The position numbers and the translations under genes are program-made. A DNA stretch of 64,000 nucleotides from a virus: the IMG/VR virus record IMGVR_UViG_3300005466_000025, positions 38,757 to 102,756 of that record; one strand, 5' to 3'. This document shows positions 1 through 64,000 of this stretch, piece after piece (positions within the stretch are counted from its first letter, which is position 1; each line of letters starts with the position of its first letter). The notes under the pieces were generated by a model. It saw nothing but the letters and a program-made list of their open reading frames with translations, was not told where the DNA came from and did not search any database.

Positions 1-120
1 GGGTCATCGGGAACTAGTTGGTTTAAGTTCCTGATTTGGGATTGGAGAATTCGTTTTTATATTGTTTCCCCAATCCAGATCGATAGATGCCGCAACAAGA
101 AATATAGAAAGGCAAAGTAA
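1..120 (+). CDS. 3' end of a small hypothetical protein (partial)
   Basis: The frame is open from base 1 to a TAA at 118-120 that overlaps the ATG of the next gene, the coupling used throughout this arm. The visible 39-residue tail has a hydrophobic/aromatic stretch and a basic end (RCRNKKYRKAK), as in a small membrane-associated protein. The start lies outside the window, and no family is recognised. Confidence 0.4.
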   Translation, partial: GSSGTSWFKFLIWDWRIRFYIVSPIQIDRCRNKKYRKAK

Positions 121-344
121 TGCCTGGCACAATGAAAAATAGGGAGGTTTTCCCTATTGGGACAAGGGTAAGAATCGCCCAGGATAAACTTTCTGGGCGC
201 GTTGGCACTGTCGTTGAATATACGGAGGACAATGAAAGAATGTGGGTGCATTGGGATGGGGATTTTATTCCCTATTCCGATGTTCCCAGACTAATCGGCG
301 GCTTTCGTCCAATGGAACTTACAAAAGTAAGGGAGGAAAAGTAA
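120..344 (+). CDS. Small SH3-like beta-barrel hypothetical protein
   Basis: This is a 74-residue protein. A central segment (GTRVRIAQDKLSGRVGTV, then MWVHWDGDF) has the spacing of glycines and beta strands seen in small SH3-like or KOW-type barrels, which often bind nucleic acid or a partner protein. That reading is inference from pattern only. An AAAGG Shine-Dalgarno sits 7 nt before the ATG. The TAA overlaps the next ATG (TAATG), so translation is probably coupled. Confidence 0.65.
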   Translation: MPGTMKNREVFPIGTRVRIAQDKLSGRVGTVVEYTEDNERMWVHWDGDFIPYSDVPRLIGGFRPMELTKVREEK

Positions 345-583
345 TGGAAAAGATTGTAGAGCTTGATCGGGCAAATCTTAATAAGACAATCGGCCTGATC
401 CTTGAGAATCTTGATCGTGTTAGGGATGCATATACCTCCCTTAACACCGACGATATTCTTGATGCCGAAGTTCATCCTTTTCTTATAACATTCACAACTA
501 GTTTGCTTCCGTCCATTATGATGATGGCGTCGGCGGCTGAGGGAATTGTTGTTGCAACAAAGTCAACCGAAGAACCTATTTAA
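344..583 (+). CDS. Hypothetical protein, 79 aa
   Basis: It begins at the ATG inside the TAATG junction and is preceded by GGGAGG. The first half is mixed helical. The second half (around residues 45-72) is hydrophobic and rich in Met/Ala, possibly an amphipathic or membrane helix. The family is not recognised. An inverted repeat follows at 598-622. Confidence 0.6.
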   Translation: MEKIVELDRANLNKTIGLILENLDRVRDAYTSLNTDDILDAEVHPFLITFTTSLLPSIMMMASAAEGIVVATKSTEEPI

Positions 584-597
584 TCGGTAGGTTTAGT

Positions 598-622
598 CCC
601 ATCGGTGAAATAAACGATGGGG
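598..622 (+). other. Intergenic inverted repeat
   Basis: CCCATCG at 598-604 pairs with CGATGGG at 616-622 around an 11-base loop, between two small genes. No U-tract follows, so it may be a weak terminator, an RNA processing site or a stabilising hairpin. Confidence 0.35.
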
Positions 623-648
623 CTATGTCAACCGATGAAAGGAGAAAA

Positions 649-798
649 ATGCTGCTAATCAAGCCGCTAGATCGCCTTGGGTATAGGATTTTTTGCTGGA
701 ATGAAACAGCAGGAGTAATTTATGCCTATGGCGTGGTATGGCTTGCGGTTGTTATTCCACTTTTTGTTTTGTTTCTTGTCGCAAATTATTTTCTTTAA
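649..798 (+). CDS. Single-pass small membrane protein, 49 aa
   Basis: AAAGGAG lies 5 nt before the ATG. Residues 22-47 form one long hydrophobic helix (ends VLFLVANYFL), and the N-terminus is basic. An in-frame ATG at 625 is possible but lies ahead of the Shine-Dalgarno. The stop codon is embedded in the strong Shine-Dalgarno of the next gene. The function is unknown. Confidence 0.6.
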   Translation: MLLIKPLDRLGYRIFCWNETAGVIYAYGVVWLAVVIPLFVLFLVANYFL

Positions 799-810
799 AG
801 GAGGTGTAAA

Positions 811-990
811 ATTCCCGTAGAACAAAAGGCAATGACACTCCAAAATCTGGCAACAAAGGAGCAGCTCTTTTGGAAGTGTGTTTCGGAGGATGATCTTAAC
901 TTTTATCTTCACGGATATGTGACGGAAAAGTATGGGATCATTTCTAATTACACCGTGTTTCCTAAGTTTCTTTGGAAGGTGGTGGAGTAA
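811..990 (+). CDS. Hypothetical protein, 59 aa, ATT start codon
   Basis: The frame runs from ATT at 811 to TAA at 988-990. AAAGGAGGTG at 797-806 places GGAGG exactly 6 nt before the ATT, the spacing used by normal genes here. The first in-frame ATG (832) has no usable Shine-Dalgarno. Two other genes show the same arrangement (ATC at 11230, ATT at 14977). The product is a small soluble protein rich in aromatic residues, with no recognised family. Its stop overlaps the next ATG. Confidence 0.6.
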   Translation: MPVEQKAMTLQNLATKEQLFWKCVSEDDLNFYLHGYVTEKYGIISNYTVFPKFLWKVVE

Positions 991-1316
991 TGACAAAGGC
1001 CTGGCATATTGAGGCCTATACATTCAATGCGGATATTGTCTGCACTGATTGTATTTATAAGTGGGCAAAGGATGAGCTAAGGAAGCAGGAATATACCGAC
1101 CGGCAAATTTACGATCTTGAAGTTGAAGGCGTAAATTATGACGCCGGCTTTTTTGCTTTTGGAAGCGAGGCTTTGCTGAGGGAATTGGCTCGGCTGAGGA
1201 ATATTAATCTTGAGGATTCCTATTCCTATGATTCCGATGATTTCCCTAAGCCAATCTTTTCCTCTGATATAGAGGACGAGGAAATCTGTGGAGTGTGTAA
1301 TAATGCCTCCGCATGA
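990..1316 (+). CDS. Zinc-binding hypothetical protein, 108 aa
   Basis: It starts at the ATG in a TAATG overlap; a longer frame from TTG 972 is less likely. CTDC (about residue 18) and CGVC near the C-terminus make two CxxC pairs, suggesting one zinc site joining both ends. The C-terminal half is acidic. It is probably a small regulatory or host-takeover protein, but nothing assigns a role. Confidence 0.65.
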   Translation: MTKAWHIEAYTFNADIVCTDCIYKWAKDELRKQEYTDRQIYDLEVEGVNYDAGFFAFGSEALLRELARLRNINLEDSYSYDSDDFPKPIFSSDIEDEEICGVCNNASA

Positions 1317-1641
1317 CAGATGTGATTGTTGTGAAGCAAGGCGGGAGCTTTATCACAATGAAAACACAGGGTTATCCCTATGTGAAAAGTGTGATCGCTT
1401 TGTGAACAGTATTTTTATAGATGGGCAGAGGGCAGAAAAATTAGAAAATTTCCTCAAAAGCGCACTTGCCTCCATGGAAATGCGTCATGAAAGAGGATTT
1501 AATCTAATGGTACCTCTACCCTGGATTAATGCCGTCCATTTGGTTCTCTATGGTGAGGACAAGGGTCCAAAAATCATGGAGGAAAGAATTGGATGGGCAA
1601 GATTCCGAAAAGAAAGAAGGGATGCTGAAAGTGCCGGATAA
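1303..1641 (+). CDS. Zinc-ribbon hypothetical protein, about 112 aa
   Basis: The start is either ATG 1303 or GTG 1288. The N-terminus carries CDCC and, about 20 residues later, CEKC, forming a treble-clef or zinc-ribbon knuckle. The rest is mixed alpha/beta. It overlaps the 3' ends of both neighbours. The family is not recognised. Confidence 0.65.
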   Translation: MPPHDRCDCCEARRELYHNENTGLSLCEKCDRFVNSIFIDGQRAEKLENFLKSALASMEMRHERGFNLMVPLPWINAVHLVLYGEDKGPKIMEERIGWARFRKERRDAESAG

Positions 1642-1906
1642 ATTTGGCTTTGATCATTTCGGCCAGACCTACGGTAAATATGTTGTGTCCTGCATTGATT
1701 GTGAAGTAAATGGGCCGGCATATTACTGGAATGAAAAGATGAGGGAGATGCATTTTCTTACCCATATCATGGAGAAGAAGATTGCCAATCCTTCGTTTGA
1801 AGGTGAAGTAAGAATGGATCGGTGCCGTGTTTGTGGCACTGATTTCGAACAGGAAAGAAAGCGCGGAAGGCCTCGCGTTTTGTGCTACACATGTAAGCCG
1901 GAATGA
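1622..1906 (+). CDS. Double zinc-ribbon hypothetical protein, 94 aa
   Basis: The preferred start is ATG 1622, 18 bases inside the upstream gene. It contains SCIDC near residue 24, then CRVC and CYTC close to the C-terminus, separated by a basic KRGRPR patch. That suggests nucleic-acid binding. The TGA overlaps the following ATG (ATGA). Confidence 0.65.
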   Translation: MLKVPDKFGFDHFGQTYGKYVVSCIDCEVNGPAYYWNEKMREMHFLTHIMEKKIANPSFEGEVRMDRCRVCGTDFEQERKRGRPRVLCYTCKPE

Positions 1907-2103
1907 GAAACTTTCTGGCTTGTTTTTGGTCATTTGCTGCGGGACTATGTTTCGCAGTATATTTTTCCCATGAGGGCTTTGTGTTTGTAATTCTAGGGCT
2001 CTTTTTGATTATGTTCGGAGGATTCTGCGGGCTAATCGCATGGGAGGAAGTCAATCAAATCGGCCGTGGCGACAAGTATTGCGCCACTTGTAGAAAGGGG
2101 TGA
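1903..2103 (+). CDS. Small two-helix membrane protein, 66 aa
   Basis: It starts at an ATGA overlap. Residues 3-20 and 27-45 are hydrophobic helices, and a CATC pair lies near the C-terminus. It belongs to a run of small membrane proteins (649, 1903, 2106, 2478). The role is unknown. Confidence 0.65.
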   Translation: MRNFLACFWSFAAGLCFAVYFSHEGFVFVILGLFLIMFGGFCGLIAWEEVNQIGRGDKYCATCRKG

Positions 2104-2105
2104 TA

Positions 2106-2264
2106 ATGGATTTTTTCATGATCTATTTCTGGGTGTTGATATTGACTTTGAACGTCTTTTTTGCCGCTCAAGGTCACGTTCTCAATGCATTTGCGGCGGG
2201 ATTTGCCGTAATTATGATTATAGAAAACGTGAGGGAGGGCAAGGATCGTGAACGAAAGGGATAA
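2106..2264 (+). CDS. Small membrane protein, 52 aa
   Basis: AAGGGG precedes the ATG at 2106, and the frame ends in TAA at 2262-2264. Two hydrophobic helices (about residues 3-20 and 26-40) are followed by a charged tail. It overlaps the next gene by 17 bases in another frame. The function is unknown. Confidence 0.55.
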   Translation: MDFFMIYFWVLILTLNVFFAAQGHVLNAFAAGFAVIMIIENVREGKDRERKG

Positions 2265-2481
2265 GTATTGGTTGGATAAATTCAGAGAAGTTGGCAAGGA
2301 GAATATTGAACCAATTCCTGGTCAATTATCTTTTTTCCCGGCCGAAAAATCTTATTTTTTAAATCGTAAGGAAGAAAAAAATAAATCTTTATCTTCCTTC
2401 GATGATGTAATTAAAAATGCTGGCTACACAGTCGGTGAACTAAGTGATCTTCAAACCCTATCAGAGGAGATGGGCGAATGA
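2248..2481 (+). CDS. Hypothetical protein, 77 aa
   Basis: GTG start with AAGGA upstream. It is a soluble, highly charged protein with a lysine-rich middle and an acidic C-terminus. Its TGA overlaps the next ATG. No family is recognised. Confidence 0.6.
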   Translation: MNERDKYWLDKFREVGKENIEPIPGQLSFFPAEKSYFLNRKEEKNKSLSSFDDVIKNAGYTVGELSDLQTLSEEMGE

Positions 2482-2666
2482 ATCAGAATAGGATTGTTGA
2501 GCAGCAGATCGGTAGTTTTCTTGTTTATATTGCAAATATCGGCATTGTCTGGTTTTTTGCCTGGGTGTTCAATCCAAACATCGATAGTGGTCTTGTTTGG
2601 ATGATTGCTGTCCTTTATGGCGCAATCATGAGCCGCTTCTATACCATCGAAGAGAGGCTTAAGTAA
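2478..2666 (+). CDS. Small two-helix membrane protein, 62 aa
   Basis: It has an ATGA overlap start. Residues 13-32 and 38-53 are hydrophobic, joined by a short polar turn, with a charged tail. It is the last of four small membrane proteins in this stretch. The function is unknown. Confidence 0.6.
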   Translation: MNQNRIVEQQIGSFLVYIANIGIVWFFAWVFNPNIDSGLVWMIAVLYGAIMSRFYTIEERLK

Positions 2667-2791
2667 TGGCTAGAGGACTAAAGCCAAAGCAACGTCGAAT
2701 TCTTGAGGATATGGGATTCCATACCGCCAAGCTAAATCGACAGGCTAAGTATTATTCCGGCAAGAAGGGTAATCGGAAAAGGAAGAAGTAA
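2666..2791 (+). CDS. Very basic 41-aa protein
   Basis: It runs from the ATG in a TAATG overlap at 2666 to TAA 2789-2791, which overlaps the acetyltransferase ATG. It is rich in Lys/Arg and ends GKKGNRKRKK, so it probably binds RNA or DNA. Its place directly before the GNAT/amidoligase block may be chance. Confidence 0.5.
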   Translation: MARGLKPKQRRILEDMGFHTAKLNRQAKYYSGKKGNRKRKK

Positions 2792-3153
2792 TGAGATATC
2801 CATTTCTGGCAATGTTTCAGAAGATGGATGAGCCTGAAACGACCTATATTGATAAGGTTGCGGGACATTATGAGCTAAACAATTTCCCTGGCTGTAATCA
2901 AATGGTTGTTTCAAATCACTCATGCGTCTACCCTGAATTCAGGGGAATGGGTCTTGGAACTCAGCTAGCAAAGGAGAAGATTTCAGTCGCAAAGAAGGAA
3001 GGCTATGACTACATGATTGCAACGGTTGTGTCAACAAATACTGTACAACTTGCAATCATGGAAAAGAATGGCTGGAAACTCCTGGACACTTTCTTCAATC
3101 GGGAAAGTGGAAACGAAGTTAATATTTTTGGAAGGAGGTTAAGTGAGCAATAG
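2791..3153 (+). CDS. GNAT-family N-acetyltransferase
   Basis: This 120-residue protein has the GNAT acetyl-CoA pyrophosphate loop RGMGLGTQL (around residue 50), the following helix, a substrate-recognition strand and an NGW...F C-terminal motif. The family moves an acetyl (or aminoacyl) group from CoA (or tRNA) to an amine. It overlaps the first amidoligase gene by 11 bases. Acetyltransferase-like domains are known to occur with amidoligase/ATP-grasp clusters, so it may cap or build the product of that module. The substrate is unknown. Confidence 0.75.
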   Translation: MRYPFLAMFQKMDEPETTYIDKVAGHYELNNFPGCNQMVVSNHSCVYPEFRGMGLGTQLAKEKISVAKKEGYDYMIATVVSTNTVQLAIMEKNGWKLLDTFFNRESGNEVNIFGRRLSEQ

Positions 3154-3895
3154 ATTGTTTGGCGTGGAAATTGAATGTTATGCGCCAGAAGGTGAAGAAG
3201 GTTGGGACGGTGAAAATGGAGTAGAATATACCGCAAGTGTATTGGAGGAACAAGGTTATCCTTCATGGGCACGCCTAACCGATGCAGATAGTTCCCTCTA
3301 TCATGGCTTTGGGGTGGAAGTAAAAAGTCCACCACTAGCAGGATCAAATGGATATAACGAGGTAACTTCTATCCTCAATATCCTGAATGATCATGACTAT
3401 TGGATTGATAGTTCATGTGGCCTTCATGTACATTTGAATGCCCCGGAATTTGTCGATGATCCGAAGCTAATTAAGAGGGCGGTAAAGGCATGGATGCGAA
3501 ATCAGCACCTAATTAATAATATGGTGGCTGAATATCGCATTAATAATTCCCACTGTGCGCCTTGGGATGAGGACTATTTGTCTGATCTTGAGGAAGTATT
3601 GGCGGAGTATGATACCGCCGAGGAAACCCACCGTGGGGCAATTAATGTCGGAAGTCTCACTATTCATGAGACAATTGAAATCCGTCAGCATGAAGGTACA
3701 TTAGTCCCGGAAGCCGTTGTTTCCTGGATTAAATTCTGCCAGGCATTTATTGATGCAATTCCTGGCACAACGATCCAAAAAATCTCCGACGAGGAACTAT
3801 TCCTCCGACGATTAAAGGTGGAAAGAAATGCAAGTAGATTCCTTACCACAAAGGCTCGTGTTGCCAAACGGAGGAAAGCTGAATCAGGACGTTAG
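3143..3895 (+). CDS. Amidoligase family protein (first copy)
   Basis: This is a 250-residue protein with a glutamine-synthetase-like amidoligase fold. The signature positions are visible: FGVEIE (6-11), VEVKSPPL (58-65), CGLHVHLN (92-99) and TIEIRQHEGTL (177-187), which supply the metal/ATP and carboxylate-binding acids and histidines. The family forms ATP-dependent amide bonds between a carboxylate and an amine or peptide. GTG start with GGAGG upstream. It is a distant paralogue of the genes at 4284 and 5439. The substrate is not predictable from sequence. Confidence 0.85.
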   Translation: MSNRLFGVEIECYAPEGEEGWDGENGVEYTASVLEEQGYPSWARLTDADSSLYHGFGVEVKSPPLAGSNGYNEVTSILNILNDHDYWIDSSCGLHVHLNAPEFVDDPKLIKRAVKAWMRNQHLINNMVAEYRINNSHCAPWDEDYLSDLEEVLAEYDTAEETHRGAINVGSLTIHETIEIRQHEGTLVPEAVVSWIKFCQAFIDAIPGTTIQKISDEELFLRRLKVERNASRFLTTKARVAKRRKAESGR

Positions 3896-4283
3896 AAAGG
3901 CTCTAATAAAGGCAACTAAAAGATCAACGCATAGGCGTCATCAAACGGGTTGCGTGATTGTTGGAAAGAAGGGAGAAATTCTTTCCACAGGCTGTAGTCA
4001 TGCATCATCATTGAGAATGAGTGAGCTTCACTCTATTCACGCGGAAATTCATGCGTTGGGAAGAGGAAGATATGAAAATCTCAGAGGCGCGACGGCGTAT
4101 ATCTGCACAATGGCGAGAAAATCGGGGAATCTTGTATATTCTCGTCCATGCCTTACTTGTGCGATTGCGCTCAGATCGACAGGAATAATTGATGTCGTCT
4201 ATTCTAATAAAATAGGCGGTTTCCAGCGTCTTGACCTTGAGAAAAATCTCATTGGTCTTAAAGTCTACCCTAGGAGGAAATAA
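3828..4283 (+). CDS. Cytidine/deoxycytidylate deaminase-family protein
   Basis: This 151-residue protein has the zinc-deaminase motifs HAE (catalytic His and Glu) and, about 40 residues later, SRPCLTC (two zinc cysteines). The PCxxC spacing and size fit the dCMP/ComE-type deaminases, which feed dUMP to thymidylate synthase (ThyX is at 42.3 kb). Because it is embedded between two amidoligases, a role in that pathway, such as modifying a nucleobase substrate, is the alternative. It overlaps the upstream gene by 68 bases. ATG with AAAGGTGG upstream. Confidence 0.75.
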   Translation: MQVDSLPQRLVLPNGGKLNQDVRKALIKATKRSTHRRHQTGCVIVGKKGEILSTGCSHASSLRMSELHSIHAEIHALGRGRYENLRGATAYICTMARKSGNLVYSRPCLTCAIALRSTGIIDVVYSNKIGGFQRLDLEKNLIGLKVYPRRK

Positions 4284-5036
4284 GTGTACGACAAGCCTTA
4301 TGATCGTAAGTTTGGAATCGAGTTCGAATTCCTGCTTAGGAGCATTCGAGAAAATGGATATGATTCCAGAGGCACTACTTTTCGAAAGCTCCTAGAAAAG
4401 AACGGACTAGGGGATTTCAATATTGGCTTTGACGGAAGCGAATGGGAAGTCAAAACCCCTGTTCTTGCCGGTCCAAATGGATTCAAGCGGGTAAAGAAGT
4501 TCTTGGCGCTTATGAAAGATATGGGCGCAAGGGTTCAGCTAGATCATGATGGACTTCACGTTCACCATGATGCCCCGGAATTCATTGGTAATAGTGAAGC
4601 CGTTGTCAGACTTGTTGAGAACTGGTATAACAACCAGGAATCAATCATGGAAATGGTGAATTACATTCGCAATAGAAACTGGGCCTGTCCTATTTGGGCG
4701 CAGGGCGATGTTAGTACGCTAAAGCAGCGTGTTGCCGAGTTTGGATATGAAGGGGCAATGTCCTACTTTGGCCGAAAGAATCTCAATATTAGTGCCCTAC
4801 AAAGGCATGGAACAATTGAGATTCGTCTACATGAGGGAACTCTGAATTATGAGGAGGTTCTTTCATGGGTGCGTTTCGGCCAGTCATTCATTGCAAAGGC
4901 ACTGGATGAAAATGATTCACTGGGATATAATCCCCCAGTTGAGCTTCTAAGGAAGATCAATGTAACCCGTAATGCATCTCGCTTTATCACAAGCAAGGTG
5001 GGTCGTAACGATTATTCAGTTGTAAGTTATGCGTAA
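4284..5036 (+). CDS. Amidoligase family protein (second copy)
   Basis: This 250-residue protein has the amidoligase signatures FGIEFEF (10-16), WEVKTPVL (54-61), GLHVHHD (90-96) and TIEIRLHEGTL (177-187). It is the same length as the first copy, with motifs at almost identical positions, so the pair arose by duplication. GTG start exactly 6 nt after GGAGG. Two different ligases suggest two different substrates or successive additions. The stop is followed by a short spacer with its own Shine-Dalgarno and gene. Confidence 0.85.
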   Translation: MYDKPYDRKFGIEFEFLLRSIRENGYDSRGTTFRKLLEKNGLGDFNIGFDGSEWEVKTPVLAGPNGFKRVKKFLALMKDMGARVQLDHDGLHVHHDAPEFIGNSEAVVRLVENWYNNQESIMEMVNYIRNRNWACPIWAQGDVSTLKQRVAEFGYEGAMSYFGRKNLNISALQRHGTIEIRLHEGTLNYEEVLSWVRFGQSFIAKALDENDSLGYNPPVELLRKINVTRNASRFITSKVGRNDYSVVSYA

Positions 5037-5100
5037 GGATTTATCTATTTTAGATATTTCCTTGCTACCATTCACACACACCGATAGGAAGGAGATTTAA

Positions 5101-5298
5101 ATGCGTATCGAACTAACCTTTAGGGGCGTAGCAAAGAATCGTGTTTATTTTGCAACCCCGGTAACACAGGGTCGTCCGCGTAAGACGGCTGAAATCATTA
5201 AGTCACGTAAGCCGTTTGCAACAGGCTCAACTAAGCAGGAAGCCATCCAGAATCTTCTGGATAAGGTGGGTTTCGTTCCTGCAAATGAACAGTCTTAA
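5101..5298 (+). CDS. Small hypothetical protein, 65 aa
   Basis: It follows a 64-base gap and has AAGGAGA before the ATG. The N-terminal strand is followed by a basic middle and a helix with FATGSTKQEA. The pattern 'G-x-T-x-x-EA' recurs in the proteins at 9749, 17214, 17515 and 18376, suggesting a shared small beta-beta-alpha fold. Its position between amidoligases makes it a possible substrate or carrier peptide, which is inference. Confidence 0.6.
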   Translation: MRIELTFRGVAKNRVYFATPVTQGRPRKTAEIIKSRKPFATGSTKQEAIQNLLDKVGFVPANEQS

Positions 5299-5428
5299 TA
5301 GCTGCAAGGAACACGGGAGGAAATGGTGTTGGCGATGTATTTGCCTCACCATTTCCTTTCCCATTGAGCATTTTGTGTGGGAAAAACTCCCGTTGTTTAG
5401 GTCAGTGACAATGATTCTGGGACTTTAG
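5285..5428 (+). CDS. Possible small zinc-knuckle protein, 47 aa
   Basis: An ORF from ATG 5285 overlaps the upstream gene by 14 bases and ends 10 bases before the next ATG. It has CKEHGRKWCWRC, the same Cys/His spacing style as the N-terminus of the gene at 9970 (CKHG...CQTC). The Shine-Dalgarno is weak. It is kept because of the motif and the tight fit between genes. Confidence 0.35.
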   Translation: MNSLNSCKEHGRKWCWRCICLTISFPIEHFVWEKLPLFRSVTMILGL

Positions 5429-5438
5429 GAGGTGATAG

Positions 5439-7394
5439 ATGCCAAGAAACAACGAGGAAGAACTAAATCCTGTATTTCGACTCAATAATGATACAGGACG
5501 ATGGGAACTTCAACCATTAAGTCCTGTTGAATATGAAATACAGATTGATTCGGAAGGAGAACAAGTGCCAGAAGTTCCAGAGGTAAACCCGGAACCGGAA
5601 ATCCTTAGTGTTCCAGTACCGACAATTGCCGGTCTATATTTCCAAAGTGAAACCGGAGGTAGAACACTTAGAAATACAAGAAGTACAGATGCAATTGTCC
5701 CCGGTTGTAGCGTTCAAGTTGGCGTTTGGGATAGACAGCCGGATGCAATTCGTCAGTCATATAGTCAGTTCAAACAGTGGGCAGTTGAAAATGGGTTTGG
5801 AGTAAGCTCAACAGCCCATGATTATTTCACGGAGAATGGATATCAAATCAATGTTGATTATTATTTCCTTCTCTGTGATATAAACGACCCCAATGCAATT
5901 GACATTGCTGGGATTATTTCTCAGCCTGATTGTTCCTGTGGAGAGGAACTTGATTATCCAACGGTAATGTGTCCCTCTTGTGACGCAAAAAATCACTGTG
6001 CCTCTTGTCGTAAGTTTTCCACAAACGTTCTATTTGATCCTAGTTGGGGAGACTATTGCGATGAGTGTGGGATTAATTGTGAGGAATGTGGATCAGCATG
6101 TCACTCACAAAATGGGGACTGTATCACATGTAATCCCCGTCAAAATTGTAATTCCTGCGGGGTTACAATGTATGAAAACAGGGACCACGTTAATGAATGG
6201 GCATTTGAGGAGGTCACAAGATATTTTTGTGACCCCTGTTTTCCTGGCCTATGTCATTCATGTGGGACTGTTTATGACGTTGAACAGATCATCATTGATG
6301 GCGATGTTCAGCAGTGTATTTCCTGTGTAAGTAAGAACAGCTTCGAAGAATGGGATGAGAATTCCCAGGATAGGAATATGCTGATTCCCACAATTCCAGG
6401 GCGGGAAACAATTCGTCTTGTTGGCGTGGAAATCGAAGGTGCCAATGGTGAAAACGTAAGTGGATTCGATGGTGGACACGCATTGGCTAGAGGCCTTTAT
6501 CAGGAAGGTCTGACGAGATATTCCGAAATGACTGGCTATCATAGTGGTAGCGGAAGTCGATCATATAGGGTTCACGTTGAGCGTGACTCAAGCGTGGATT
6601 GGGAAATGGTAATCGGGCCACTAAATGTGGCTGATGAGGAAGATGTACGACTCCTTAATAAGTCAGTAAGGGTTGTGCGTGGATTCATCAATAACAAAAC
6701 CCTTAAGCTGGATATGCGGGCAGGATTGCATATTCATGTTGGTGCCGATAGGGTTCCGTTTCCTAAGGCCTATAACCTCCATAAGCTCTATATGTATACG
6801 GAGGATTTCCTCTATCGATTGGGTGCAGCCAAGTGGCCCTATCATAGGTCTATTAATAGACGTGGAGGAAGGGATCAGGCTGGAAAAAGTCCAGTCGCAG
6901 AAGGGAAGCTAAACTTCGCCCAAACATTCTCGGGACAAAGGTATTATGGTCTGTCATTTGACAACTATTTTGCCCGGTATTTCGAGCATTGTGGGTGCGG
7001 GGCTAGAACATACGGATTGTTCGATGAATGCACTTGTGATCTAGGCAAGTGTACATTCGAATTTCGGCTGTTCAATACAACGGCAAATACGATCAAGCTG
7101 CACGCCTATCTTGCAATTTGTCAGGCGCTTGTGGCTAAGGCAATTGAGATGGATGAAATCACGGATTCAAGTCTGTTTCCGGCACTTGATTTCACCAAAA
7201 CAAGGGCATCGGATTTGCACCCCTCAACGCGAAGAAAGCTCGGACGTGAATGGGAGAAGAGGATCGTTTTCGTTAACGAGGAACTCCCGCTTACAACGGA
7301 GGAAAAGGCCTCAATTCACTATTGCATTATGAATAGTGAGATGGGGAAGATCGTGACGAATGCGGATATCCTACTACAGACGGAGGAAAACTAA
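5439..7394 (+). CDS. Zinc-ribbon array fused to an amidoligase domain
   Basis: This 651-residue protein has an N-terminal region of unknown fold (1-160), then a dense set of CxxC pairs at 165-297 (at least eight, such as CSCG, CPSC, CDEC, CEEC, CNSC, CHSC), then an amidoligase domain. The amidoligase motifs are GVEIEG (329-334), DSSVDWEMVIGPL (383-395), AGLHIHVG (428-435) and FEFRLFNTTAN (540-550). The ribbon array may present the ligase to a protein or nucleic-acid target. AGGAGGTG lies before the ATG, and the gene is followed without a gap by the amidotransferase. Confidence 0.8.
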   Translation: MPRNNEEELNPVFRLNNDTGRWELQPLSPVEYEIQIDSEGEQVPEVPEVNPEPEILSVPVPTIAGLYFQSETGGRTLRNTRSTDAIVPGCSVQVGVWDRQPDAIRQSYSQFKQWAVENGFGVSSTAHDYFTENGYQINVDYYFLLCDINDPNAIDIAGIISQPDCSCGEELDYPTVMCPSCDAKNHCASCRKFSTNVLFDPSWGDYCDECGINCEECGSACHSQNGDCITCNPRQNCNSCGVTMYENRDHVNEWAFEEVTRYFCDPCFPGLCHSCGTVYDVEQIIIDGDVQQCISCVSKNSFEEWDENSQDRNMLIPTIPGRETIRLVGVEIEGANGENVSGFDGGHALARGLYQEGLTRYSEMTGYHSGSGSRSYRVHVERDSSVDWEMVIGPLNVADEEDVRLLNKSVRVVRGFINNKTLKLDMRAGLHIHVGADRVPFPKAYNLHKLYMYTEDFLYRLGAAKWPYHRSINRRGGRDQAGKSPVAEGKLNFAQTFSGQRYYGLSFDNYFARYFEHCGCGARTYGLFDECTCDLGKCTFEFRLFNTTANTIKLHAYLAICQALVAKAIEMDEITDSSLFPALDFTKTRASDLHPSTRRKLGREWEKRIVFVNEELPLTTEEKASIHYCIMNSEMGKIVTNADILLQTEEN

Positions 7395-8732
7395 ATGTGT
7401 GGTATTGCCGGAATCTATCTTAAGGACCCGGACGAGCAGTATCTTTCACAGAAGGAAATCGAGGATACTGTGGACTGGCTTTTCTGTGGAATTGAAAACA
7501 GAGGAACTCATGCCAGTGGTGTAGCAGTACAGACCACAAATGGAGAGCATTACCTGGAAAAGAGTGATATGCCAGCGTCAAAGTTCATCTTTTGGCGCAG
7601 GGATATTCCCTCAAACCCTAGGATTATTCTTCAGCATACCCGTTGGGCAACAAAGGGTAAGCCAGAGAATCTCCTGAATAATCATCCGATTGCGTATGAG
7701 AATGTCATTGCGATTCACAATGGTCATATCTCAAATGACGATGAGCTATTTGAGAGTGAGTCACTGAATAGAATCGCGGAGGTTGACTCCGAGATTATTC
7801 CGGCTCTGCTTCACAAATATACCTTTGAGAATCCAAAGGAAGCCCTGGAAAAGATGATTGGTGGATTCGCAATTGCGGCCATTGATGATCGAAATCCTGG
7901 AACACTTCTGCTTGCAAAAGGTACAAGCTCACCGCTTGTATTCATTGAAACAGATGGAATGTTCATGTGGGCATCTGAGCAGAAATTCCTAGAGGATGCC
8001 CTGCTTTATGGAATGGGCTATGAATCAAAGCCCGGTGAATTCCATAACGTTGCATATGGACGGTATGCACTGATTAATGGCGATGAAATGACTGTTGCTG
8101 ATTTCAGTCCTGCATACAAGACATATGTTTCCACTCCGTATGCTAGTTCGTGGGCAGATAGATCAGTATCCGTTCCTACTGGCGGGGAATATCGTGCAGC
8201 CGAGGGTTGGTATGACATGAATGCCAGGGATAAGTGTGACGAATGCTTTATCTGGTACCCGGCATATCAGCTAAATAAGCACGGCAATGATCGCTATTGT
8301 GATCATTGTGAGGTTAAGCTATTCGATATTCTTCCGAATGGTACTCGGGTGCTTAAGTCAACGAAAAAGCTCTCAAGAAAGGAGAGAAAGCGTCAGCGGC
8401 GGGAAGCCGCACGTAAATTTCAGGAGAGTAAAAGGAAAGCGGAGTCTGCTCCGAAGGAAGTAACTACAATTGCTGATGCCTTGGATCAGGAGCATTGGCA
8501 TGTATGTGAACTAGTTGCAAATCACTATGGAACTAAGAAGGAATTCGTTGACTTTCTTCTGTTCAGTGATCATGACATTGAGGACTATGATGATGCCAAT
8601 CTGATGCAGATGTTCCTGGAATTCCAGGATAAGTATCAGGAGTTTCTTACTGAGGTAAGTGCTGATACGGATAATCTAATGGAAACCATTGGTATTGCAA
8701 ATGAACTTGATCGGGCGTTTCTGGGACTCTAA
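7395..8732 (+). CDS. Class-II glutamine amidotransferase with C-terminal zinc ribbon
   Basis: This 445-residue protein starts MCGIAGIY; Cys2 is the N-terminal nucleophile of class-II (Ntn) glutaminase domains once Met is removed. RGTHASG, HTRWATKG and HNGHISN are typical glutamine-site motifs in residues 35-110. No asparagine-synthase or sugar-isomerase domain follows. Instead there is a zinc ribbon (CDEC...CDHC near 278-302), a basic stretch and an acidic helical tail. The likely role is to release ammonia from glutamine for the neighbouring ligases. TAATG coupling joins it to the ATP-grasp gene. Confidence 0.85.
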   Translation: MCGIAGIYLKDPDEQYLSQKEIEDTVDWLFCGIENRGTHASGVAVQTTNGEHYLEKSDMPASKFIFWRRDIPSNPRIILQHTRWATKGKPENLLNNHPIAYENVIAIHNGHISNDDELFESESLNRIAEVDSEIIPALLHKYTFENPKEALEKMIGGFAIAAIDDRNPGTLLLAKGTSSPLVFIETDGMFMWASEQKFLEDALLYGMGYESKPGEFHNVAYGRYALINGDEMTVADFSPAYKTYVSTPYASSWADRSVSVPTGGEYRAAEGWYDMNARDKCDECFIWYPAYQLNKHGNDRYCDHCEVKLFDILPNGTRVLKSTKKLSRKERKRQRREAARKFQESKRKAESAPKEVTTIADALDQEHWHVCELVANHYGTKKEFVDFLLFSDHDIEDYDDANLMQMFLEFQDKYQEFLTEVSADTDNLMETIGIANELDRAFLGL

Positions 8733-9562
8733 TGTTAATGTATAACAGAAGGGGTAGGGCCACTGGTGAGAAAATCGCCATGGCCCTACAGCTTCCCGAT
8801 GAGGTTCTAATTCGTTGGGGTAGTTCATTGAATCCCGAAGTCGATGAGGATTATGAAAGGGTGATTAATTCCTCAGAGGCAATCCAGAATGCAACGGATA
8901 AACTTCTTTCACTTGAAATGATGAGTGAGGGTGGATTGAATGTCCCCGCATGGGATGAGAATCCGGAGAATTTGGTGGAGCAGTATGGCTATCCAATTCT
9001 TGGACGAAAGCTGCGTCATGCAAGGGGAAGTGATATCCAGTTTTGTCTACAGAAAAGGGATCACCGTAGACCACGGGATTTCTATACTGTATATATTCCA
9101 ACAAACAGGGAGTATCGTGTTCATGTTGTTGGGGATCAGGCAGTAAGAGTACAGGCTAAATATCTGGACTTTCCAGAACAGAAAAAGGCTTGGATTAGGA
9201 ATTATGAATCCGGCTATCGGTTCCGTAATCCGCGTCTCAGGATGCATCGTAGGCGGCTACAGGACGCAATTAGGGCCGTTTCTATATTAGGTCTGGACTT
9301 TGGGGCGGTTGATTTGATTGTCGGGGATGATAATGAGACATATATTCTCGAAGTTAATACCGCACCTTCCTGCTCCCCATTGACAGGGGCATCCTACGTA
9401 AATGGGATCGCTAATCTGTTTGAACCCGGCGAAATCGAAGTTAATTTGGAGCCACTACAGCTTCTAACTAGCGACGATGAAGATGGGGATTCAGAGGATG
9501 ATGATGATTCCGATATCGAGGAGTATATAAGGGAGATGGAGAATGCCGCAATTACCGCGTAA
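8732..9562 (+). CDS. ATP-grasp ligase
   Basis: This 276-residue protein shows an ATP-grasp pattern in its middle and C-terminal half: EYRVHVVG, FGAVDLIVG and YILEVNTAPS (metal- and ATP-binding Glu and Asn). The family makes amide or peptide bonds through an acyl-phosphate. The tail is strongly acidic (DDDD repeats). The TAATG overlap with the amidotransferase suggests stoichiometric production. Together with three amidoligases and a GNAT it forms a peptide/amide biosynthesis cluster. Confidence 0.8.
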   Translation: MLMYNRRGRATGEKIAMALQLPDEVLIRWGSSLNPEVDEDYERVINSSEAIQNATDKLLSLEMMSEGGLNVPAWDENPENLVEQYGYPILGRKLRHARGSDIQFCLQKRDHRRPRDFYTVYIPTNREYRVHVVGDQAVRVQAKYLDFPEQKKAWIRNYESGYRFRNPRLRMHRRRLQDAIRAVSILGLDFGAVDLIVGDDNETYILEVNTAPSCSPLTGASYVNGIANLFEPGEIEVNLEPLQLLTSDDEDGDSEDDDDSDIEEYIREMENAAITA

Positions 9563-9749
9563 AAGGCAGATTCTTGAACAATATCCCATCAGTGGTCGGG
9601 ATGAAATTGAGAAGAGAATCAAGGCCTGTGCAACAAATATCCATTCCCCTTATTCCTGGTATAGGGAGGACGTTCGCAGACTATTGATCATGTGCGACTT
9701 CCTATATACGGAAAATATGCAGTTGAAAGATGAACAGGAGGAGGATTAA
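9543..9749 (+). CDS. Hypothetical protein, 68 aa
   Basis: It overlaps the 3' end of the ATP-grasp gene by 20 bases and ends in a TAATG junction. It is helical, with a charged C-terminal coiled-coil-like segment and an acidic end. It may be a partner of the ATP-grasp enzyme, judged from position only. Confidence 0.55.
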   Translation: MPQLPRKRQILEQYPISGRDEIEKRIKACATNIHSPYSWYREDVRRLLIMCDFLYTENMQLKDEQEED

Positions 9750-9970
9750 TGTCAAATCTAGTTATTAGAACCGAGCCTGGACTTGCCTGGAAATATCGGG
9801 CCAAAGTCTATAAATCATATCTATGGGGTGCCATTATAATTCGCACGGCTACGGCAATGGGATTCGGAAACACTGCCGAAGAAGCAATCCTGGATGCCAA
9901 AAATAAATATGTTCAGTGCGTTCCTAGTGGGGAATATTATAGATCAGTAAAATGGGACGGGAGGCTTTAA
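9749..9970 (+). CDS. Small hypothetical protein, 73 aa
   Basis: TAATG start with GGAGGAG upstream. Beta strands with W/Y residues are followed by a helix carrying MGFGNTAEEA. That is the same 'G-x-T-x-x-EA' signature as the genes at 5101, 17214, 17515 and 18376. The function is unknown. Confidence 0.6.
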   Translation: MSNLVIRTEPGLAWKYRAKVYKSYLWGAIIIRTATAMGFGNTAEEAILDAKNKYVQCVPSGEYYRSVKWDGRL

Positions 9971-10149
9971 TGTCATATCTATGTAAGCACGGATACATGT
10001 TTTCATCGTGTCAAACATGCGTTGCAATTGAGGAAGCCGTTGAGGAATTCCTAATGGCACCGCCTGAAACAACCGTGGAAGATGACTATATGTATGATGT
10101 TTATCTGGAAATGGATGAGCGTCGTCTCAGCGAAACGGAGGAGAATTAA
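9970..10149 (+). CDS. Small zinc-binding protein, 59 aa
   Basis: It starts at the ATG in a TAATG overlap; an upstream in-frame ATG at 9952 is less likely. The N-terminus has CKHGYMFSSCQTC, a C-x-H...C-x-x-C knuckle, and the remainder is acidic. Compare the possible knuckle protein at 5285. Confidence 0.6.
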   Translation: MSYLCKHGYMFSSCQTCVAIEEAVEEFLMAPPETTVEDDYMYDVYLEMDERRLSETEEN

Positions 10150-10473
10150 ATGAATTTCCTGGCCGTACTACAGACGGATAATTCCGAGTTTGTATGCCTT
10201 GGCAAGACTAAAAAGGCCGCAAAAGCTGGCGTATATGACGGATATAATACATTCGTCAAAAAGCTTCTGGAAACGGAGCATAAGAATCCGCTACAGGATG
10301 TAACATCGGAATGGCTGGAATCACGGCTGGATAAATATTATCGTCATTTTCTTGGCGGTAAGGTAGGAATGGAAACCCTGGAACGAAAGTGGGAGCTAAC
10401 CGTTCTTGAACTCACTTATGATACTTGTTATCGTGATGGGTATGAGACTCCCCGCCGGGAACAGGACTATTAA
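10150..10473 (+). CDS. Hypothetical protein, 107 aa
   Basis: It begins directly after the preceding stop, with GGAGGAG upstream. It is mostly helical, with a Trp/Tyr-rich middle. No family is recognised. Confidence 0.6.
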   Translation: MNFLAVLQTDNSEFVCLGKTKKAAKAGVYDGYNTFVKKLLETEHKNPLQDVTSEWLESRLDKYYRHFLGGKVGMETLERKWELTVLELTYDTCYRDGYETPRREQDY

Positions 10474-10665
10474 ATGATCGTCAATATCATCTTGGTTTTT
10501 GACACAGATGAGATGGCGAAAGATGCAGATGATGGCGAATCCTATGGTCTTCCTGATGTTCATCAAATTGCGGAGGAAACTAATATGGAATGGGCCGCAA
10601 ATTATTATGGATATCAGGGGTACCGGGTGGAGGTAGCACAATGGAAGGAGACAATTGGAACCTAA
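10474..10665 (+). CDS. Hypothetical protein, 63 aa
   Basis: It starts immediately after the previous stop. A hydrophobic first strand (IVNIILVFDT) is followed by an acidic helix and a Tyr-rich strand. It overlaps the next gene by 11 bases. The family is unknown. Confidence 0.55.
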   Translation: MIVNIILVFDTDEMAKDADDGESYGLPDVHQIAEETNMEWAANYYGYQGYRVEVAQWKETIGT

Positions 10666-11218
10666 AATTCTACTAATCGTTGGACGATCAGAAACGGAGG
10701 ATAGATTTCGCTCACAAATTGAGCGGACACTACCAAACGGGTTTGTTATTGAAGGGATTCATTCACTTGGTGAGTTCTATGAATCCGACAATAAGGATCG
10801 GTTTATTGCGTTTGTATCGTGTCTAGATGAGGAGCTTTTCAATGAGAGCTTTGACGCAATTGTTCGCAAGGCTAGGGCTAATTCTTTCGGTGCAAACCCA
10901 TTTGACAACATCTCAGATGCGTTCGAATATGCAACGAATGAATACAACTTCGAATCAGATGATTCTGCCAGAGAGGAACGATATACAGAACTAAGGGAAA
11001 GGTTCCCTCTATTTTCGGCAGAGGAATGGGAGCAAATTCAAATCTTTGACTCCCTATATCATACCGGGAAGGTCCAGCCAATTCGTGCCAGATTCAATGA
11101 TGAGACAGTAGTTGTATTGGCTCATATTACGGCGGGTGCGGATGAAGTTAGGGTAACGCCAATGATGGTACTTATCACTGACGATATCCATAACGATCTG
11201 GAAATTCCCTTTGCCTAA
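10655..11218 (+). CDS. Hypothetical protein, 187 aa
   Basis: TTG start with GGAAGGAG upstream. A first hydrophobic strand (KILLIVG) begins an alpha/beta fold; the middle is strongly acidic and helical, with beta strands at the C-terminus. No catalytic motif is apparent. The stop codon sits beside the strong Shine-Dalgarno of the next, ATC-started gene. Confidence 0.6.
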   Translation: MEPKILLIVGRSETEDRFRSQIERTLPNGFVIEGIHSLGEFYESDNKDRFIAFVSCLDEELFNESFDAIVRKARANSFGANPFDNISDAFEYATNEYNFESDDSAREERYTELRERFPLFSAEEWEQIQIFDSLYHTGKVQPIRARFNDETVVVLAHITAGADEVRVTPMMVLITDDIHNDLEIPFA

Positions 11219-11229
11219 GGAGGTTCAAA

Positions 11230-11541
11230 ATCTCTAAAATCTACTTGAAACTAGTCGTTGAGGAAATCGCAGATGATGCAGCAGTGGAAGCATTATTTGA
11301 GGAGCTAGAAACCTACCCATGGATTAGAACCGCCAGCATTTCATTCGGCGGTATGTTCGGGGAAACTAGGAAGAAGGATTTCTATGTTGACCGAATCTTT
11401 GAAGGGGTATTGCCTCGCGTAGTAGTGCAGCAATTCGAAATCAAGCGTCTTGATAGGAATAGAATTCGTAGACTTATCAGGAGCTATGAGCAAAAGGCAA
11501 TCGAGCTAAAGGAGCAACTAAAGGGTCTTGAGCATTCTTGA
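11230..11541 (+). CDS. Hypothetical protein, 103 aa, ATC start codon
   Basis: AAGGAGG at 11217-11223 places GGAGG exactly 6 nt before ATC 11230. From there the frame reads I-S-K-I-Y-L-K-L, a sensible N-terminus. The first conventional start (TTG 11245) lies 21 nt from the Shine-Dalgarno and would remove the first beta strand. The C-terminal third is a basic, probably coiled-coil helix. The function is unknown. See also the Ile-codon starts at 811 and 14977. Confidence 0.6.
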   Translation: MSKIYLKLVVEEIADDAAVEALFEELETYPWIRTASISFGGMFGETRKKDFYVDRIFEGVLPRVVVQQFEIKRLDRNRIRRLIRSYEQKAIELKEQLKGLEHS

Positions 11542-11890
11542 GAAGAACTCATATAAAATAGAGGAACTTAGAACCATTAAGGACCTCCGGGATATCTATA
11601 ACTCTCATACACCAAAAAGTGCCTGGCTTTTTCTGTCCCTAGTTGGATTTCATGGGACAAGTCTGACGCTGGATGATCTTGAATTGATTCTGGAAAATCA
11701 ATCCAATATCACTGAGTCCGTGAATGGAAGATGGTGGATCACTATTCTGGTGGTCTATCCACTGAGAACATCGGTTTCCATTCTTGAATTCGGGGATATC
11801 ATGATTGACTCCGAGGACATTCAATGGCTCAGGGAAAAGGTCAGGGAAACCCTGGTAGAAGTGGAGGCATCTCAATATGGAAACACCTAA
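11528..11890 (+). CDS. Hypothetical protein, about 120 aa
   Basis: The start is uncertain. TTG 11528 lies only 2 nt after AAAGGG, whereas ATT 11534 in the same frame is 8 nt away, so this may be another Ile-codon start. It overlaps the previous gene's end. Mixed alpha/beta with no recognised motif. Confidence 0.55.
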   Translation: MSILEKNSYKIEELRTIKDLRDIYNSHTPKSAWLFLSLVGFHGTSLTLDDLELILENQSNITESVNGRWWITILVVYPLRTSVSILEFGDIMIDSEDIQWLREKVRETLVEVEASQYGNT

Positions 11891-12155
11891 GACAATGTTG
11901 TTTAGGGCTGAGAGGGAAATGGCAAACGAAATCGAAGTCAATATTCCTGAGCTTCGCAATATGTTCGGGGATACTTGGCGTAATTTGGTTAATCCGCCTG
12001 ATTACTATGATGATGATCAGGATGGATATGAGGATGATATTGAGGAATTCGTCAAGGAGGTTCTCTATGGAAATGGGGAGGAAATTGACGGTGTTTCTCG
12101 GATTGGCGGAAATGAAACAGATGGTGTGTTCTACATGAGAATCAGAAACTTCTAA
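11877..12155 (+). CDS. Acidic hypothetical protein, 92 aa
   Basis: ATG start 9 nt after GGAGG. The middle is extremely acidic (DDDQDGYEDDIEEF), and a short beta region ends the protein. The TAA overlaps the ATG of the metallopeptidase. It could be a DNA mimic or an inhibitor; that is speculation from charge. Confidence 0.55.
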   Translation: METPKTMLFRAEREMANEIEVNIPELRNMFGDTWRNLVNPPDYYDDDQDGYEDDIEEFVKEVLYGNGEEIDGVSRIGGNETDGVFYMRIRNF

Positions 12156-12688
12156 TGGGAATGAAAACTGAGCTACAGGAGCATCTTTCATTTCTGGCGG
12201 AAACCCTAGGTTGTAGATTGGATCAGCCGGGAATTGATACCCCCGGAATGATGTATGTTGAATTTGGATATGTGGAAGGGCCTAAGCTCTCCCGAGAAAT
12301 CACAAATTCCTATTCAAATCTACAGTCACGATACATGGTGAATATGCATGAGCTAGGGCACTTTGCACGCGGCCATACGCAGGGCCGTCCGCCTATGCAA
12401 AACAAAAGGTGGTATTTCACCAACGGGGTTTTAAAAAGTGAGGCGGAAGCCTGGGAATGGGCGATGGATAATTCCATTCTATCCGCCTATGAGAACGACA
12501 CTAAATCCTTCATGTGGGAGCGATGTATGGGTTCATATTATCGAGGCTCCCAGATGGACGGATACACCCGAAATGATAACCGTCTATTCAATGGGAATAG
12601 GCATCACGTTGCATTCAAATGGGATCGCCCGGATGAGTATTTCTGGGAAGTAAAGGAGAGACTAAGTGGAGCAGCTACCTACGCTTAA
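12155..12688 (+). CDS. Putative zinc metallopeptidase
   Basis: This 177-residue protein has HELGHFARGH near residue 67, an HExxH zinc site with an extra downstream His. SEAEAWEWA about 30 residues later offers a glutamate as third ligand, as in gluzincin and ImmA/IrrE-like peptidases. There is no signal peptide, so it should act inside the host cell, perhaps on a repressor or defence protein. TAATG coupling joins it to the gene before. Confidence 0.65.
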   Translation: MGMKTELQEHLSFLAETLGCRLDQPGIDTPGMMYVEFGYVEGPKLSREITNSYSNLQSRYMVNMHELGHFARGHTQGRPPMQNKRWYFTNGVLKSEAEAWEWAMDNSILSAYENDTKSFMWERCMGSYYRGSQMDGYTRNDNRLFNGNRHHVAFKWDRPDEYFWEVKERLSGAATYA

Positions 12689-12875
12689 GGCAAGATTCAG
12701 ATATGACGGATTTGTCCGTCATCTGGAAAATGTCACCCTTGAGCCATTAAAAAGCACGCTCATTGGCATGGAAGTAAGGAAAGGGGGAATGTTCTCAAAC
12801 AAAATCAAGAGATATTCTTTTGACAAAATTGATCATCCCCTTGAATTTTCTAGGGAAGGAGAGGCAGATGAATAA
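12666..12875 (+). CDS. Small hypothetical protein, 69 aa
   Basis: GTG start after AAAGGAGA. It is beta-rich, ending with a strand of the type KIKRYSFDKI, reminiscent of small WYL-like or SH3-like phage proteins. It overlaps both neighbours. The role is unknown. Confidence 0.55.
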   Translation: MEQLPTLKARFRYDGFVRHLENVTLEPLKSTLIGMEVRKGGMFSNKIKRYSFDKIDHPLEFSREGEADE

Positions 12876-13287
12876 TCAGGAGGCATACGAACTAATCTTT
12901 GATTGGCTTGCCCGACCAGGGGCAACTAAGTGCATGAAGGAAAGAGTGATTGGAGTAGGACAAGTTTGTGCCTATTCTGATGGAAAAGGCAATCATTGTG
13001 CCATTGGTGGCCCTATGAAGAATATCCTCGACCTAAAAATTGTGGATTATGCGGACGAAGAAGGAGAAATGATTATTGGAGATTATGAGGGCTCAATTGT
13101 GGAATTGATGGGATGGGCACCTGAAGTTGATGCATTTTGGGATGGTGTTGATATTGACTTTCTTGAATCAGCACAAACATGCCATGATGCTCCACTCCAA
13201 GATGAAGATTGGCAGAATGAGGCCCTAACAAGTCTAAATGCACAGGCTTCTAGTTTCGATCTAAAACTAAAGAAGATTCCCGCATGA
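12868..13287 (+). CDS. Hypothetical protein, 139 aa
   Basis: The start is ATG 12868, overlapping the previous stop. Conserved-looking CAYSDGKGNHCAIGG suggests a Cys/His site, and the C-terminal half is acidic and helical. No family is assigned. Confidence 0.55.
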   Translation: MNNQEAYELIFDWLARPGATKCMKERVIGVGQVCAYSDGKGNHCAIGGPMKNILDLKIVDYADEEGEMIIGDYEGSIVELMGWAPEVDAFWDGVDIDFLESAQTCHDAPLQDEDWQNEALTSLNAQASSFDLKLKKIPA

Positions 13288-13499
13288 CAGTAAGGGAAGA
13301 GGCAATTGCTCGGCAGATTAGATTCAGTAATCTGGACTTTGAGGATATTTTCAAAGCGGAGGGAATTGATTTCTACTCCCTCTCAGAGGATGAATGGCGA
13401 TCCTTTGAAAATATGTTCATGGAAGGTATTCAATGGTCAGAAGTGGCGAGTATTGCCGCCTCAACCATTAAATTCCATAGGGATGCCGACACAATCTAA
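13284..13499 (+). CDS. Hypothetical protein, 71 aa, end of the early gene block
   Basis: ATGA overlap start. It is acidic and helical. It is the last gene of the left + strand block and is followed within 10 bases by a strong terminator. No family is recognised. Confidence 0.6.
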   Translation: MTVREEAIARQIRFSNLDFEDIFKAEGIDFYSLSEDEWRSFENMFMEGIQWSEVASIAASTIKFHRDADTI

Positions 13500-13507
13500 A
13501 TAACATT

Positions 13508-13548
13508 AGCGGCCCTGGGACTAATACTCCTGGGGCCGCTATTTTTTT
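13508..13548 (+). terminator. Rho-independent terminator
   Basis: AGCGGCCC (13508-13515) pairs perfectly with GGGCCGCT (13533-13540), followed by seven T residues (13542-13548). It ends the 13.5-kb left gene block, and a promoter-like element starts in the T-tract. Confidence 0.9.
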
Positions 13549-13549
13549 G

Positions 13550-13558
13550 TGCTAAAAT
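13550..13558 (+). promoter_or_regulatory. Extended -10 promoter for the 13597 gene
   Basis: TGCTAAAAT, a TGN-TATAAT-like extended -10, lies directly after the terminator. No good -35 is visible. The predicted start near 13565 gives a short leader with AGAAAGGA before ATG 13597. Confidence 0.55.
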
Positions 13559-13596
13559 CCATTCAGAATTACTAAACAATTCAGAAAGGATTAAGA

Positions 13597-14502
13597 ATGG
13601 CAACCCCAACAGGAATTCACAGAATGCTTCAAAGTGGATACTGGATCAATACTGTATTTCCACAGTTTAAGGCCAAGTATCCAATTGATGCAGGAAAGAT
13701 TGAAAGCGAACAAAAGGGAGTTAAAAAGCCCCTTCCTGCGTCTGATTTTGCAAAGGGTGTAGTGGAGGAAATACGTGCCCACCCTTTAACCCTACCCCCT
13801 AGCACAAATTTTGGCATTTGGGATAAGCCAACGGTAATGTTGCACAACCCTAGGGGTGGAGTCGAATATCAGGAGGAACAAGTTAAATATTTCGGCTCAG
13901 CTATGTGCGACGTAAATGGAATTGATCCAAATGATCCCCAAAGCACCTGGGCACCATATAAGACTAGGGCCACAAATGTCGGTCTTAAAACAGTTGATTG
14001 GCAGCACTGCCACACATATCCAATGGTCCAGGACCTACTCAATAAATTCAAGCAGAATCCTCTTAAGACAGGCGGATTGAATCTTGAGAGCATTGTGTTT
14101 GAGGGATTGAAGCCTAACATCCTGGCGCAAATGATTGACGACACATTGGGAACCGATGTTATTTTGGGAATCCCAACATTGGGATGGATGGATGGAATTG
14201 ATTGGTCGGCGCTGAGCCGCCATGTATTCCAGCTTGAATTTTTCCTCAACGACCCAGTGCCGGATTGGATCGGTATACCGGACGTTGAACTATGTAAGCA
14301 AATGGCATATCACGCCAGGGAGGATTGTGGGGTTAGAAAGCTAACAATGGTTTGTGGAATATATGATGCCTCATCATACAATCCCCTTGCCAGAACTCTA
14401 ACATCATCCCAGTACAAATCCATTATTGCGGCTGCGGGAGAACGATTTGGAGGCATTTATTTGGGCGATAACAATGGCCCAAACTATTCACAATGGGCAT
14501 AA
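13597..14502 (+). CDS. Hypothetical protein, 301 aa, possibly TIM-barrel-like
   Basis: A stand-alone gene with its own promoter and Shine-Dalgarno. Alternating strands and helices with acidic residues at strand ends (for example GIYLGDNNGP near the end, LEFFLNDP, IVFEGLKP) recall beta/alpha-barrel hydrolases. No signature is clear enough to name an enzyme. There is no signal peptide. Confidence 0.65.
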   Translation: MATPTGIHRMLQSGYWINTVFPQFKAKYPIDAGKIESEQKGVKKPLPASDFAKGVVEEIRAHPLTLPPSTNFGIWDKPTVMLHNPRGGVEYQEEQVKYFGSAMCDVNGIDPNDPQSTWAPYKTRATNVGLKTVDWQHCHTYPMVQDLLNKFKQNPLKTGGLNLESIVFEGLKPNILAQMIDDTLGTDVILGIPTLGWMDGIDWSALSRHVFQLEFFLNDPVPDWIGIPDVELCKQMAYHAREDCGVRKLTMVCGIYDASSYNPLARTLTSSQYKSIIAAAGERFGGIYLGDNNGPNYSQWA

Positions 14503-14657
14503 GAATAGGGCGAAAAGAGGGGTTACGGCACCCTCTAGAGTGCCTCTGTGCGGCTATAGGCGCTTGTCTGCGGCCATGCAAAACACATGGGCGGTAAGGG
14601 CGTCACTAGGGGTTTGTTTGAGCGCAGGCGGCCTTAGAAAATGAGCGTATAAAGAAA
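14503..14657 (+). other. Non-coding, structured intergenic stretch
   Basis: This stretch of about 155 bases has no convincing ORF and is richer in G/C than its surroundings. GGCAC...GTGCC forms a 5-bp hairpin around 14530. It lies between a complete gene and a leaderless promoter and could hold a small RNA, but no family is recognised. Confidence 0.35.
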
Positions 14658-14666
14658 TGCTATAAT
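14658..14666 (+). promoter_or_regulatory. Extended -10 promoter giving a leaderless mRNA
   Basis: TGCTATAAT; the hexamer (14661-14666) is followed by 6 bases and then ATG 14673. The predicted +1 is therefore the A of the start codon. No Shine-Dalgarno is present. Confidence 0.7.
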
Positions 14667-14672
14667 ACTATA

Positions 14673-14957
14673 ATGAAAAAGCCAACAAGAAAGGACTATG
14701 ATGCCTTTAGGTGGCTTCCACTTGATCAGTGGAATACGGATAAGCTATTGGGTCCAATCATGGGAGGGACAATCTGTTGCAAGATTTGCGACACATACAT
14801 TGCAATGATGGACTCCAAAACCCATGTTGAAAAACACGTCGCCGTCAGAAAACGGCAGCTTGCTGATGATAAAAAGAAGGCAAGTGCCGCAAGGGCGGAG
14901 GCAATGAGACTGGCTAGGGAAGAGAAAAAGAGGAAGAAACTGGCCGGCAATTTGTAA
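14673..14957 (+). CDS. C2H2-like zinc-finger protein, leaderless
   Basis: This 94-residue protein has CKIC followed by HVEKH (about residues 35-54), a C2H2-type finger. The long basic, Ala/Lys-rich helix at the C-terminus is likely DNA- or RNA-binding. The ATG coincides with the predicted transcription start of the upstream TGCTATAAT element. It is followed by the ATT-started muralytic gene, whose Shine-Dalgarno begins 7 bases after its stop. Confidence 0.7.
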   Translation: MKKPTRKDYDAFRWLPLDQWNTDKLLGPIMGGTICCKICDTYIAMMDSKTHVEKHVAVRKRQLADDKKKASAARAEAMRLAREEKKRKKLAGNL

Positions 14958-14976
14958 GCTAAAAAGGAGGGCTCTT

Positions 14977-15462
14977 ATTTTAATTAAAAGAAAAAATAGA
15001 ATTTTTATTTTTATTATTTTGTGTGTTGTATTATTATTTTCATTTGCTAGATCGGCAACCGCCTCAAGTAAGGCGGAAATCAAGAAGATCAATAGATATC
15101 TACAATCAACACCGATGAGAGGGACAGGTAAAATAATTGTCAATCAGTCCAGAAAATACAAGATCAACCCCACTTTCGTTGTTGCAGTTGCAGGAAAGGA
15201 ATCGAGTTTTGGAGCAGCATCTTGCAGCAGCAATCCAAAAAACGTTTGGGGACTCGGAGCTTGCAACAGAGCTTGGAGAACTCCTGAATTCAAATCCTGG
15301 ATACAGGCTATCAATTATTTTGTCCGTTTTATTGACGGAAGATGGCCCAGTGCTAATAACCCATTCGAATTCTATGGATACTGCCAGGGGTGCGAGTATG
15401 AGTGGGGGAGCGCAGTTTCAACTCATATGCGAAACATTACCGGAAGCACAAGAGTAAGATGA
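14977..15462 (+). CDS. Secreted glucosaminidase/lysozyme-like muralytic enzyme, ATT start
   Basis: AGGAGG (14965-14970) places GGAGG exactly 6 nt before ATT 14977. Starting there gives a classic signal peptide: a basic n-region (KRKNR), a hydrophobic core of about 15 residues and an Ala-rich cleavage site (SATASS). Starting at TTG 15019 would delete the n-region. The mature part has KESSFGAA with the probable catalytic Glu, and NVWGLGAC, as in glucosaminidase/lysozyme-type lysins. It probably cleaves peptidoglycan glycan strands from outside the membrane. Confidence 0.7.
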   Translation: MLIKRKNRIFIFIILCVVLLFSFARSATASSKAEIKKINRYLQSTPMRGTGKIIVNQSRKYKINPTFVVAVAGKESSFGAASCSSNPKNVWGLGACNRAWRTPEFKSWIQAINYFVRFIDGRWPSANNPFEFYGYCQGCEYEWGSAVSTHMRNITGSTRVR

Positions 15463-15665
15463 GAGCAGAAGAGGAAATAAGACGGTTCTATAAGGATTAT
15501 GTCCTTAGATTCGCAAAGTCCAAGCTAACAGGAAAGGAAGTTGCGGCTCAACAATATTTTGGAGCCGCCGTAGCCTGTGGCAGAATTTTAGGTAAGGATA
15601 TGAAGAGAATTAAAAAGGATTTTGGGATAGCCGAGGATCACTATCGCAGAGAGGGACTGGATTAA
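15459..15665 (+). CDS. Small helical protein, 68 aa
   Basis: ATGA overlap start at 15459. It is basic and helical, with no recognised domain. It overlaps the convergent glycosyltransferase gene by 4 bases tail to tail, so it ends the rightward unit. Confidence 0.55.
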   Translation: MRAEEEIRRFYKDYVLRFAKSKLTGKEVAAQQYFGAAVACGRILGKDMKRIKKDFGIAEDHYRREGLD

Positions 15666-16219
15666 ACTCCGGTCCCTCTCTTTTCAAAGTACACCTTCAT
15701 ATTCTTGTCAAAATGCTCCTGCTCCCCGATTTGTTTCATGGTGAGTCCACCACCATTTAAATGATGGACAACGACAGTCTCAATGTGCGCCATGGCTATT
15801 TCACTTTCCCATAGGCGGTCATGTAGATCATCGTCCTCCCAATATCCGCCTTCAAACCTCTCATCGAAGAAATCCCCATATTTCTCATATATGTCCTCAT
15901 AAATGATTCTAGGGACGCAGAAGAATGACCGTGGAAGGGTATCCCGTGGATCAGGAATCACCCTGGGCGTAGTGATGGCATTATTAATTGCCAAATCCCG
16001 CAATGTGCCATTTGTAAGCCATGTATCATTATTTGCCACAATAATATGATCCCCGGATGCAAGTCTCATGCCTAAATTAACTGAGGCACCGTATCCCAAG
16101 CCGTCATTGGCTACAATAATTAATTCATCATGGCCCACAAGGGAGTTCACGCACTTTTTAAGCATGAAATCAACATCCTTCAATCCATACATGTGAGGCA
16201 CGACCACGCTAAGCTTCAT
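15662..16219 (-). CDS. Family-2 (GT-A) glycosyltransferase
   Basis: This 185-residue protein opens with LSVVVPHMYG and has IIVANNDTWLTNG (DxD-like NDT metal site) and GGYWEDDDLHDRL, all typical of GT2 enzymes that move a sugar from a nucleotide donor. It is shorter than most GT2s, so it may work on a simple acceptor. It is the last gene of the long leftward unit, downstream of an FkbM-type methyltransferase. Confidence 0.75.
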   Translation of the reverse strand: MKLSVVVPHMYGLKDVDFMLKKCVNSLVGHDELIIVANDGLGYGASVNLGMRLASGDHIIVANNDTWLTNGTLRDLAINNAITTPRVIPDPRDTLPRSFFCVPRIIYEDIYEKYGDFFDERFEGGYWEDDDLHDRLWESEIAMAHIETVVVHHLNGGGLTMKQIGEQEHFDKNMKVYFEKRGTGV

Positions 16220-16727
16220 TATTTTCCCCTAAAACATAAAAGTTTCCATCGGCAAATATGGCATATGGAGTAAATCCTAGCTTACGCAAATCTTCCTTTG
16301 CCTCCTTATAATCGTAATCAACAATCTTTGCCTTGAGATATTTTGTGTTTTTCGGCCATCTTCCGCCATTCTTGAAAATATTTTTTTCTTTTCCCCTAAC
16401 GTCAATTTTAATAAAATCTATTTTGGCCGTTTCGGCAATATTGTTGAATATTAGGGTGTCAAGGTCAAAATACCCCAAATCGAAGTATTTGTAGCAGATG
16501 TTATCATGATAAGCTAACAAACTTTTATCCATCAGAAAATTTGACCTATCACTTTCAAATGAGAGAATTTTGGCCTCAGGAAACATCATGGCGAACTGAA
16601 ATGAGGAGAATTTTGTTCTCACCCCCAGATCAACGATTAAATTGGGCTTAAAGTTTCTAGGGAGATTCCATTCACCCCGCCTGGAAACAATCTCGGCATC
16701 TGGCTTCATAAGTTTCTGTTCCTCCAA
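16209..16727 (-). CDS. FkbM-like SAM methyltransferase
   Basis: This 172-residue protein has LIVDLGVRTKFSS (SAM-binding motif I position), LSFESD (motif II acid) and IDFIKIDVRGKE, the FkbM-family pattern. That family O-methylates sugars or small molecules. Context (glycosyltransferases on both sides) suggests glycan methylation. It overlaps both neighbours. Confidence 0.65.
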   Translation of the reverse strand: MEEQKLMKPDAEIVSRRGEWNLPRNFKPNLIVDLGVRTKFSSFQFAMMFPEAKILSFESDRSNFLMDKSLLAYHDNICYKYFDLGYFDLDTLIFNNIAETAKIDFIKIDVRGKEKNIFKNGGRWPKNTKYLKAKIVDYDYKEAKEDLRKLGFTPYAIFADGNFYVLGENNEA

Positions 16728-17232
16728 CTAGAATTGTCGGCCCATCAAAGGCCGCTGGTTTTCCATCAACAAGTCTTTGTGTAAATGAGGCATCATCTGC
16801 CCCACATTTATTGCAGACGGCAGTAAGTTTGTCCACGCGATCAGCAAGAACCATCAGACGAGGAATTGAGCCAAAATCCTGCGTTGCAAAATCCTTGTCT
16901 AAACCACAAATAATTACTTTTTTATTATTTTCCAAACAGGCACCAATATATTCAATTATTAATTCATCAAAAAATTGTGCCTCATCAACTCCAACAACAT
17001 TTATATCTTCAGCGAATGCTGTCTCCCACAATGCATATGAATTTTCTAAATCATCAGCCTCAAGCTTACTTCCATTATGTGAGGTGACATATCCCCACTC
17101 ATATCTTGTATCAATTGCTGGTCGCACAAGCTTGACAGTTTTGCCAGCGATTTCTTCTCGCCTCAAGCGCCGCAATAACTCCTCAGTTTTACCTGAGAAC
17201 ATTGGTCCTGTGATTACTTCAAGTCTGGACAT
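16672..17232 (-). CDS. tdk: Thymidine kinase
   Basis: This 186-residue protein has the type-II thymidine kinase P-loop GPMFSGKT (8-15), the VDEAQF lid/Mg site, the TVAVCNKCG-like zinc pair (CNKC) and the second pair (CRDC) near the end. It phosphorylates thymidine (and deoxyuridine) with ATP for DNA synthesis. Its place inside a glycan-modification island is unusual. It complements ThyX and NrdJ at 42-45 kb. Confidence 0.9.
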   Translation of the reverse strand: MSRLEVITGPMFSGKTEELLRRLRREEIAGKTVKLVRPAIDTRYEWGYVTSHNGSKLEADDLENSYALWETAFAEDINVVGVDEAQFFDELIIEYIGACLENNKKVIICGLDKDFATQDFGSIPRLMVLADRVDKLTAVCNKCGADDASFTQRLVDGKPAAFDGPTILVGGTETYEARCRDCFQAG

Positions 17233-17528
17233 TCCATCTCCTCAACGTAGGTATTCAAGCGAATATATTCATTATTGTCCCGCTTGCTTTTTCTTTGCCT
17301 GCAATATTCCTTGAATGCCTCATGCGCCAATTCCTTTGCTTCCTCCATGGTTTCACAATATCCAAGAAAGCATCGATAATCTCCAAATACAGTATATTCT
17401 TCCCAGTTATCAACCAGACCCCAAAATTTATTTTGTTGAACTTCTTCTAGTTTCCAATAAAAATTTTGTGTCTTTCCCTCTACTGGACGACCGATCACAG
17501 GCTCAACCACAATTCTAATTTTGCTCAT
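17214..17528 (-). CDS. Small beta-alpha hypothetical protein, paralogue A
   Basis: This 104-residue protein has N-terminal strands (IRIVVEPVI...FYWKLEEV), then FLGYCETMEEAKELA and a long basic helix. It shares the layout 'VVEP...W-x-WK/LE...G-x-A/C-x-T/S-x-x-EA' with 17515 and 18376. The function is unknown. Confidence 0.6.
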   Translation of the reverse strand: MSKIRIVVEPVIGRPVEGKTQNFYWKLEEVQQNKFWGLVDNWEEYTVFGDYRCFLGYCETMEEAKELAHEAFKEYCRQRKSKRDNNEYIRLNTYVEEMECPDLK

Positions 17529-17847
17529 TTTCCGTCCATTCAGTCACATAATCCTTCTTGGAATAATTTTTTATTGATGTGTTTTGCTTGAGATATTTCT
17601 TGAACCACTTCTTGGTTCTCAATCCCTTATAGTATTCCTCAACTGCTTTTTGACCTGCTTCATGGGCTTCATCCTCTGATTTGGCGAAACCCCAGGCCCT
17701 AACAGGATAAACACTTATTTCCTTCCAGTATGCATTGGAATCAGAAAGATGAAATGTTTCAATCTTCCAGCTCCAAACACCCTGTTCAAGTGTGGGTTCA
17801 ACAACAACTCTTACATCTCCATTAGAAAATCCGCTCTGTGCTGTCAA
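17515..17847 (-). CDS. Small beta-alpha hypothetical protein, paralogue B
   Basis: This 110-residue protein has VRVVVEPTLEQGVWSWKIE followed by WGFAKSEDEAHEAG and a basic helical tail. It is clearly related to 17214 (adjacent, same layout). The two may act as a pair. It overlaps its neighbours by 14-26 bases. Confidence 0.6.
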   Translation of the reverse strand: MTAQSGFSNGDVRVVVEPTLEQGVWSWKIETFHLSDSNAYWKEISVYPVRAWGFAKSEDEAHEAGQKAVEEYYKGLRTKKWFKKYLKQNTSIKNYSKKDYVTEWTENEQN

Positions 17848-18379
17848 GATATATCACCCCTATTCCTGGTCCCCTTTCCCAATCATTGTGAGGATAAATT
17901 ATCTCAGAAAAATTATATTTATTTTTTATTTCATCCCAGAAAATACTTACTTCTGAATTGAATGGATAGTATGAAAGAATATCATGGAATGCAATGATGG
18001 AATTGTCGGACATTAATCTTGAGTACAGATAAAAATCCTTGGATACCTCATCGTATGAGTGTCCTCCATCAATGAACAGCCAATCAAGGGCCACAAAATT
18101 TTGTGCGGCCCACTTCCATGATTCATAATCCTGGCTTGGAGCCGTTCTATAAATGATTTCCGTATCATGATAAGTCTTCCAAGAATTATAATGCTCAGAA
18201 TTTATACGCTGTACATCAATGCTGGCGATCTTTGTGTCAGGCTGTGCATATTTCGCCCAATAAAATAATGTTCCACCCTCATGCGTCCCAATCTCCAACA
18301 CATTTTTGGGCTTTCTAAATTTATATAGTTCCAGAAGTTCAGCAAACTCCGGTGGATTCTGTGAGGTTGGTGGAATCAT
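17822..18379 (-). CDS. Class-I SAM methyltransferase
   Basis: This 185-residue protein has VLEIGTHEGGTLFYWA (SAM motif I), IASIDVQ (motif II) and LDWLFIDGGHSYDEVSKD (post-motif strand with His), matching the Methyltransf_24 / cephalosporin-hydroxylase-like group often found in sugar pathways. It is flanked by paralogues B and C of the small beta-alpha family. Confidence 0.7.
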   Translation of the reverse strand: MIPPTSQNPPEFAELLELYKFRKPKNVLEIGTHEGGTLFYWAKYAQPDTKIASIDVQRINSEHYNSWKTYHDTEIIYRTAPSQDYESWKWAAQNFVALDWLFIDGGHSYDEVSKDFYLYSRLMSDNSIIAFHDILSYYPFNSEVSIFWDEIKNKYNFSEIIYPHNDWERGPGIGVIYLDSTERIF

Positions 18380-18711
18380 AGATATTTAATCCATGTTTTC
18401 TTTTCTAACTCAATTTCTTTATCTATCATTTTCTTTTGTAGATTGCCGAAGTGCGTGGATTTTTCTATCGCCTCTTCCTTTGTTTTTGCATAGCCATGCG
18501 CCTTAATTTCTTCATCTCCGCCTTCATTGGCCCCAATATAAGGTTCACTTGTTATATAAACATACCAAACCCAAGATAGTTCGTATCCATCCCCTATGAC
18601 ATGAGGATTTCGTTTAGCTACTAACTTTACCCATTTCATATTTTCATATCCTTTGTGATTTGTCTCACTATATAAAGAAACACTAGGTATCCTACAAATC
18701 TTCTCATCCAA
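18376..18711 (-). CDS. Small beta-alpha hypothetical protein, paralogue C
   Basis: This 111-residue protein has VKLVAKRNP...LSWVWYVYIT, then AHGYAKTKEEAIEKS and a basic C-terminus. It is the third member of the family at 17214 and 17515. An in-frame Met at residue 25 is a possible alternative start. Confidence 0.55.
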   Translation of the reverse strand: MDEKICRIPSVSLYSETNHKGYENMKWVKLVAKRNPHVIGDGYELSWVWYVYITSEPYIGANEGGDEEIKAHGYAKTKEEAIEKSTHFGNLQKKMIDKEIELEKKTWIKYL

Positions 18712-19234
18712 TAAATTGTTTATTCATTTGAAAGAATGCAGTCAGACCGTAGTTGTATATTAAATCAAATTCCCTGGGCACATCCTTTCCACTAATTTCT
18801 ATCTGATAGTCATGCACCGCAAGAAAATCATGTGGTCCAAGAAACGGGGAGAATAATTCAACCTCCCTGGGCTTGTCCCCGTTGTCACAGAAGAGAACAA
18901 GCGGGAAGGGCGAGTCCTGTATGGTATGCTCAATTATTTTTTTATTATCAAAAATATTTATTTTTTTAAATCCCTCAATTTTATTTAATGGTTCCCCAAT
19001 ATCAAATGTTCTGAACCACTCAACATTTGTGCTGAGCCACTCGGAAAATGTTCCATCACCTGTCCCCAATTCTATGATTGCCCTGGGAACATACTTGCGA
19101 AGAAAATAACTCCATGCCTCAATATCTGTCTGATGTTGAGAGGCGAATTTAATTTCCTCCTTCCCACTTTCCAACTGAGTTTTTAGCTCGGCGGCTACCT
19201 CACTAGCATATTTATATTCCATGCACTCTTCCAT
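18704..19234 (-). CDS. Methyltransferase-like protein
   Basis: This 176-residue protein has IIELGTGDGTFSEWL (SAM motif I), FRTFDIGEP (motif II) and PLVLFCDNGDKPRE with FLAVHDYQIE, similar in plan to the 17822 protein. It is probably a class-I SAM methyltransferase for sugars or small molecules. It overlaps the genes on both sides. Confidence 0.65.
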   Translation of the reverse strand: MEECMEYKYASEVAAELKTQLESGKEEIKFASQHQTDIEAWSYFLRKYVPRAIIELGTGDGTFSEWLSTNVEWFRTFDIGEPLNKIEGFKKINIFDNKKIIEHTIQDSPFPLVLFCDNGDKPREVELFSPFLGPHDFLAVHDYQIEISGKDVPREFDLIYNYGLTAFFQMNKQFIG

Positions 19235-19743
19235 TTCTTGAAATATTTATTTTCTATGATCATATTTCTTCTGCCAAATTTAAACTCAAAGTTGGATTCA
19301 ATGTCAGGATTAACATCCTCCATGGGGTCCAGTCTCACATGATAGGGATCAATTGTCATGTACTGATGGTTCCACTGATCCTCCCCATAAACAATATCCT
19401 CCCAACGGCTTTTTACTTCAGGGAAATCCGTCCTGTTCACATAACTTCTTAGATACTTGGCGAGATACATTTGAAATTTATCGGCGCAGGTTACACTCTG
19501 GCCCTTAAACTCCTCAAAAATTATTCTCCAAACCTTATTGTCCTTGACGATCATTGTCTCATTGAGAAAAAATATTTCATCGTAGTCAGTCTTCTCAAAT
19601 GTTTCCTTGACTCCATCGATCTGCCAACCCCAATGGTTGGTTAGGATGATTGGATACTTTGTGTCAAGCGTCGGGAGAAGCTCCCCAAGCCATCTTGTAT
19701 CACCCTTAATGGGATGACTAATTGCTATTGCTTGTCTGATCAA
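19195..19743 (-). CDS. Glycosyltransferase-like protein
   Basis: This 182-residue protein has AIAISHPIKGD, YPIILTNHWGW and a DYDEIFFLNETMIV segment, resembling GT-A folds with a poorly conserved acidic site. Context in a glycosyltransferase island supports the call, but the catalytic DxD is not obvious. Confidence 0.5.
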   Translation of the reverse strand: MIRQAIAISHPIKGDTRWLGELLPTLDTKYPIILTNHWGWQIDGVKETFEKTDYDEIFFLNETMIVKDNKVWRIIFEEFKGQSVTCADKFQMYLAKYLRSYVNRTDFPEVKSRWEDIVYGEDQWNHQYMTIDPYHVRLDPMEDVNPDIESNFEFKFGRRNMIIENKYFKKWKSAWNINMLVR

Positions 19744-20158
19744 TGATCCTCCTAATTATTTCCGTTGTGGAGATGCCTCCTGTGTAGGGCAGGTAAACTA
19801 CTTTTATGTTACGCCAGTCCAGCCAAGCCTGATCTATTCCAAGCTGTCCCAGGTAGTCCCTGTTCTTCCAATCGTCCCCGATTGCAATGATCTGTGGTCT
19901 TACTCTATCAATTGTCAGACCTGAGTTGGCCCCTCCTATATTTCTTATCACACTGTTAACATATTTGCAGGACTGAAGCACGGCGAATCTTTCTTCGAAG
20001 GTGCAGATGGGCTGTCTTTTAAATTGCGCCACAAATTCATCGTCGTTCACCGCCACAACTAGGTGGTCCCCAAGCTTTCTTGCCTCCCTTAAAAAATTAA
20101 CGTGGCCCGTATGGAACAGATCAAATGTCCCGCCTGTATACACTTTAACTAGGTTCAT
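19718..20158 (-). CDS. Glycerol-3-phosphate/sugar-phosphate cytidylyltransferase (TagD-like)
   Basis: From ATG 20158 this is a 146-residue protein. It has YTGGTFDLFHTGHVNFL with the HxGH nucleotidyltransferase motif, and ISTTEIIRRI (the RTEGISTT-like motif). Size and motifs match TagD/GCT enzymes that make CDP-glycerol or a CDP-sugar alcohol from CTP. The product is probably a donor for a neighbouring transferase. Confidence 0.8.
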   Translation of the reverse strand: MNLVKVYTGGTFDLFHTGHVNFLREARKLGDHLVVAVNDDEFVAQFKRQPICTFEERFAVLQSCKYVNSVIRNIGGANSGLTIDRVRPQIIAIGDDWKNRDYLGQLGIDQAWLDWRNIKVVYLPYTGGISTTEIIRRIIDQTSNSN

Positions 20159-20870
20159 AAAATAATTCCAGGATTTCATTGGGGGCAGGATCGAAAACCA
20201 CATCCGCAAATTGACTAGGAACAACAGGGTGAAGATTGGGGTCACCTAGCGTCCATCCTGTCCAGATTTTTTCATACCATTCTGGTATCCACTCATGGTT
20301 ATGTTCCGATCCAGAAATTTTTTGTCTCATTTCCTCGTCCGATCTTACAAATGAAAAATGATGAAACTCTGCGCCAGTTGTCCACCCATTTCTTGCGTCA
20401 GTTAGGCGACTAAATTTAAATTGTTGGTTGGTTCTTATCGCCACCACCGGGTTGTCGGGCTGAGGATCGGGCTGAATTCTTAACCCCATTGTCTTCCAAT
20501 AGACGTGCATATTTGGTGCCCGGACAACATCCACATCATCCTTCAAGGATTTTAATAAAAAATATAATTCTTTTTCTTCCCAGAATTCATCTGTATCAAC
20601 AACTAGTGCCCACTCTATTCCTTGCATTTTCATGTGTGCAAGTCCATGGTTTCTTTGTTGATGATCCACTCCACTATTTATATAAACTAAATTGGCTCCC
20701 TCCTCCTCAACAATATCCATGGTCATATCATTGTTTCCTTCGCCACGCCATGGACGGTCGGAACACACAACATAATGTGGCAAGCCAAAACTTCTAAACT
20801 GCCTAATATTTGCAGCCATGAATCTCTCTGCCTTATATGCAACAGTTAGAACTCCAACTTTATTGTTCAA
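20145..20870 (-). CDS. Glycosyltransferase (GT-A, family-2/92-like)
   Basis: This 241-residue protein has GVLTVAYKAERFM, WALVVDTDEFW (DTDE metal site) and a GAEFHHFSF motif with conserved histidines. Such proteins transfer sugars in Golgi-like and capsule pathways. It overlaps the cytidylyltransferase gene, so the two products are probably used together. Confidence 0.7.
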   Translation of the reverse strand: MNNKVGVLTVAYKAERFMAANIRQFRSFGLPHYVVCSDRPWRGEGNNDMTMDIVEEEGANLVYINSGVDHQQRNHGLAHMKMQGIEWALVVDTDEFWEEKELYFLLKSLKDDVDVVRAPNMHVYWKTMGLRIQPDPQPDNPVVAIRTNQQFKFSRLTDARNGWTTGAEFHHFSFVRSDEEMRQKISGSEHNHEWIPEWYEKIWTGWTLGDPNLHPVVPSQFADVVFDPAPNEILELFYEPS

Positions 20871-21048
20871 GGATTCTCTCCCTCATTTTCTTTGGAAGAA
20901 GTTCAAGGGAATCACAGTCAGGACAAATCCATGGGCCTTCCTTGCCGTCTGTTGTCATAATAAGCAACAAATCCATGCCACATTCCGTGGACTGTTCGCC
21001 CTTCTTATAAGTTTTAGAAGTACATTTTCTTTTTTCTACTGCGTCCAT
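20860..21048 (-). CDS. Zinc-ribbon hypothetical protein, 62 aa
   Basis: It has four cysteines (C9, C23, C42, C45, the last two as CPDC) in a protein with a basic N-terminus and C-terminus. It is located between two glycosyltransferases. The function is unknown. Confidence 0.55.
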   Translation of the reverse strand: MDAVEKRKCTSKTYKKGEQSTECGMDLLLIMTTDGKEGPWICPDCDSLELLPKKMRERILEQ

Positions 21049-21830
21049 TTAGATTCATAGTAGTCCCTGTTTGAGAACTCTATAATTTCCTCCCTTTCTC
21101 CTTCGAAGTAGTCCTTGTGGGGCAGGGAAATTGCAATGTTTGATTTATCCAGGACAACATTGAACCCCTTAAGTTTTGCCTGCTGAGCAAAGTCCATGTT
21201 CTCATAGGCAATCCCCTTGTCTAGTTCCTCGTCCCATCTGACTCCCGCCTCAAGAATTTTTCTTGGAATGGCAGCCCAGTTGGCCTCCCAGTGTCCTGTC
21301 TCAACTGGAAGGATTTCATCCCCCAATACATAAAGCTGTGACACCCGCACATCCTCCCATGATAATCTCCTAGGTCTGGACGTAAAGGGTTCATTAAAGA
21401 TTGTGTAGTCACCCTCTAGATCAACAATTTTATTTGGGTATGGATCGCGGGAGATATGTGTGACCCCTGTTAGCAGGGAGTCCGGGAACAATTTGTTGGC
21501 GTCAATGAATCTCTGTAGCCCGTCCGGATGCAGATAAATATAATCCTGTAGGGATACAAGCATGTCAAAGCCTTTGTCCAGGACAAACTCAGCCACATTG
21601 TTATACATGGCGCACAGATTTCTTTTATTTCCCTCAGGAATTTCCCTCTGCATCCACTGGATAGGGAAGTCAACCCTGCTCTGTATCTCACCCCAGATTG
21701 GGTACCTATTAATAAATCTTTGGTCACTGACAACCCATACAAAATCCTTGAATGTCTGACGCATTAGGGATGCCTCTAGTACATCCAATCCCCCTGGTCT
21801 ATATGTGGGTGTAAAAACAACTATCTTCAA
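21036..21830 (-). CDS. Family-2 glycosyltransferase
   Basis: The chosen start is TTG 21830. GGAGG lies 8 nt upstream and the codon overlaps the stop of the HD gene (TTGA). The frame then begins KIVVFTPTYRPGG, the first strand of GT2 enzymes. MLVSLQDYIYL stands at the DxD position. About 264 residues. It probably decorates virion or cell-surface glycans. Confidence 0.75.
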   Translation of the reverse strand: MKIVVFTPTYRPGGLDVLEASLMRQTFKDFVWVVSDQRFINRYPIWGEIQSRVDFPIQWMQREIPEGNKRNLCAMYNNVAEFVLDKGFDMLVSLQDYIYLHPDGLQRFIDANKLFPDSLLTGVTHISRDPYPNKIVDLEGDYTIFNEPFTSRPRRLSWEDVRVSQLYVLGDEILPVETGHWEANWAAIPRKILEAGVRWDEELDKGIAYENMDFAQQAKLKGFNVVLDKSNIAISLPHKDYFEGEREEIIEFSNRDYYESKWTQ

Positions 21831-22396
21831 GCGAAATACCTCCATGCTTCTGAATCATATCCGTATAAGGTAGCGAAGGTCTTTAAAAATAAAATTTTTG
21901 ACTCCACAGGAGTAAGAGGGTTGATGGTATAGCTCAGCACAGGTTCCCCTTCATAATAATCAGGAGGTATGGAACCAAAGTCCCTCATCTCAGTGTGTCT
22001 TACAAGAAGATCAATCTCATGCACTTCCTCTGGCATTTCAAGGGGAATTCCAAACTTGGTGCAGATGGCACCCATAAGATGTTCCTCCACCTGTCGGTAG
22101 GATTCATACTGCGGCGTTGTCTTCAGCGGTGCTATGATATCCCCTATGTATGCCTCCGAGGCGTCATGCATGAGTGCCCATTTCTTTAATGGGTATGGAG
22201 CCTCCCATGAACAAATCACGGAGTGCTGTGCAACACTATAAAATTCCTTACACTGTCCACCATATCTGCACACATTTGACAGACCATGAGCGATATCCAA
22301 TATAGAAATATCATCGATGTTCGGGTCAAGCGGGTAGAATCTCTTGCCTGAGAAGGTACACATCGGCAAGATGGTGGCGGTTTCCATACCGTCCAT
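21827..22396 (-). CDS. HD-domain phosphohydrolase (YfbR/5'-nucleotidase-like), leaderless
   Basis: This 189-residue protein has the HD-family metal residues: QHSVICSW (first His), LMHDASEAYIGD (HD pair) and a later HTEMRDF. YfbR-type enzymes hydrolyse deoxynucleoside monophosphates, which could adjust dNTP pools. The ATG lies 7 nt downstream of a TGCTATACT extended -10 on the - strand and has no Shine-Dalgarno, so the mRNA should be leaderless. Confidence 0.75.
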   Translation of the reverse strand: MDGMETATILPMCTFSGKRFYPLDPNIDDISILDIAHGLSNVCRYGGQCKEFYSVAQHSVICSWEAPYPLKKWALMHDASEAYIGDIIAPLKTTPQYESYRQVEEHLMGAICTKFGIPLEMPEEVHEIDLLVRHTEMRDFGSIPPDYYEGEPVLSYTINPLTPVESKILFLKTFATLYGYDSEAWRYFA

Positions 22397-22403
22397 GCCC
22401 AGT

Positions 22404-22412
22404 AGTATAGCA
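22404..22412 (-). promoter_or_regulatory. Extended -10 promoter (leftward), leaderless start
   Basis: On the - strand it reads TGCTATACT; the hexamer occupies 22409-22404 and the start codon begins at 22396. Predicted +1 is 22397 or 22396. Confidence 0.65.
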
Positions 22413-22511
22413 TAAAGTTGAGGCGGGCCGACACACCGAAACGACCCGCCCCATTAGAAAGGGAGCAAAATGGTGGGGACGGATACCATTCTGCTTCTAC
22501 CTACCTCCTCG

Positions 22512-22724
22512 TTAGAGGAGGATTTTAACGGCCGTCTCCTTTGGACAGCCCTGTTCCAAAAATTTTTCTAATTGTCCGTGATAAACATCACTTTCAACCA
22601 GGGCATGAATGTCATCCAGAGGCCAGTCTGGACCCAATATCTTGACAAAATTGTCGAACTTATGCTTGTACAAATTTTCAACTTCTCTTGTTTTCTTATC
22701 GGTATCTATCGGTATAGATGACAT
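22512..22724 (-). CDS. Hypothetical protein, 70 aa
   Basis: A soluble acidic helical protein. A short hairpin (CCTCCTC/GAGGAGG, 22504-22521) overlaps its stop codon. No family is recognised. It separates the lysis cassette from the HD-domain gene. Confidence 0.55.
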   Translation of the reverse strand: MSSIPIDTDKKTREVENLYKHKFDNFVKILGPDWPLDDIHALVESDVYHGQLEKFLEQGCPKETAVKILL

Positions 22725-22744
22725 TCATGACCCCCTGTTGATTG

Positions 22745-23170
22745 TTAGCTTAGTCCAGCATTTCTAGCGGGGAACTCACCCTTAGTTGCGAGTCCTTCAA
22801 CGGCTCTAAATGCCGCCTGAAGGGCACCAATAAAGGCAGCTACTACAACAGCCTTACCTGCTTCATAATCCGGTGCGTCTGAAATTCCCTGCAATAGAAC
22901 AACAAATGCCGAGAGTCCAGCAATGACAAATGCGTCCAGATATGATGCAATGATGGGCTGGCTTGGAAATAGCCCTGCGAAAGATAGCTTAGGTATGAAT
23001 ACCTGAACTGCCTTAAGTGCGGCAACTCCCGAAGCAACTAGAGCAGCTACGGCTAGCGCCGAGAACTCCTTTAGATTTGTTGCTGACACTAGACCAGCAG
23101 CAAACGTTACAAAGGTGACAGCAAATGCCTTAAGGGCTGCTCGTCCCGCTTCATATAATAGTTTCTTCAA
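22745..23170 (-). CDS. Putative holin (multi-pass membrane protein)
   Basis: This 141-residue protein has three or four hydrophobic segments (about 12-30, 35-57, 75-93, 105-122) and a charged N-terminus. It lies directly after the lysin genes, the usual holin position. Ala/Val-rich composition is typical. It would permeabilise the cytoplasmic membrane. Confidence 0.6.
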   Translation of the reverse strand: MKKLLYEAGRAALKAFAVTFVTFAAGLVSATNLKEFSALAVAALVASGVAALKAVQVFIPKLSFAGLFPSQPIIASYLDAFVIAGLSAFVVLLQGISDAPDYEAGKAVVVAAFIGALQAAFRAVEGLATKGEFPARNAGLS

Positions 23171-23183
23171 CTTGTCCTCCTTT

Positions 23184-23888
23184 CTAACATTCTCTGCTTT
23201 TTAGCAGTGATAGGTACTTCGTTATAATAGCCGCATAATCCTTACCTTCGGCTGTATATAACCCTGAGGCTGGTTTTCCGGCCTCAAGCCATTGTCTCGC
23301 ATAAAATCTACCCACGTTGTGGGCGGCGAGGGCGGCGTCATTATCATTCAACGCCTCAATATTATTAGAGAGATACTCAGCGGCCCAGGGGATGGAATAG
23401 GCAGGATCAAATGCATCCTCATCCAATACCTCCGGGTGCCAGTAGGAATTTATCTGCGCCAATCCTCTGTCCCTTGGATCAACATACCCTACGGCTGCTG
23501 GATCAAAACCTGATTCCAGATTCAATTGCTTGCACAATAGCAAGGCTGGATTGCCGCTCTTGTGGGATTCCTCCCAAATTCTTTTCTTAAATAGTCTGCG
23601 GGCTGTTGTTGGCCCGATAACACCGTCCGCCTTCAGTCCTACACTTGCCTGGAATTCCTTGGTTCTATCCCTGGCAGCCGCCCCAAAGAATGGAGTTGTT
23701 GTATCCAATCCCTTGCCGAATCCCCTGTAGGCAAGCTCATTCTTAAGGGCCACCAATGCATATGCCTTGGGGGTATCGGGTTCCGCCTTGTCTTGATATC
23801 TGTACCATGAAGTCCAGGCTGCGCCCAAAGGTCCCTCATCTACCTGGACCAGACGTGCCACATTATGTCTTGCTTCGTCTTCTGACAT
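23184..23888 (-). CDS. Endolysin: peptidoglycan-binding plus lytic transglycosylase domain
   Basis: This 234-residue protein has an N-terminal PG_binding_1-like unit (DRTKEFQASVGLKADGVIG...), then an SLT-type catalytic domain with NLESGFDPAAVG (catalytic Glu), DRGLAQINSYWHP and a C-terminal helix set. It cleaves glycan strands. The ATG overlaps the stop of the NlpC/P60 gene, so the two muralytic enzymes are co-translated. Confidence 0.8.
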   Translation of the reverse strand: MSEDEARHNVARLVQVDEGPLGAAWTSWYRYQDKAEPDTPKAYALVALKNELAYRGFGKGLDTTTPFFGAAARDRTKEFQASVGLKADGVIGPTTARRLFKKRIWEESHKSGNPALLLCKQLNLESGFDPAAVGYVDPRDRGLAQINSYWHPEVLDEDAFDPAYSIPWAAEYLSNNIEALNDNDAALAAHNVGRFYARQWLEAGKPASGLYTAEGKDYAAIITKYLSLLKSREC

Positions 23889-24832
23889 TATTTTATGTAT
23901 GTTCTGAAGTGCGAGAAGTCTGATCTATAGTATACACTATTTAGGACGGGTCCAATTTCCGATCCGTGTGAGATACATTTTCCGTTTCCAATATATATAA
24001 CAACATGATGATATGGTGCCCCATTCCCATAAAATGCTAGGTCCCCAGGCTGTGGGGTCCCTGTTCTATTCCCATGCTGGACTAGTGTACCAGTATATCC
24101 CCAACCGTTATATCCTAGTCCGTTTGGATCAGGAACTCCTGCCCCCCAATATGTCCAGGTTGAGAATGATGAGCAATCCTCATAAAAAGGAATTTTTGGA
24201 GGACGAATCTTATTACGGACACCATACATTCTGAGTCCGGACTGGGTGTAGTGAATCTTGTATCTGTTGTTGTATCCAAAGGTTGCATAGGATACAATCA
24301 CGGCGCGTGGTGACGTGTTGTAAATCTTGTTGGACTTGTTCATCAGGAAGGTGCCGTACTGATCATAGTATCTGGCTAGCTTCTTGTGTACATCAAGATC
24401 GTATACCCCGTCCCGCTTCATGTGGTTCTTTTCCTGGAATTCACTTACGTTCTTCTGCATACCCTTACCAAAGAAACGTGTGAAGTTACCCCACTTTCTT
24501 ATTCCAGCGGCAGCAAGGGCACGCTGGCAAGCCAACACATCATCCCCATGCATCATCATTGTTTTGTAGTAGAGGGAACGTGGCAATGGAACAACGTTCT
24601 TCTTGTTCAACATCAGTCTCAAATTTGCATCGGCATTTCTTTGAGCCTGCTCCGCCCGTTGCATATCAGTTAGGGGAATACCACCTACATGCTGATACTT
24701 TTCAAGTAGACTGTCGTCCCCGTCCTCATATCCCTCTGGCAATACATCAAGTGGAACCTCATCCAAGGATGTGTAGACAAACTCCTCCGGGAGGAGTATC
24801 AACTTGTTTGTATAAACGTCAACTAGGCTCAT
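23888..24832 (-). CDS. NlpC/P60-type endopeptidase with peptidoglycan-binding region
   Basis: This 314-residue protein has an N-terminal region with a peptidoglycan-binding-like repeat (MQKNVSEFQEKNHMKRDGVY), then a papain-like domain. YEDCSSFSTWTYWGAG supplies the catalytic Cys, GDLAFYG and YHHVVIYIGNGKCISHG the His. It cuts peptide stems in the wall. Whether it is a lysin or a virion-associated tail enzyme is open; its place beside the SLT lysin and holin favours lysis. Confidence 0.75.
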   Translation of the reverse strand: MSLVDVYTNKLILLPEEFVYTSLDEVPLDVLPEGYEDGDDSLLEKYQHVGGIPLTDMQRAEQAQRNADANLRLMLNKKNVVPLPRSLYYKTMMMHGDDVLACQRALAAAGIRKWGNFTRFFGKGMQKNVSEFQEKNHMKRDGVYDLDVHKKLARYYDQYGTFLMNKSNKIYNTSPRAVIVSYATFGYNNRYKIHYTQSGLRMYGVRNKIRPPKIPFYEDCSSFSTWTYWGAGVPDPNGLGYNGWGYTGTLVQHGNRTGTPQPGDLAFYGNGAPYHHVVIYIGNGKCISHGSEIGPVLNSVYYRSDFSHFRTYIK

Positions 24833-25140
24833 TATGGCAACTTACATGGTGGTATGTGGTTTAGTCTCATAATTTGTTTGTTGATAACCGAGAGATATGC
24901 AGCCTTCACAGCCGGATCAAAGTGTTCCCCTTCAACCCTCTTGTGGTCCCTCTCTAGGAAATTGATTGCGATTTTGTTTCTGAACTTCTCCCTGTCACAC
25001 TGTCTGATGATGAATATTGTTTGTTTTTTGTTAACTTTTCTGATGGCCGCATCGTTTTGATACGCAAGAAACAGACCTATAACAACACCAATTGCTAAGG
25101 TTAAGTAACCCACCCTATTCTTTGTCTGTGCTGATACCAT
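24832..25140 (-). CDS. Single-pass membrane protein, 102 aa (lysis cassette)
   Basis: One transmembrane helix lies at about residues 10-27, followed by a positively charged soluble part with two cysteines. It overlaps the start of the NlpC/P60 gene. It may be a holin partner or spanin-like factor, by position only. Confidence 0.6.
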   Translation of the reverse strand: MVSAQTKNRVGYLTLAIGVVIGLFLAYQNDAAIRKVNKKQTIFIIRQCDREKFRNKIAINFLERDHKRVEGEHFDPAVKAAYLSVINKQIMRLNHIPPCKLP

Positions 25141-25165
25141 CTTTCATAACATCTTCTCTCTGTTA

Positions 25166-25501
25166 TTACTTTAGCAGCTTTTGATTGCATTCTTCTATAG
25201 TAGGTATATGTCTTTTAGCATTCTTGAGGGCAATGATATATTTTCTGTTGATTTCAGCCCTCTTCTTGTCACCCTCCTGCAAGTTTAGTTCTCGGGTGTC
25301 ACTAACTGTTTCAATTTGAACATCCCTGAGTCTGTTTTCCTTCTTGAGGGCGGCGATGTTCCGAACACACAATGCGGATACAGTCTCGTTGATGTTGTCA
25401 ACAAGCTGGTGGGATGATCTTTGAGTCATTGCCCAGACGCCAACCACCAGTGCCAGGGCAAGCACAGCATAGGCCGCAATGTTAAAATTACGCTTCGACA
25501 T
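25166..25501 (-). CDS. Single-pass membrane protein with coiled-coil, 111 aa
   Basis: A transmembrane helix at about 8-25 is followed by a long charged helix (residues 33-95), a membrane-anchored coiled coil. It has the same plan as the gene at 24832, and both precede the lysins. The role is unknown. Confidence 0.6.
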   Translation of the reverse strand: MSKRNFNIAAYAVLALALVVGVWAMTQRSSHQLVDNINETVSALCVRNIAALKKENRLRDVQIETVSDTRELNLQEGDKKRAEINRKYIIALKNAKRHIPTIEECNQKLLK

Positions 25502-25588
25502 TTATCTAAATACCTCCTGCCAAATTATACCGACGAGCAGCATTATAGAAACGTATGACGCCGAGAGAATTCGAAGGCGGGCACACAT
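25502..25588 (-). CDS. Small membrane peptide, 28 aa
   Basis: ATG 25588 lies just downstream of the stop of the 25591 gene, with AAGGA 7 nt upstream. The peptide has a basic start (MCARLRIL) and a hydrophobic core (SIMLLVGIIW). A longer frame covering 25870-25502 exists but its upstream part overlaps the better-supported 25591 gene. Confidence 0.45.
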   Translation of the reverse strand: MCARLRILSASYVSIMLLVGIIWQEVFR

Positions 25589-25590
25589 TT

Positions 25591-25815
25591 TTAGTCCTTG
25601 TTGGGTTCCTGAGGAGATGATTTCTTCTCTTCCTTCCCATTCCCATTTCTCAGCCGATCCTCGCCCTTCAAGACCAATGGGAATCCCATCAATGCCAAGG
25701 AGGCCGTCAACAAAAACGGCCTCTCTGCGTTCTCTACTATCAATTCGTGGAGAAACCCCAGTCCCCCCAGGACGTATGCGAGAGTTTCCTTCGTTTCTCT
25801 GGAAAAATTCCACAC
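25591..25815 (-). CDS. Small two-helix membrane protein, possible second holin
   Basis: This 74-residue protein has hydrophobic helices at about 12-27 and 33-50 and a highly charged, Lys/Glu-rich tail, the usual layout of small class-II holins. It lies upstream of the other lysis genes. Confidence 0.6.
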   Translation of the reverse strand: MWNFSRETKETLAYVLGGLGFLHELIVENAERPFLLTASLALMGFPLVLKGEDRLRNGNGKEEKKSSPQEPNKD

Positions 25816-25903
25816 CTAGTACACTTGTCTTTCTGGACGTTGGATAACAGTAAACGAAGTGTAACAGCACAAATTCCCTGCTGAATTAGTGTTATTATCA
25901 TTG

Positions 25904-28210
25904 TTATTGCAAGGAATTTATTAAGTCATTCCACTTTCCATACACATTCTCCCAGGAGTATTGTTCCGCGTAGGCTCTGTTCTCCTCCCGTATACTTTCC
26001 TGCCATTCCTCCTGTCCCAACATAAGTCCAAGCATTCTGAGGAACTCCTTCTGATAGCCTGTGTTCTTAGGCCACCCGGATATCCTGGGGACGTTTGGAT
26101 TGACTGTCTCATTCAGGGCCGCAAGGCTTGATGTAAGGGGAATGACGCCGGACATTTGCATCTCTAGCGCCGTGATACAGAAGGTTTCCATGAAGTCGGT
26201 TGGGTATGTCCAGAAGGAACACTTAGCCATCTGTCTAGCTAGCTCCTTCTGATTGACACGTCCATGCTCAATGATTCCACCTTCCTCCCCTCCCAGAAGT
26301 TGAATTTGATTGACACATTTTGCCCTGAAATCCTCAAGCTGACCGATTCCGCCGCCCCTTCCCTTGTGCATGGCAATGATCTTGTCGATCATGTCCCACC
26401 CATAGAATAGATGCAGGTTTGCCTCAGGGAAGTTGGTTCTGATGATCGGCCACAGGCTCAGCATTGTGTCCAGCCCTCGGTCGGGTGAGGATGAGTAGAT
26501 AAAATTAAATTTATTTTTTTTATCCCATTCATCCTTGTTAAATCTAGTAAGGTCTATGCCGTTTGGCATGACGGCTATCTTGTTCTTTGGCAGACCATAC
26601 AAATGTCTAAGATGATTGGCGTGCCAGTTTGTTAGACCAAGCACCTTGTCCGGACGCATGAGGACCGCCTTCTCCTCCTTACCAATGTTAACATCGTGCA
26701 TCCATAGCAACTTGACCTTAGCAAGCGGGGTTCCATCAAATGGAATTACCGATCTGCTTGATACAAAGGTATTAAACTGTTCCCCAGGCAGATATTCGTC
26801 TGAACCCCACCATTCAATACCTTCATGGACCCCCCGATAATCACCCGGTGTTCCGAAAACAACGACGCGCCAGCCATCTGCTGCAAAGAAGGGGGCGAGT
26901 TTAATAATGCACGTCTCTGCTCCTCCGTGTCCTCCTTTGGCGAAGGTTTCTGGGTTCCAGACTTCAGGAATGGGCTGTGTGTAGAATGCAATAGATTTTT
27001 CCGGCTTGGTTCCTCTGAGTTTCTTTCGTGCTGTCCAGGCATCATCCACATCCTTTGTCTTGTCGAAGTTTTCCAATGTCTTGATCTTGTCGTCTAATGT
27101 TTCACCGGACTCCCCTGAGGGACGCCAAATCTTTCTGGCTGCCTTGTAATCCTTGAGGGCATTGTCCATATCACCTAGCTCATCATTAGCCATGGCCCGT
27201 AGAAGCATGGGCGTGAACCCTGATAGCTGTGGCTCAATTGATGCGGCGGTGGATGGCTTAGGACATTTAACTGCCATTGAGGCAAAGGCCTTCATGCGCG
27301 GCCAATCCCCTAGCTCCATGCAGGACTTGGCTGCCCCTACATATCCATCAGGCCATTCAGGATAGATGGCAATGCATTCCAGGTCAGCCTCCAATGCATT
27401 AGCATGATCCCCCTTCATTCTAAATAGGTCAGCCATGCGTGCCGTAGCCAAATAAACATCATCCGTTAATTCATGTACCATGCCCCTGTATGCCTCATAG
27501 GCACCAATGGCTGCATCAATTAGTGCGGCCTTTCTCTGTGGGTCCTGCTCCCCATCAGCCTCAGCCAATGTTTCCCCGGCCAAATAAAACTGATAACGTG
27601 GCTCCTCAGGATTCTCCTGGGCGGCCTTCATAATAATCTTTTTATTGCGGTCCCTGGCACCCCTTGTTTCACCAGATACCCTCTGGTGTCTGATGTGGAG
27701 TTCCTCCCGCTTGGCGTACTGAATATTTGAGATGGAGCGGCAAACCTCATGGATGGGATAGACCCAGTTCCATTCCATCTTGGTAGAAAGAATTCTTTCC
27801 CGCCACTGTTCAACAACCACGGCCCCTGTCTCAGGGTCAACGGCATACTCATACTTTAGGAAGACCCCTAGGGAATAATCATCCAGGGAGTCAAGCATCT
27901 TATCCATGGCACCGGGTTCCCCAACGAGAATATCGTCGGTATCAATCCACAGCATCCAATCGAATTCATCCTTTGGAACAAGGGAGAAGCTCTGGTTCCT
28001 AGCCAGGCCGAAATTATCCTCCCACTTAAATTTCTTGTAGACTATCGGAAGTGTTGTCCACTTCTGCCAGTTTAGTTTGGACTTTGTGCCGTTGTAGTTA
28101 ACAAAAATTCCGTCAACATGTGGTTCCAAGGACTTGAGAAGCTTCTTTATCTCCTCTTCCTCATAGGCGTCCCCTGTAATAATACAGGCCGCAACTTTGT
28201 TTGCGCTCAA
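25904..28210 (-). CDS. Bifunctional GT2 - TPR - GT4 glycosyltransferase
   Basis: This 768-residue fusion begins with a GT-A domain (ACIITGDAYEEEEIKKLL; MLWIDTDDILVG with DTDD, residues 1-210). A middle helical repeat region of TPR type follows (about 200-400). The C-terminal GT-B domain has GGHGGAE, LGLTNWHANHL, VMPNGIDLTRF, YSSSPDRGLDTML and TYPTDFMETFCITALEM, as in GT4 enzymes. TTG start with AGGTGAT upstream. It is probably a processive or two-step glycosylation enzyme for virion proteins or host surface. Confidence 0.8.
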   Translation of the reverse strand: MSANKVAACIITGDAYEEEEIKKLLKSLEPHVDGIFVNYNGTKSKLNWQKWTTLPIVYKKFKWEDNFGLARNQSFSLVPKDEFDWMLWIDTDDILVGEPGAMDKMLDSLDDYSLGVFLKYEYAVDPETGAVVVEQWRERILSTKMEWNWVYPIHEVCRSISNIQYAKREELHIRHQRVSGETRGARDRNKKIIMKAAQENPEEPRYQFYLAGETLAEADGEQDPQRKAALIDAAIGAYEAYRGMVHELTDDVYLATARMADLFRMKGDHANALEADLECIAIYPEWPDGYVGAAKSCMELGDWPRMKAFASMAVKCPKPSTAASIEPQLSGFTPMLLRAMANDELGDMDNALKDYKAARKIWRPSGESGETLDDKIKTLENFDKTKDVDDAWTARKKLRGTKPEKSIAFYTQPIPEVWNPETFAKGGHGGAETCIIKLAPFFAADGWRVVVFGTPGDYRGVHEGIEWWGSDEYLPGEQFNTFVSSRSVIPFDGTPLAKVKLLWMHDVNIGKEEKAVLMRPDKVLGLTNWHANHLRHLYGLPKNKIAVMPNGIDLTRFNKDEWDKKNKFNFIYSSSPDRGLDTMLSLWPIIRTNFPEANLHLFYGWDMIDKIIAMHKGRGGGIGQLEDFRAKCVNQIQLLGGEEGGIIEHGRVNQKELARQMAKCSFWTYPTDFMETFCITALEMQMSGVIPLTSSLAALNETVNPNVPRISGWPKNTGYQKEFLRMLGLMLGQEEWQESIREENRAYAEQYSWENVYGKWNDLINSLQ

Positions 28211-28238
28211 ATCATCACCTTTGGTTGTAGTTTTGAAA

Positions 28239-28835
28239 CTATATTATACCTAATAGTAGCAGTTCTTCCTCGTCCTTTTGACGCAAGTTGATTTTTGGCT
28301 CCTCCACTGGCTCCTTTGGTATAACAATGGTTCTTTCACTGACAGGTGAGAAGGATAGAATCTCCACGGCTCTTGGCTTGGCGTAGATTGGTCGTCTAAT
28401 CTTGGTATCAATGTCGGAATCATTATACGCATAAGCCTCAACCAACTCGCCAATCAGAATTTGCTCCCCAATGAGTTGCATTGATGAGGACCTTGCATAT
28501 ATATCCTCCTCGGACCATGGTCGTCCACCCATGACCTGGATTCTGCCTCCGGTTCCACCCCCAACAACAACCTCTGGCTGCTCCGGCTCCGGAATTGGTG
28601 TGCCAATAATTTCCTCGTCGCATGTGTGTGTTCCTGTGCCAGTGTTGGTACACACATCGGCAATGGCCGCACTTACCGGAATCTCAAGATTTAGTATGTC
28701 AACATAAATATGGGCAATGCTAACAACCGTCTCCGATAGAGACGGTGTTCCAGCCCCACTGTTGAGCAGTATGTCATGAAAGCTATTGCTTTCCTCAAAC
28801 TCAAAGTTGAGTTGATCTACAAAAATATTAGGCAT
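28239..28835 (-). CDS. Hypothetical virion-associated protein, 198 aa
   Basis: The N-terminal half contains NTGTGTH, the repeat motif that dominates the adjacent 973-residue protein. The middle is Pro/Gly-rich and the C-terminus charged (EEPKINLRQKDEEEL). It is probably a structural or tail-tip accessory protein, inferred from position and the shared motif. Confidence 0.55.
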   Translation of the reverse strand: MPNIFVDQLNFEFEESNSFHDILLNSGAGTPSLSETVVSIAHIYVDILNLEIPVSAAIADVCTNTGTGTHTCDEEIIGTPIPEPEQPEVVVGGGTGGRIQVMGGRPWSEEDIYARSSSMQLIGEQILIGELVEAYAYNDSDIDTKIRRPIYAKPRAVEILSFSPVSERTIVIPKEPVEEPKINLRQKDEEELLLLGII

Positions 28836-28841
28836 GTTTGT

Positions 28842-29357
28842 TTATGCCCCCGTCCTCCTGATGGCAAATTGTTCTAGGAAGATACGCTTCTGGGACGACG
28901 AGGCATTCTTCGTTAGGTTGGAGTAGGTGATAATCTTGAAGCCTGCGGTGGCAACGGCGACCCCTGAAACCGCCTGCACCATATTGTAGTTGAATCCTGT
29001 CTGGTATGTATCAATGGTTCCTGCGGTAACTCCGTCAATAGCGATAGTTATGATTCCGGTAGATGCCAGCTTGGTACACATCGTCTCGAACGTCCAGGTG
29101 CCAGTACGCATGTATAGCCCGACAGTCCAAACCGAATCGTCAGCTATAACAAGCTGACCACCGTGAAGTGAGGCCCCGTCAGCGTTGAGTGCACCACTCC
29201 CGGACGAAAAGGTAAGTCCTAGGAAGGGCACAACGCTGTAATTGTCTGAGGCGGGTGCGATTAGTGTCCCGTCTGCATTATGGGAAACCAATAGATATGT
29301 ATTTAATTCGTCACCCCAGGTATTAATATCTCCTCCGGGTGTAGGTAGGGTAGCCAT
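28842..29357 (-). CDS. Putative tail-fibre/receptor-binding beta protein, 171 aa
   Basis: The N-terminus (ATLPTPGGDINTWGDELNTYLLVSHNADGT) is the attachment motif common in actinophage fibre proteins. The rest is beta-rich and Gly/Thr-rich, like a jelly-roll head domain. It lies between two other surface proteins. Confidence 0.65.
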   Translation of the reverse strand: MATLPTPGGDINTWGDELNTYLLVSHNADGTLIAPASDNYSVVPFLGLTFSSGSGALNADGASLHGGQLVIADDSVWTVGLYMRTGTWTFETMCTKLASTGIITIAIDGVTAGTIDTYQTGFNYNMVQAVSGVAVATAGFKIITYSNLTKNASSSQKRIFLEQFAIRRTGA

Positions 29358-29365
29358 TCTAACTC

Positions 29366-32287
29366 CTAACTTGTCTGATTAGCTATCAATTCGACATTTA
29401 GATTTGAATAATCAACTATAGCAGATGCCTCAAGTGTGGTTAGTGCTATCTTTTCCACCTTTGGTGACGCTGCTGTTTCGGTTACATTTGTATATGTACG
29501 TGTTGCAATGAGGGTTGAACCCTCCTTTAGGTTCACAGTAAAGTCCAGTGTTTCATCCCCATCCTTATAAAACTGAATATTAATATAATGTTCAGTATCA
29601 ATACCAGGATCGGAGGCAGGAGCCAATTGAATTATGGCCTTGTCATTTGATGGATTGTTTCCTGACCTAATTGTCTCAGTTGGATATCCGGTAGCCACCG
29701 CCAACTCATCAATCTTTTCATAGAGTGGCGGCACTGTCCATGTTCCAGTTGAAATATCCCCAAATGGAACCACTGTGAAGTGGATGGAATCATCTAGATA
29801 CTGTTGTGCAAACTGGGAAACAAAATCGGTTTCAGCGATGGCCTCAACCGCCGTTGAAGGAACGGTAACCCCTGAGTTCAATAGGGACTCAAGATCGGTA
29901 ACCTCAATTGTTGGTGTTCCGGACCCACTGTTGCTGTCACTTTCCGCAGTTGCCTCAGCCATTGTCTGGCTTGAGGCGGATGTGTTAGTTACGGATTCAG
30001 CAATTGCCTCGGAGAAGGAATGGGTTCCTGTTCCTGTGTTGTCAACTGTGTCACCAGGCTGAGCCTCCGCAATAGTCTGGCTTGATGTGGCACTATTGCT
30101 TGTTGTTTCCGCAGTGGCCTCGGAGATGAACTGCGTTCCAGTTCCAACGTTGACCATGCTAGGCTCAGGAATTGTGTCCGTAATTCTGAGCGTTGCTGTT
30201 CCGGTATTGTCAACTGTCTCCGCAGTTGCCTCGGAAATTGCTGGTGTGCCTGTGCCTGTGTTGGAATCAGAGTCAGTCTCAGTCTCAACGGTTCTGATTG
30301 TCGCCGTTGCACTGTTACTTATAGTCTCCGCAGTCTTCTCAACAATTGTTGGAGCGCCTGTTCCGGTGTTGGCCTCAGTCTCAGACTGGAAATCAGAGAT
30401 TAGAATTGTTGCAGTTGCACTGTTGCTGTCAGTTTCAGCGATTGCCTCAGACAGATTCTGTGAGCCTGTGCCCACGTTTGTCATTGCTGGTTCAGGTTCA
30501 AGCTCCGTAATTCTATGAGTTGCTGTGCCCTGGTTGCTTACTGTCTCGGCAGTTGCATCCGTAATTGTTTGCGATCCAGTACCAGTGTTAGATTCTGTTT
30601 CCGCTGGCGCATCTGTGATTCGTGTTGTAGCAGTCGCAGAATTGCTTACTGTTTCTGCTGTAGCCTCTGCAAACGTCTGGGAGCCAACGCCAGTGTTGGA
30701 TTCTGTTTCTGTGGAACGCTCAGTTGTAAGAGTCTGTGTTGCTGTTGCGCTATTGCTGACTGTCTCAGCAATTGCCTCTGTAGTATTTTGTGAACCTGTT
30801 CCCTGGTTAGACTCAAGCTCGGATTGTGACTCAGTGATTCTGGTTGTTGCGGTTGCAGAGTTACTGATTGTTTCGGCTGTAGCCTCGGAGAATGTCTGGG
30901 TTCCAGTACCACTCTGATTGTCACTTTCCGATGTTCGCTCTGTGCTGAGTGTCTGACTTGCTGTTCCAGTGTTTGTGAGAACATCGTTAACACTTGGTGT
31001 AATAATGGTTTCATCAATTGCGATTGTTGCTGTTGCGGAATTAGAAACTGTTTCAGCAATTTTCTCAACAATTGACTGACCATCACCCATTCCATATGGT
31101 CCCCCACCGTATGCCCCTCCACCGTATGCCCCAGAGGTACCACCTTGGTTGGTAACTATTTCATAATCATACTGTGTTATAACTTGTGTTGATTTCGGCG
31201 GCGAAGGAGTATATGTGACATTCACACTGTCAACATACATCTTTGCTCCGGAATCATTGGCGTGGTGACTGCTTGCCAAAAGGGCAAACTGATCGGCAGT
31301 TGTGCTTGGTGGATACAGTGAATCCGTAAATGATGAGTTGAATGAGGTTGGTTCTGTAGTTCCATCTAGCCATACCTTATATGCAAAATTATTATTCTCT
31401 ACTACTATTCTGCACCAGAACCATTGATCCGGAATTGGAGGGCCTATGATTGTATATCCAGCATCCCCGGCCAAGTTAGTCTGAGTTATGTCCACTATGC
31501 TGTTAGTTAATCTATAATTAGGTGGACTTCCGCCCAATTCGTTCATCATTCTATAAACAGTTGTTCCATTGCTCCTAAAATAGAACCATAGTCTAAGAAC
31601 ATTTGATGGTGGCTGAGTATAAGTGATCTTGAATCTATAAAGGGCGCTTAGGTTTCCTACTCCACCAATGGCTCCTCCGATTGAAGTAGCTGTTGGGGCA
31701 CCAGCATTCGAGAATACCAGGCTGCCGCCTGTAATATCTACATTGGCTGCTGTTCCCCCGATTGTATAAACAAATCCGGAATCAGATGTTCCTGCGCCAT
31801 CTGTTACAGAACGATTAAATTCATCAAGGAGGGGAGTAAATGTGTATGGGGAGCCAGGAGGTAGCGACTCCGCAACAGACTCGACCAATGTCTGGGATGC
31901 TGTCGCAGAGTTGGATACTGTCTCCCTTGTTGCCTCAGCCGTAAGGGCGTTGGTTGAGGAACCGGAGTTATTAACTGTGTCCCCATACAGATCGGTTAGT
32001 GTCTGTGTATCAGATGCACTGTTGGAATCCGTATCCGCAGTTGCGTCAAGGGCAAAGTTCTGGGATGCCGTCCCCTGGTTATCCTTATTCGGTTCCCTTG
32101 TTACCTCGGCGGCAAGGGCTGTTGTTGCGGAACCAGACTGATTTACACCCTGGGCCTCAGCGGTAGTTATTGTTTGGGATGCAGTCCCGGTATTATCAAG
32201 GGTGTCAATTTCACCCGCAAATGCAGGCGCGGCAATAACACCAAAGGGTCTTGGCTTAGAAGGAAATCCTCTACCGAAAACTGGCAT
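29366..32287 (-). CDS. Large repetitive adhesin-like virion protein with lectin-like domain
   Basis: This 973-residue protein is built largely from more than twenty short imperfect repeats of the type N-x-G-T-G-x-Q-x-x-x-x-A-T-A-E-T-x-S-N-S-A-T-A-T. A jelly-roll/LamG-like domain is inserted at about residues 130-360 (FNRSVTDGAG...VYRMMNELGG...KVWLDGTTEP), and a separate beta domain follows at 830-973. Thr/Ser/Asn-rich repeats like these form fibres or stalks and are good O-glycosylation targets, which suits the nearby glycosyltransferases. Confidence 0.75.
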   Translation of the reverse strand: MPVFGRGFPSKPRPFGVIAAPAFAGEIDTLDNTGTASQTITTAEAQGVNQSGSATTALAAEVTREPNKDNQGTASQNFALDATADTDSNSASDTQTLTDLYGDTVNNSGSSTNALTAEATRETVSNSATASQTLVESVAESLPPGSPYTFTPLLDEFNRSVTDGAGTSDSGFVYTIGGTAANVDITGGSLVFSNAGAPTATSIGGAIGGVGNLSALYRFKITYTQPPSNVLRLWFYFRSNGTTVYRMMNELGGSPPNYRLTNSIVDITQTNLAGDAGYTIIGPPIPDQWFWCRIVVENNNFAYKVWLDGTTEPTSFNSSFTDSLYPPSTTADQFALLASSHHANDSGAKMYVDSVNVTYTPSPPKSTQVITQYDYEIVTNQGGTSGAYGGGAYGGGPYGMGDGQSIVEKIAETVSNSATATIAIDETIITPSVNDVLTNTGTASQTLSTERTSESDNQSGTGTQTFSEATAETISNSATATTRITESQSELESNQGTGSQNTTEAIAETVSNSATATQTLTTERSTETESNTGVGSQTFAEATAETVSNSATATTRITDAPAETESNTGTGSQTITDATAETVSNQGTATHRITELEPEPAMTNVGTGSQNLSEAIAETDSNSATATILISDFQSETEANTGTGAPTIVEKTAETISNSATATIRTVETETDSDSNTGTGTPAISEATAETVDNTGTATLRITDTIPEPSMVNVGTGTQFISEATAETTSNSATSSQTIAEAQPGDTVDNTGTGTHSFSEAIAESVTNTSASSQTMAEATAESDSNSGSGTPTIEVTDLESLLNSGVTVPSTAVEAIAETDFVSQFAQQYLDDSIHFTVVPFGDISTGTWTVPPLYEKIDELAVATGYPTETIRSGNNPSNDKAIIQLAPASDPGIDTEHYINIQFYKDGDETLDFTVNLKEGSTLIATRTYTNVTETAASPKVEKIALTTLEASAIVDYSNLNVELIANQTS

Positions 32288-33067
32288 TTAGAAAAATGCT
32301 CCCATTGCTACGGACTGGGCATCAATTACCTTTGTATTCGCAAAGGCCGCAAGGATGGGAGGATCAGGCGCAGGACGAACAGCAATTGTTATCGCTGCAT
32401 CTCTGGCGTTAGATGTATCCATTGTGAATGCACCAACATCTTCTGAGGATGCATTAAGTTGTCTAAATGCCACGGCAATTTCAATTTCCCCAATTGTGCT
32501 TGTGTCCGCCGTTGCGGCATCCGCATAACTACCATAGTTTGTTGGGGCGGACGTAACTCCTGTCCATGAGCCAGTGGCGCTTGTTTCACCTGAAGCCGCA
32601 ACTGCTATCCAAAGGGTATCCTCAGAGGCCCATCCGGCAGGGTCAAATGAAGCCGGGTTAGCTGTACCGGCGGCGCTTGTGGCATAACTTCCTGCTTCCG
32701 GAGGAGTTGAGGCGTGCGCCCCAGGGATAGACATTAGACACATTGAGGCACCACCAGTGACGGTTGCCGCCTCCGTCACAGTAAATGTACCAGTCTCGGA
32801 GCCGGTACTCCATTTATAGGCACAGCCAATTGCCACAGTAGTTGTGGTAGAGAAGTCACCAAACTCCGTGAAGCTTCCGCCCCACGCCGACCACACCGTA
32901 TTGGCTGTGGCTGATGACTGGTAGGCTGCAACAATGGCGATCAAAAGATCGCCTGAGTTTTTAGTCAGAGATGATAGGTTCGGGAAGGTACGTGTACCAG
33001 ATGCGCCTACCGCATTTGTGAAGAGTACGCGAGACGCCCCCGCAGTTGGAATCGTAGGGAACGTCAT
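32288..33067 (-). CDS. Putative virion/tail surface protein, 259 aa
   Basis: A Gly/Ala/Thr/Ser-rich beta protein without charged clusters, resembling jelly-roll structural proteins of phage tails. It is followed with no gap by the repeat adhesin. No exact family is recognised. Confidence 0.6.
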   Translation of the reverse strand: MTFPTIPTAGASRVLFTNAVGASGTRTFPNLSSLTKNSGDLLIAIVAAYQSSATANTVWSAWGGSFTEFGDFSTTTTVAIGCAYKWSTGSETGTFTVTEAATVTGGASMCLMSIPGAHASTPPEAGSYATSAAGTANPASFDPAGWASEDTLWIAVAASGETSATGSWTGVTSAPTNYGSYADAATADTSTIGEIEIAVAFRQLNASSEDVGAFTMDTSNARDAAITIAVRPAPDPPILAAFANTKVIDAQSVAMGAFF

Positions 33068-33079
33068 TTTTCAACCTCC

Positions 33080-33331
33080 CTACTCTTCTAATGCCCACGC
33101 ATGTTCTACTGCACCCGTTCTTACTAGCCTCTTCTTCTTGGAGTATTCCTTTGTCTTCCAAACCAATACATCATCATCATCGGTTACCCCTACTACTCTC
33201 TTGCCAACCACCTCATAATCATGCTTGGCTTGCTCCATTGCTTCCTTTTTGGTTGCATAATTAGCCTTATATAGTTTTTCTGGGGCTGTATCTGATGATG
33301 GATCAGCTTCATTCCATACCAATGAGTACAT
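33080..33331 (-). CDS. Small hypothetical protein, 83 aa
   Basis: The start is ATG 33331, preceded by GAGGAGGG; a longer frame from 33346 lacks a Shine-Dalgarno. YKANYATKKEAMEQA echoes the small beta-alpha family found elsewhere in the window. The C-terminus is charged. The function is unknown. Confidence 0.55.
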   Translation of the reverse strand: MYSLVWNEADPSSDTAPEKLYKANYATKKEAMEQAKHDYEVVGKRVVGVTDDDDVLVWKTKEYSKKKRLVRTGAVEHAWALEE

Positions 33332-33332
33332 T

Positions 33333-33794
33333 TTATCCCTCCTCAAACTCTATATATGCCTGGGCATTTACTGACGCCGCAGCCGTTAATCTAAGAAGCA
33401 AACCGTCTGCCGTAACAGTTTCCTCTGGCTCTCTTCCTAGAGGAAACTGCATTGCAAGTCCTGTCTGTGGGTGAACCCTCCATCTTTTCCAAGTTGTAAG
33501 GGTCGTAGGTTCAGTTGAATAGTTCTTGTTACATGTTGCCTGAACCGTTCTTGTTGCGCCACCAGTCTGCACGATAGTCACAGAGGAACTTCCTGTACCG
33601 TTACCAGCCTGGGTTGAATAGCAAAGCTCAACCAATACCGGCGTGGCGGTAGATGATGTTCCATCAAATGACACAGCAAGCTCAACGATTCTGAGCAGGG
33701 CATTAGAACCTGCGATAACATTTAGAATTGTTTTTGCGGTTGCCGCAGAGAGAGCTACGTCTCCGCCCGTTTCCGCCGAATATCGTGCTGCCAT
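33333..33794 (-). CDS. Putative structural protein, 153 aa
   Basis: A beta-rich, Thr/Ala-rich protein that opens AARYSAETGGDVALSA and ends in an acidic tail. Composition and position among portal-proximal structural genes suggest a virion decoration or tail protein. Confidence 0.6.
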   Translation of the reverse strand: MAARYSAETGGDVALSAATAKTILNVIAGSNALLRIVELAVSFDGTSSTATPVLVELCYSTQAGNGTGSSSVTIVQTGGATRTVQATCNKNYSTEPTTLTTWKRWRVHPQTGLAMQFPLGREPEETVTADGLLLRLTAAASVNAQAYIEFEEG

Positions 33795-33795
33795 T

Positions 33796-34359
33796 TTATG
33801 TCTGCTTATCTCTTAGAGTTACAAGGTAGGACTCACCTGATACGAATGTTCTTGATGTGTTGTTGGCTGTGTGATATGCAGTTGACACATACAGGAACAA
33901 TGTTCCAGTAAACGTTGATGCAACAGACGCCAAGGCAACGTGGGATACAGGAACGTTTCCTGTGAATGCCCCGAATGTCTTCTGTGTGGCTGTAATCTGC
34001 TGATCACCTACGTCTAGAGCCGGTGAACCCCAATCGGTTGCAGAAATCTGTGTTCTGGCATAACCGTTTGTGTTGATGGTTACCGCCTCAGTGATAGTCG
34101 CCAACGTTGAAGTCTTAACTGGCGCTGAGCCTCCCGCCATGTTTAGAAGGAAGAGCCACTTGTTTAGGTTGGACTGTTCCCTTGCCCAGACGTTAAGCAT
34201 GTGTGCCTGACCGTCGTTTGTAAGGGCATTTGGTGAGTAGAATTCCGAATCAAAGATTTTCTTACCTTCAATGTCAAAAATCTCCTCCCGCATTTCAAAC
34301 GCAAGACTGTCAGCGTGGACAATGTTTCTAGCTGGCTTTAGAATCTTTGGAAATCTCAT
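33796..34359 (-). CDS. Putative structural protein, 187 aa
   Basis: The N-terminus is charged (KILKPARNIVHADSL). The rest is beta-rich with W/N-rich segments (HMLNVWAREQSNLNKWLFLLNMAGG), typical of phage tail or decoration proteins. It is located just downstream of the portal gene. Confidence 0.6.
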   Translation of the reverse strand: MRFPKILKPARNIVHADSLAFEMREEIFDIEGKKIFDSEFYSPNALTNDGQAHMLNVWAREQSNLNKWLFLLNMAGGSAPVKTSTLATITEAVTINTNGYARTQISATDWGSPALDVGDQQITATQKTFGAFTGNVPVSHVALASVASTFTGTLFLYVSTAYHTANNTSRTFVSGESYLVTLRDKQT

Positions 34360-34364
34360 AGTGC

Positions 34365-34562
34365 TTATTCACCTCCTTGAATGTCTTCTGATGGGTACTC
34401 CTCAAATGCACGCACTTCCTCAATAAGACTGTCGCTCATTGTAACCGTGCGTCTTTCACCGCACTCGCGGTCGGCACAATATTGAACCTCATATGGTTCA
34501 TCATGCTCAATTGGATCAAATGAATAAAATTGTGTAAGCCATTCATGCTTATGCTTGCTCAT
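34365..34562 (-). CDS. Small hypothetical protein, 65 aa
   Basis: The preferred start is ATG 34562 (SKHKHEWLTQF), with GGAGGAAG 7 nt upstream, overlapping the portal 3' end. It has CADRECG, a possible zinc pair, with His residues at the start and an acidic C-terminus. Confidence 0.6.
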   Translation of the reverse strand: MSKHKHEWLTQFYSFDPIEHDEPYEVQYCADRECGERRTVTMSDSLIEEVRAFEEYPSEDIQGGE

Positions 34563-36441
34563 CTGGTACTTCCTCCTCATCTACATGTGTAATGTTTCCA
34601 TCGTCATCCCTAACAACTGTTTTTCTTATCTTTTTAGATGGAGTCTCCGAGGCCTTTACTTCCACATTAACAACAGGTGGTTCCTGTGGCTTAAGACTTT
34701 TCTTAATCTCCTCAACTTCAGACAAAACTGCCTTAGTCATTTTAGCAGTTTCTTTGTCCTCTTCTGAGGTTTCATTGTTAACAATTATAATTCTTTCCCT
34801 GTCGTTATAATATCTGCCTTGTTCATCGATTCCAGCCTCCCCAAACTTTGCGTCCCTTTGCTTTGGCTTAGTTGGCATACCTGAATTCTGGGCTGCCGGA
34901 TCAACCTTGTGTCCCTTAAGGGCCGCTGATTCCCTAAGCTTCTGAAGCTCATGTTCATTGGCTGCCTGCTCCTGCTCGGCAAGCTTCTCAAGATTTCTCT
35001 GTGTTTCCTGCCATGACAACAGCGGGATACCCAACTGGTCAAGCATTTCACGAACGTCAACCTCTGGAACCCCACCATTCTTGTTGGCGATGGCCCCAAT
35101 GATTGCACGCATTGTTTCAGTATCACGGGAGTCAAATCCGGTGGTTACCTTCTCAGCCTTGGGACCACCAGGGCCGAAGTTAACCTCTAGCAACTGAGGG
35201 ATCATATAGCGATTGATAAGATCGTCAATCTCCTCCATTACGATAGCCTGGGACTCCTGGAATATGTCGCCAAACTGCTCGGCAACATTTCTGGATGACT
35301 GTCCGCCCTGTCCCTCAACAAGGGACTGTTCCGGAACCATCATTGATCGTAGCTTTAGAACGTCGAGGTACTTGAATGTTGTGTCCAAGGCATCGAAGTT
35401 GGCCTTGCTCTCCAACTGTTGAATCTCCCACTTCTTCTGGGTTGTGATCCTATCGTCCGCCATATTTGTGTGGGGATCAGATGGAAGGGAACCGTTGGCA
35501 CCTGAACGCATTTGTTCAGCGAAGGCCAATGCCTCCGGTGCATAGTCAACAGGATTTCCATCGGCGTCAAATGCTGTTTCCCCAGGATGGTATACAACCA
35601 TTGGAGGATCGGCCCAACGCTCAAAGGCTCGGTCAGCTAGACCGAACTTGTACCAATAGCTCCACCAATATCTGTAGGCATAGCCTAGGCGTGGGTATCC
35701 CCATAGGGAGCCATATACTGAGTCCTTTTCATTGGTTGCCCACAATGCCCAGTCAAGAGGAACATCGGCCACCTTACTTGAGGAGTTTCCTCCGAACTCC
35801 CGGAGGGGCTGTCCTGATGTACCAAAGGCACCTATACCTGAGTTAGGTGCAAAGTCAATGCCGTTGAAGTCACCCTTGGCGCTCCAATGCGGGGTAACAA
35901 AGCGCGGATTAAGTGCCAGGAAGGGCTTCCAAACTAGGGCATCAACACTCTTGCTGTCCCATACTGGTAGCTCTGGCTGATCTGGATTGTCCCTGTCCAC
36001 ATAAGTCCAGTCTGGATTTTCATATTCAAATCTCTTGACCATGGCAGAGTAGCCAAAGGAAAAGCAGTTGGTGTACGCCAAAATGAGTCGTCCATAAATT
36101 CTCCTCAAACAGTTGTCAACGAATGCCGCCCGTTTTGCATCGGTGCATCTGATATACCATGGCGCTCTAACGAGTGGCACCTTGATAAACATCAGTCCGA
36201 ACGATAAGATAGGGTCCCTTTGCATCTGTTCCAGCTTGCTAAGGGAAATCTTGGTCATATCAAATGGCTGACCAAGAAGGTCAGACATTGAATTCCAGTT
36301 AACCCACTGGTCCGATGCCGATCTAGTAGTAGGCCGTCTGTCCTGTGCCAGTCTCTTCTTTAGACGATCTTCAACGCTACCGTTTCCATTGGAATCAGCA
36401 AATTTTGCAATTCTATTGAATTCAGATGAATCTATAGTCAT
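34549..36441 (-). CDS. Portal protein
   Basis: This 630-residue protein lies directly after the large terminase. The segment from about residue 70 (QMQRDPILSFGLMFIKVPLVRAPW), helical DNA-channel-like repeats, and the long acidic/Lys-rich C-terminal tail fit the Mu gp29/DUF935-type portal family. It forms the dodecameric gate for DNA packaging and tail joining. The assignment rests mainly on position and size. Confidence 0.7.
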   Translation of the reverse strand: MTIDSSEFNRIAKFADSNGNGSVEDRLKKRLAQDRRPTTRSASDQWVNWNSMSDLLGQPFDMTKISLSKLEQMQRDPILSFGLMFIKVPLVRAPWYIRCTDAKRAAFVDNCLRRIYGRLILAYTNCFSFGYSAMVKRFEYENPDWTYVDRDNPDQPELPVWDSKSVDALVWKPFLALNPRFVTPHWSAKGDFNGIDFAPNSGIGAFGTSGQPLREFGGNSSSKVADVPLDWALWATNEKDSVYGSLWGYPRLGYAYRYWWSYWYKFGLADRAFERWADPPMVVYHPGETAFDADGNPVDYAPEALAFAEQMRSGANGSLPSDPHTNMADDRITTQKKWEIQQLESKANFDALDTTFKYLDVLKLRSMMVPEQSLVEGQGGQSSRNVAEQFGDIFQESQAIVMEEIDDLINRYMIPQLLEVNFGPGGPKAEKVTTGFDSRDTETMRAIIGAIANKNGGVPEVDVREMLDQLGIPLLSWQETQRNLEKLAEQEQAANEHELQKLRESAALKGHKVDPAAQNSGMPTKPKQRDAKFGEAGIDEQGRYYNDRERIIIVNNETSEEDKETAKMTKAVLSEVEEIKKSLKPQEPPVVNVEVKASETPSKKIRKTVVRDDDGNITHVDEEEVPDEQA

Positions 36442-36444
36442 ATA

Positions 36445-38211
36445 TTATCTCGGCATATATCTTTTGGCAGACGACTTTATCGGTGATTTCCACACCGTTT
36501 CATGAATATTACCGTCAGTCCTTGGACCGCTTGCTGTGATTGACCCCTTCTTTTCCAATACTTTAAGGTTTTCCATGGTATATCTGAAGTTTGACATGGT
36601 GTGGTTGAAGTCATCCACCGGCTTTTCCATCTCATATTCGAATCCCATCTTCTTTGATGGGTAGTGATATGCCTCGGCCTCAATCGGAAACATCTTTACT
36701 GCTTCAATATCAACGGCGAATAGATCGTCCTTTAGGATGGCATTGCATGTCTTGATCTGCTCAATGATATCCCTTGTGCATATAAACATACATCTTAGAC
36801 CCATTCTAATGAAGTCCCTTCTGGCTGCCGCAACGGCGGGGTCGTCAAATCTCCATCGAACCTTCCATTGTGGTCCATATTTTGCTACATAATTGGCTTC
36901 CTTAGCCTTAATCAACTCTGCAATTTCAATATTACCAGTTTCAGCACGGTATATTTCATCAAAACACACCCTTGTTCCAGCCTTGAGAAGCTTCATTGGG
37001 CCTTCGCTTCTTGTCTGGTTCTTTCCATAGACCATTGTGTCCTGGGCCAGGATTTGATACCAGTTCACGGCTGACGGAGTGGTTCCGCCTCCATAGTCGA
37101 TGCCCATTACAATTGTCCCAAGGTCAGGAGTAGGGGCGTACCACTTGATTCCATAGCGTTCCAAATCCCATGACTTGAATACCATTCCCCCGGTTTCCGG
37201 CTTGGAACATTCCTGCTGAGCCTCCCACTCCTCCTGATCAGAGGACTGGAATCTCTTGTGGGTGTTGTCCAGGTCAACAAAGCCTTGACTCTTAAAGAGC
37301 TTCCCCTTGCATACCTCATTGAATCTTCTTGGGCGTCCGTCCTCCCACTTTCCCTTCACCACCATATTGCAGTTGCAAAGCTCTTCCTCAGGCTTGTCCT
37401 TATTCTCCGGTGCCTCCCTGCATCCAGGCTGATTCTTTGTTGTCTCATACACACACCATGTGTATAGCTCCCACGGTGGCTTGAACCCCTGCTTTTTAGC
37501 CTCATTAATTTCATCAACAAGCTTCTGCATGGGTCCAAAGGGGCGCTGACGTGTTGAGGTAACCCAGTCCTGCGCCTTGATTACAGTCTCACTTCCGTCC
37601 TCATTGGTTATTGTTTTGGACTGGGATATATGTCTTGACTGCTGCCATACGTCGGGTGGCATCTGGTCCTGCTCGTCGGCATGGACCTTTTGATTGTGGG
37701 GTCCTGACACGGCGGACATTGTTCCTGGGACAATCTCCACCAGGGAGCCATTATCGAACCTTGTCTCTGATTCAATAGTCCTAACAATTTTAGGATGGTC
37801 CTTTGGTTCATATACACCCTCTCCTCCGTGGACAATAAGGAACTTCTTGAGGTTCTCATAGGCCCTCTTTGACTGGGCCTCAATGGCACCCACAGTAAGG
37901 GACTCACACCCTGGCTTGAACAGGGAGTTTAGAAGGTGAAGGATGGCTGAGCTAGCGGTCTTTGATCCACCACGATTAGCCATGGCAACGGCAGCCGTGA
38001 CCCTCTCAAAATATAGATCGGCAATAAAACTGAACGGCGCCTGATGGCCGTCGCAAACAGCCACCCTAGGGATGTTCATTTTAAGATGTTTTAAAATCCA
38101 GGCGTGAAGTTCATCGTCGGTCTGTGGTCCCTTGACCGCAGATTGCTTTTTAAGTTCCGCTAGATTCTTCGCTAATCTCTGAAGGTCCTTCGTCCCTAAC
38201 GACTTCAGCAT
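36445..38211 (-). CDS. Terminase large subunit
   Basis: The start is uncertain. ATG 38211 overlaps the small subunit by 62 bases; an upstream ATG at 38343 would overlap it by 194. The ATPase part has MANRGGSKT (Walker A) and KVHADEQDQ (Walker B plus catalytic acid). The nuclease part starts with VMGIDYGGG and a second Asp in RWRFDDPAV. It cuts concatemers and drives DNA into the prohead through the portal encoded next. Confidence 0.85.
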   Translation of the reverse strand: MLKSLGTKDLQRLAKNLAELKKQSAVKGPQTDDELHAWILKHLKMNIPRVAVCDGHQAPFSFIADLYFERVTAAVAMANRGGSKTASSAILHLLNSLFKPGCESLTVGAIEAQSKRAYENLKKFLIVHGGEGVYEPKDHPKIVRTIESETRFDNGSLVEIVPGTMSAVSGPHNQKVHADEQDQMPPDVWQQSRHISQSKTITNEDGSETVIKAQDWVTSTRQRPFGPMQKLVDEINEAKKQGFKPPWELYTWCVYETTKNQPGCREAPENKDKPEEELCNCNMVVKGKWEDGRPRRFNEVCKGKLFKSQGFVDLDNTHKRFQSSDQEEWEAQQECSKPETGGMVFKSWDLERYGIKWYAPTPDLGTIVMGIDYGGGTTPSAVNWYQILAQDTMVYGKNQTRSEGPMKLLKAGTRVCFDEIYRAETGNIEIAELIKAKEANYVAKYGPQWKVRWRFDDPAVAAARRDFIRMGLRCMFICTRDIIEQIKTCNAILKDDLFAVDIEAVKMFPIEAEAYHYPSKKMGFEYEMEKPVDDFNHTMSNFRYTMENLKVLEKKGSITASGPRTDGNIHETVWKSPIKSSAKRYMPR

Positions 38212-38596
38212 CTCCAATTCGGATGACTCCGGAGTCCCTGAGTTCCCCGAGTTGGTCTGCGACGAGGGCAAGGAGTTCTTCTCTTCTAAGTTGGTCAATC
38301 TTTTCCTCTTCTTCCACTGTAATTTTACGCTCCTGCTCCTCAATCCTCATTAGCGTATTGAATGTGGCCGACGCAACCTTCTCCCCACCTTCTAGGACAA
38401 TATCCCTCATCCTCTGGTAGAATAGATCGGCATCTTCCCGTACCTGCTCGGCTACATGTTCAGAAGCCCGAGGCTTTTTAGGACGGCCGCCCATTTTTCC
38501 ATACTCGGCACCAGCCCGTCCCTGTTTATGTAATTCAAGCATTCTTTGACGACGGGCTTCCCGCTCCTCGTCTGAAATGTTCACCATTTTTCCCAT
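38150..38596 (-). CDS. Terminase small subunit (putative)
   Basis: This 148-residue protein has a basic N-terminal region with KQGRAGAEYGKMGGRPKKPRA, followed by long charged helices. It sits immediately upstream of the large subunit, the usual order. It recognises the packaging site and stimulates the motor. A TACAAT element 11-16 bases before the ATG may be its leftward -10. Confidence 0.65.
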   Translation of the reverse strand: MGKMVNISDEEREARRQRMLELHKQGRAGAEYGKMGGRPKKPRASEHVAEQVREDADLFYQRMRDIVLEGGEKVASATFNTLMRIEEQERKITVEEEEKIDQLRREELLALVADQLGELRDSGVIRIGDAEVVRDEGPSEISEESSGT

Positions 38597-38670
38597 AACC
38601 TATAAAATTGTACCCTTACAGAATCCTTACCCACCTGTAACTAAAAACACTTCTAGGGGTAGGGTCAGGA

Positions 38671-38679
38671 TGCTATAAT
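38671..38679 (+). promoter_or_regulatory. Extended -10 promoter P1 of the dnaB region
   Basis: TGCTATAAT preceded by AGGGTCA. Predicted +1 is near 38686, at the foot of the inverted repeat 38691-38754. No clear -35. Confidence 0.6.
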
Positions 38680-38690
38680 TTCACCGTACT

Positions 38691-38754
38691 ATAGAGGAGA
38701 AGTAGTAATACAAGGAAGTATATGAATAAATTTATCTATTACTACTCTCCTTAT
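38691..38754 (+). promoter_or_regulatory. Long hairpin with a ribosome-binding site in its loop
   Basis: AGTAGTAATA (38701-38710) pairs with TATTACTACT (38737-38746), and AGGAG (38695-38699) with CTCCT across one bulged A. The loop holds AAGGAAG and the ATG of a 28-codon ORF. This could be an RNA switch on the leader from P1, or a protein-binding palindrome. Confidence 0.55.
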
Positions 38755-38808
38755 AAGTATTTCTTTAAAATAGAATATGATGATTATAACTTATTTATTA
38801 TCTTCTAA
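38722..38808 (+). CDS. Possible 28-aa Tyr/Phe-rich leader peptide
   Basis: ATG 38722 follows AAGGAAG by 3-4 bases in the hairpin loop. The peptide is rich in Tyr, Phe and Ile (IYYYSPYKYFF). A leader peptide or a chance ORF in AT-rich DNA are both possible. Confidence 0.35.
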   Translation: MNKFIYYYSPYKYFFKIEYDDYNLFIIF

Positions 38809-38900
38809 TTATATTCTTTATTAATACTTATTATATATAGCGCAGTTGCATTTCTTAACAAAGCCCTTACAGGTTCCTCAGAAGTGGGAGTACAGGGTCA

Positions 38901-38909
38901 TGCTATGAT
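38901..38909 (+). promoter_or_regulatory. Extended -10 promoter P2 of dnaB
   Basis: TGCTATGAT, again preceded by AGGGTCA, lies 28 bases before the dnaB start codon. Predicted +1 is near 38916, leaving a short leader with GGAGG. Confidence 0.55.
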
Positions 38910-38936
38910 GTTCCCTCTTCTACAGATGGAGGTTAG

Positions 38937-40166
38937 TTGGACTTTGAACGAAAACTGATAAACGCTACTGCCCAACGAAGTAATGTTGAGTCCCTACTTT
39001 TGGACGGAATTTCAGAGACTCATTTTGCTGACGAGGAAAATGTAGCAATCTTTAACTTCATGACGGACCACTTCAGGAAGTACAAAACTTCCCCGTCCCT
39101 AGAAGTTGTTAAGGAGGCCTTCCCTGAACACCTGTTTGAAACTGAACAGGACACATTGCAATATCTTAAGGATGAATTTCTAAAGGTAGTTAAAAGACGA
39201 TATGCAATGCAGGCTATTTGGGACCTTGCTGAAGCTGTAGATGATAAGGAATTAGTGGGTAATATTGATGCCCTATTCCTAGAAAAATCTAGGGAACTTG
39301 CACAGATTGTTCCTGTAACACAGCTTAGTAAGTTCTCCGATATGGATAAGAGAATTCTATCCTATGAATCAGGGGATGATATTGTTGATGGAATCTTCAT
39401 GGGAATTCCTGACTTTGACTTCCTTACTTCCGGAATTCAGGCTCATGAATATGTAACAATTTCCGGATTCTCAGGGACAGGTAAGTCAACCCTTGCACAG
39501 TGGATGTTATTCAATGCATATATGCAAGGAAAAACACCCATGTATATCTCCCTTGAAATGGAGGCAAAGGCCCTTCTTAGAAAGTGGGATACCATGGCAA
39601 TGAACTTTGAATATCATCGACTGAAAAGGCAGAGACTAAGTGAAGAGGATATTGAACGCTGGAAGGAACGGGCTGATGCTGTTAAAAGCGCAGATAATGA
39701 TATCATCATTCTGGATGATGTCGCTGGCTGCACTGTTGACCGCGTATATGCTGAGCTTACTAGGTATCAACCCGATATTTTGTGCATTGACTACATCACT
39801 CTTATGGATACACCTCGCTCTGCTGGTGGAACGCAGATGTGGGAGAAAGTCGTCACCCTTACCCGACAACTCAAACAGACAAGTCGGACTCTGGGAATTC
39901 CTATCATAGGAGTAGCTCAGACAAACAGATCAGGATATCAAACAGGCGCTCAGTTGGACAACATTGCGTTCTCCCAGAGCATCGTGAACGATTCTGATAT
40001 AATCCTCGGGTTGGGAGCACCGGACGAGGAGAGCAAGAGGAACAATAAAATGACGGTGCGGTTACTTAAAAACAGGGACGGACAGGTTAAGGAAACTGAC
40101 CTACTATGGAAGATGGATACCATGGAATTCGGCCCGTGGAAAGAGGCTTACGCCTTTACTAACTAA
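38937..40166 (+). CDS. Replicative DNA helicase, DnaB family
   Basis: This 409-residue protein starts at TTG with GGAGG 4 nt upstream. An N-terminal helical domain (1-130) precedes a RecA-fold ATPase with SGFSGTGKST (Walker A, about 182), YISLEM (H1a), DILCIDYITLM (Walker B) and GVAQTNRSG (H3). It unwinds the fork ahead of the phage polymerase and works with the DnaG-like primase at 45.8 kb. Confidence 0.9.
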   Translation: MDFERKLINATAQRSNVESLLLDGISETHFADEENVAIFNFMTDHFRKYKTSPSLEVVKEAFPEHLFETEQDTLQYLKDEFLKVVKRRYAMQAIWDLAEAVDDKELVGNIDALFLEKSRELAQIVPVTQLSKFSDMDKRILSYESGDDIVDGIFMGIPDFDFLTSGIQAHEYVTISGFSGTGKSTLAQWMLFNAYMQGKTPMYISLEMEAKALLRKWDTMAMNFEYHRLKRQRLSEEDIERWKERADAVKSADNDIIILDDVAGCTVDRVYAELTRYQPDILCIDYITLMDTPRSAGGTQMWEKVVTLTRQLKQTSRTLGIPIIGVAQTNRSGYQTGAQLDNIAFSQSIVNDSDIILGLGAPDEESKRNNKMTVRLLKNRDGQVKETDLLWKMDTMEFGPWKEAYAFTN

Positions 40167-40186
40167 GAAGGAGAGTAACAAAGTAA

Positions 40187-40831
40187 ATGAAAAAGCTAAT
40201 TGCTTTTATCACAGTGGGGGTTGCTTTAGTTGCCGCTTCAGCATCATCGGCCACAGTTGACAAGATTACTATTTGTCACGGAGCAGGGCAGGAGGGAACG
40301 ACTCAGTATGTCACCCTTGAACTGCCATATGAGGCTGTTTATGGACAGGGCGGTCATTTCAATGAAAATGGAACGACCCAGGCTGGACATGAACAGGATT
40401 ATCTAGGGGAGTGTCAGGGAACAGAGGAACCACCAGTTGATCCCCCTGTTGACCCGCCAGTTAATCCTCCCGTTGTACCTCCTGTAGTTCAGGACTGTGT
40501 ATATACGGGTGCCGGTAAGGATGGACAGGTTGATGCATTTGGAGGAAGCAATAATGATTGTGCCCCTCTGCCTGGACCGCCTGTGGTAACAACAACTCCA
40601 CCAAGTGAACGAACTGTAATTGTGGAGAAGGTAGTCTTTAAGGATAAAATCGTTAATGTCGTAAAGATCAAGTATAAGACAAAGGTCAAGACGGTAGTTA
40701 AATACAAGACAATTGTCAAGACGGTGAAGGTGAAGGTATTTGTTCCTAGACCTGACAAGCCAACCGTCAAGAAGTGCCCACCATTCACAAAGCTCTACAA
40801 GGGCATTTGTGCCGCGATGGGTAACGGATAA
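40187..40831 (+). CDS. Secreted/virion surface protein with Pro-Val linker and Lys-Val repeats
   Basis: This 214-residue protein has a signal peptide at 1-22 (KKLIAFITVGVALVAASASSA). A domain with KITICHGAGQ and two more Cys and His residues (to about 80) resembles short 'ICHATG' domains of actinobacterial secreted proteins. A PPVDPPV-type linker, then a beta-repeat region rich in Lys/Val/Thr (VKIKYKTKVKTVVKYKT), and a Cys-containing tail follow. It lies between dnaB and nucleotide genes. The role is unknown. Confidence 0.65.
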   Translation: MKKLIAFITVGVALVAASASSATVDKITICHGAGQEGTTQYVTLELPYEAVYGQGGHFNENGTTQAGHEQDYLGECQGTEEPPVDPPVDPPVNPPVVPPVVQDCVYTGAGKDGQVDAFGGSNNDCAPLPGPPVVTTTPPSERTVIVEKVVFKDKIVNVVKIKYKTKVKTVVKYKTIVKTVKVKVFVPRPDKPTVKKCPPFTKLYKGICAAMGNG

Positions 40832-41395
40832 ATGAAATACTACGCGGGCATAGGTTCAAGAAAAACTCCTAAGGATATCCTTGACCTAATGCATTCAATT
40901 GCCCGTGGCCTGTATCACCAGGGGTATACGCTCAGATCGGGCGGTGCCCCTGGTGCAGATCAGGCTTTTGAATGGGGTGTGTGGAACTCAACACAACGGG
41001 AAGTATTTATTAATCCTGGAATAACCCCAACGGAAATCTTTCTTCCTTGGAAATCCTTTGAGGAAGGAACGAGGCCTCCTTTCATTCCAAAGCTAGAGGA
41101 ACCACAGAAGGAAGCCTATAATATTGCCGCCGAGTTTCATCCCCAATGGAAGTTTCTAAAGTGGGGCGCAAAGAAACTACAGGCACGCAATGTTCATCAA
41201 GTTTTGGGGCCGGATGTAACCAATCCAACCCCGTCAGAATTTATCATTTGTTGGACTCCCAAGGCCGCTGGTTCAGGGGGAACAGGACAGGCTATTCGTA
41301 TCGCCAAAGCCTGGGAGGTTCCTGTTTATGATCTTGCAGATGATCAACAATTATTTGAACTGAAGGTGAGGCTAAATGGAAGCTTTATCATTTGA
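40832..41395 (+). CDS. SLOG-family (DprA/LOG-like) Rossmann protein
   Basis: This 187-residue protein has YYAGIGSRKTP at the start, TLRSGGAPGADQAFE in the middle and AGSGGTGQAIRIA plus PVYDL at the end, the nucleotide-binding pattern of the YspA/SLOG superfamily. Such proteins bind or hydrolyse nucleotide ligands. Its TAATG link and overlap with the IMPDH-like gene suggest a role in nucleotide metabolism or signalling. Confidence 0.75.
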   Translation: MKYYAGIGSRKTPKDILDLMHSIARGLYHQGYTLRSGGAPGADQAFEWGVWNSTQREVFINPGITPTEIFLPWKSFEEGTRPPFIPKLEEPQKEAYNIAAEFHPQWKFLKWGAKKLQARNVHQVLGPDVTNPTPSEFIICWTPKAAGSGGTGQAIRIAKAWEVPVYDLADDQQLFELKVRLNGSFII

Positions 41396-42344
41396 CGATG
41401 TTCTACTTGTACCTCAGTATAGTGATGTTCGTAGCCGCAGGGATATTAGTCTTGACTCACTTGTAACAAACAATATTGGAGTCACATTCCCTATTATTTC
41501 CGCAAATATGCCGAGTGTTACAGGACCCAGGCTTGCCGCCAACATGTGGCACCTTGGAGGGTTCAGTATCCTTCCAAGATTCAATACCATAGGTGCGGCC
41601 GTTATGGATTATAGGGCTGTCGTTCTTGACGGTGCCAATTGTGGTGTATCACTGGGACTTGACTCCGAGGAGACAGGCAAAAGATATGAGGCACTATATA
41701 AGGAGGGTGCCAGAATTTTTTGTATTGATGTTGCCCACGGCCATCATGAACGGATGGTCAATATGATCAAAGCTGTTAAAGGATGGTATGAGGATGTGGA
41801 AGTTATTGCGGGAAATGTTGCCACTAGTTCTGGTTGCGTTGACCTTGCCGAAGCGGGTGCGGACGCGATCAAAGTTGGTATTGGTCCGGGGGCGGCATGT
41901 ACCACCAGGGAAGTCACAGGATTCGGAGTCCCACAACTCACAGCCCTAGAGGAGTGTGTGAGGGTCAAGGAATTATTTCCAAATATTAAGATCATTGCTG
42001 ATGGTGGAATCAAAAACTCCGGGGATATTGTCAAGGCACTTGCCTTTGGTGCTGACACCGTGATGCTTGGTAGGCTCCTGGCTGGTGCCAAGGAGGCCCC
42101 ACACCCTGGTCAATACTTCGGCAACGCATCTGCTAGAATAAGGGACTACAGGGCACCGGAGGGTGTTGAAGGTCAAGTTGAGGTTGAGGGTTTCCTAGAG
42201 GATATAATCAAGAATTTGACCTGGGGAATTAGATCAGGTCTGTCCTATGCAGGGGTGTCCTCAATCTATCATCTACATAGTAAGGACATTGAATATACTA
42301 TTGTAAGTCCACAGACAATGACTGAGACAAGGACAAGGATTTAA
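41376..42344 (+). CDS. IMP dehydrogenase / GMP reductase family enzyme
   Basis: This 322-residue TIM-barrel protein has LSFDDVLLVPQYS, DVAHGHH, IAGNVAT, KVGIGPGAACTTREVTGFG (catalytic Cys loop), IADGGIKNSGD and MLGRLLAG. It lacks CBS domains. The family either oxidises IMP to XMP or reduces GMP to IMP with NAD(P). The CTTREVTGFGVPQ loop does not decide between them. It belongs to a nucleotide operon with thyX and nrdJ. Confidence 0.85.
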   Translation: MEALSFDDVLLVPQYSDVRSRRDISLDSLVTNNIGVTFPIISANMPSVTGPRLAANMWHLGGFSILPRFNTIGAAVMDYRAVVLDGANCGVSLGLDSEETGKRYEALYKEGARIFCIDVAHGHHERMVNMIKAVKGWYEDVEVIAGNVATSSGCVDLAEAGADAIKVGIGPGAACTTREVTGFGVPQLTALEECVRVKELFPNIKIIADGGIKNSGDIVKALAFGADTVMLGRLLAGAKEAPHPGQYFGNASARIRDYRAPEGVEGQVEVEGFLEDIIKNLTWGIRSGLSYAGVSSIYHLHSKDIEYTIVSPQTMTETRTRI

Positions 42345-43084
42345 TGGAAGTTATTATTCACAAGGACGACGCATACAGCATGGACACATACATGGAGTCA
42401 GATGGAATCGGGGTGCTGGATCACGGAAAGGTTTCCCTGATTGCTGAAAGTGCTGATGATCTAGATGTAGTGAACGCCGCAAGGGTTTCCCTTCACGCTG
42501 AGTCATATGAAATGAGTGAAGGGGACGCCGGACTAATTAGATACCTAATGAGGGAAAGGCATGGTACACCATTTGAACATGGTTTCTTCAAATTCAGAAT
42601 CAAGGCCCCGCTCTTTGTATTCAGAGAGTGGCACCGTCATCGTGTGGGGCATTCCTATAACGAGTGGTCTGCTCGTTATTCTCAGCTTGATCCTGTATTT
42701 TACATCCCCAAAGTCGAGGACGTAGTAACACAACAGGGTAAGCCAGGGAACTATGAATTTGCTCAACACTATGATAATAAAGTTTCCAATAAATATATCG
42801 AGAGTCTTCAACACATGTCGGCCCTGGCATATAACGAATATAAGAAAGCCTTGGCTAATGGAATCGCCAAGCAACAGGCTCGTCTATTTCTTCCGGTAAA
42901 CATTTATAGTGAAATGATATGGTCATGCAATCCACGATCACTGATGCATTTCTGCTCTTTGCGAAATTCTAACAATGCTCAGGCAGAGATTAGAGAGTAT
43001 GCACAGGTGGTTGAAGGTTTCTTCCTTGCTACAATGCCTATCACTGCAACGGCATTTATAGACTCAGGTCGAGTCGCGCCATAA
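42344..43084 (+). CDS. thyX: Flavin-dependent thymidylate synthase
   Basis: This 246-residue protein has RHRVGHSYNEWSARY, the ThyX signature (RHR-x7-S), after RHGTPFEHGFF. It methylates dUMP to dTMP using CH2-THF and FAD/NADPH, without needing dihydrofolate reductase. The ATG overlaps the stop of the IMPDH/GMPR gene. With NrdJ, thymidine kinase and the deaminase it forms the dNTP supply. Confidence 0.95.
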   Translation: MEVIIHKDDAYSMDTYMESDGIGVLDHGKVSLIAESADDLDVVNAARVSLHAESYEMSEGDAGLIRYLMRERHGTPFEHGFFKFRIKAPLFVFREWHRHRVGHSYNEWSARYSQLDPVFYIPKVEDVVTQQGKPGNYEFAQHYDNKVSNKYIESLQHMSALAYNEYKKALANGIAKQQARLFLPVNIYSEMIWSCNPRSLMHFCSLRNSNNAQAEIREYAQVVEGFFLATMPITATAFIDSGRVAP

Positions 43085-43104
43085 TCACTCAAGGAGAGGT
43101 TTAT

Positions 43105-44904
43105 ATGGAAGAACTAGTGGCCGAACTCGGTTCGGAGGAAACCCCATTTCAATTGGACGATCTGGGCGAGGATGTATTCAGAAGATCATACGCATATGAC
43201 AAGGAGGAAACCTGGGAGCAAGCATCCCTTAGGGTTTCAAGACATGTAGCGGAGGCCGAGGACAATGGAAAGCGAATTAAGTGGACTGAGCGATTTTATA
43301 ACGAGCTTGTTACGAACAGATTTATGCCTGGGGGACGAATATGGTACTCTGCTGGTCGTAACAAGGCACAAAGCCTTAATTGCTTTGTCATTCCAGTATC
43401 AGACTCTAGAGAAGGATGGGGCCAGATGCTTAAGGAATCTATTATTATTTCTGGCACCGGAGGAGGCGTTGGAATTAACTTCTCTCCGATCAGACCAAAC
43501 GGAAGTGAAATTAAGGGTACCGGAGGCTACGCTACTGGACCAGTTTCCCTTATGCGTATGGACGACGGAGTGGGTCTAGAACTTGTAGCAGGCGGCGGTA
43601 GAAGAATGGCTAAAATGTCCTGCCTGGATATTGATCATCCCGACGTAATGGAGTTTCTCAATTCAAAATTAGAAGATGGAAAACTATCAACTACAAACAT
43701 ATCAGTTGTCATCAATTTCAATCCAACCGAATTTGTTGAACTTGTTAAGAATGATGGGGATATCGAACTCAGTTGGAACGGAGTTAAGACCGGAGAGACA
43801 ATTAAGGCCAAGGTCCTATGGGACAAGATCGTTGAGAACGCATGGAACAATGGGGAACCAGGAGTTCTAAATGGATACCTCGCTAACCAACAGAATAATA
43901 TCGCCTATTCTAAGCCTCTTATCAGCACTAACCCGTGCGGTGAAATTTGGTTGGAGGCATACGGTTGTTGTTGCCTGGGTGCCCTTGTTCTTCCTCGTTT
44001 TGTCGTGGATGGCAAGGTGGACTGGGAGGAATTGGAAAATACCATTCGCGTTGCTGTGCGTTTCCTTGATAATGTCCTTAGTGTCAATCATTACCCTTTC
44101 GATAAGATCAGAGAGAATTGTGAGGAAGTACGACGAATAGGAATGGGTGTTATGGGACTCCACACAATGATGTTGGAGTTGGGAATCAAGTATTCCTCTG
44201 ACGAGGCGCTTGAGTTCATTGACAAGCTATTCTCATTCATTAAGAACACAGCCTATGACACATCAATCAGTCTTGCTATTGAGAAGGGTCCATTCCCTGG
44301 CTTCAAGCCGGAATTTGTTGACTCAGGATTCATGAAGACTGTTAAGCCAGCATTAAGACGCAAGGTGAGGGAGTATGGAATTAGGAATTGCGCTATTCTT
44401 ACTGTTGCTCCTACTGGAACTACTGGCATTGTTAGCGGTGTTTCCACAGGGATCGAACCATACATGGCGGGAGTCTATTGGAGAAAAATCAAGACCGTGG
44501 ACGCGAAACAGAAGACTGTTATCAAGCGCGTTCTTGTTGTGGAGCCTGCTTACGATATATATGGTGATCTGTGCGAGGGTGCTGCGGATATTCCAGTAGA
44601 GAAACACTTCGCCGTACAGAAGGCAGTGCAGAAGCACGTTGACAATGCGGTATCAAAGACAATTAACCTTCCAAATGATTACCCGATGGATGATCTGTCG
44701 GAACTCTGGTTGGAATATCTCCCCTTCCTTAAGGGAAGTACATTCTATAGATGGGGAAGCAGGGAGAACGAACCGTTTGAGCCTGTCCTCATGAAGGATG
44801 TTGATTTGGTTCTCAGTGAGACACCGGAGGATATGATCATGCGGAAGGAACGCACAGAGGAGCAGAACGCCATGGATTGTGTCGATGGAGTCTGCGCCAT
44901 TTAA
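43105..44904 (+). CDS. nrdJ: Class II (adenosylcobalamin-dependent) ribonucleotide reductase
   Basis: This 599-residue protein has NRFMPGGRI, SLNCFVIPV (active-site Cys), TGGGVGINFS, LISTNPCGEI (radical Cys and Glu) and the C-terminal redox pair CVDGVC. There is no separate beta subunit, as expected for vitamin-B12-dependent enzymes. It reduces ribonucleotides to deoxyribonucleotides aerobically or anaerobically. Adenosylcobalamin supply points to an actinobacterial host. AAGGAGAGG lies upstream of the ATG. Confidence 0.9.
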   Translation: MEELVAELGSEETPFQLDDLGEDVFRRSYAYDKEETWEQASLRVSRHVAEAEDNGKRIKWTERFYNELVTNRFMPGGRIWYSAGRNKAQSLNCFVIPVSDSREGWGQMLKESIIISGTGGGVGINFSPIRPNGSEIKGTGGYATGPVSLMRMDDGVGLELVAGGGRRMAKMSCLDIDHPDVMEFLNSKLEDGKLSTTNISVVINFNPTEFVELVKNDGDIELSWNGVKTGETIKAKVLWDKIVENAWNNGEPGVLNGYLANQQNNIAYSKPLISTNPCGEIWLEAYGCCCLGALVLPRFVVDGKVDWEELENTIRVAVRFLDNVLSVNHYPFDKIRENCEEVRRIGMGVMGLHTMMLELGIKYSSDEALEFIDKLFSFIKNTAYDTSISLAIEKGPFPGFKPEFVDSGFMKTVKPALRRKVREYGIRNCAILTVAPTGTTGIVSGVSTGIEPYMAGVYWRKIKTVDAKQKTVIKRVLVVEPAYDIYGDLCEGAADIPVEKHFAVQKAVQKHVDNAVSKTINLPNDYPMDDLSELWLEYLPFLKGSTFYRWGSRENEPFEPVLMKDVDLVLSETPEDMIMRKERTEEQNAMDCVDGVCAI

Positions 44905-45092
44905 TGAATAAATATAGACGCTGTGATATATGCAAGACCCGCCTCGCAGGTAAAAAGGGCCACGGATTTGTCGTCAACAACGGCAAGTCCCTGGTCTGCG
45001 GGGATTATAGAAGGCATAATAGAATAAAACAAGGAAGGAAATTTTACTATGGCAACGAAGAAGAAGCCGAAGCCACAGAAGCCGAAGCCTAG
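44904..45092 (+). CDS. Zinc-binding hypothetical protein, 62 aa
   Basis: The start is in a TAATG overlap with nrdJ. CDIC near residue 8 and CGDYRRH later make a probable zinc site, with a basic middle. The C-terminal acidic run (EEEAEATEAEA) is produced by DNA that encodes a Lys/Pro-rich peptide in another frame (45049-45099). Confidence 0.55.
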   Translation: MNKYRRCDICKTRLAGKKGHGFVVNNGKSLVCGDYRRHNRIKQGRKFYYGNEEEAEATEAEA

Positions 45093-45099
45093 ATACTAA
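45049..45099 (+). CDS. Possible 16-aa Lys/Pro-rich micropeptide
   Basis: The ATG at 45049 is preceded by AAGGAAGG. The peptide is ATKKKPKPQKPKPRY after Met. Its TAA overlaps the ATG at 45099, which gives the same coupling seen between genuine genes here. It lies entirely inside the 44904 gene in a second frame. Confidence 0.4.
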   Translation: MATKKKPKPQKPKPRY

Positions 45100-45335
45100 T
45101 GATACTCAGAACAGCCTTGGCTGAAATTAGTGTGTCTAATCTAAGGGAGGTAATTCCTGAGGCCACATTCTCACCTGGAAATTGGTACGATGAGTGTGCA
45201 TCCAGGCCCATGACCCTAGATGTTAACTTATGGTACGAACTACGCAGTGAGTCCCCAGGTGTGATATACTTACCACTACGCGGGGCCGAACAGGTTTCGA
45301 CGGATAGACGGAGTGAACAGTTTGCATCGGTTTGA
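45099..45335 (+). CDS. Possible 78-aa protein overlapping the tmRNA gene
   Basis: It starts in a TAATG junction with the 16-aa peptide. The first 50 residues look protein-like, but the last 17 codons run into the tmRNA 5' end, so either the overlap is real or the ORF is spurious. It contains the tmRNA promoter. Confidence 0.35.
   Translation: MILRTALAEISVSNLREVIPEATFSPGNWYDECASRPMTLDVNLWYELRSESPGVIYLPLRGAEQVSTDRRSEQFASV
45263..45271 (+). promoter_or_regulatory. Extended -10 promoter of the tmRNA gene
   Basis: TGATATACT with predicted +1 near 45278, five bases before the mature tmRNA 5' end. Confidence 0.6.
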
Positions 45336-45620
45336 GACACCTTAATCTCACGGTAGAAAATAAATGCAGATAATACATCTGACCTGACTGTTTCTAAGTC
45401 TCGCTTCGGCGCAGCATTTAGAACCGCAACAGTCGCAGTCGCTTAACACTGGTCAACACAAGTTAAGCTGGCGCTCCCGGAAACGGGGCAAAGAAATACT
45501 CTTTCTTAGTTTAAGACGAAACTAAGTGGTGGACCTGATCGCACCAACGGTCGCCCCCAAGATGCTCAAAGAATTGTTTGCAAAGCTAGACGGACCCGAG
45601 TTCGATTCTCGGCGGCTCCA
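45283..45620 (+). ncRNA. ssrA: Transfer-messenger RNA (tmRNA)
   Basis: The 5' end GGGGCCG pairs with CGGCTCC before an encoded terminal A/CCA end, keeping the G3-U70 pair that directs alanylation. The T-arm reads GACCCGAGTTCGATTCTCG near 45595-45611. A resume codon GCA at 45366 opens a tag frame A-D-N-T-S-D-L-T... of 26 residues ending VAVA before TAA 45444-45446. The tag is longer than typical bacterial ones. It rescues stalled ribosomes and marks nascent chains. An ORF starts one base after the 3' end. Confidence 0.92.
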
Positions 45621-45621
45621 T

Positions 45622-45801
45622 ATGACAAATAAGGCAGTAGACATTCTGCAATCCCAACTTAATGCGTGGCTTGAAGTTGAACGCAGAGCAACTTCGGAAA
45701 TTGCAAGAGTCACAAATGAACTAGAGGGACTAGAAGAGAAGCTTGATGAGTCCAAGGACACTATTAAGCAGATTAAAGAGGCACTTAAACTTCTTAAATG
45801 A
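45622..45801 (+). CDS. Coiled-coil hypothetical protein, 59 aa
   Basis: ATG 45622 begins one base after the CCA of the tmRNA, with no Shine-Dalgarno, so the mRNA would be leaderless after tmRNA 3' processing. An upstream in-frame GTG/ATG would read through the tmRNA. The product is a continuous charged helix (LEGLEEKLDESKDTIKQIKEA). It overlaps the primase ATG. Confidence 0.6.
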   Translation: MTNKAVDILQSQLNAWLEVERRATSEIARVTNELEGLEEKLDESKDTIKQIKEALKLLK

Positions 45802-46835
45802 TCCATTTTGACTACAGCAAGATAGATGTAGAGGATTATCTTCACGAACTAGGACTAAACAATGTATCCCGCAAGGGTGATCAGGTCTGGTTCAGTTGCC
45901 CTCTATCGGGACACATGGGGGTTGATAAAACTCCCAGTGCCTCCATGGAAATCGGCACAACAAGGATGCATTGCTTTGGATGTAACTTCAATGGCAATGC
46001 CGTTTCATTTCTTTCTGAGCTAGAGGGAGTTAGTCCCCTCAAGGCCCGAAAGTGGCTGCGGGACAGATTCAACATGGGTTCCTTTGAACCGAAGGAAGGT
46101 TTTAAGGAACTCATTGACAAGAAGCTAGAGAGGATTCAAAAACACGCCGAGGAAATTAAGCGCAAAAGACAAACACATTCTACACTATTAGATGAGCGTG
46201 AAATAACAAAAAGAAATGTAGATTGGTACAAAGTTTTTGAGCAATGGAGTGGTAATATGGAGGAAGCTTATCCCCTAGCCTACATGTTAGATCGAGGCTT
46301 TCAACCGACTACTCTTGACAAATGGGCCATCGGATGGGACATGATTAGCCAGAGGATAAGCATCCCTATTCGGGACGAAAATGGAAATCTAGTTGGTTTT
46401 AAGGGTAGAACTGCTAATCCAGATAGACTACCAAGATACAAGGTGCTTGGTGGCGGGGAATATGGATTTGATACCTACAATGTATCCAAGGTGCTATTCG
46501 GATTGCATCTTGTTGAGGACCCGTCTGATTTAATTGTGGTTGAAGGCGAGCTAAATGCCATCGCCATGCAGCAGGCTGGATATACAAATACAGTTGGTAT
46601 ATCAGGGAAGATTCTATCAGATACACAGATAGATTTGATCAAGCTTTATGCCAATCGTGTTACATTCATATTTGATGAGGTAAGGGACACCCATAATGCG
46701 GCGCATCTTCTGCGCCCGTTCATCATGACCTACGTGGCTCCCCCACACAGGCGGGACCCTGCCGACATGGACGAGAAGGAACTTTACGAACTTGTAACAA
46801 ATTCCCGCAGTGCAGTGCTGCTGGATTTGGTATAA
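45798..46835 (+). CDS. DNA primase, DnaG family
   Basis: This 345-residue protein has the CHC2 zinc site (SCPLSGH, then MHCFGCNFNGN, residues 33-70) and a TOPRIM domain: LIVVEGELNAIAMQQAG and a degraded DDD motif, TFIFDEVRDTH. It makes RNA primers at the fork with the DnaB helicase. It is shorter than bacterial DnaG and lacks an obvious C-terminal helicase-binding domain. Confidence 0.85.
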   Translation: MIHFDYSKIDVEDYLHELGLNNVSRKGDQVWFSCPLSGHMGVDKTPSASMEIGTTRMHCFGCNFNGNAVSFLSELEGVSPLKARKWLRDRFNMGSFEPKEGFKELIDKKLERIQKHAEEIKRKRQTHSTLLDEREITKRNVDWYKVFEQWSGNMEEAYPLAYMLDRGFQPTTLDKWAIGWDMISQRISIPIRDENGNLVGFKGRTANPDRLPRYKVLGGGEYGFDTYNVSKVLFGLHLVEDPSDLIVVEGELNAIAMQQAGYTNTVGISGKILSDTQIDLIKLYANRVTFIFDEVRDTHNAAHLLRPFIMTYVAPPHRRDPADMDEKELYELVTNSRSAVLLDLV

Positions 46836-46836
46836 T
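46828..46836 (+). promoter_or_regulatory. Extended -10 promoter of the SSB-pol III block
   Basis: TGGTATAAT at the end of the primase gene. Predicted +1 is near 46843, giving a leader with AAAAAGGAG before ATG 46874. Confidence 0.6.
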
Positions 46837-46873
46837 GGTACGACCCTAAGCAAATACAAAAAGGAGAAATAAT

Positions 46874-47581
46874 ATGCCAAAGGGATTTAGCGCGGTTGCC
46901 GCAGCCGCAAAGGACGTTAACGATAGAAAGAATAGTGGCGGCGAATTCGAGAAGAAGAAGTACCTCAGGCTTCCAAAGGATGGCGATAAGGCCACAGTAA
47001 GATTCCTTGAGGCCGGGGAAGATGTAATGTCAGCATGGGTACACGTTGTTCCTCACCCTAAGGTTCAGTGGGGAATTAAGATTCCATGCATCGACCAGGA
47101 TGCCGAAACGGGTGAACGTATTGGCAAGGATTGTCCCGGTTGTGAGAAGGGCTATCGAAGAATGTTCCAGGGTTGGATCAATCTCATTTGGAGGGATGCC
47201 CCTATTTATGAGGTAGATGAAAATGGCAAGCCTGATTTCGATTCCGTGGTAGGCAACGAGGATCAGGTTGTTATTTGGCAGTCCGGAATCAATGTCTTTG
47301 AGGACCTACAAATTCAGGATGAAACATATGGTCTTGACTCAAGGGACTTTGTTGTCCGACGTAGAGGTACAGGCAAGAATACAAGTTACAATGTTCTTGC
47401 TGTGGATGGCGGTCCTACTAAACTCTCCAAGGCTGATGTTGCTCTTGCGGAGGACAAGTATGATCTAAACGCCATTGTTACCGCCCCTGATTATGAGGTT
47501 TGGGGTAGAAGCAAGGATGAAAGTGAGTCTGAGGAACAGGCTCCCGTCAAGGAGTCCCCATTCGCTAGAGCAAGGCGCTAA
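46874..47581 (+). CDS. Putative single-stranded DNA-binding protein
   Basis: This 235-residue protein has KYLRLPKDGDKATVRFLEAGED, then CIDQD...CPGCEKG (three Cys plus His positions), an OB-fold-like beta region and an acidic C-terminal tail ending near KESPFARARR. The size, zinc site and acidic tail recall T4 gp32-type SSBs in other phages. It is directly followed by the polymerase gene. Confidence 0.6.
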   Translation: MPKGFSAVAAAAKDVNDRKNSGGEFEKKKYLRLPKDGDKATVRFLEAGEDVMSAWVHVVPHPKVQWGIKIPCIDQDAETGERIGKDCPGCEKGYRRMFQGWINLIWRDAPIYEVDENGKPDFDSVVGNEDQVVIWQSGINVFEDLQIQDETYGLDSRDFVVRRRGTGKNTSYNVLAVDGGPTKLSKADVALAEDKYDLNAIVTAPDYEVWGRSKDESESEEQAPVKESPFARARR

Positions 47582-50500
47582 TGGGTCTAGTCCATCTTCA
47601 TCGTCATGGGGACTTTAGTCTCCTAGATGGAATTGGGCGAGATGAAGTCTATGCGGAGCGGGCGGCTGAGCTAGGACAGTCAGCCCTCGCTCTGACAGAC
47701 CACGGTAATCTTGCTGGTTCCCTATATCATGCTGAGGCGTGTCATAAGGTGGGCATTAAGCCTATCGTTGGCATGGAGGCATATTTCCGGCCCGATATTG
47801 AAAAGGATCGGGAGGAGAAAAATACATATGGATATTTCCATCTTGTTCTCCTAGCCAAGAATGCCCAGGGGTTCAAGAACCTCCTGCGTCTAACCAACGC
47901 ATCATATACGGACAAGTATTGGTACATGAAGCCCAACATTGATTGGGCGCTTTTGCGTGAACACAGTGAGGGCCTAATTGCCTCATCCTCCTGTGTCAGT
48001 GGTTATTTGCCCACCCTCCTGATTCAGGAGGATATTAAGGGGGCTGAGAGGGCGCTCAGAGTGTTCCAGGATATCTTTGGGGACGACTTCTATCTTGAAA
48101 CACAGCCGCATGACTTCCTTGAGCAAAGATTGGTCAATCAGGAGCTATTGAAGCTAGCCTCAAAGAATGGGGTGCCTGTTGTGGCTACCGTTGACGCCCA
48201 TTATCCGTTCAAGGGATGGGAGGACACCCAAGATATCTCCCTGATGATTTCAACCAACTCATCCTACAAGAAGCGCAAGGAGGATGAGGAGGCGGGTAAA
48301 AACTATATGCAATTTAGCGGCAACACCTTCTGGCTCATGTCGGAAGATGAACTTGTTGAATCATTTGCCGCATATCACCCAACCCTACCTGAAAGTACAG
48401 TGAGGGAGATGATATCTACCAGCGAATATTTCGCAGAAAGATGCGAGGACTTTAATTATGACAAATCACCCAAAATCCCCAAAGCAACAACCGGAGATGG
48501 GGAAGCTGAACTTATCCTCCGCGAGTGGTGCGATGAAGGACTTGAACGAATCAATAGAGTTGGCGATCCTAAATACATTGAAAGAATGGAGCGAGAATTA
48601 CGGGTTATCGCCGGACTTAAAGTTTCGGATTACTTCGTTATCGTTGGAGACATGGTGCGGTGGGCCAAACAGCAAGGGATTCGTGTTGGTGCAGGAAGGG
48701 GTTCGGCCGCTGGATCATTGGTCAATTACTTGGTCGGAATCACAGCCATTGACCCAATTGGATATGACCTTCTCTTCGAGAGATTTCTAAATGAGTACAG
48801 AACGGAACTCCCTGATATTGACATTGACTTTCAGGATGATAGGCGGGACGAAGTTAAGGATTACCTCAAAAGTAAGTGGGGGGACGAATATGTGGTGGAT
48901 ATTGGGGCGTATCAGTCCTTTGGTCACAAGGGAGTTATCCAGGACGTAGGTCGGGTAATGAACCTACCCTATATTGAGATTAAAAGGGCCACAGATGACA
49001 TTCCACAGGCATCAAAGCTGTTTGGAATGGACCTTAGGGACGTTGCCAACAATATTCCCTCGGTAGGCAAGCTATTCCAGAAATATCCGGACCTAGAGAG
49101 ACATTGTATGCGTCTATTTGGTCAGATGAAGGGTCAATCTAAGCACGCAGCAGCCGTGATTGTAACCGACCGTCCTGCTTCTGAGATTATCCCTATGATG
49201 CGCTCAAAGGAAGAGGGAATGGTGACCCAGTGGAGTGAAAGAGGAAATGCACAGCTAATTTCCCCCTATGGGTTCCTAAAGATCGACTGTTTAGCCCTTG
49301 ACGAGCTAACTGTGCAGGATGCGACAACAAAACTGGTCAAGGAGCGCCATGGGGTGGACATTGACTTTGAGGATATCAAACAATTCCCTGTAATTGAGTC
49401 CCCATACAACGTGGAGGAGGATATTATTGAATCCTTCTATGATGGGGCTAATATCGGGGTCTTCCAGTTTGAATCCAAGGGAATCGTTGGTCTTTTGAAG
49501 AATATTCAGCCTAAAAACCTGGAACATGTCATTGCGGCCAACGCCCTCTATCGTCCGGGCACCCTGGACAACAATGTTGCCTTCGATTATGCCAATAGGA
49601 AGAATAATAGGCATAATTGGAAACTTCCACACCAATCAGTGGACAAATTCATTGGATACACCTATGGATTCATGATTTTCCAGGAACAGGTCATGCAGAT
49701 TTACTCAACTTTGGCCCAGGACGCCACTGATGCCGAGGCTGCACTGTTTTTGAAGGTGGTTGCCAAGGGTATTGCCCGTGATCTTGAAGGAAAGGCAAAA
49801 CTAGAGGCATATTACGATAAATTCGCCGCAGGATGCGCTGAAAAGGGCATTAGCAAGGGCGCATATGACCTTCTATGGAGCCAAATCCTGCAAATGAGTA
49901 CATATTCATTCAACAAGGCCCACTCAAGCGGTTATTCCGTTGGTGCCTACCAGGATAAGTGGCTCAAGAACAGATATACCATTGAATTCTACACAAGTCT
50001 ACTATCGAAGAAGTCTGAGAAGATTCCGGAGATAATTAGGGAGTCAAGATATTATGGAATTAATATTCTTCCACCGGATATCAACATATCTTCGGAGGAA
50101 TTCACAATCGACGGCAACTCAATCAGATTTGGTCTTTTGGGCATCAAATACGTTGGCCCATCGACAATTGCTGCTATTAAGGCAGCACGCCCGTTCGAAA
50201 CATTTGAGGAACTGATCGAAAAGGTGCCGCGAAGACAGCTAAATCTACGCACAAGAAAGCACCTTTTGATGGCAGGGGCCTTTGACTGTTGGGGAGGCAG
50301 AACACAGTGGATTTTGGATGAGGATGGAGACAGAATCTCCGAGCCTGTTGATCTTGCCGTAATGACGGAATGGGAGAAGGAAACAATGGGCTTCGCCATC
50401 TCCAAGGGGGACGATCTGAACCTCTATCGGGAGCTTATTGAGAGCAGAATCACACTGGATGAGGACTTTGAGGACGATGAGGAGGTTCTTGTCGCCGGGG

Positions 50501-50748
50501 AAATCATTCACATCAAGGAACACAAGACCAGAAGCGGGGACAAGATGGCATTTGTCACCCTGGACTATTTCAACAAGGAATATAGGCTCACTGTGTTCCC
50601 TGAAGTCTATAGTAAGTCACAACATCTACTCGTTCAAGGAAAAGTGCTAATGGCTATTGGCGATTGGGACGAGGAACGCAATACAATTACTGTTGAACAT
50701 TTATGCACGGCGGAACAGCTAGCACTTGAACTAGCAGGAAGAAGGTAA
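47581..50748 (+). CDS. dnaE: DNA polymerase III alpha subunit
   Basis: This 1055-residue protein has an N-terminal PHP domain (VHLHRHGDFSLLDGIG, ALTDHGNL). The palm carries GRGSAAGSLVNYLVG (about 375) and PDIDIDFQDD (catalytic acids, about 412), then GVFQFES and FNKAHSSGYS, and an OB domain follows (EVLVAGEIIH). This is the phage replicative polymerase. No proofreading or sliding-clamp gene is seen in the window. It follows the SSB-like gene without a gap. Confidence 0.95.
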   Translation: MGLVHLHRHGDFSLLDGIGRDEVYAERAAELGQSALALTDHGNLAGSLYHAEACHKVGIKPIVGMEAYFRPDIEKDREEKNTYGYFHLVLLAKNAQGFKNLLRLTNASYTDKYWYMKPNIDWALLREHSEGLIASSSCVSGYLPTLLIQEDIKGAERALRVFQDIFGDDFYLETQPHDFLEQRLVNQELLKLASKNGVPVVATVDAHYPFKGWEDTQDISLMISTNSSYKKRKEDEEAGKNYMQFSGNTFWLMSEDELVESFAAYHPTLPESTVREMISTSEYFAERCEDFNYDKSPKIPKATTGDGEAELILREWCDEGLERINRVGDPKYIERMERELRVIAGLKVSDYFVIVGDMVRWAKQQGIRVGAGRGSAAGSLVNYLVGITAIDPIGYDLLFERFLNEYRTELPDIDIDFQDDRRDEVKDYLKSKWGDEYVVDIGAYQSFGHKGVIQDVGRVMNLPYIEIKRATDDIPQASKLFGMDLRDVANNIPSVGKLFQKYPDLERHCMRLFGQMKGQSKHAAAVIVTDRPASEIIPMMRSKEEGMVTQWSERGNAQLISPYGFLKIDCLALDELTVQDATTKLVKERHGVDIDFEDIKQFPVIESPYNVEEDIIESFYDGANIGVFQFESKGIVGLLKNIQPKNLEHVIAANALYRPGTLDNNVAFDYANRKNNRHNWKLPHQSVDKFIGYTYGFMIFQEQVMQIYSTLAQDATDAEAALFLKVVAKGIARDLEGKAKLEAYYDKFAAGCAEKGISKGAYDLLWSQILQMSTYSFNKAHSSGYSVGAYQDKWLKNRYTIEFYTSLLSKKSEKIPEIIRESRYYGINILPPDINISSEEFTIDGNSIRFGLLGIKYVGPSTIAAIKAARPFETFEELIEKVPRRQLNLRTRKHLLMAGAFDCWGGRTQWILDEDGDRISEPVDLAVMTEWEKETMGFAISKGDDLNLYRELIESRITLDEDFEDDEEVLVAGEIIHIKEHKTRSGDKMAFVTLDYFNKEYRLTVFPEVYSKSQHLLVQGKVLMAIGDWDEERNTITVEHLCTAEQLALELAGRR

Positions 50749-50750
50749 TT

Positions 50751-51767
50751 ATGCCAGTAGACGCAACAAGCCTCCAAAAGGCACTTGACTCCATCTCAAA
50801 GACCTACGGGAGTGACACAGTGAGAATGGGGGATGAAGACGAGGAGGTAATTAGGGTTCCCACAGGGATTATCCAGTTGGATAGTCTCATTGGTGGCGGA
50901 TTCCCGCTTGGAAGATGGGTTCATCCCTATGGAGGGTATGGATCAGGTAAAAGTTTGACCAGTTTTCACCTAATCAGGGGCGCTCAGGAGATGGGTTTGA
51001 CCTGTGCCTACTATGACCTTGAAAAGCAGTACAACAAGAAGTGGGTTGAGTCAATTGGTGTTGACACAAGCAAGCTTCTTGTCGTTGAAGGCAATGAAAT
51101 TGAGCCTCTGGGTGAAAAAATGGACGTATTGTTGGGTGCCATCAATATTCACGTTGTGGACTCCGTTGGAATTGGTGTTTCAGTCCACAGACAGGCCGCA
51201 AGACTTGACGAATCCCGTCCTGCCTCCTCAGCAAGGGCATGGGGAGAGCTAATTCCTCGTCTTCAGTCCAGATTTGATCGTAAAAATAACATGATTGTTA
51301 TGATTAACCACGCCAGAGAGGTATTTGGCAAGCCAGGACAGGAAAAGCCTGTTGGAGGAAGCGCAATTGAGTTTGCCTCATCCCTCAGCCTTCATTTCAC
51401 TAAGTCAAGCTGGCTATATAGGGATAAAAATGGCAATTTGTCCGAGGAAGGACGCAAAATTGATGAGAGAACAGGCAGAACCAAGCCGGATGGCATTGAT
51501 TTGGTTGTCTCCGTCAAAAAGTCTCGCGTCAGTGACCCCTATGGTTCTGCTAGAATGCGTTTTGAGTTTGGTTCAGGTGGTCACTTCGATGAAACCTGGG
51601 CATTGAGCCGACAGGCCATTTTTGGCGGTCTAATTGCCAAGGCTGGAAGCTGGTACACCCTTCCTGATGGGGAAAGAGTGCAGGGGGAGAGCAAGGTTCG
51701 TCTCTATATTGAACAAAATCCTACTTTTGCAGAAAAACTAAGGGAGATGTTTTATGACAGCGAATAG
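50751..51767 (+). CDS. recA: RecA-family recombinase
   Basis: This 338-residue protein has PYGGYGSGKSLTS (Walker A), CAYYDLEKQY, NIHVVDSVGIGVS (Walker B region) and MIVMINHAREVFGKPG (loop L2 position). It forms filaments on ssDNA for strand exchange and recombination-dependent replication. It sits two bases after the polymerase gene. Confidence 0.9.
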   Translation: MPVDATSLQKALDSISKTYGSDTVRMGDEDEEVIRVPTGIIQLDSLIGGGFPLGRWVHPYGGYGSGKSLTSFHLIRGAQEMGLTCAYYDLEKQYNKKWVESIGVDTSKLLVVEGNEIEPLGEKMDVLLGAINIHVVDSVGIGVSVHRQAARLDESRPASSARAWGELIPRLQSRFDRKNNMIVMINHAREVFGKPGQEKPVGGSAIEFASSLSLHFTKSSWLYRDKNGNLSEEGRKIDERTGRTKPDGIDLVVSVKKSRVSDPYGSARMRFEFGSGGHFDETWALSRQAIFGGLIAKAGSWYTLPDGERVQGESKVRLYIEQNPTFAEKLREMFYDSE

Positions 51768-52005
51768 CGTCAAGTATGAACTTAATTTTTATCGACACAA
51801 GAAACTCTATTCCGAGGAATTTGAGGATATTAAGGACCTTTTCCAGTATGTGGAGGAGATGGAGAACGGTGCCGAGGGTGGATTTGCTGATGCAATCTAT
51901 CTAGGCCCTAAACTTCTATATCTAAGGGAGCTAAACCACGAAGCCGGACTGGCATATTGGATCAAAGAGGAAACGCAGGATCGATTTGTCGAATATAGGA
52001 GATAA
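51754..52005 (+). CDS. Hypothetical protein, 83 aa
   Basis: ATG 51754, overlapping the recA end. A small alpha/beta protein with an acidic helix and Tyr-rich strands, possibly a RecA or nuclease partner. No family is recognised. Confidence 0.6.
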   Translation: MTANSVKYELNFYRHKKLYSEEFEDIKDLFQYVEEMENGAEGGFADAIYLGPKLLYLRELNHEAGLAYWIKEETQDRFVEYRR

Positions 52006-52381
52006 ATTTGAGTCTGATCTATCAGATGAGTTCGGGTTATCTCGTTCACCTGGAAGTGGGAACAGGGCCGCATCGAAACTCGACCTATTTGGACTGGGTT
52101 TTCGATGGAGTCTCAAGGCCACGTCGAAGAAAAGTGCGTCCATTAAACTATCAGATGTGCGAGAGGCAATTCAGGCATCTTATGGACTTAATGGAACAGG
52201 GGAAACTCCCCTGTGGGCGTTTCGAATTCAAGATCAGGACATGATAATGATGGATAAGGACACCTTTAAGGCGCTTTGTGCCGGAGAAATACGTCCTATT
52301 AGAGAAGAAAAGGGTAAGGAAAAGGTGAACGATATGCGTCGAAGGGCGTCTGTCCCAACCTTGCTGTGGGATGGCGACTAG
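51986..52381 (+). CDS. Putative PD-(D/E)XK-type nuclease, 131 aa
   Basis: TTG start after CAGGA. GDKFESDLSDEFG gives an N-terminal Glu, LSRSPGSGNRAASKLDLFG a Gly-rich turn with Asp, and FRWSLKATSKKSA the following Lys. Together they fit an archaeal-resolvase-like PD-(D/E)XK core. It is likely a DNA-processing or Holliday-junction enzyme in the recombination block. Confidence 0.6.
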   Translation: MSNIGDKFESDLSDEFGLSRSPGSGNRAASKLDLFGLGFRWSLKATSKKSASIKLSDVREAIQASYGLNGTGETPLWAFRIQDQDMIMMDKDTFKALCAGEIRPIREEKGKEKVNDMRRRASVPTLLWDGD

Positions 52382-53336
52382 AACGCAGTTTTTCAAGCAC
52401 TTTGGTATTATTGGACAGGCACCAGACCTAGATGAGATAACAAAGGAGGCCTATGAGTCCCTTGAAGATAAAATTTGGAAAAATAATCTTAATTCTTCTC
52501 CTCACGGACGCCCTTGGTTTACTAGTTTTCACGCTTCTGCTTTCCCAGACCGTGATAAGCCCTGTGGTCGTCTTGCCCTTTATACTATGCTTGATATTCC
52601 TAGACCTACTCCTTCGCCGCCGTTTCTCGTTGCGACAGGGGACATTGGTAAGGCGGTCGAATATCAAATCGTCTACAGGTGGGGACTAGAAGGATTGACA
52701 ATTGGCGGTTCCGTTCCACTGTGGGATGGGGCGCATATGTCACAGGTAAAGTTTGAGGATGATTCAACATGGCTCACTGGTTCCTCTGATGCAATTCTTG
52801 ATCTTAGAAGCAGGGGCGTAAAGCATGTTGTACCTGTTGATGTTAAAAGTAAGAAGCATGATGTTGTCCAGGAAATGCAATTAGGGAGAAGAAGTTATGA
52901 AGAGCGACACTACCTGCAACTCCAAGCCTATCTGTATCTCTGCAACCTATTCCATGAAGATATGGGATGGGGAGAAATGGGACTTGAGCCAGCTAGAGGC
53001 GGATATATCTATTACGCTTCCCGCCAGGACCCCCGCACAGCACATTCCTTCTATATTGAAATCGATTGGGAACTCATTGAGCGAGGGAAGGAGCTACTCT
53101 CCGAGTGGAGAACCTATCTCCTTGAGGATATCCTACCAGCCCGACCCAAAGAGTGGAGATGGACAGAGGAACCCTGCAAATGGTGCCCAATGAAGAAGTA
53201 TGCCTGCAAGCCTGACAACAAGGACAAGATTGAAAACTTGAGGGACAGTCATGCGGTTAAATTTGCATCGGAACTTAGAACAAACTATGACTATGATGAA
53301 ATCAAGGAGGAGGTAATTAGAAGATGGGACAGATAG
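52371..53336 (+). CDS. Cas4/RecB-like exonuclease with iron-sulfur cluster
   Basis: This 321-residue protein has one Cys near residue 65 (KPCGRLALYTML) and three near the C-terminus (PCKWCPMKKYAC), the four ligands of Cas4/AddB-type Fe-S nucleases. GSSDAILDL and VVPVDVKSKKHD supply the PD-(D/E)XK Asp and Lys, and YLQLQAYLYL the QxxxY motif. It should digest DNA ends for recombination. No CRISPR array is present. Confidence 0.85.
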   Translation: MATRTQFFKHFGIIGQAPDLDEITKEAYESLEDKIWKNNLNSSPHGRPWFTSFHASAFPDRDKPCGRLALYTMLDIPRPTPSPPFLVATGDIGKAVEYQIVYRWGLEGLTIGGSVPLWDGAHMSQVKFEDDSTWLTGSSDAILDLRSRGVKHVVPVDVKSKKHDVVQEMQLGRRSYEERHYLQLQAYLYLCNLFHEDMGWGEMGLEPARGGYIYYASRQDPRTAHSFYIEIDWELIERGKELLSEWRTYLLEDILPARPKEWRWTEEPCKWCPMKKYACKPDNKDKIENLRDSHAVKFASELRTNYDYDEIKEEVIRRWDR

Positions 53337-53992
53337 AACTTGCGATTCTAAAGGCGGCGCAGGCGGGTGGATATCTAGAGAAGCTCCCTGAGGACCCTGA
53401 GGATATTATCAAGGAGGCAAATTTCTATCTTTCTGAGGCCACCAAAGCCTATGAGGAAGATGGAATGAAGGGGGACAAGGCAATCAAGGAAATCATCAAC
53501 CTTGGAAAGAAGCTTGGTGCCCAGACAGATGAGGAAATCTTTGGTTCAGACAAGCCGGAACTTTTCCGTGGACTTCCTGTACCAGAGAATCCCCGCCATG
53601 AACCAACACCGCTTCCGGTTGACTTCACTGAACTATCCCCGAAGGAAATCAGAAGACTACATGCGGAGTACAACGCCTATGCAGCTAGGGCCAGATGGAT
53701 GCTGGCTGTAACAACAAACAAGCTGGCTGGCATTACACATCTTAGGGACGCCGAATATCGAAAGGCCTACAAGCAGATTCATGAGGAGAACGTTGAAAAG
53801 AAACTCACTCAGCCGCTTCTAGAGGCTGCCGCAAAGCAGACTGAGGCCTATGTAAGTATGGATAACAAGGCTTCCATGTATCAGAACGATGTTAGTTCTT
53901 ATAAGGCTTTGGCCGAAATCTATGTCGGTAATGTTGAGCGCCTGTCAAGGGAGTGGACAATGAGGCAGGATGAAGACAAGCAGCGATACTAG
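53324..53992 (+). CDS. Hypothetical protein of the recombination block, 222 aa
   Basis: A predominantly helical protein with a Pro-rich linker around residue 85-98 (LPVPENPRHEPTPLP) and a long charged coiled coil. It overlaps the Cas4-like gene by 13 bases and the next by 23. It is probably an accessory factor, perhaps a recombination mediator. No catalytic motif is visible. Confidence 0.6.
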   Translation: MGQIELAILKAAQAGGYLEKLPEDPEDIIKEANFYLSEATKAYEEDGMKGDKAIKEIINLGKKLGAQTDEEIFGSDKPELFRGLPVPENPRHEPTPLPVDFTELSPKEIRRLHAEYNAYAARARWMLAVTTNKLAGITHLRDAEYRKAYKQIHEENVEKKLTQPLLEAAAKQTEAYVSMDNKASMYQNDVSSYKALAEIYVGNVERLSREWTMRQDEDKQRY

Positions 53993-54245
53993 AAGTTGCG
54001 CAAAATGTAATAAAACTGTAACACTTGGCAAACCTGATCCATGTTTAGGGTATCTTCCCGATGTGGCCCACGCATGTTGCGGTCATGGTAAGGATTCAAC
54101 CGCCTTCGTAAATGGATTCGATGGGTGCAAACCCGATGAGTGTATAACCACCTACGGAGGAGAGAAGATAAAATACAAAGAAGGATATTGGATATATCGG
54201 GGACAAGAAGCCATTGAACATATGGAGAAACTCAAAAATATCTGA
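53970..54245 (+). CDS. Cys-rich zinc-binding protein, 91 aa
   Basis: It has CAKC near residue 10, then GYLPDVAHACCGHG with Cys/His ligands, a pattern frequent in small phage proteins, and a further two Cys. It overlaps the upstream gene. The function is unknown. Confidence 0.65.
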   Translation: MKTSSDTRSCAKCNKTVTLGKPDPCLGYLPDVAHACCGHGKDSTAFVNGFDGCKPDECITTYGGEKIKYKEGYWIYRGQEAIEHMEKLKNI

Positions 54246-54257
54246 TATCCTTAACGC

Positions 54258-54545
54258 ATGGCGGAACCAAAACGACGACGCAGAAGATACCCAAAGAAAC
54301 ACAAGGACTATCTAAACACACAAAGGCACAGATATAATGAGTTGTTAAAGGCTCAGAATGGGAAGTGTGCCCTGTGTAATCGTCGTCCTACTGAACACCG
54401 AAAGTTGGACATGGATCATAATCACCAAACCATGCAGCTAAGGGGTTTATTGTGCGTGCCTTGTAATAGAGCGGTCCGGGACTGGATGACAGTCGAGTGG
54501 GCCTTAAGGCTTGCGGATTACCTGGACCCAAAACGAAAGGTATAA
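54258..54545 (+). CDS. Recombination endonuclease VII (HNH-type)
   Basis: This 95-residue protein has CALCNRRP, LDMDHNH and LCVPCNRAVRDW: two CxxC zinc pairs and a DHNH catalytic loop, as in T4 endonuclease VII domain proteins. The basic N-terminus (PKRRRRRYPKK) binds DNA. It resolves branched DNA before packaging. Confidence 0.85.
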   Translation: MAEPKRRRRRYPKKHKDYLNTQRHRYNELLKAQNGKCALCNRRPTEHRKLDMDHNHQTMQLRGLLCVPCNRAVRDWMTVEWALRLADYLDPKRKV

Positions 54546-54866
54546 GTGACTAGAAAATTTGCACATCCTGCTGAAGAACAGTTTGCAAAGATTCTAAACT
54601 TTTATGGTATTGATTGGCATTATGAACCGACAATGTTTGTACTCAGAACAGATGATGAAGGGATAACTAGAAAGGGATTCACTCCGGACTTTTATATCCC
54701 TGAGTATGATATCTATGTGGAGATTACTGTCATGGGAAAGCCACAGAAGAAGAGAAGAAAGATCAGTGAAACTATGGAGCTTTATCCAGAGCTTAATATT
54801 ATCTTAATGAATCGCACGGATATGGAGGAACTGGTCGAGAAATATAGTTTCCTGTTTGTAAATTAG
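54546..54866 (+). CDS. PD-(D/E)XK-fold nuclease-like protein, 106 aa
   Basis: GTG start directly after the endonuclease VII stop. GFTPDFYIPEYDIYVEIT carries PD and E-x-T (in place of E-x-K) with later basic KKRRK, resembling T7 endo I/DUF559-type folds. Replacement of the usual Lys by Thr may alter activity. It is the last gene before the tRNA array. Confidence 0.65.
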   Translation: MTRKFAHPAEEQFAKILNFYGIDWHYEPTMFVLRTDDEGITRKGFTPDFYIPEYDIYVEITVMGKPQKKRRKISETMELYPELNIILMNRTDMEELVEKYSFLFVN

Positions 54867-54897
54867 TTGTTTGGGGCTGGCGGGACTATGGTTTTTA

Positions 54898-54906
54898 TGC
54901 TATAGT
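54898..54906 (+). promoter_or_regulatory. Extended -10 promoter at the head of the tRNA array
   Basis: TGCTATAGT with predicted +1 near 54913, 12 bases before tRNA-Ser(UGA). No good -35. Confidence 0.6.
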
Positions 54907-54924
54907 CCTGTCAGTAGCAAATTT

Positions 54925-55006
54925 GGAACCTCGCATTGGCGTGCTTATGCGGTTTGAACCCGTTGATGGTCGAGAGACCGTGGGAGTTCGACTCTCTCAG
55001 GTTCCG
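54925..55006 (+). tRNA. tRNA-Ser(UGA)
   Basis: Acceptor GGAACCT/AGGTTCC with G73, anticodon loop TTTGAAC, a long variable arm with GGTC/GACC as required for Ser, T-loop TTCGACT. CCA is not encoded. First gene of the array. Confidence 0.9.
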
Positions 55007-55018
55007 TAGAAATAACAT

Positions 55019-55100
55019 GCGCGAGTGGTGGAACGGTATACACACTAGGCTTAGAACCTAGCGCCCTCCGGGATTGTGGGTTCGACTCCCACCTTGCGTA
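55019..55100 (+). tRNA. tRNA-Leu(UAG)
   Basis: Acceptor GCGCGAG/CTTGCGT, anticodon stem CTAGG/CCTAG with loop CTTAGAA, long variable arm, A73. A normal type-II leucine tRNA. Confidence 0.9.
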
Positions 55101-55105
55101 CTTAT

Positions 55106-55179
55106 GCCCCTCTAACCCAATTGGTAGAGGTATCCGGTTTAAGCCCGGTCAAGTGAGAGTTCGAATCTCTCGGGGGGTA
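55106..55179 (+). tRNA. tRNA with Leu anticodon UAA, type-I architecture
   Basis: Acceptor GCCCCTC/GGGGGGT, anticodon stem TCCGG/CCGGT, loop TTTAAGC (34-36 TAA, reads UUA), A73. The variable loop is only CAAGT, whereas bacterial leucine tRNAs normally have a long variable arm. Its body closely matches the Leu(CAA) tRNA at 59972. Confidence 0.8.
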
Positions 55180-55184
55180 CTAAT

Positions 55185-55268
55185 GTCGATCTGGTGAAAT
55201 AGGTAGACACGCTAGCTTGAGGGGCTAGTTCCAGAAATGGAGTGCGGGTTCGACTCCCGCGTTCGACA
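55185..55268 (+). tRNA. tRNA-Leu(GAG)
   Basis: Anticodon stem CTAGC/GCTAG with loop TTGAGGG, long variable arm, A73. Acceptor has one U-U mismatch at pair 6. An ORF starts two bases after its 3' end. Confidence 0.88.
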
Positions 55269-55270
55269 CT

Positions 55271-55384
55271 ATGAAATTAATGACGTTACAGCAAGCACAA
55301 GCTATGAAAATTGCAGAATTTAATTCCCTTTTTAAGGACGTAATTTTCACAGCAAAACGCGGCGGAATTAAATTTGCATCTTAG
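55271..55384 (+). CDS. Possible 37-aa protein between two tRNAs
   Basis: ATG 55271 lies two bases after tRNA-Leu(GAG), and its last nine bases overlap tRNA-Tyr. No Shine-Dalgarno is possible except within the tRNA. The product is basic and helical (ending TAKRGGIKFAS). Part of the tRNA-punctuated ORF set. Confidence 0.45.
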   Translation: MKLMTLQQAQAMKIAEFNSLFKDVIFTAKRGGIKFAS

Positions 55385-55453
55385 CCCAAGGTGGGCACGG
55401 TGGCTGTAACCCACCCGTCTAAGACATGGTAGGTTCGATTCCTACAGGATGCA
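55376..55453 (+). tRNA. tRNA-Tyr(GUA)
   Basis: Acceptor GCATCTT/AGGATGC, anticodon stem GGTGG/CCACC with loop CTGTAAC, a medium-long variable arm as in bacterial Tyr tRNAs, A73. It overlaps the 3' end of the 37-codon ORF. Confidence 0.9.
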
Positions 55454-55461
55454 CTTAAATT

Positions 55462-55857
55462 ATGAAGAATAACATCATCATCCTCACGCTTGTTGGAATA
55501 ATTGGATTGATGGCTGTTATCACAGTTTATTCCCTGACAAGTAAGACGGAAAAGGCACCAAAGGTTGCCAGGATAACAACATCATCAACCACAAGGGAAA
55601 TTAATAAGTTCTTTAGCAATGCGAGTGTTGAAGTTGTATCTAATCAAGTTGTTTGGAGTCTTAACAAGACTGATCTATTGGAGGAGACGGCATATGCGGC
55701 GGCTCGGGCGGATACTAAGGTGGAGAAGATTGGCTTTAGGAAATACTTTTTGTCCCAAGGCGGTGTAATCTATAGACAAGTGTGCTATAATCTACATGCG
55801 TTTGATGAGGCATGGTCGCTAGGATATTGTGTACATAGGAATATAGAGAAGGGTTAG
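55462..55857 (+). CDS. Membrane-anchored hypothetical protein, 131 aa
   Basis: ATG 55462 lies 8 bases after tRNA-Tyr. An N-terminal transmembrane helix (IIILTLVGIIGLMAVITVYSL) is followed by a soluble domain of about 100 residues with two Cys. It is probably exposed outside the membrane. The family is unknown. Confidence 0.65.
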   Translation: MKNNIIILTLVGIIGLMAVITVYSLTSKTEKAPKVARITTSSTTREINKFFSNASVEVVSNQVVWSLNKTDLLEETAYAAARADTKVEKIGFRKYFLSQGGVIYRQVCYNLHAFDEAWSLGYCVHRNIEKG

Positions 55858-55859
55858 AA

Positions 55860-55922
55860 ATGGAATTCGGTCTGTTGGGTCTTATATTACTTATCATCAT
55901 TATCGTTTTAATTGTAAGATAA
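55860..55922 (+). CDS. 20-aa single-helix membrane micropeptide
   Basis: ATG 55860 overlaps the upstream stop region, with AGAAGGG upstream. The peptide is almost entirely Leu/Ile/Val with a terminal Arg (LLGLILLIIIIVLIVR), like KdpF-type or regulatory membrane micropeptides. It ends three bases before tRNA-Ser(GCU). Confidence 0.5.
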   Translation: MEFGLLGLILLIIIIVLIVR

Positions 55923-55925
55923 CAC

Positions 55926-56013
55926 GGAATGGCAAGCCGATGGTTGGCGACGGCACTCCCCTGCTAAGGGAGCGAGCTTAAAAGCCTTGTGGGATCGTTC
56001 CCCACCCTTTCCG
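55926..56013 (+). tRNA. tRNA-Ser(GCU)
   Basis: Anticodon stem CTCCC/GGGAG with loop CTGCTAA, long variable arm, T-stem GTGGG/CCCAC, G73. One acceptor mismatch (pair 5). An ORF starts three bases after the 3' end. Confidence 0.88.
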
Positions 56014-56016
56014 CTC

Positions 56017-56367
56017 ATGAGAAGAATATTAGATAATATAGCCATCATATTCTTGGTGATTGTTGTCACAGGTGGCTTTATCTATTCCTTATATCAGGGT
56101 TTCTTTGAGGATACAGGGGCGAGGGCCAGATTGGCTATCTCAAATAATATCAAATCCTGTCAGGATAACATAGCCAAGGCCGTTGTGTTTGAGCAGTTCG
56201 CTAGGGAGGCCGCAGCCGCCAGACGTGCCCAGGCTGCCGCTGATTTTAAAGCGGGAGATGAAATCTCAGCCAAGAATAATCTTGCCACGGCGGAACGCTA
56301 TGAGTCCTTCGCTCATCAATGGGATGTATTGACAGTTAAGGACTGTCGTAAGGAATACGGAGGCTAG
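56017..56367 (+). CDS. Membrane-anchored coiled-coil protein, 116 aa
   Basis: ATG 56017 follows tRNA-Ser(GCU) by three bases, with no Shine-Dalgarno. A transmembrane helix at about 8-27 is followed by a long Ala/Arg/Glu-rich helix, probably a coiled coil. It has the same plan as the next gene. Confidence 0.6.
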   Translation: MRRILDNIAIIFLVIVVTGGFIYSLYQGFFEDTGARARLAISNNIKSCQDNIAKAVVFEQFAREAAAARRAQAAADFKAGDEISAKNNLATAERYESFAHQWDVLTVKDCRKEYGG

Positions 56368-56396
56368 TAAGGATTTTGTAAGGCCCTCTTTTTTTG

Positions 56397-56405
56397 TGCT
56401 ATACT
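56397..56405 (+). promoter_or_regulatory. Extended -10 promoter, leaderless start
   Basis: TGCTATACT; six bases separate the hexamer from ATG 56412. TTGTAA 18 bases upstream of the hexamer (56376-56381) is a possible -35. Confidence 0.7.
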
Positions 56406-56411
56406 CCTATC

Positions 56412-56822
56412 ATGATACGACTGAGAAGCGAGAAGGGACAGGGCGATGTTGGTTTCGTCCTCGCAATCGGATTCGTTGCAGTCATTGTTCTTGTAGGTTT
56501 TGTTACCCTTCTATTTGGAGCTAAGGCTTATTCCAGATATCAGAAGAGGGCTGACGCCGAAAACCAAGTTAAGGTGACGGCAATTCAGATCAGGAACCAG
56601 GAACAGCGAGTCAAGATTGCACAGCAGAAGGCGCAGATTAGATATCAGGAGGCAATTGGTATTCGTCGCGCCCAGGATGAAATTGCAAAGACCCTGAATA
56701 GAAACTATCTTACACACGAATATATTCAGGCTCTTAGGGAATCACATGCAACAACTGTTTATATCCCGACTAGCCCGACAGATGGACTTCCCGTTGTAAC
56801 AACAAGAAACGCAGGAGACTAA
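56412..56822 (+). CDS. Membrane-anchored coiled-coil protein, leaderless, 136 aa
   Basis: ATG 56412 is at the predicted transcription start. A transmembrane helix (GFVLAIGFVAVIVLVGFVTL, about 14-35) is followed by a long charged helix and a Thr/Ser/Pro-rich end. A strong hairpin terminator follows. The role is unknown; position does not suggest lysis. Confidence 0.65.
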   Translation: MIRLRSEKGQGDVGFVLAIGFVAVIVLVGFVTLLFGAKAYSRYQKRADAENQVKVTAIQIRNQEQRVKIAQQKAQIRYQEAIGIRRAQDEIAKTLNRNYLTHEYIQALRESHATTVYIPTSPTDGLPVVTTRNAGD

Positions 56823-56855
56823 ACAGCAAGGCCCCCTTCCGGGGGCCTTAACTGT
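56823..56855 (+). terminator. GC-rich hairpin terminator
   Basis: AAGGCCCCC (56828-56836) pairs with GGGGGCCTT (56841-56849), extended by ACAG/CTGT outside. No long U-tract, as is common in high-GC bacteria and their phages. Confidence 0.7.
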
Positions 56856-56889
56856 CGCGGGATGAGCTACCAAAAGCATTATACCAATA

Positions 56890-56898
56890 TGGTATAAT
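56890..56898 (+). promoter_or_regulatory. Extended -10 promoter of the methyltransferase gene, leaderless start
   Basis: TGGTATAAT; six bases then GTG 56905. Confidence 0.7.
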
Positions 56899-56904
56899 GA
56901 TTAT

Positions 56905-57900
56905 GTGAGATTAACCGTAGGAAGTTTGTTTAGTGGATGTGGCGGATTAGATTTGGGAATGGAAAGGGCTGGATTCGACACCATATGGATGTGCGAAAAC
57001 GACAAATGGTGCAGGAAGATTCTGAACAAGAATTGGCCTGGTATTCACTTATACGAAGACGCGAATACGTTCATGCCAGACTCGGTAGACATATTGATTG
57101 GTGGATTCCCGTGTCAGCCAGTGTCATTCGCAGGGAGAAGAAATGGAGTTGATGATCCTAAATGGCTATGGCCCGCTTATGAAAGAACCATTCGCAATCT
57201 TCGACCCAGATACGTTATCGTGGAAAACGTACCCGGACTCTTCAGACACGGATTCGATGAAGTTCTCGGATCGTTGGCCCTACAGGGGTATAATGCTGAA
57301 TGGTTCAGTCTACAATCTTCAGACATTGGAGCGCCCCACAGACGAAAAAGAGTTTTTATTCTTGCTACCAACTCCGGTAGCCTGGGACTCAGGAAGGACA
57401 ACAAAGGCCCATCTGGCAAACAAGGCAAAGCTAGGGGAAGGGAGAAAAATGATTACTTCCCTCAACGTCTTAGTGAGGAATCAATTTCAGCAGCCGCTCT
57501 TGCCGACACCGTTAGTGGACGATTCAAAAAACGGCAAAAGGGGTGGGAGTTACAACTCATTGAGTCGGAGCGTGATTCTGTTGCCAACTCCGACAGCAAA
57601 TATGAGTACAGGGCCGGGAGGATTCAAGGTACGCGGGGGCAAGAATTTGCAGACAGCGATTTCGGAAATTACGCAGAGGCTATTAGACGATGGTCTGAAC
57701 TCAATGGACTCCCTCCCGCCCCAAGAGACGAGCAAGGAAGAATGAGTCCCTACTTCGTTGAATGGATGATGGGATTCCCTGAGGGATGGACAGAAGGTGT
57801 ATCGAAAACACAGCGGCTAAAAATGCTAGGTAATAGTGTTCAGGTTCAATGCGCCCAGGTTGCAGGGAACCTCATAAGAGAGAAGGTTAAGAATGAGTAA
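56905..57900 (+). CDS. DNA (cytosine-5) methyltransferase, leaderless GTG start
   Basis: This 331-residue protein has SLFSGCGGLDLGMERAGF (SAM motif I), GGFPCQPVS (catalytic Cys70), VIVENVPGL (Glu107), IGAPHRRKRVFILA (QRR-like motif VIII) and a C-terminal LGNSVQ motif. It methylates cytosine C5, possibly to protect phage DNA from host restriction. The GTG is at the predicted +1 of TGGTATAAT, with no Shine-Dalgarno. A second protein-like frame overlaps residues 80-280. Confidence 0.88.
   Translation: MRLTVGSLFSGCGGLDLGMERAGFDTIWMCENDKWCRKILNKNWPGIHLYEDANTFMPDSVDILIGGFPCQPVSFAGRRNGVDDPKWLWPAYERTIRNLRPRYVIVENVPGLFRHGFDEVLGSLALQGYNAEWFSLQSSDIGAPHRRKRVFILATNSGSLGLRKDNKGPSGKQGKARGREKNDYFPQRLSEESISAAALADTVSGRFKKRQKGWELQLIESERDSVANSDSKYEYRAGRIQGTRGQEFADSDFGNYAEAIRRWSELNGLPPAPRDEQGRMSPYFVEWMMGFPEGWTEGVSKTQRLKMLGNSVQVQCAQVAGNLIREKVKNE
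57143..57745 (+). CDS. Overlapping gene inside the cytosine methyltransferase, about 200 aa
   Basis: A second frame (+1) open from at least 57098 has ATG 57143 with GGGAG five bases upstream. The product (FAIFDPDTLSWKTYP, PYRGIMLNGSVYNL, LERPTDEKEF, then LLPTPVAWDS, LLPTPLVDD and LLPTPTANM) has the conserved-looking modules of stand-alone phage proteins that accompany cytosine methyltransferases. A chance frame would not show three LLPTP units. The function is unknown. Confidence 0.55.
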   Translation: MELMILNGYGPLMKEPFAIFDPDTLSWKTYPDSSDTDSMKFSDRWPYRGIMLNGSVYNLQTLERPTDEKEFLFLLPTPVAWDSGRTTKAHLANKAKLGEGRKMITSLNVLVRNQFQQPLLPTPLVDDSKNGKRGGSYNSLSRSVILLPTPTANMSTGPGGFKVRGGKNLQTAISEITQRLLDDGLNSMDSLPPQETSKEE

Positions 57901-58126
57901 ACAATTTCTAACAATCGGGGAGGTTTCAAAACAAGTTGGTAGAGTATCCCACACCATAAGACAGTGGGAGAGGGACGGCCGTCTGCCTCCAAGACTTCTT
58001 CCCTCAAGGGATGAGAATGGATGGAGGGTTTGGACGGTAGATCAGGTTGAGGAACTAAAGGTTTGGATAGAGAAGGAGGACCTTCGCCCAGGCAAGGCAC
58101 TTCCATACAATAATAAGGAGAAATAA
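57893..58126 (+). CDS. MerR-like helix-turn-helix DNA-binding protein, 77 aa
   Basis: It has FLTIGEVSKQVGRVSHTIRQW followed by ERDGRLPP, the MerR/excisionase winged-HTH pattern, and a short helical tail. It overlaps the methyltransferase stop (ATGAGTAA). It may regulate this cassette. Confidence 0.75.
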   Translation: MSKQFLTIGEVSKQVGRVSHTIRQWERDGRLPPRLLPSRDENGWRVWTVDQVEELKVWIEKEDLRPGKALPYNNKEK

Positions 58127-58354
58127 ATGAGTAGCAGCACAACAACTGCTAGTTCAGGAGTGAGTCTAGGGTTTCTTGAATTCCTGACGCTCATCTTCAT
58201 TACCCTAAAACTAACTGGTTATATTGACTGGTCATGGTGGTGGGTTCTGTCTCCACTGTGGGCACAGCTAGTTGTCTTTGTAATCGCCCTTATAACAGTT
58301 CTGTTGTATGCGGCTGGAAGTATCAAGAGAGGAAAAGCAGATGGCATCAGATGA
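58127..58354 (+). CDS. Two-helix membrane protein, 75 aa
   Basis: AAGGAGAAATAA lies before the ATG. Hydrophobic helices at about 13-30 and 38-62 are joined by a Trp-rich turn (DWSWWWVL). The function is unknown. Confidence 0.65.
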   Translation: MSSSTTTASSGVSLGFLEFLTLIFITLKLTGYIDWSWWWVLSPLWAQLVVFVIALITVLLYAAGSIKRGKADGIR

Positions 58355-58556
58355 GGCACTAGATACATTCACATTCACAGTTGAGGAGAAAATTGGACTT
58401 AAGGATTATTCAAACATCCTAGTTCGGGCCTCCCTGTCCAGACAGATTCCCGACGATGAGGATGCACGCAAGGATGTTATCAATATCGTGGAGAATATTC
58501 TGGTAATGGAGCGTCGTATTGTCCTAGAGGACCTAGGGGTAGAAGTAAAGTCTTAG
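58341..58556 (+). CDS. Hypothetical protein, 71 aa
   Basis: ATG 58341 follows GAGAGGAAAAG and overlaps the membrane-protein gene. An acidic alpha/beta protein (EEKIGLKDYSNILVRASL). No family is assigned. Confidence 0.6.
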   Translation: MASDEALDTFTFTVEEKIGLKDYSNILVRASLSRQIPDDEDARKDVINIVENILVMERRIVLEDLGVEVKS

Positions 58557-58563
58557 TAAAGTC

Positions 58564-58576
58564 GCCCCACAGGGGC
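58564..58576 (+). terminator. Short hairpin after the methyltransferase cassette
   Basis: GCCCC (58564-58568) / GGGGC (58572-58576) with a 3-base loop, no U-tract. It lies directly before the next promoter. Confidence 0.4.
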
Positions 58577-58584
58577 AGAATCTT

Positions 58585-58593
58585 TGCTATAGT
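58585..58593 (+). promoter_or_regulatory. Extended -10 promoter whose +1 is the first base of a tRNA
   Basis: TGCTATAGT; six bases later is 58600, the first base of tRNA(CAU). Confidence 0.65.
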
Positions 58594-58599
58594 TCTTGG

Positions 58600-58672
58600 T
58601 GCGCGTTGGAGAAGCGGTTACCTCGCAAGCTTCATAAGCTTGAGAACCCTGGTTCGAATCCAGGACGCGCTA
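58600..58672 (+). tRNA. tRNA-Met or tRNA-Ile2 (CAU), with U1-U72 mismatch
   Basis: Acceptor TGCGCGT/ACGCGCT with a mismatched first pair, anticodon stem CAAGC/GCTTG with loop TTCATAA, A73. The mismatch recalls initiator tRNAs, but the three G-C pairs of initiators are absent from the anticodon stem. The 5' end coincides with the predicted +1. Confidence 0.8.
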
Positions 58673-58673
58673 C

Positions 58674-58703
58674 TTGACAAGGGACGGTGAAGTATGCTAC
58701 ACT
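58674..58703 (+). promoter_or_regulatory. Consensus -35/-10 promoter
   Basis: TTGACA (58674-58679), 18-base spacer ending in TGC, TACACT (58698-58703). The best -35 in the window; drives the next tRNA block. Confidence 0.75.
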
Positions 58704-58754
58704 TTGTCGAAATGGGGATACGTCCCCGAGAAACTTGACAACTTAGTAGGTCAT

Positions 58755-58828
58755 CTGGATGTAGGAAAGCTTGGCAATCCGTCTGCTTTGGGAGCAGAAG
58801 ACCGCTGGTTCGAATCCAGCCATCCGGA
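58755..58828 (+). tRNA. tRNA-Pro(UGG)
   Basis: Acceptor CTGGATG/CATCCGG (C1-G72 as in Pro), anticodon loop TTTGGGA, T-loop TTCGAAT, A73. Confidence 0.9.
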
Positions 58829-58945
58829 CTGTTGCGACTAATCTAGATACGTCGCAATCGTGAGTGGTGACCCGTTAATTCACCACCGTTACCCAATAGG
58901 CGTTGTATTGGGGGTGCCCCCGCCTACCAAAATGTGGGGTATTAT
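58829..58945 (+). other. Spacer with hairpins between tRNA genes
   Basis: TTGCGAC...GTCGCAA (7 bp), GGTGA...TCACC and GGCG...CGCC can form three successive hairpins. No ORF or tRNA is seen here. Confidence 0.4.
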
Positions 58946-59020
58946 CTGGGTGTAGCTCAGCTTGGTCAGAGTAATCGCCTTGGACGCGAGAAGTCGCAGG
59001 TTCGAATCCTGCTGCCCAGA
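58946..59020 (+). tRNA. tRNA-Pro(UGG), second copy
   Basis: Acceptor CTGGGTG/TGCCCAG with C1-G72, loop CTTGGAC (34-36 TGG), one anticodon-stem mismatch, A73. Different body from the copy at 58755. Confidence 0.8.
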
Positions 59021-59075
59021 CTGGAAGCAACTGTGTGGATACGTAAAAGTGTTGCTGAAAGTAAGTCCACAACCC

Positions 59076-59151
59076 GATGGTATAGTGAAGTCAGGCCTAT
59101 CACGTCTCCCTGTCAAGGAGAAGAACACGGGTTCGAATCCCGTTATCATCG
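59076..59151 (+). tRNA. tRNA-Asp(GUC)
   Basis: Acceptor GATGGTA/TATCATC, anticodon stem TCTCC/GGAGA with loop CTGTCAA, G73. Confidence 0.9.
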
Positions 59152-59154
59152 CTA

Positions 59155-59215
59155 AAGAGAGTCCCTTCGATCCCTGGACGGACGCGCGCCTAGAGGTAAG
59201 ACGCAATACTCTCTT
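59155..59215 (+). other. Closed-stem spacer element E1 (structured RNA)
   Basis: AAGAGAGT (59155-59162) pairs perfectly with ACTCTCTT (59208-59215), closing a 61-base unit between tRNA-Asp and tRNA-Gly. There is no T-arm or anticodon arm, so it is not a tRNA. Confidence 0.45.
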
Positions 59216-59220
59216 AACTA

Positions 59221-59292
59221 GCAGCAATAATTCAGTGGTAGAATGTCTGCTTGCCAAGCAGAATGTCGTGAGTTCGAATCTCACTTGTTGCT
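59221..59292 (+). tRNA. tRNA-Gly(GCC)
   Basis: Acceptor GCAGCAA/TTGTTGC, anticodon stem TCTGC/GCAGA, loop TTGCCAA, U73 as in Gly. Confidence 0.92.
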
Positions 59293-59375
59293 CTTATCTG
59301 CCTAAGTCAGTCCTCGGCGTATGGCGAGAGGAATATGGGAGCCTGGAACCCATAGGTAAAAAATGCACGGCAAAT

Positions 59376-59447
59376 GAGTCGGAAGTATCTGGTGATATCC
59401 CTGGGCTGTGACTCCGGGCGGGTAGGGTTCGATCCCCTAACGACTCT
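59376..59447 (+). tRNA. tRNA-His(GUG)
   Basis: Acceptor GAGTCGG/ACGACTC (last pair mismatched), loop CTGTGAC, T-stem TAGGG/CCCTA. No encoded G-1/C73 pair is evident, unusual for His. Confidence 0.8.
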
Positions 59448-59511
59448 TAGTGGTTCATGCCTTGCCTGCAAGGGCGGAAAGAACGGATACTACAAGGCCC
59501 GTCACCACTAA
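59447..59511 (+). other. Closed-stem spacer element E2 (structured RNA)
   Basis: TTAGTGGT (59447-59454) pairs with ACCACTAA (59504-59511), with an inner CCTTG/CAAGG hairpin. A 65-base unit abutting tRNA-His and tRNA-Gly; no T-arm. Confidence 0.5.
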
Positions 59512-59517
59512 TTTTAA

Positions 59518-59590
59518 GCTTCCTTATTGTTAATGGTTAGCAAACGTGCCTTCCAAGCATGGAGTGTCAGTTCAAATCTGACAGGAAGCT
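59518..59590 (+). tRNA. tRNA-Gly(UCC)
   Basis: Acceptor GCTTCCT/AGGAAGC, loop CTTCCAA, T-loop TTCAAAT, U73. Confidence 0.9.
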
Positions 59591-59595
59591 CTCAA

Positions 59596-59668
59596 GTCTC
59601 TATAGCTCAGTGGAAAAGAGCAACGGGTTTCTACCCCGTGAGCCTAGGTTCGAATCCTAGTAGGGACT
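59596..59668 (+). tRNA. tRNA-Arg(UCU)
   Basis: Acceptor GTCTCTA/TAGGGAC, anticodon stem ACGGG/CCCGT, loop TTTCTAC, T-loop TTCGAAT. Confidence 0.92.
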
Positions 59669-59722
59669 CTGTGAATAAGATTCGGCGCAGGGCGTACCTT
59701 GGCGCGGCAACAGAACAAGTGC

Positions 59723-59781
59723 GGGACTTACCGGGAAGTACAAGCAACTAGGCGAGACGGCGCTGAACGGGAGAAAGTCCC
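59723..59781 (+). other. Closed-stem spacer element E3 (structured RNA)
   Basis: GGGACTT (59723-59729) pairs with AAGTCCC (59775-59781), 59 bases long, between tRNA-Arg and tRNA-Lys. The 50 bases before it are G/C-rich and also hairpin-prone, without an ORF. Confidence 0.45.
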
Positions 59782-59791
59782 TCCCAAATAT

Positions 59792-59866
59792 GGAACATTA
59801 GCTAAAATGGACAAAGGCACCTGGCTCTTAACCAGGAGATTCTAGGTTCGATCCCTAGATGTTCCA
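59792..59866 (+). tRNA. tRNA-Lys(CUU)
   Basis: Acceptor GGAACAT/ATGTTCC, anticodon stem CCTGG/CCAGG, loop CTCTTAA, T-loop TTCGATC, A73. Confidence 0.92.
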
Positions 59867-59871
59867 CTTTA

Positions 59872-59964
59872 TTAACTCCCTGGATGGGTATCTGGCTCGA
59901 AACCAGTGTAATAAGAAATGGTGTTCTCCGCGGAACGTAGAGAGTTCGATTCTCTCCGGTTGAT
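59872..59964 (+). tRNA. tRNA-Ser(CGA) with shortened D-arm
   Basis: Anticodon stem CTGG/CCAG with loop CTCGAAA, long variable arm with GTTC/GAAC, T-stem GAGAG/CTCTC. Acceptor TTAACTC/CGGTTGA has one mismatch. Only about 12 bases (CCTGGATGGGTA) lie between acceptor and anticodon stems, so the D-arm is truncated. Confidence 0.65.
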
Positions 59965-59971
59965 AAAACTT

Positions 59972-60045
59972 GCCCCTCTAGCCCAATTGGCAGAGGCACG
60001 GCACTCAAAACGCCGACAGTCTGAGTTCGAATCTCAGGTGGGGTA
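59972..60045 (+). tRNA. tRNA with Leu anticodon CAA, type-I architecture
   Basis: Acceptor GCCCCTC/GTGGGGT, loop CTCAAAA, variable loop only ACAGT, A73. Near-identical D-region to the UAA tRNA at 55106. The thioredoxin ORF starts two bases after it. Confidence 0.8.
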
Positions 60046-60047
60046 CT

Positions 60048-60299
60048 ATGAAACACCTAATGAAATTTGAAGCTGATTGGTGTGGCCCATGTCATGCCAT
60101 TAGACCGCTAGTTGAAAAGATTGCGGATGAGAATGAACTAGATATAGTGGTGGTTGATATTGATAAGGACAGTGACGTTGCCACCCTGTATGGAGTCGCC
60201 TCAATTCCAACAATCATTTTGATTGAGGATGGTTCAGAAGTAGCAAGGCATATTGGTTCCGCGCCAAAATCCACAATAGAAAAGAACTTGAATTTATAG
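60048..60299 (+). CDS. Thioredoxin-like protein
   Basis: This 83-residue protein has WCGPCHAIRP (residues 12-21) and VASIPTIILI (cis-Pro loop), a compact thioredoxin fold. It could serve as reductant for ribonucleotide reductase. The ATG is two bases after tRNA-Leu(CAA), and the only purine-rich run lies inside that tRNA. Its TAG overlaps the first bases of tRNA-Ile(GAU). Confidence 0.85.
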   Translation: MKHLMKFEADWCGPCHAIRPLVEKIADENELDIVVVDIDKDSDVATLYGVASIPTIILIEDGSEVARHIGSAPKSTIEKNLNL

Positions 60300-60374
60300 A
60301 CTAGTACGCCCTCTGGCTGATAACCAGTTGAAAGGCTATGCGGATACAAAATGGTTCGAATCCATTCTAGTCTA
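60298..60374 (+). tRNA. tRNA-Ile(GAU)-like, D-arm missing
   Basis: Acceptor AGACTAG/CTAGTCT, anticodon stem TCTGG/CCAGT with loop CTGATAA, T-arm AATGG/CCATT with TTCGAAT, A73. Only 7 bases separate acceptor and anticodon stems, while 21 bases replace the variable loop. It is either a D-armless tRNA or a rearranged one. Confidence 0.6.
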
Positions 60375-60375
60375 C

Positions 60376-60415
60376 TGGGTAAGGAATTTGTTAAAAAGGG
60401 TCGATTCCCACCCCA
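60376..60415 (+). other. tRNA-like remnant (T-arm and acceptor only)
   Basis: GGG-TCGATT-CCC resembles a T-arm flanked by TGGGT...ACCCCA, with no anticodon arm. Likely a decayed tRNA. Confidence 0.3.
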
Positions 60416-60429
60416 AACTTGAAATCTTG

Positions 60430-60438
60430 TGCTATAAT
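60430..60438 (+). promoter_or_regulatory. Extended -10 promoter of a structured RNA
   Basis: TGCTATAAT, predicted +1 near 60445, seven bases before the first hairpin of the 60452-60585 RNA. Confidence 0.65.
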
Positions 60439-60451
60439 CCTTAGCACACAA

Positions 60452-60585
60452 GGGGAGATATGGGTTAAACTGTATCTTCCCACCATGCCTCTCACAGTCT
60501 TACGGCTGTCAGAGGCTCCTGGCCCCCAGTACCCTAACGGGGAAAAGGGCAGCCTGGAAGGAGAGGGGTAAAAGCCTCTCCTTCC
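60452..60585 (+). ncRNA. Structured non-coding RNA with four successive hairpins
   Basis: Hairpin A: GGGGAGATA (60452-60460) with TATCTTCCC (60473-60481). B: GCCTCTCACAG (60487-60497) with CTGTCAGAGGC (60506-60516), one mismatch. C: CTGG...CCTGG region (60518-60557). D: GGAAGGAGAGG (60556-60566) with CCTCTCCTTCC (60575-60585), 11 perfect pairs. It starts just downstream of a promoter and is followed by tRNA-Val. No family is recognised. Confidence 0.6.
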
Positions 60586-60594
60586 CCCAAACTT

Positions 60595-60667
60595 AGGCAA
60601 TTAGCTCAGCCGGGAGAGCGCCGTTCTTACAAATCGGAGGCCGGGGGATCGAAGCCCTCATTGCCTA
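60595..60667 (+). tRNA. tRNA-Val(UAC)
   Basis: Acceptor AGGCAAT/ATTGCCT, loop CTTACAA, T-loop ATCGAAG (T54 replaced by A), A73. One mismatch in the anticodon stem. Confidence 0.82.
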
Positions 60668-60671
60668 TCAA

Positions 60672-60743
60672 GTCAAAGTGACCGAGCGGATAGGTATGAG
60701 TCTGCAAAACTCATTCACGCTGGTTCGAATCCAGTCTTTGACT
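60672..60743 (+). tRNA. tRNA-Cys(GCA)
   Basis: Acceptor GTCAAAG/CTTTGAC, anticodon stem TGAGT/ACTCA, loop CTGCAAA, U73 as in Cys. Confidence 0.92.
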
Positions 60744-60776
60744 CTTCCTTTTCCTAGGATAAAAAGGAGGTACCAT

Positions 60777-60869
60777 ATGACAGCAATTAAACCAGGAAAG
60801 CTTTCGACACTTACTGTCGCCTGGACTCCGACCTGGACCGCTAATTGGTCGCCAGTCTGGTCAATGTAA
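60777..60869 (+). CDS. 30-aa tryptophan-rich micropeptide
   Basis: AAAAAGGAGG lies 6 bases before ATG 60777, one of the best ribosome-binding sites in the array. After a basic start (TAIKPGKLS) the peptide has four Trp in a regular pattern, W-T-P-T-W-T-A-N-W-S-P-V-W. This is likely membrane-active or a binding peptide. No family is known to me. Confidence 0.6.
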   Translation: MTAIKPGKLSTLTVAWTPTWTANWSPVWSM

Positions 60870-60881
60870 GTCAAGAGATGG

Positions 60882-60934
60882 GTTAGGTATTTTCTAGATA
60901 AATCCAGCATTCAAGGCCGCGCCTTTGCCTAACG
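60882..60934 (+). other. Hairpin spacer between micropeptide and tRNA-Ala
   Basis: GTTAGG...CCTAAC (6 bp) encloses AAGGC/GCCTT. No ORF is seen here. Confidence 0.35.
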
Positions 60935-60960
60935 AGGGAAGTAAAATGCGGTCAATAAAT

Positions 60961-61032
60961 GGGGCTGTAAGCTAATCAGGAAACTACCTGCTTTGCACGC
61001 AGGAATACGGGGAGCATAACCCCGCCGCTCCA
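60961..61032 (+). tRNA. tRNA-Ala(UGC) with atypical T-loop
   Basis: Acceptor GGGGCTG/CCGCTCC keeps G3-U70, the Ala identity pair. Anticodon stem CCTGC/GCAGG, loop TTTGCAC, A73. The T-loop is AGCATAA instead of TTCRANY. Confidence 0.75.
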
Positions 61033-61091
61033 CTCCCTTCAAGTAGAGATACCAAGTGATCATGGTGAGGGAAACTAAAGTCTCTATACAT

Positions 61092-61163
61092 TCCAGCTTG
61101 GCGCAAAGGTAGCGCAATCGGCTGTTAACCGAGAGGTTCTAGGTTCGAATCCTAGAGTTGGAG
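61092..61163 (+). tRNA. tRNA-Asn(GUU)
   Basis: Acceptor TCCAGCT/AGTTGGA, anticodon stem ATCGG/CCGAG (outermost pair A-G mismatched), loop CTGTTAA, T-stem CTAGG/CCTAG, G73. Confidence 0.88.
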
Positions 61164-61235
61164 CTAGCGGAGGGGCATATGGACAGACTCCGTATGTTAA
61201 ATGAGGGGCGTATCGCCCCCGCCCCAATGCCACAT

Positions 61236-61307
61236 TCCTCAGTAGCTTAGTAGTAGAGCAGCAGTCTCATAAGCTGTAAGGCAATGGTGCAACTCCATTC
61301 TGAGGGA
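61236..61307 (+). tRNA. tRNA-Met or tRNA-Ile2 (CAU), second CAU tRNA
   Basis: Acceptor TCCTCAG/CTGAGGG, loop CTCATAA, T-arm AATGG/CCATT with loop TGCAACT, A73. The 1-72 pair is U-G. Confidence 0.8.
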
Positions 61308-61327
61308 CTATATTGAACCACAGCTTG

Positions 61328-61336
61328 TGTTATAAT
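61328..61336 (+). promoter_or_regulatory. Extended -10 promoter, leaderless HNH gene
   Basis: TGTTATAAT; five bases then ATG 61342. Confidence 0.65.
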
Positions 61337-61341
61337 ATAGC

Positions 61342-61650
61342 ATGAGCAAGCAGGCAGAATATTCGTCTAAATGGTACAATAATAATAAGCAGTTGCAGAA
61401 GCAAAGAGTTGACAGTAGAAGAAGGGAAATGACCCAATTTCTGTTCTCTCTAAAGAAAAATAAGAAGTGTGCGTTCTGTTCAGAGAGTGAGCCAGCTTGT
61501 CTAGACTGGCATCACACTAGAGATAAGATCGTAGATGTAAGTCAGATTCCAAAGATGGGTTGGGGTAAGGAGAAAGCATTAGAAGAAATTTCAAAGTGCA
61601 TTCTTGTTTGCGCCAACTGTCACAGGAAACTACACGCCGGATTAGTTTAA
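61342..61650 (+). CDS. HNH endonuclease, leaderless
   Basis: This 102-residue protein has a basic N-terminus, then CAFCSESEPACLDWHHTRDK and CANCHRKLHAG, the two zinc pairs and catalytic His of HNH/homing-type nucleases. It lies inside a tRNA array and its 3' end overlaps tRNA-Thr, so it may be a free-standing homing endonuclease. No Shine-Dalgarno; the ATG sits at the predicted +1. Confidence 0.8.
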   Translation: MSKQAEYSSKWYNNNKQLQKQRVDSRRREMTQFLFSLKKNKKCAFCSESEPACLDWHHTRDKIVDVSQIPKMGWGKEKALEEISKCILVCANCHRKLHAGLV

Positions 61651-61707
61651 CTGGTAAAACACGACTCTTGTAAAGTTGTGAACAGGGTTCAAGTCCTTGA
61701 TTCGGCT
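61636..61707 (+). tRNA. tRNA-Thr(UGU)
   Basis: Acceptor GCCGGAT/ATTCGGC, anticodon stem CGACT/AGTTG, loop CTTGTAA, T-loop TTCAAGT. The first 15 bases overlap the HNH ORF. Confidence 0.88.
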
Positions 61708-61732
61708 TAGGGTTCGATTCCTAGACGTGGCT
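61708..61732 (+). pseudogene. 3' tRNA fragment (T-arm plus acceptor strand)
   Basis: A second TTCGATT loop with CCTAG and an ACGTGGC acceptor strand directly follows tRNA-Thr, with no matching 5' half. It looks like the relic of a tRNA recombination. Confidence 0.5.
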
Positions 61733-61736
61733 CTTA

Positions 61737-61745
61737 TGCTATAAT
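61737..61745 (+). promoter_or_regulatory. Extended -10 promoter
   Basis: TGCTATAAT with predicted +1 near 61752, the base of the TAGGCTC/GAGCCTA hairpin. Confidence 0.65.
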
Positions 61746-61752
61746 GTTCCCT

Positions 61753-61821
61753 TAGGCTCCTAGCTCCTAAAATTGGACGTGAGCCTACGCGCAGGTAAAG
61801 GCATGGCGTAACAGATGCCTT
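61753..61821 (+). other. Two-hairpin 5' leader before tRNA-Ile(UAU)
   Basis: TAGGCTC (61753-61759) pairs with GAGCCTA (61781-61787), then AAGGCAT (61798-61804) with ATGCCTT (61815-61821). It starts at the predicted +1. Confidence 0.45.
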
Positions 61822-61827
61822 GTGTTT

Positions 61828-61901
61828 GCACCTTGGCAGGCCGGTTGTTTGGAGGTATCTTATAAGTATCTTTAAGCTTGGTTCGACTCCAAGAGGGTGT
61901 A
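61828..61901 (+). tRNA. tRNA-Ile(UAU)
   Basis: Acceptor GCACCTT/AGGGTGT, anticodon stem GGTAT/GTATC, loop CTTATAA, T-loop TTCGACT, A73. UAU is a rare anticodon that reads AUA. An ORF starts three bases after it. Confidence 0.85.
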
Positions 61902-61904
61902 TAA

Positions 61905-62072
61905 ATGGAATATACAAAAACACAGTGGGAGTCATTCCCGACAACAAAGGATGCGGAAGTTATTTCATGCCAGTATTGTGAGAACGAAACTGTTGTGAAA
62001 GCTAACAAATTCGTAACACGGTACACATGTCCTACGTGCTATAGTGTACCTAAGTTAAGCAAGCGCAAGTAA
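61905..62072 (+). CDS. Zinc-ribbon protein, 55 aa
   Basis: ATG 61905 lies three bases after tRNA-Ile(UAU). CQYC and CPTC (21 residues apart) form a zinc ribbon, and the tail is basic (KLSKRK). The stop is four bases before tRNA-Glu. The purine run that could act as a Shine-Dalgarno is inside the tRNA acceptor stem. Confidence 0.65.
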   Translation: MEYTKTQWESFPTTKDAEVISCQYCENETVVKANKFVTRYTCPTCYSVPKLSKRK

Positions 62073-62075
62073 CAT

Positions 62076-62146
62076 GGCCCTATCGTCTAATGGTAGGACG
62101 GGTGCCTTTCAAGCATCTAACCGGGGATCGTAACCCCGTAGGGCTA
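62076..62146 (+). tRNA. tRNA-Glu(UUC)
   Basis: Acceptor GGCCCTA/TAGGGCT, anticodon stem GGTGC/GCATC, loop CTTTCAA, T-stem CGGGG/CCCCG with loop ATCGTAA. Confidence 0.85.
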
Positions 62147-62150
62147 CTAA

Positions 62151-62222
62151 CGCTCATTAGCTCAACGGAAAGAGCATTGGTCTTCGAAACCAAGAGTGAA
62201 GGTTCGATTCCTTCATGGGCGT
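62151..62222 (+). tRNA. tRNA-Arg(UCG)
   Basis: Acceptor CGCTCAT/ATGGGCG, anticodon stem TTGGT/ACCAA, loop CTTCGAA, T-stem GAAGG/CCTTC. Confidence 0.92.
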
Positions 62223-62223
62223 C

Positions 62224-62327
62224 TGGCAGGAAGTCACATTTAAGTTGAAGTGACTGATAGTAGATGAAGATGGAAGATGGAGGTAGAAGTAGTACAGTCG
62301 TAGTTCTGCATCATCGACTTCCTGCCA
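62224..62327 (+). ncRNA. Putative non-coding RNA closed by a 12-bp perfect stem
   Basis: TGGCAGGAAGTC (62224-62235) pairs perfectly with GACTTCCTGCCA (62316-62327). Inside are GTCAC/GTGAC and a purine-rich stretch with repeated GATGRA/GGAGG-like units. It sits between tRNA-Arg and tRNA-Lys with no ORF. Confidence 0.55.
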
Positions 62328-62377
62328 ATTTGTTTGGTGGACCGGGACTCCTGGGTAAGAGTAAAAACTGCCCAATA

Positions 62378-62449
62378 TCCTCCGTAGCGTACTGGCAGCG
62401 CACACGCCTTTTAAGCGACGAGGACAGGGTTCGATTCCCTGCGGGGGGA
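62378..62449 (+). tRNA. tRNA-Lys(UUU)
   Basis: Acceptor TCCTCCG/CGGGGGG, loop CTTTTAA, T-stem CAGGG/CCCTG, A73. The anticodon stem keeps only three good pairs. Confidence 0.78.
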
Positions 62450-62578
62450 CTGGCGAAGGTGTCGTTCGAATCGACTATGGTGTAACCTGGAAGCACATCG
62501 CCATGAATCCATGCGACGGCATGGGGGTACCAGGGTATCTGGTTGTTCGTCGGGGTCAACCTTAATCAATCCGACCAT
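62450..62578 (+). other. Spacer with T-arm-like and other hairpins
   Basis: GTCG-TTCGAAT-CGAC looks like an isolated T-arm, and GGTTG/CAACC forms a second hairpin. No anticodon arm or ORF is visible. Confidence 0.35.
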
Positions 62579-62650
62579 TTCTCAGTCGTCTAATTGGCAG
62601 GACAGCGGACTTTGAATCCGCGAATCTGGGTTCGAATCCTAGCAGAGAAA
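62579..62650 (+). tRNA. tRNA-Gln(UUG)
   Basis: Acceptor TTCTCAG/CAGAGAA (one mismatch), anticodon stem GCGGA/TCCGC, loop CTTTGAA, T-loop TTCGAAT. Confidence 0.88.
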
Positions 62651-62655
62651 CTACA

Positions 62656-62712
62656 CCCCTCCGAATGGGTCATAGACTAGTCCGGCTACCCCTGAAATAG
62701 AGCCGGGAGGGG
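62656..62712 (+). other. Closed-stem spacer element E4 (structured RNA)
   Basis: CCCCTCC (62656-62662) pairs with GGAGGGG (62706-62712) and encloses CGGCT/AGCCG. A 57-base unit between tRNA-Gln and tRNA-Arg. Confidence 0.5.
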
Positions 62713-62717
62713 ATCAA

Positions 62718-62790
62718 TGCTTCTTAGCTCAGAGGATAGAGCGCGTCCCTGCGAAGGACGAGGCCATAGGTTCGATTCCTATAGGGGCAA
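62718..62790 (+). tRNA. tRNA-Arg(GCG)
   Basis: Acceptor TGCTTCT/AGGGGCA, anticodon stem CGTCC/GGACG, loop CTGCGAA, T-stem ATAGG/CCTAT, A73. An ORF starts one base after the 3' end. Confidence 0.88.
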
Positions 62791-62791
62791 T

Positions 62792-62995
62792 ATGATAATT
62801 AAATTAGGACCAATAGTGATTATGGATTCCAAGACAAGGGAGGCCTATAGGGAACTCCTAACAGAGGCATATTTGGTTCATCAAAATATTTGGTTTTCAC
62901 AGGATTGGGCGCAATCTGAGCAGGAAATTAAGAATGCAGATTCCCATCTTTCTGAAGCAATTTCACATGTACCAGCAAGTGAATTAGAAATTTAG
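62792..62995 (+). CDS. Hypothetical protein, 67 aa, between tRNA-Arg and RNase P RNA
   Basis: ATG 62792 begins one base after tRNA-Arg(GCG). The AGGGGCA acceptor strand is the only Shine-Dalgarno-like run. A helical, acidic protein (DSKTREAYRELLTEAYL...). Its stop lies in the first helix of the RNase P RNA. The function is unknown. Confidence 0.6.
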   Translation: MIIKLGPIVIMDSKTREAYRELLTEAYLVHQNIWFSQDWAQSEQEIKNADSHLSEAISHVPASELEI

Positions 62996-63346
62996 AGTGG
63001 AAGACTTGTGCGGCGGAATTCCAACACCGTCGAGGAAGTTCGGGCCACATGAATGCGCTAGACTTGCGAGGAGGCGCAGGAAACGAGCAGAAAAAGTGGG
63101 AGCGGTCGTAAGCTAACGATGGGAAACCGGGAGAAATAGCTGGCCGCGCCTTACCACAAATTCGTCGGTGTGTAACCTCAAGACGCCCTTAGTCTAAGGG
63201 GCATGGTAGAGGGCAGCTAATAATTTAGCCATATGGAGTCATAGTGTCCCTTCTCTACGAAGGTGGTAAGCCCTGAGGTCACGTACAGGCGCTCCATATG
63301 AGACAGATGCAAGTCCACGACAGAATCCCGGCTACGAAACTCTAAA
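62991..63346 (+). ncRNA. rnpB: RNase P RNA (bacterial type)
   Basis: Helix P1: TTTAGAGT (62991-62998) with ACTCTAAA (63339-63346). P2: GACTTG (63003-63008) with CAAGTC (63310-63315). P3: CGGCGG (63011-63016) with CCGTCG (63027-63032). Conserved region I is GAGGAAGTTCGGGC (63032-63045), CAGAAA is at 63088-63093, and the near-universal CCACGACAGAATCCCGGCT is at 63315-63333. P4 forms TCGGG (63040-63044) with CCCGG (63327-63331). The RNA removes 5' leaders from pre-tRNAs with the host RnpA protein; none is seen here. It lies in the tRNA array it probably serves. Confidence 0.93.
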
Positions 63347-63380
63347 TTAACAAAATATTGACCTACTAAGTTGAAATTTG

Positions 63381-63389
63381 TGTTATAGT
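63381..63389 (+). promoter_or_regulatory. Extended -10 promoter of the tRNA-Trp block
   Basis: TGTTATAGT, predicted +1 near 63396, four bases before tRNA-Trp. TTGACC at 63358 is a possible -35 with a long spacer. Confidence 0.6.
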
Positions 63390-63399
63390 AATCAAACAC

Positions 63400-63470
63400 A
63401 GGCTGTTGGTGTAACAGCAGCATGAACGGCTCCAACCCGTTTGGCGAGGGTGCAAATCCTTCACGGCCTG
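63400..63470 (+). tRNA. tRNA-Trp(CCA)
   Basis: Acceptor AGGCTGT/ACGGCCT, anticodon stem AACGG/CCGTT, loop CTCCAAC, T-loop TGCAAAT, G73 as in Trp. Confidence 0.88.
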
Positions 63471-63510
63471 CTAGTCCTTGGCCCCCGGACTTTTAAAATA
63501 GGGGCAACAT

Positions 63511-63584
63511 GTTGATGTAGCTCAGCTAGGTAGAGCATTCGGTTGAAGCCCGCAAGGTCACAGGTTCGAGTCCTGTCGTCAACA
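63511..63584 (+). tRNA. tRNA-Phe(GAA)
   Basis: Acceptor GTTGATG/CGTCAAC, loop TTGAAGC, T-stem ACAGG/CCTGT, A73. Confidence 0.88.
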
Positions 63585-63589
63585 CTCTT

Positions 63590-63662
63590 GTTCCATTGGT
63601 CTAACGGTCAGGACGCCGCCCTCTCAAGGCGGAGGCTATGGGTTCGAATCCCATATGGAATA
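63590..63662 (+). tRNA. tRNA-Glu(CUC)
   Basis: Acceptor GTTCCAT/ATGGAAT, anticodon stem CCGCC/GGCGG, loop CTCTCAA, T-stem ATGGG/CCCAT. Confidence 0.9.
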
Positions 63663-63671
63663 TGAGGCAAG

Positions 63672-63743
63672 TAGGTTGTGGTGTAATGGTTAGCACACCG
63701 GGGTTTGACCCGGAGGAGCCGCGTTCGAATCGGGTCAGCCGAA
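63672..63743 (+). tRNA. Degenerate tRNA-like gene, anticodon uncertain
   Basis: D-arm GTGTAATGGTTAGCAC and a T-loop TTCGAAT are clear. The T-stem and acceptor carry mismatches, and the anticodon stem CCGGG/CCCGG closes a 6-base loop GTTTGA, so UUG (Gln) is the best but uncertain reading. Possibly a pseudo-tRNA. Confidence 0.4.
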
Positions 63744-63754
63744 AGCTTCAACTA

Positions 63755-63805
63755 AAAGAGTAAATTTCGGGATTTAACTACTCTTTCAAAAAACTTTTAA
63801 ATCCC
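63755..63805 (+). promoter_or_regulatory. Mutually exclusive hairpins before tRNA-Gln(CUG)
   Basis: AAAGAGTA (63755-63762) can pair with TACTCTTT (63779-63786), or GGGATTTAA (63769-63777) with TTAAATCCC (63797-63805). The two stems interleave, so only one can form at a time, as in an attenuator or processing switch. Confidence 0.45.
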
Positions 63806-63809
63806 ACTT

Positions 63810-63881
63810 TCCACAGTCGTCTAACGGGTAGGACGCTGGACTCTGAATCCAGTAATCTAGGTTCGAATCCTAGTAGTGGAG
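63810..63881 (+). tRNA. tRNA-Gln(CUG)
   Basis: Anticodon stem CTGGA/TCCAG, loop CTCTGAA, T-stem CTAGG/CCTAG, G73 as in Gln. Acceptor TCCACAG/TAGTGGA has one mismatch. Confidence 0.88.
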
Positions 63882-63907
63882 CTAACAGCCGGATGAATGT
63901 AAGTAAT

Positions 63908-63931
63908 AAGGTCCCTTCGGGGGCCTTTTTT
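63908..63931 (+). terminator. Rho-independent terminator of the tRNA array
   Basis: AAGGTCCC (63908-63915) pairs with GGGGCCTT (63920-63927), followed by a T-run to 63931. A weak TGTTATCCT element (63931-63939) follows and may be the next promoter. Confidence 0.75.
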
Positions 63932-63967
63932 GTTATCCTTTTAGTGAGCTACTGAAAGGAGGCAAAC

Positions 63968-64000
63968 ATGGCTGTAGAGCTATCACTAGATAGAAAGGCA
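63968..64000 (+). CDS. Start of a gene running out of the window
   Basis: GAAAGGAGG lies before ATG 63968; the visible start reads MAVELSLDRKA. It is too short to assign. Confidence 0.6.
   Translation, partial: MAVELSLDRKA

Follow-up and report, generated by a model that had tools for sequence, protein, structure and literature searches.

What does it mean when about 600 bases inside a phage cytosine methyltransferase gene can be read as two proteins, and is the second reading a gene at all? The question is raised by a stretch of 64,000 nucleotides (hereafter the window, positions 38,757 to 102,756 of IMGVR_UViG_3300005466_000025, a linear virus record in IMG/VR that is 102,756 bases long), whose long open reading frames (ORFs) include phage-like replication and structural genes. 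The original prediction placed an ORF at 57098-57745 in the +1 frame of the methyltransferase ORF 56905-57900, and it is found at exactly these positions on the + strand (215 codons plus stop, opening at TTG 57098), with the modules that had been read in it, FAIFDPDTLSWKTYP, GIMLNGSVY and three LLPTP units, all present. I will refer to the methyltransferase as alpha and to the second protein as beta (Table 1), and I will argue that these bases are very probably read in two frames to yield a DNA-methylating enzyme together with its apparent DNA-recognition partner.

Table 1. Features of the alpha/beta locus, in coordinates of the window.
Feature	Position	Strand	Evidence or remark
Palindrome CATTATACCA-ATA-TGGTATAATG, contains TATAAT (56893-56898)	56877..56899	+	Sequence; possible promoter and operator
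Alpha: C5-cytosine DNA methyltransferase, 331 aa, GTG start	56905..57900	+	PF00145, TIGR00675
Alpha motif IV, GGFPCQ	57100-57117	+	Read from sequence
AGGGAG Shine-Dalgarno-like sequence and probable beta ATG	57132..57145	+	Within alpha codons A-G-R-R-N-G
Beta: second protein, frame +1 of alpha, 200 aa from ATG 57143	57143..57745	+	phrog_1008, profile, selection
Doubly constrained stretch: beta N-terminal element (FAIFDPDTLSWKTYP...RWPYRGIMLNGSVY) over alpha motifs VI-VIII	57185..57361	+	Third-base chi2, both profiles informative
Alpha motif VI, ENV	57223-57231	+	Inside overlap
Alpha motif VIII, GAPHRRKR	57328-57351	+	Inside overlap
Variable region: alpha unconserved, predicted disordered; beta LLPTP units (candidate target-recognition part)	57362..57742	+	
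LLPTP units of beta	57362-57376, 57497-57511, 57578-57592	+	
Alpha motif IX, MSPYFVEWMMGFPEGW	57742-57789	+	Past overlap
Alpha motif X	57817-57840	+	Past overlap
MerR-like DNA-binding protein	57893-58126		PF13411 1.7e-8; PADLOC mad1 8.7e-8

The identity of alpha is readily established, since it matches PF00145 over its full length (E=4.1e-51, residues 4-321) as well as TIGR00675, and carries the complete set of motifs I, IV (with its PCQ), VI, VIII, IX and X, while its AlphaFold model has a confident catalytic core with M.HhaI and M.HaeIII as the top Foldseek matches. The same model falls below a pLDDT of 50 at residues 181-241, the place occupied by the target-recognition domain in monomeric enzymes. 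Motifs VIII and X had both been placed in the shared DNA, and this holds for motif VIII; motif X lies downstream of it. A scan of six flanking ORFs brought up no recognisable restriction enzyme, and an orphan, self-protecting methyltransferase is therefore its likely role. The ATG of the MerR-like gene overlaps the alpha stop, and the two genes likely belong to one operon. Upstream, TATAAT ends 6 nt before the alpha GTG and lies inside a palindrome, so the alpha mRNA may be leaderless, with the two elements as a possible promoter and operator. The perfect dyad ATACCA-NNN-TGGTAT has two mismatch-free copies in the window, at 56877-56899 and 20274-20288, and the copy at 56881, which has 10-bp arms, overlaps the TATAAT 5' of alpha; it is a possible operator, perhaps for the MerR-like protein. 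The surroundings are also rich in tRNA genes, with 31 within 9 kb (55019-63882) around the locus, and these probably account for the ORFs listed at 58889-59411 as artefacts.

Could the +1 frame simply be open by chance? In 20,000 synonymous shuffles of the window alpha, the longest +1 ORF had a mean of 75 codons and 3 shuffles reached 215. Relatives were then gathered by similarity to alpha and not selected for beta, which keeps the sample free of a bias towards beta (seven phage loci identified beforehand are part of it as well). Of these 161 relatives, 156 have an open +1 frame across motifs VI-VIII, compared to 46.3 expected from synonymous shuffles, with a mean +1 ORF of 247 codons against 88 in the shuffles; for +2, open frames number 12 of 162. 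Six distinct Dcm-type methyltransferases, used as a monomeric control, had 0 open +1 frames and no match to beta, and together with the shuffles this control rules out chance opening. The content of the frame can be judged in the same manner: on a beta profile, the window gene scores 117 bits versus 33-59 bits in five synonymous shuffles, each of the 161 relatives scores above five shuffled versions of itself, and the medians are 145 bits for real and 36 bits for shuffled genes, on a profile that was trained on these same +1 frames. A profile made from only seven beta sequences gives medians of 67 and 9 bits, respectively. Alpha conservation does spill over into +1, as the 36 bits of the shuffled genes demonstrate, yet the effect is far below the 145 bits of the real ones.

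Selection provides a second line of evidence. The third-base test used a set of 132 genes sharing no more than 80% identity, with the codon usage of the other genes at each locus as reference, and the mean deviation of alpha third bases is a chi2 per column of 40.1 within the overlap versus 6.4 upstream (mostly 30-60 per column versus 6 upstream in the doubly constrained stretch). This constraint steps up near 57085, about 20 codons before the ATG of the window beta at 57143, and since the step is family-wide and lies 5' of that ATG, it points to an earlier beta start in part, perhaps much, of the family; another signal over the GGFPCQ codons would be the alternative for 57082-57142. Isolated substitutions were also counted in pairs of relatives, which are not independent although the same pairs supply both sides of the contrast: those creating a beta stop, alpha-silent or not, amount to 2 per 1643 sites in the overlap versus 286 per 1037 upstream, and the beta dNN/dNS is 0.18 in the overlap versus 0.78 in the same phantom frame upstream. 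The closest relatives found for the window locus share at most 57% DNA identity over the aligned part, so it is the family that these tests describe and not this phage's own lineage. Both frames are coding and under selection in the family, and the window beta is one of its members; the original prediction that both frames are genuine is thus strongly supported by the open frames, the third-base constraint, the dNN/dNS ratios and the avoidance of stops. Viral loci at 32-37% GC (e.g., L123 and L101) have methyltransferase genes richer in G+C than their surroundings and only 3 of the 161 alpha ORFs are below 42% GC, and this raised G+C is perhaps a cost of double coding.

What, then, might beta do? 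It matches phrog_1008 (E=7e-18), as do 122 of 125 beta relatives, and this family is annotated as 'DNA methyltransferase' and joins beta to the alpha C-terminus; among the beta relatives there is no Pfam match and one marginal NCBIfam match, and no description of the family was found in the literature searched. The protein is laid out as an N-terminal two-hairpin element, the three LLPTP units and a C-terminal helix. Its predicted structure is of low confidence (pLDDT 66, pTM 0.33) and matched no solved fold, the sole BFVD match under E 0.001 being another phage 'methyltransferase'. More informative is the distribution of the methyltransferase motifs between the two frames. Motif IX is in the beta frame in 128 of the 161 relatives and in alpha in 27, including the window, and most relatives with motif IX in beta have motif X downstream in alpha (103 such pairs were located). 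The frame of motif IX changed about 5 times by parsimony compared to a mean of 24 with shuffled labels, and the alpha tree did not settle where the window belongs. Past motif VIII, alpha retains roughly 0.17 bits per position and beta, in the same DNA, 0.4-0.8 with recurring PTP units. In L002 (Gordonia phage Gudmit), a single chain has PTP units placed after motif VIII and before motif IX. An unusual frame holds PTP units or motif IX in Gudmit (2600-3000) and in L136 (3421-3606), which suggests that such modules move between frames through indels. In L003 (Mycobacterium phage Jarcob, 1802-2972), frame changes have joined alpha and beta into a single ORF that runs from the beta N-terminus into alpha motif VIII and then through PTP units, IX and X.

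Enzymes of this type have precedents. The beta gene of M.EcoHK31I is nested in its alpha gene in another frame, and the window locus resembles it in having a second polypeptide in a frame overlapping the methyltransferase gene. Two-polypeptide C5 enzymes are known in M.EcoHK31I and M.AquI (PMC3404938), and in the former, which recognises YGGCCR, the large subunit has motifs I-VIII and X, and motif IX occurs only in the small polypeptide (PMC3404938), which is the layout of the 128 relatives described above. In the window, however, beta ends short of motif IX, which lies in alpha, and the locus is therefore best called a variant that may work like M.EcoHK31I, going by the described layout of that enzyme, and not a member by the placement of motif IX. 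M.AquI (CYCGRG) is likewise one enzyme made from two polypeptides, and its small subunit has part of the variable region (PMC3404938), but that subunit also carries motifs IX-X, both of which the window has in alpha. Paired 'DNA methylase' genes of actinophages (Firecracker gp5/gp6, Lilbooboo gp32/gp33) overlap as they do here, although in Mycobacterium phage Firecracker alpha stops past motif VIII and beta holds IX and X. The record of Paenibacillus phage Diva (DIVA_49/DIVA_50) annotates a 'g49 internal gene' in a cytosine methyltransferase, but labels it a hypothetical protein without a link to methylation. An alternative-frame protein within a phage methylase gene is also known from the ShiLan domain, a mobile insertion with an HNH nuclease encoded in a third frame (PMC11855218); beta differs in that it overlays the conserved methyltransferase core (motifs VI and VIII), and a hidden HNH endonuclease was rejected as its identity, with no HNH or other Pfam match.

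I consider it likely that two overlapping same-strand frames of this locus specify the two polypeptides of one C5-cytosine methyltransferase, with beta supplying target recognition. Alpha, in frame 0, would supply AdoMet binding, the catalytic Cys and, in the window variant, motifs IX and X; beta would be translated from the ATG inside the alpha gene via its own ribosome-binding site, and would most likely bind alpha and contribute the target-recognition region that alpha is without, the LLPTP region being encoded by the DNA where a monomeric enzyme would have this domain. In the phage, the pair would probably serve as an orphan methyltransferase marking the phage genome against restriction. 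Beta is taken to be the target-recognition subunit because of its position, its conservation and the known two-polypeptide enzymes, and these have to carry the specificity reading since the poor beta model has no solved relative. The predicted target-recognition domain of M.EcoHK31I was placed in the larger subunit (PMC3404938), which disagrees with its placement in beta here.

The strongest competing explanation is that beta is real in the family but dispensable or decaying in the window variant, where motif IX was regained, and that alpha, which carries all of motifs I-X and thus could act alone, does so. I regard this as unlikely, although the subclass with motif IX in alpha does show weaker constraint, with a beta dNN/dNS of 0.31 against 0.15, and in several of its members a stop codon interrupts the original beta frame. 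However, 0.31 is still well below the 0.84 measured outside the overlap, and where a stop cuts the original frame short (L060, L079, L080, L115 and L001) an intact beta core follows in the same frame, preceded by a new ATG after the stop in L079, L080 and L001. Also, the variable region of alpha is predicted to be disordered, leaving no recognisable target-recognition domain in alpha itself.

Beta might instead be a separate protein, such as a counter-defence factor or regulator, that merely shares the DNA of the methyltransferase. The spread of the family speaks to this. The original prediction was exposed to stop codons in this frame among homologues and to a lack of independent homologues, and it withstood both, with the open frames reported above and the beta consensus present in the records of 481 sequenced phages. 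The beta profile or consensus was found in 29 of 398 sampled genomes from the phylum of the Methylobacterium locus, and the profile in 10 of 295 genomes from the class of L071; the overlap itself is seen in Actinobacteria, Bacteroidetes, Firmicutes, Proteobacteria, archaea and phages. In a profile search begun from beta, all 41 beta domains at proteobacterial genome loci overlap an alpha, 40 of them in +1. Beta is one protein family that is almost always encoded inside alpha. The absence of a Pfam family for beta and one non-overlapping paralogue would suit a separate protein, the latter being a second beta ORF in L071 (Bacteroidetes, 3647-4213) without a methyltransferase frame over it, but this copy directly follows an alpha/beta pair and might serve that alpha as an alternative specificity subunit. 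Considering further that methyltransferase motif IX resides in beta in most relatives, I find a separate function improbable.

Programmed frameshifting from alpha could also reach the +1 frame and produce an alpha-beta fusion rather than free beta, as the continuous overlap in +1 would allow, and as phrog_1008 and phages such as Jarcob, in which the frames can join, would lead one to consider. The start of beta argues otherwise. AGGGAG sits five bases 5' of ATG 57143, which is probably the true start in preference to TTG 57098, and a Shine-Dalgarno-like sequence with a beta-frame ATG lies 12-20 codons past GGxPC in 51 of 132 non-redundant relatives compared to 27.9 in synonymous shuffles; new ATGs also appear where the beta frame was broken. 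Some phage annotators have called beta as its own gene or recorded the pair or an internal gene, and many records annotate just one member of the pair. A fusion is thus more improbable still. The last candidate, an untranslated by-product of the alpha protein and its codon usage, is very improbable and already contradicted at the family level, since the 46 of 161 open frames expected anyway and the 36 bits that shuffled genes reach from alpha conservation alone are set against every relative beating its own shuffles, selection and stop avoidance confined to the overlap, and the negative Dcm-type controls.

Returning to the two-polypeptide enzyme, I infer from this evidence translation of beta in this phage, formation of a heterodimer, the specificity subunit and the anti-restriction role. 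Methyltransferase specificity is, by inference, the best-supported function of beta, and the anti-restriction role would be plausible for an orphan phage methyltransferase. New relative to the literature searched are the breadth of the overlap, the evidence for selection, the shifts of motif IX from one frame to the other and the proposed placement of target recognition in beta.

Outside of small viruses, few long same-strand overlaps are known in which purifying selection acts on both products, and the earlier description of such double reading as rare needs qualifying, since within this methyltransferase clade it is the rule. A long overlap under double selection recurs widely here, while Pfam has no model for beta and family databases barely record it. 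Whether C5-methyltransferases of a widespread bacterial and phage clade have their target-recognition subunit encoded in trans, overlapping their own catalytic gene, with the window beta as a pure specificity subunit next to a catalytic subunit that has every motif, I would judge to be evenly balanced; if true, specificity and catalysis would be evolving on the same bases. And if beta is the specificity subunit, the proposed location of target recognition in M.EcoHK31I would need to be re-tested, and expressing alpha by itself would make many 'orphan' phage methyltransferases appear inactive.

Follow-up and report, generated by a model that had tools for sequence, protein, structure and literature searches.

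An RNase P RNA homologue in a phage tRNA array and its phage relatives with a rewritten, re-paired P4 helix

The DNA analyzed here (hereafter the window) is a 64,000-base stretch of a virus record of 102,756 bases, which carries the hallmark phage genes for portal protein, DnaB helicase, primase, ribonucleotide reductase, and DNA polymerase III alpha. A protein-based search returned no relatives of this phage. Analysis with ARAGORN and Rfam located an array of tRNA genes at 58600–63882 (+) that holds 26 of the 31 tRNA genes of the window, all on the plus strand, and encloses an RNase P RNA. The whole element extends from P1 to P1 over 62989–63348 (+) in window coordinates and sits between tRNA-Arg (62718–62790) and tRNA-Trp (63400–63471). 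A terminator-like hairpin with a T run, identified by consensus match only, lies at the end of the array (63908–63927, +). Two small ORFs were judged by eye to be HNH-endonuclease-like, one among the array tRNA genes (61342–61650) and the other just upstream of the tRNA genes (54258–54545). The window also contains a tmRNA gene (45282–45620) with the tag ADNTSDLTVSKSRFGAAFRTATVAVA, and the nearest tRNA genes are approximately 9 kb away.

The conserved blocks and helices P1–P4 listed in the preliminary description were all present in the order given there. The block set comprises GAGGAAGTTCGGGC (63032), CAGAAA (about 63088), and CCACGACAGAATCCCGGCT, and P1, P2, P3, and the long-range P4 stand in pseudoknot order. 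P1 is formed by AATTTAGAGT (62989–62998, +) and ACTCTAAATT (63339–63348, +) and, at 10 bp, is slightly wider than the 8 bp first assigned to it. The 5′ strand of P2, GACTTGTG (63003–63010, +), pairs with 63308–63315 through six Watson–Crick pairs plus two wobble pairs. P3 is a 6-bp hairpin (CGGCGG...CCGTCG; 63011–63032, +) formed by 63011–63016 and 63027–63032. The 5′ strand of P4, with the equivalent of bulged U69, lies in CR-I (GAGGAAGTTCGGGC; 63032–63045, +) and the 3′ strand in CR-V (CACGACAGAATCCCGGCTA; 63316–63334, +), the helix itself being formed by 63037–63044 and 63327–63333. Ahead of the P2 3′ strand, alignment and the family model placed AGACAGATG (63301–63309, +) as the counterpart of bacterial AGAUGAAUG.

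A descriptor search located the 5′ strand of P5, CACAT (63046–63050, +), which pairs with GTGTG (63168–63172), and J5/15, which reads TAA (63173–63175, +; CAA in most relatives) and holds the equivalents of A248/A249. The descriptor and the family model placed P15 (CCTC/GAGG), L15 with GGT (ATGGTA), and P16 (CCCTTA/TAAGGG) at 63176–63212 (+); the GGT lies at 63205 in L15, the loop binding the tRNA 3′ end. Only 16 of 1500 shuffled interiors matched the descriptor of P5, NAA, P15, GGU loop, and P16 at all, and 0 of 1500 scored as high as the window. The region replacing the specificity domain (S-domain; 63054–63157, +) was modeled by eye and constrained folding. It comprises a hairpin (63054–63078, +), a CR-II-like CAGAAAAA, a GTGG/CCAC stem (63096/63157, +), and a P12-like stem (63103–63146, +); CAGAAAAA and the P12-like stem are putative S-domain elements. 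No counterpart was identified in relatives for two extra hairpins between P15 and J18/2 (63216–63229 and 63230–63238/63292–63300, +).

The window copy is detected by a family-specific model only and is missed by Rfam. A match to RF00010 or RF00011 had been proposed as the check on this copy, and the Rfam RNase P families gave nothing here at the gathering score or even at E ≤ 10; judged by that check alone, the identification would be refuted. Minimum free energy folding alone was likewise not significant (z −0.71). The family covariance model, R1, was built from 17 related phage RNAs with the window excluded (205 positions). It matched 62991–63347 with 39 bits and an E-value, rough for this model, of 1.8e-9 as the sole match in the 64 kb, and assigned the same letters to P5, J5/15, and P15 as the descriptor. 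The RNase P RNA claimed at 62991–63346 is confirmed, and its interpretation as an RNase P RNA homologue with bacterial type-A layout in a phage tRNA array is supported. The placement of P1 and P2 scored 34.2, compared with a mean of 4.0 (sd 6.4, maximum 26.8) for shuffled flanks, and 0 of 1000 shuffles reached it; this shuffle test is the fair measure for P1 and P2, because the placement maximized pairing and thereby biased the percentage paired.

The exact 19-mer CCACGACAGAATCCCGGCT occurred in one other IMG/VR contig, L001 (332-kb phage), in the middle of a tRNA array. The RNA at this site was recognized by Rfam as RNase P class A with 189.3 bits (E 7.9e-61), and the window and L001 share the same unusual P4 halves, GAGGAAGTTCGGG and ACAGAATCCCGGCTA, in place of bacterial GAGGAAAGTCCGGGC and ACAGAACCCGGCTTA. 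Among cultured phages, blastn with the window RNA as query detected nothing. The pattern GAGGAAGTTCGGGCC, which carries the C74 of the window, was tried as a route to a close relative and yielded none; contig L208 has only C74 in common.

P4 is described as the most conserved region of RNase P RNA; it holds the catalytic metal site and 11 of the 21 nucleotides that are universally conserved (PMC4919922). In the window, pairs 67–359, 68–358, and 71–356 (E. coli numbering) are changed and re-paired, and the top pair, C74–U353, is mismatched. Seven of eight P4 pairs are formed around bulged U69, but the element does not have the bacterial P4 sequence AAGUCCGGG / CCCGGCUU. The P4 metal site presumably consists of the phosphates of A67/G68 and O4 of U69, E. 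coli numbers that we converted from the T. maritima numbering of PMC4919922.

Across the phage group, up to six P4 pairs depart from the bacterial consensus; the changes are nearly always compensated, and the U69 bulge is kept. A67–U359 is replaced by G67–C359; G68–C358 by U68–G358, C68–G358, or U68–A358; C71–G356 by G71–C356 or A71–U356; and G74–C353 mostly by A74–U353, while pairs 72–355 and 73–354 are also replaced in some members. A66–U360 and C70–G357 are constant and U69 is invariant in 44 hand-aligned RNAs, although U69 was also built into the search descriptor. Counted over 34 phage-type RNAs, pairing was found in 268 of 272 P4 cells, compared with 135–138 when the 3′ strand was moved by one base. 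A one-base slide as the origin of the phage P4 was rejected: keeping U69 in register gives position-wise compensated changes, and the fit is halved when the pairing is shifted. Base-pair covariation was observed in P1, P2, and P4, with nearly all pair types at nearly all positions of P1 and P2 across the family. The four main P4 pairing sequences in about 57 records were GUUCGGG, GCUCGGG, GUUCGCG, and GUUCAAC, with frequencies that are biased because P4 sequences served as search seeds. The most deviant P4, AGUUCAAC with GUUGACU, was found in LR756502.1 (642,428-base phage record) and in L441 (507,910-base contig). L498, in which the P4 halves lie 825 nt apart, is a third candidate for the AGUUCAAC type.

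The family was collected by IMG/VR scans seeded with one P4 half, in which the other half came back at RNase P-like distances. A pairing descriptor that fixes only GGAA, U69–C70, ACA[AG]AA, and G357 and requires the other five P4 pairs to form identified 61 loci of the phage type, from about 57 distinct records including the window, and 40 of the bacterial type, with 0 matches in 4.4 Mb of reversed sequences. The phage-type records are nearly all viral, most being metagenomic contigs, and their RNAs lie mostly in tRNA arrays; they range over IMG/VR contigs of up to 508 kb, one cultured phage, and the 642-kb phage record. At least three tRNAs were found within 3 kb of 46 of 56 phage-type RNAs, compared with 2 of 80 control loci, and all 487 of 487 tRNAs near those RNAs were on the same strand. 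An alignment of 41 members retains GCAA before P15, AAACAG, CGGGU, and AGAnnAAUG, as in bacterial RNase P, and the catalytic domain (C-domain) features NAA, P15, GGU, and P16 were detected by descriptor in 38 of 47 members, including the window. The window copy belongs to this group by its R1 match, its re-paired P4 starting with G67–C359, and its tRNA array.

When RF00010 was searched against 25 viral records, 14 matched at E ≤ 0.001 and six exceeded the 100-bit cut-off; the S-domain-keeping members L001, L181, L043, L007, and L017 reached 158–191 bits. Many other members are short, among them L058 at 149 nt and L336, L032, L062, L008, and L141 at 194–240 nt, and appear to have no specificity domain, since their length is only 149–240 nt. 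The RNA of L058 (7496–7644, −) measures 149 nt from P1 to P1, adjoins a tRNA array, and scores 78 bits with R1; this and the other members of 149–200 nt may be RNase P RNAs of exceptionally small size. Shortened RNAs with a bacterial-type P4 were observed in the tRNA-rich viral contigs L098 (203 kb; about 240 nt), L126 (171 kb; about 211 nt), and L107 (191 kb; P1/P2 not placed), which represent domain loss without P4 rewriting. The putative viral contigs L065 (372 kb) and L122 (497 kb) carry bacterial-type P4 RNAs that lie more than 3 kb from any tRNA, with the same helices called in both. In L019 (8–834, −), L038, L042, and L498, the P4 halves are 570–825 nt apart, and L019 gives two partial R1 matches; this wide spacing could reflect introns or insertions in the RNase P RNA gene. 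The Enterococcus EF1 and faecal-scaffold blast matches (H23 and H24) were rejected as members, as they gave no R1 match.

The cultured member is Stenotrophomonas phage DLP6 (KU682439.2), where the RNA occupies an unannotated gap of the tRNA array at 105773–106019. It scores 127.8 bits with R1 and 54.7 bits with RF00010, under the cut-off of 100, and its P4 pair 72–355 is flipped to C–G on both sides together. The DLP6 RNA was missed by cmscan, yet the 54.7 bits came from a separate RF00010 search, so a negative cmscan result counts for little by itself. In the DLP6 genome paper, 30 tRNAs are reported and RNase P goes unmentioned in the main text (PMC5349666). Seven further cultured phages that are large or carry tRNAs (S-CRM01, G, KVP40, Atu_ph07, XacN1, CcrColossus, and phiM12) were searched with R1 and RF00010, and none matched.

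The preliminary description had noted no visible protein subunit, and a search for RnpA (PF00825) agreed, finding none in the 102,756-base record, in 34 related IMG/VR records of up to 497 kb, or in DLP6 (36 phage records, some of which may be fragments); the same search recovered RnpA from 10 of 14 control genomes. The simplest reading is that the phage RNAs most likely use host RnpA. CCA is encoded by none of the 31 window tRNA genes (55019–63882), and C74–U75 follows the discriminator in 23 of 31, so that the GGU loop would meet a C74–U75 end in these 23. The pattern may reflect 3′-end processing or pairing with the GGU of L15, to which, speculatively, C74–U75 could pair through a G–U wobble. 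The same C74–U75 pattern was observed in 27 of 33 tRNAs of L045 (161-kb contig).

Taken together, the window element is probably a phage-encoded RNase P ribozyme that cuts phage pre-tRNAs, most likely with host RnpA. From the anatomy we infer expression, catalysis, the RnpA partner, and an advantage to the phage. The RNA would be transcribed with the tRNA array and would fold into a bacterial type-A catalytic domain with P1–P2–P3, the long-range P4 with bulged U69, P5, and P15/L15. It would then bind host RnpA, the GGU of L15 would pair with the pre-tRNA 3′ end, and the 5′ leaders of the densely packed phage pre-tRNAs would be cut at the P4 metal site. Because the phage ribozyme would mature its own pre-tRNAs, the phage tRNA supply would be independent of host RNase P RNA. 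RNase P RNAs reduced to the C-domain show catalysis in vitro (PMC5839562, PMC11143913). The ribozyme reading is favored by the recognition of relatives with the altered P4 by RF00010 itself (L001, 189 bits), whereas the score of the window copy under every Rfam threshold, its only putative S-domain, its mismatched C74–U353, and the lack of an encoded CCA in all 31 tRNAs count against it, as do the seed-biased P4 frequencies and the mostly metagenomic origin of the members.

The same fold could instead serve as a decoy or regulator: bound to host RnpA or to pre-tRNA, the RNA would inhibit or redirect the host enzyme without catalysis of its own. Such a role would suit a phage that lacks RnpA and must share the host protein, as well as the loss of most of the substrate-binding S-domain in several members. 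It is nevertheless unlikely, because the active-site features are kept, with P4 paired in nearly all cells, U69 always there, and J5/15 NAA and the GGU loop retained by most RNAs of the family, and the tight link to same-strand tRNA genes fits tRNA processing better.

A host rnpB acquired by ordinary horizontal transfer that serves no purpose in the phage and is decaying would account for the strong divergence of the window copy and for the bacterial-type-P4 RNAs of viral contigs, including large ones in which the RNA lies in a tRNA array. This origin is quite improbable, as decay would not give the compensatory changes that keep the P1, P2, and P4 helices. When 84,980 species of bacteria and archaea were scanned with one 18-base 3′ motif only, the 28 matches, against about 30 estimated by chance, included a single real phage-type case, L374, which also speaks against this origin. 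This 45-kb contig with 15 tRNAs belongs to an Acidimicrobiia MAG whose own bacterial rnpB (300.8 bits) sits on a different contig, and L374 therefore looks like phage DNA; with this one case beside its own bacterial rnpB, no bacterial donor is known. Chance occurrence of the conserved blocks, which the silence of Rfam on the window and the non-significant folding energy would allow, is scarcely credible given the E-value of 1.8e-9 from an independent model, the failure of all 1000 and all 1500 shuffles to reach the scores of the two placements, and the recurrence of the 19-mer within a genuine RF00010 RNA of another phage.

The phage RNAs resemble bacterial class A RNase P RNA (RF00010, E. coli M1 RNA) in P1–P5, P15/L15 GGU, P16, J5/15, AGAnnAAUG, bulged U69, order, and topology. 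They differ from it in the replacement of P4 pairs 67–359, 68–358, 71–356, and 74–353 (some also 72–355 and 73–354), in the length of many members (149–240 nt) with no recognizable S-domain, and in their setting in phage tRNA arrays. The archaeal minimal RNase P RNA of Pyrobaculum likewise has a catalytic domain and nearly no specificity domain, according to PMC4919922 citing Lai et al. 2010, but bacterial traits of the C-domain (GGU L15 and the bacterial P2/P3 layout) persist in the phage RNAs. CPR bacteria have diverged RNase P RNAs that are also missed by standard models and lack helices, although these are chromosomal and cellular, some without the UGG motif; two tRNA-rich megaphages are mentioned there, in passages that do not refer to a phage RNase P RNA (PMC8172020). 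Theta ribozymes of gut phages are likewise phage-encoded and tied to tRNA maturation, but they are HDV-like and act in cis on 3′ trailers rather than as RNase P (PMC10879173). Searches of the openly licensed PMC literature turned up no account of an RNase P RNA encoded by a phage, and one may exist in subscription papers or bioRxiv preprints; the group is widespread and apparently undescribed.

The chances appear about even that phages keep a long-standing RNase P ribozyme lineage apart from the cellular one, in which P4 was rewritten repeatedly by compensated swaps and the S-domain was often shed. If so, the sequence of P4 would not be dictated by catalysis alone, and a core ribozyme of tRNA processing, perhaps adapted to the tRNAs of phages, would be encoded by viruses. 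Since one member sits in a cultured phage, DLP6, experiments are possible now. Standard annotation overlooks many phage RNase P RNAs. RNase P RNA is a founding ribozyme, and a P4 rewritten yet re-paired around an unchanged U69 allows the requirements of the active site to be probed in natural RNAs. The finding suggests that phages carry, beyond tRNAs alone, a trans-acting enzyme of tRNA 5′ maturation.
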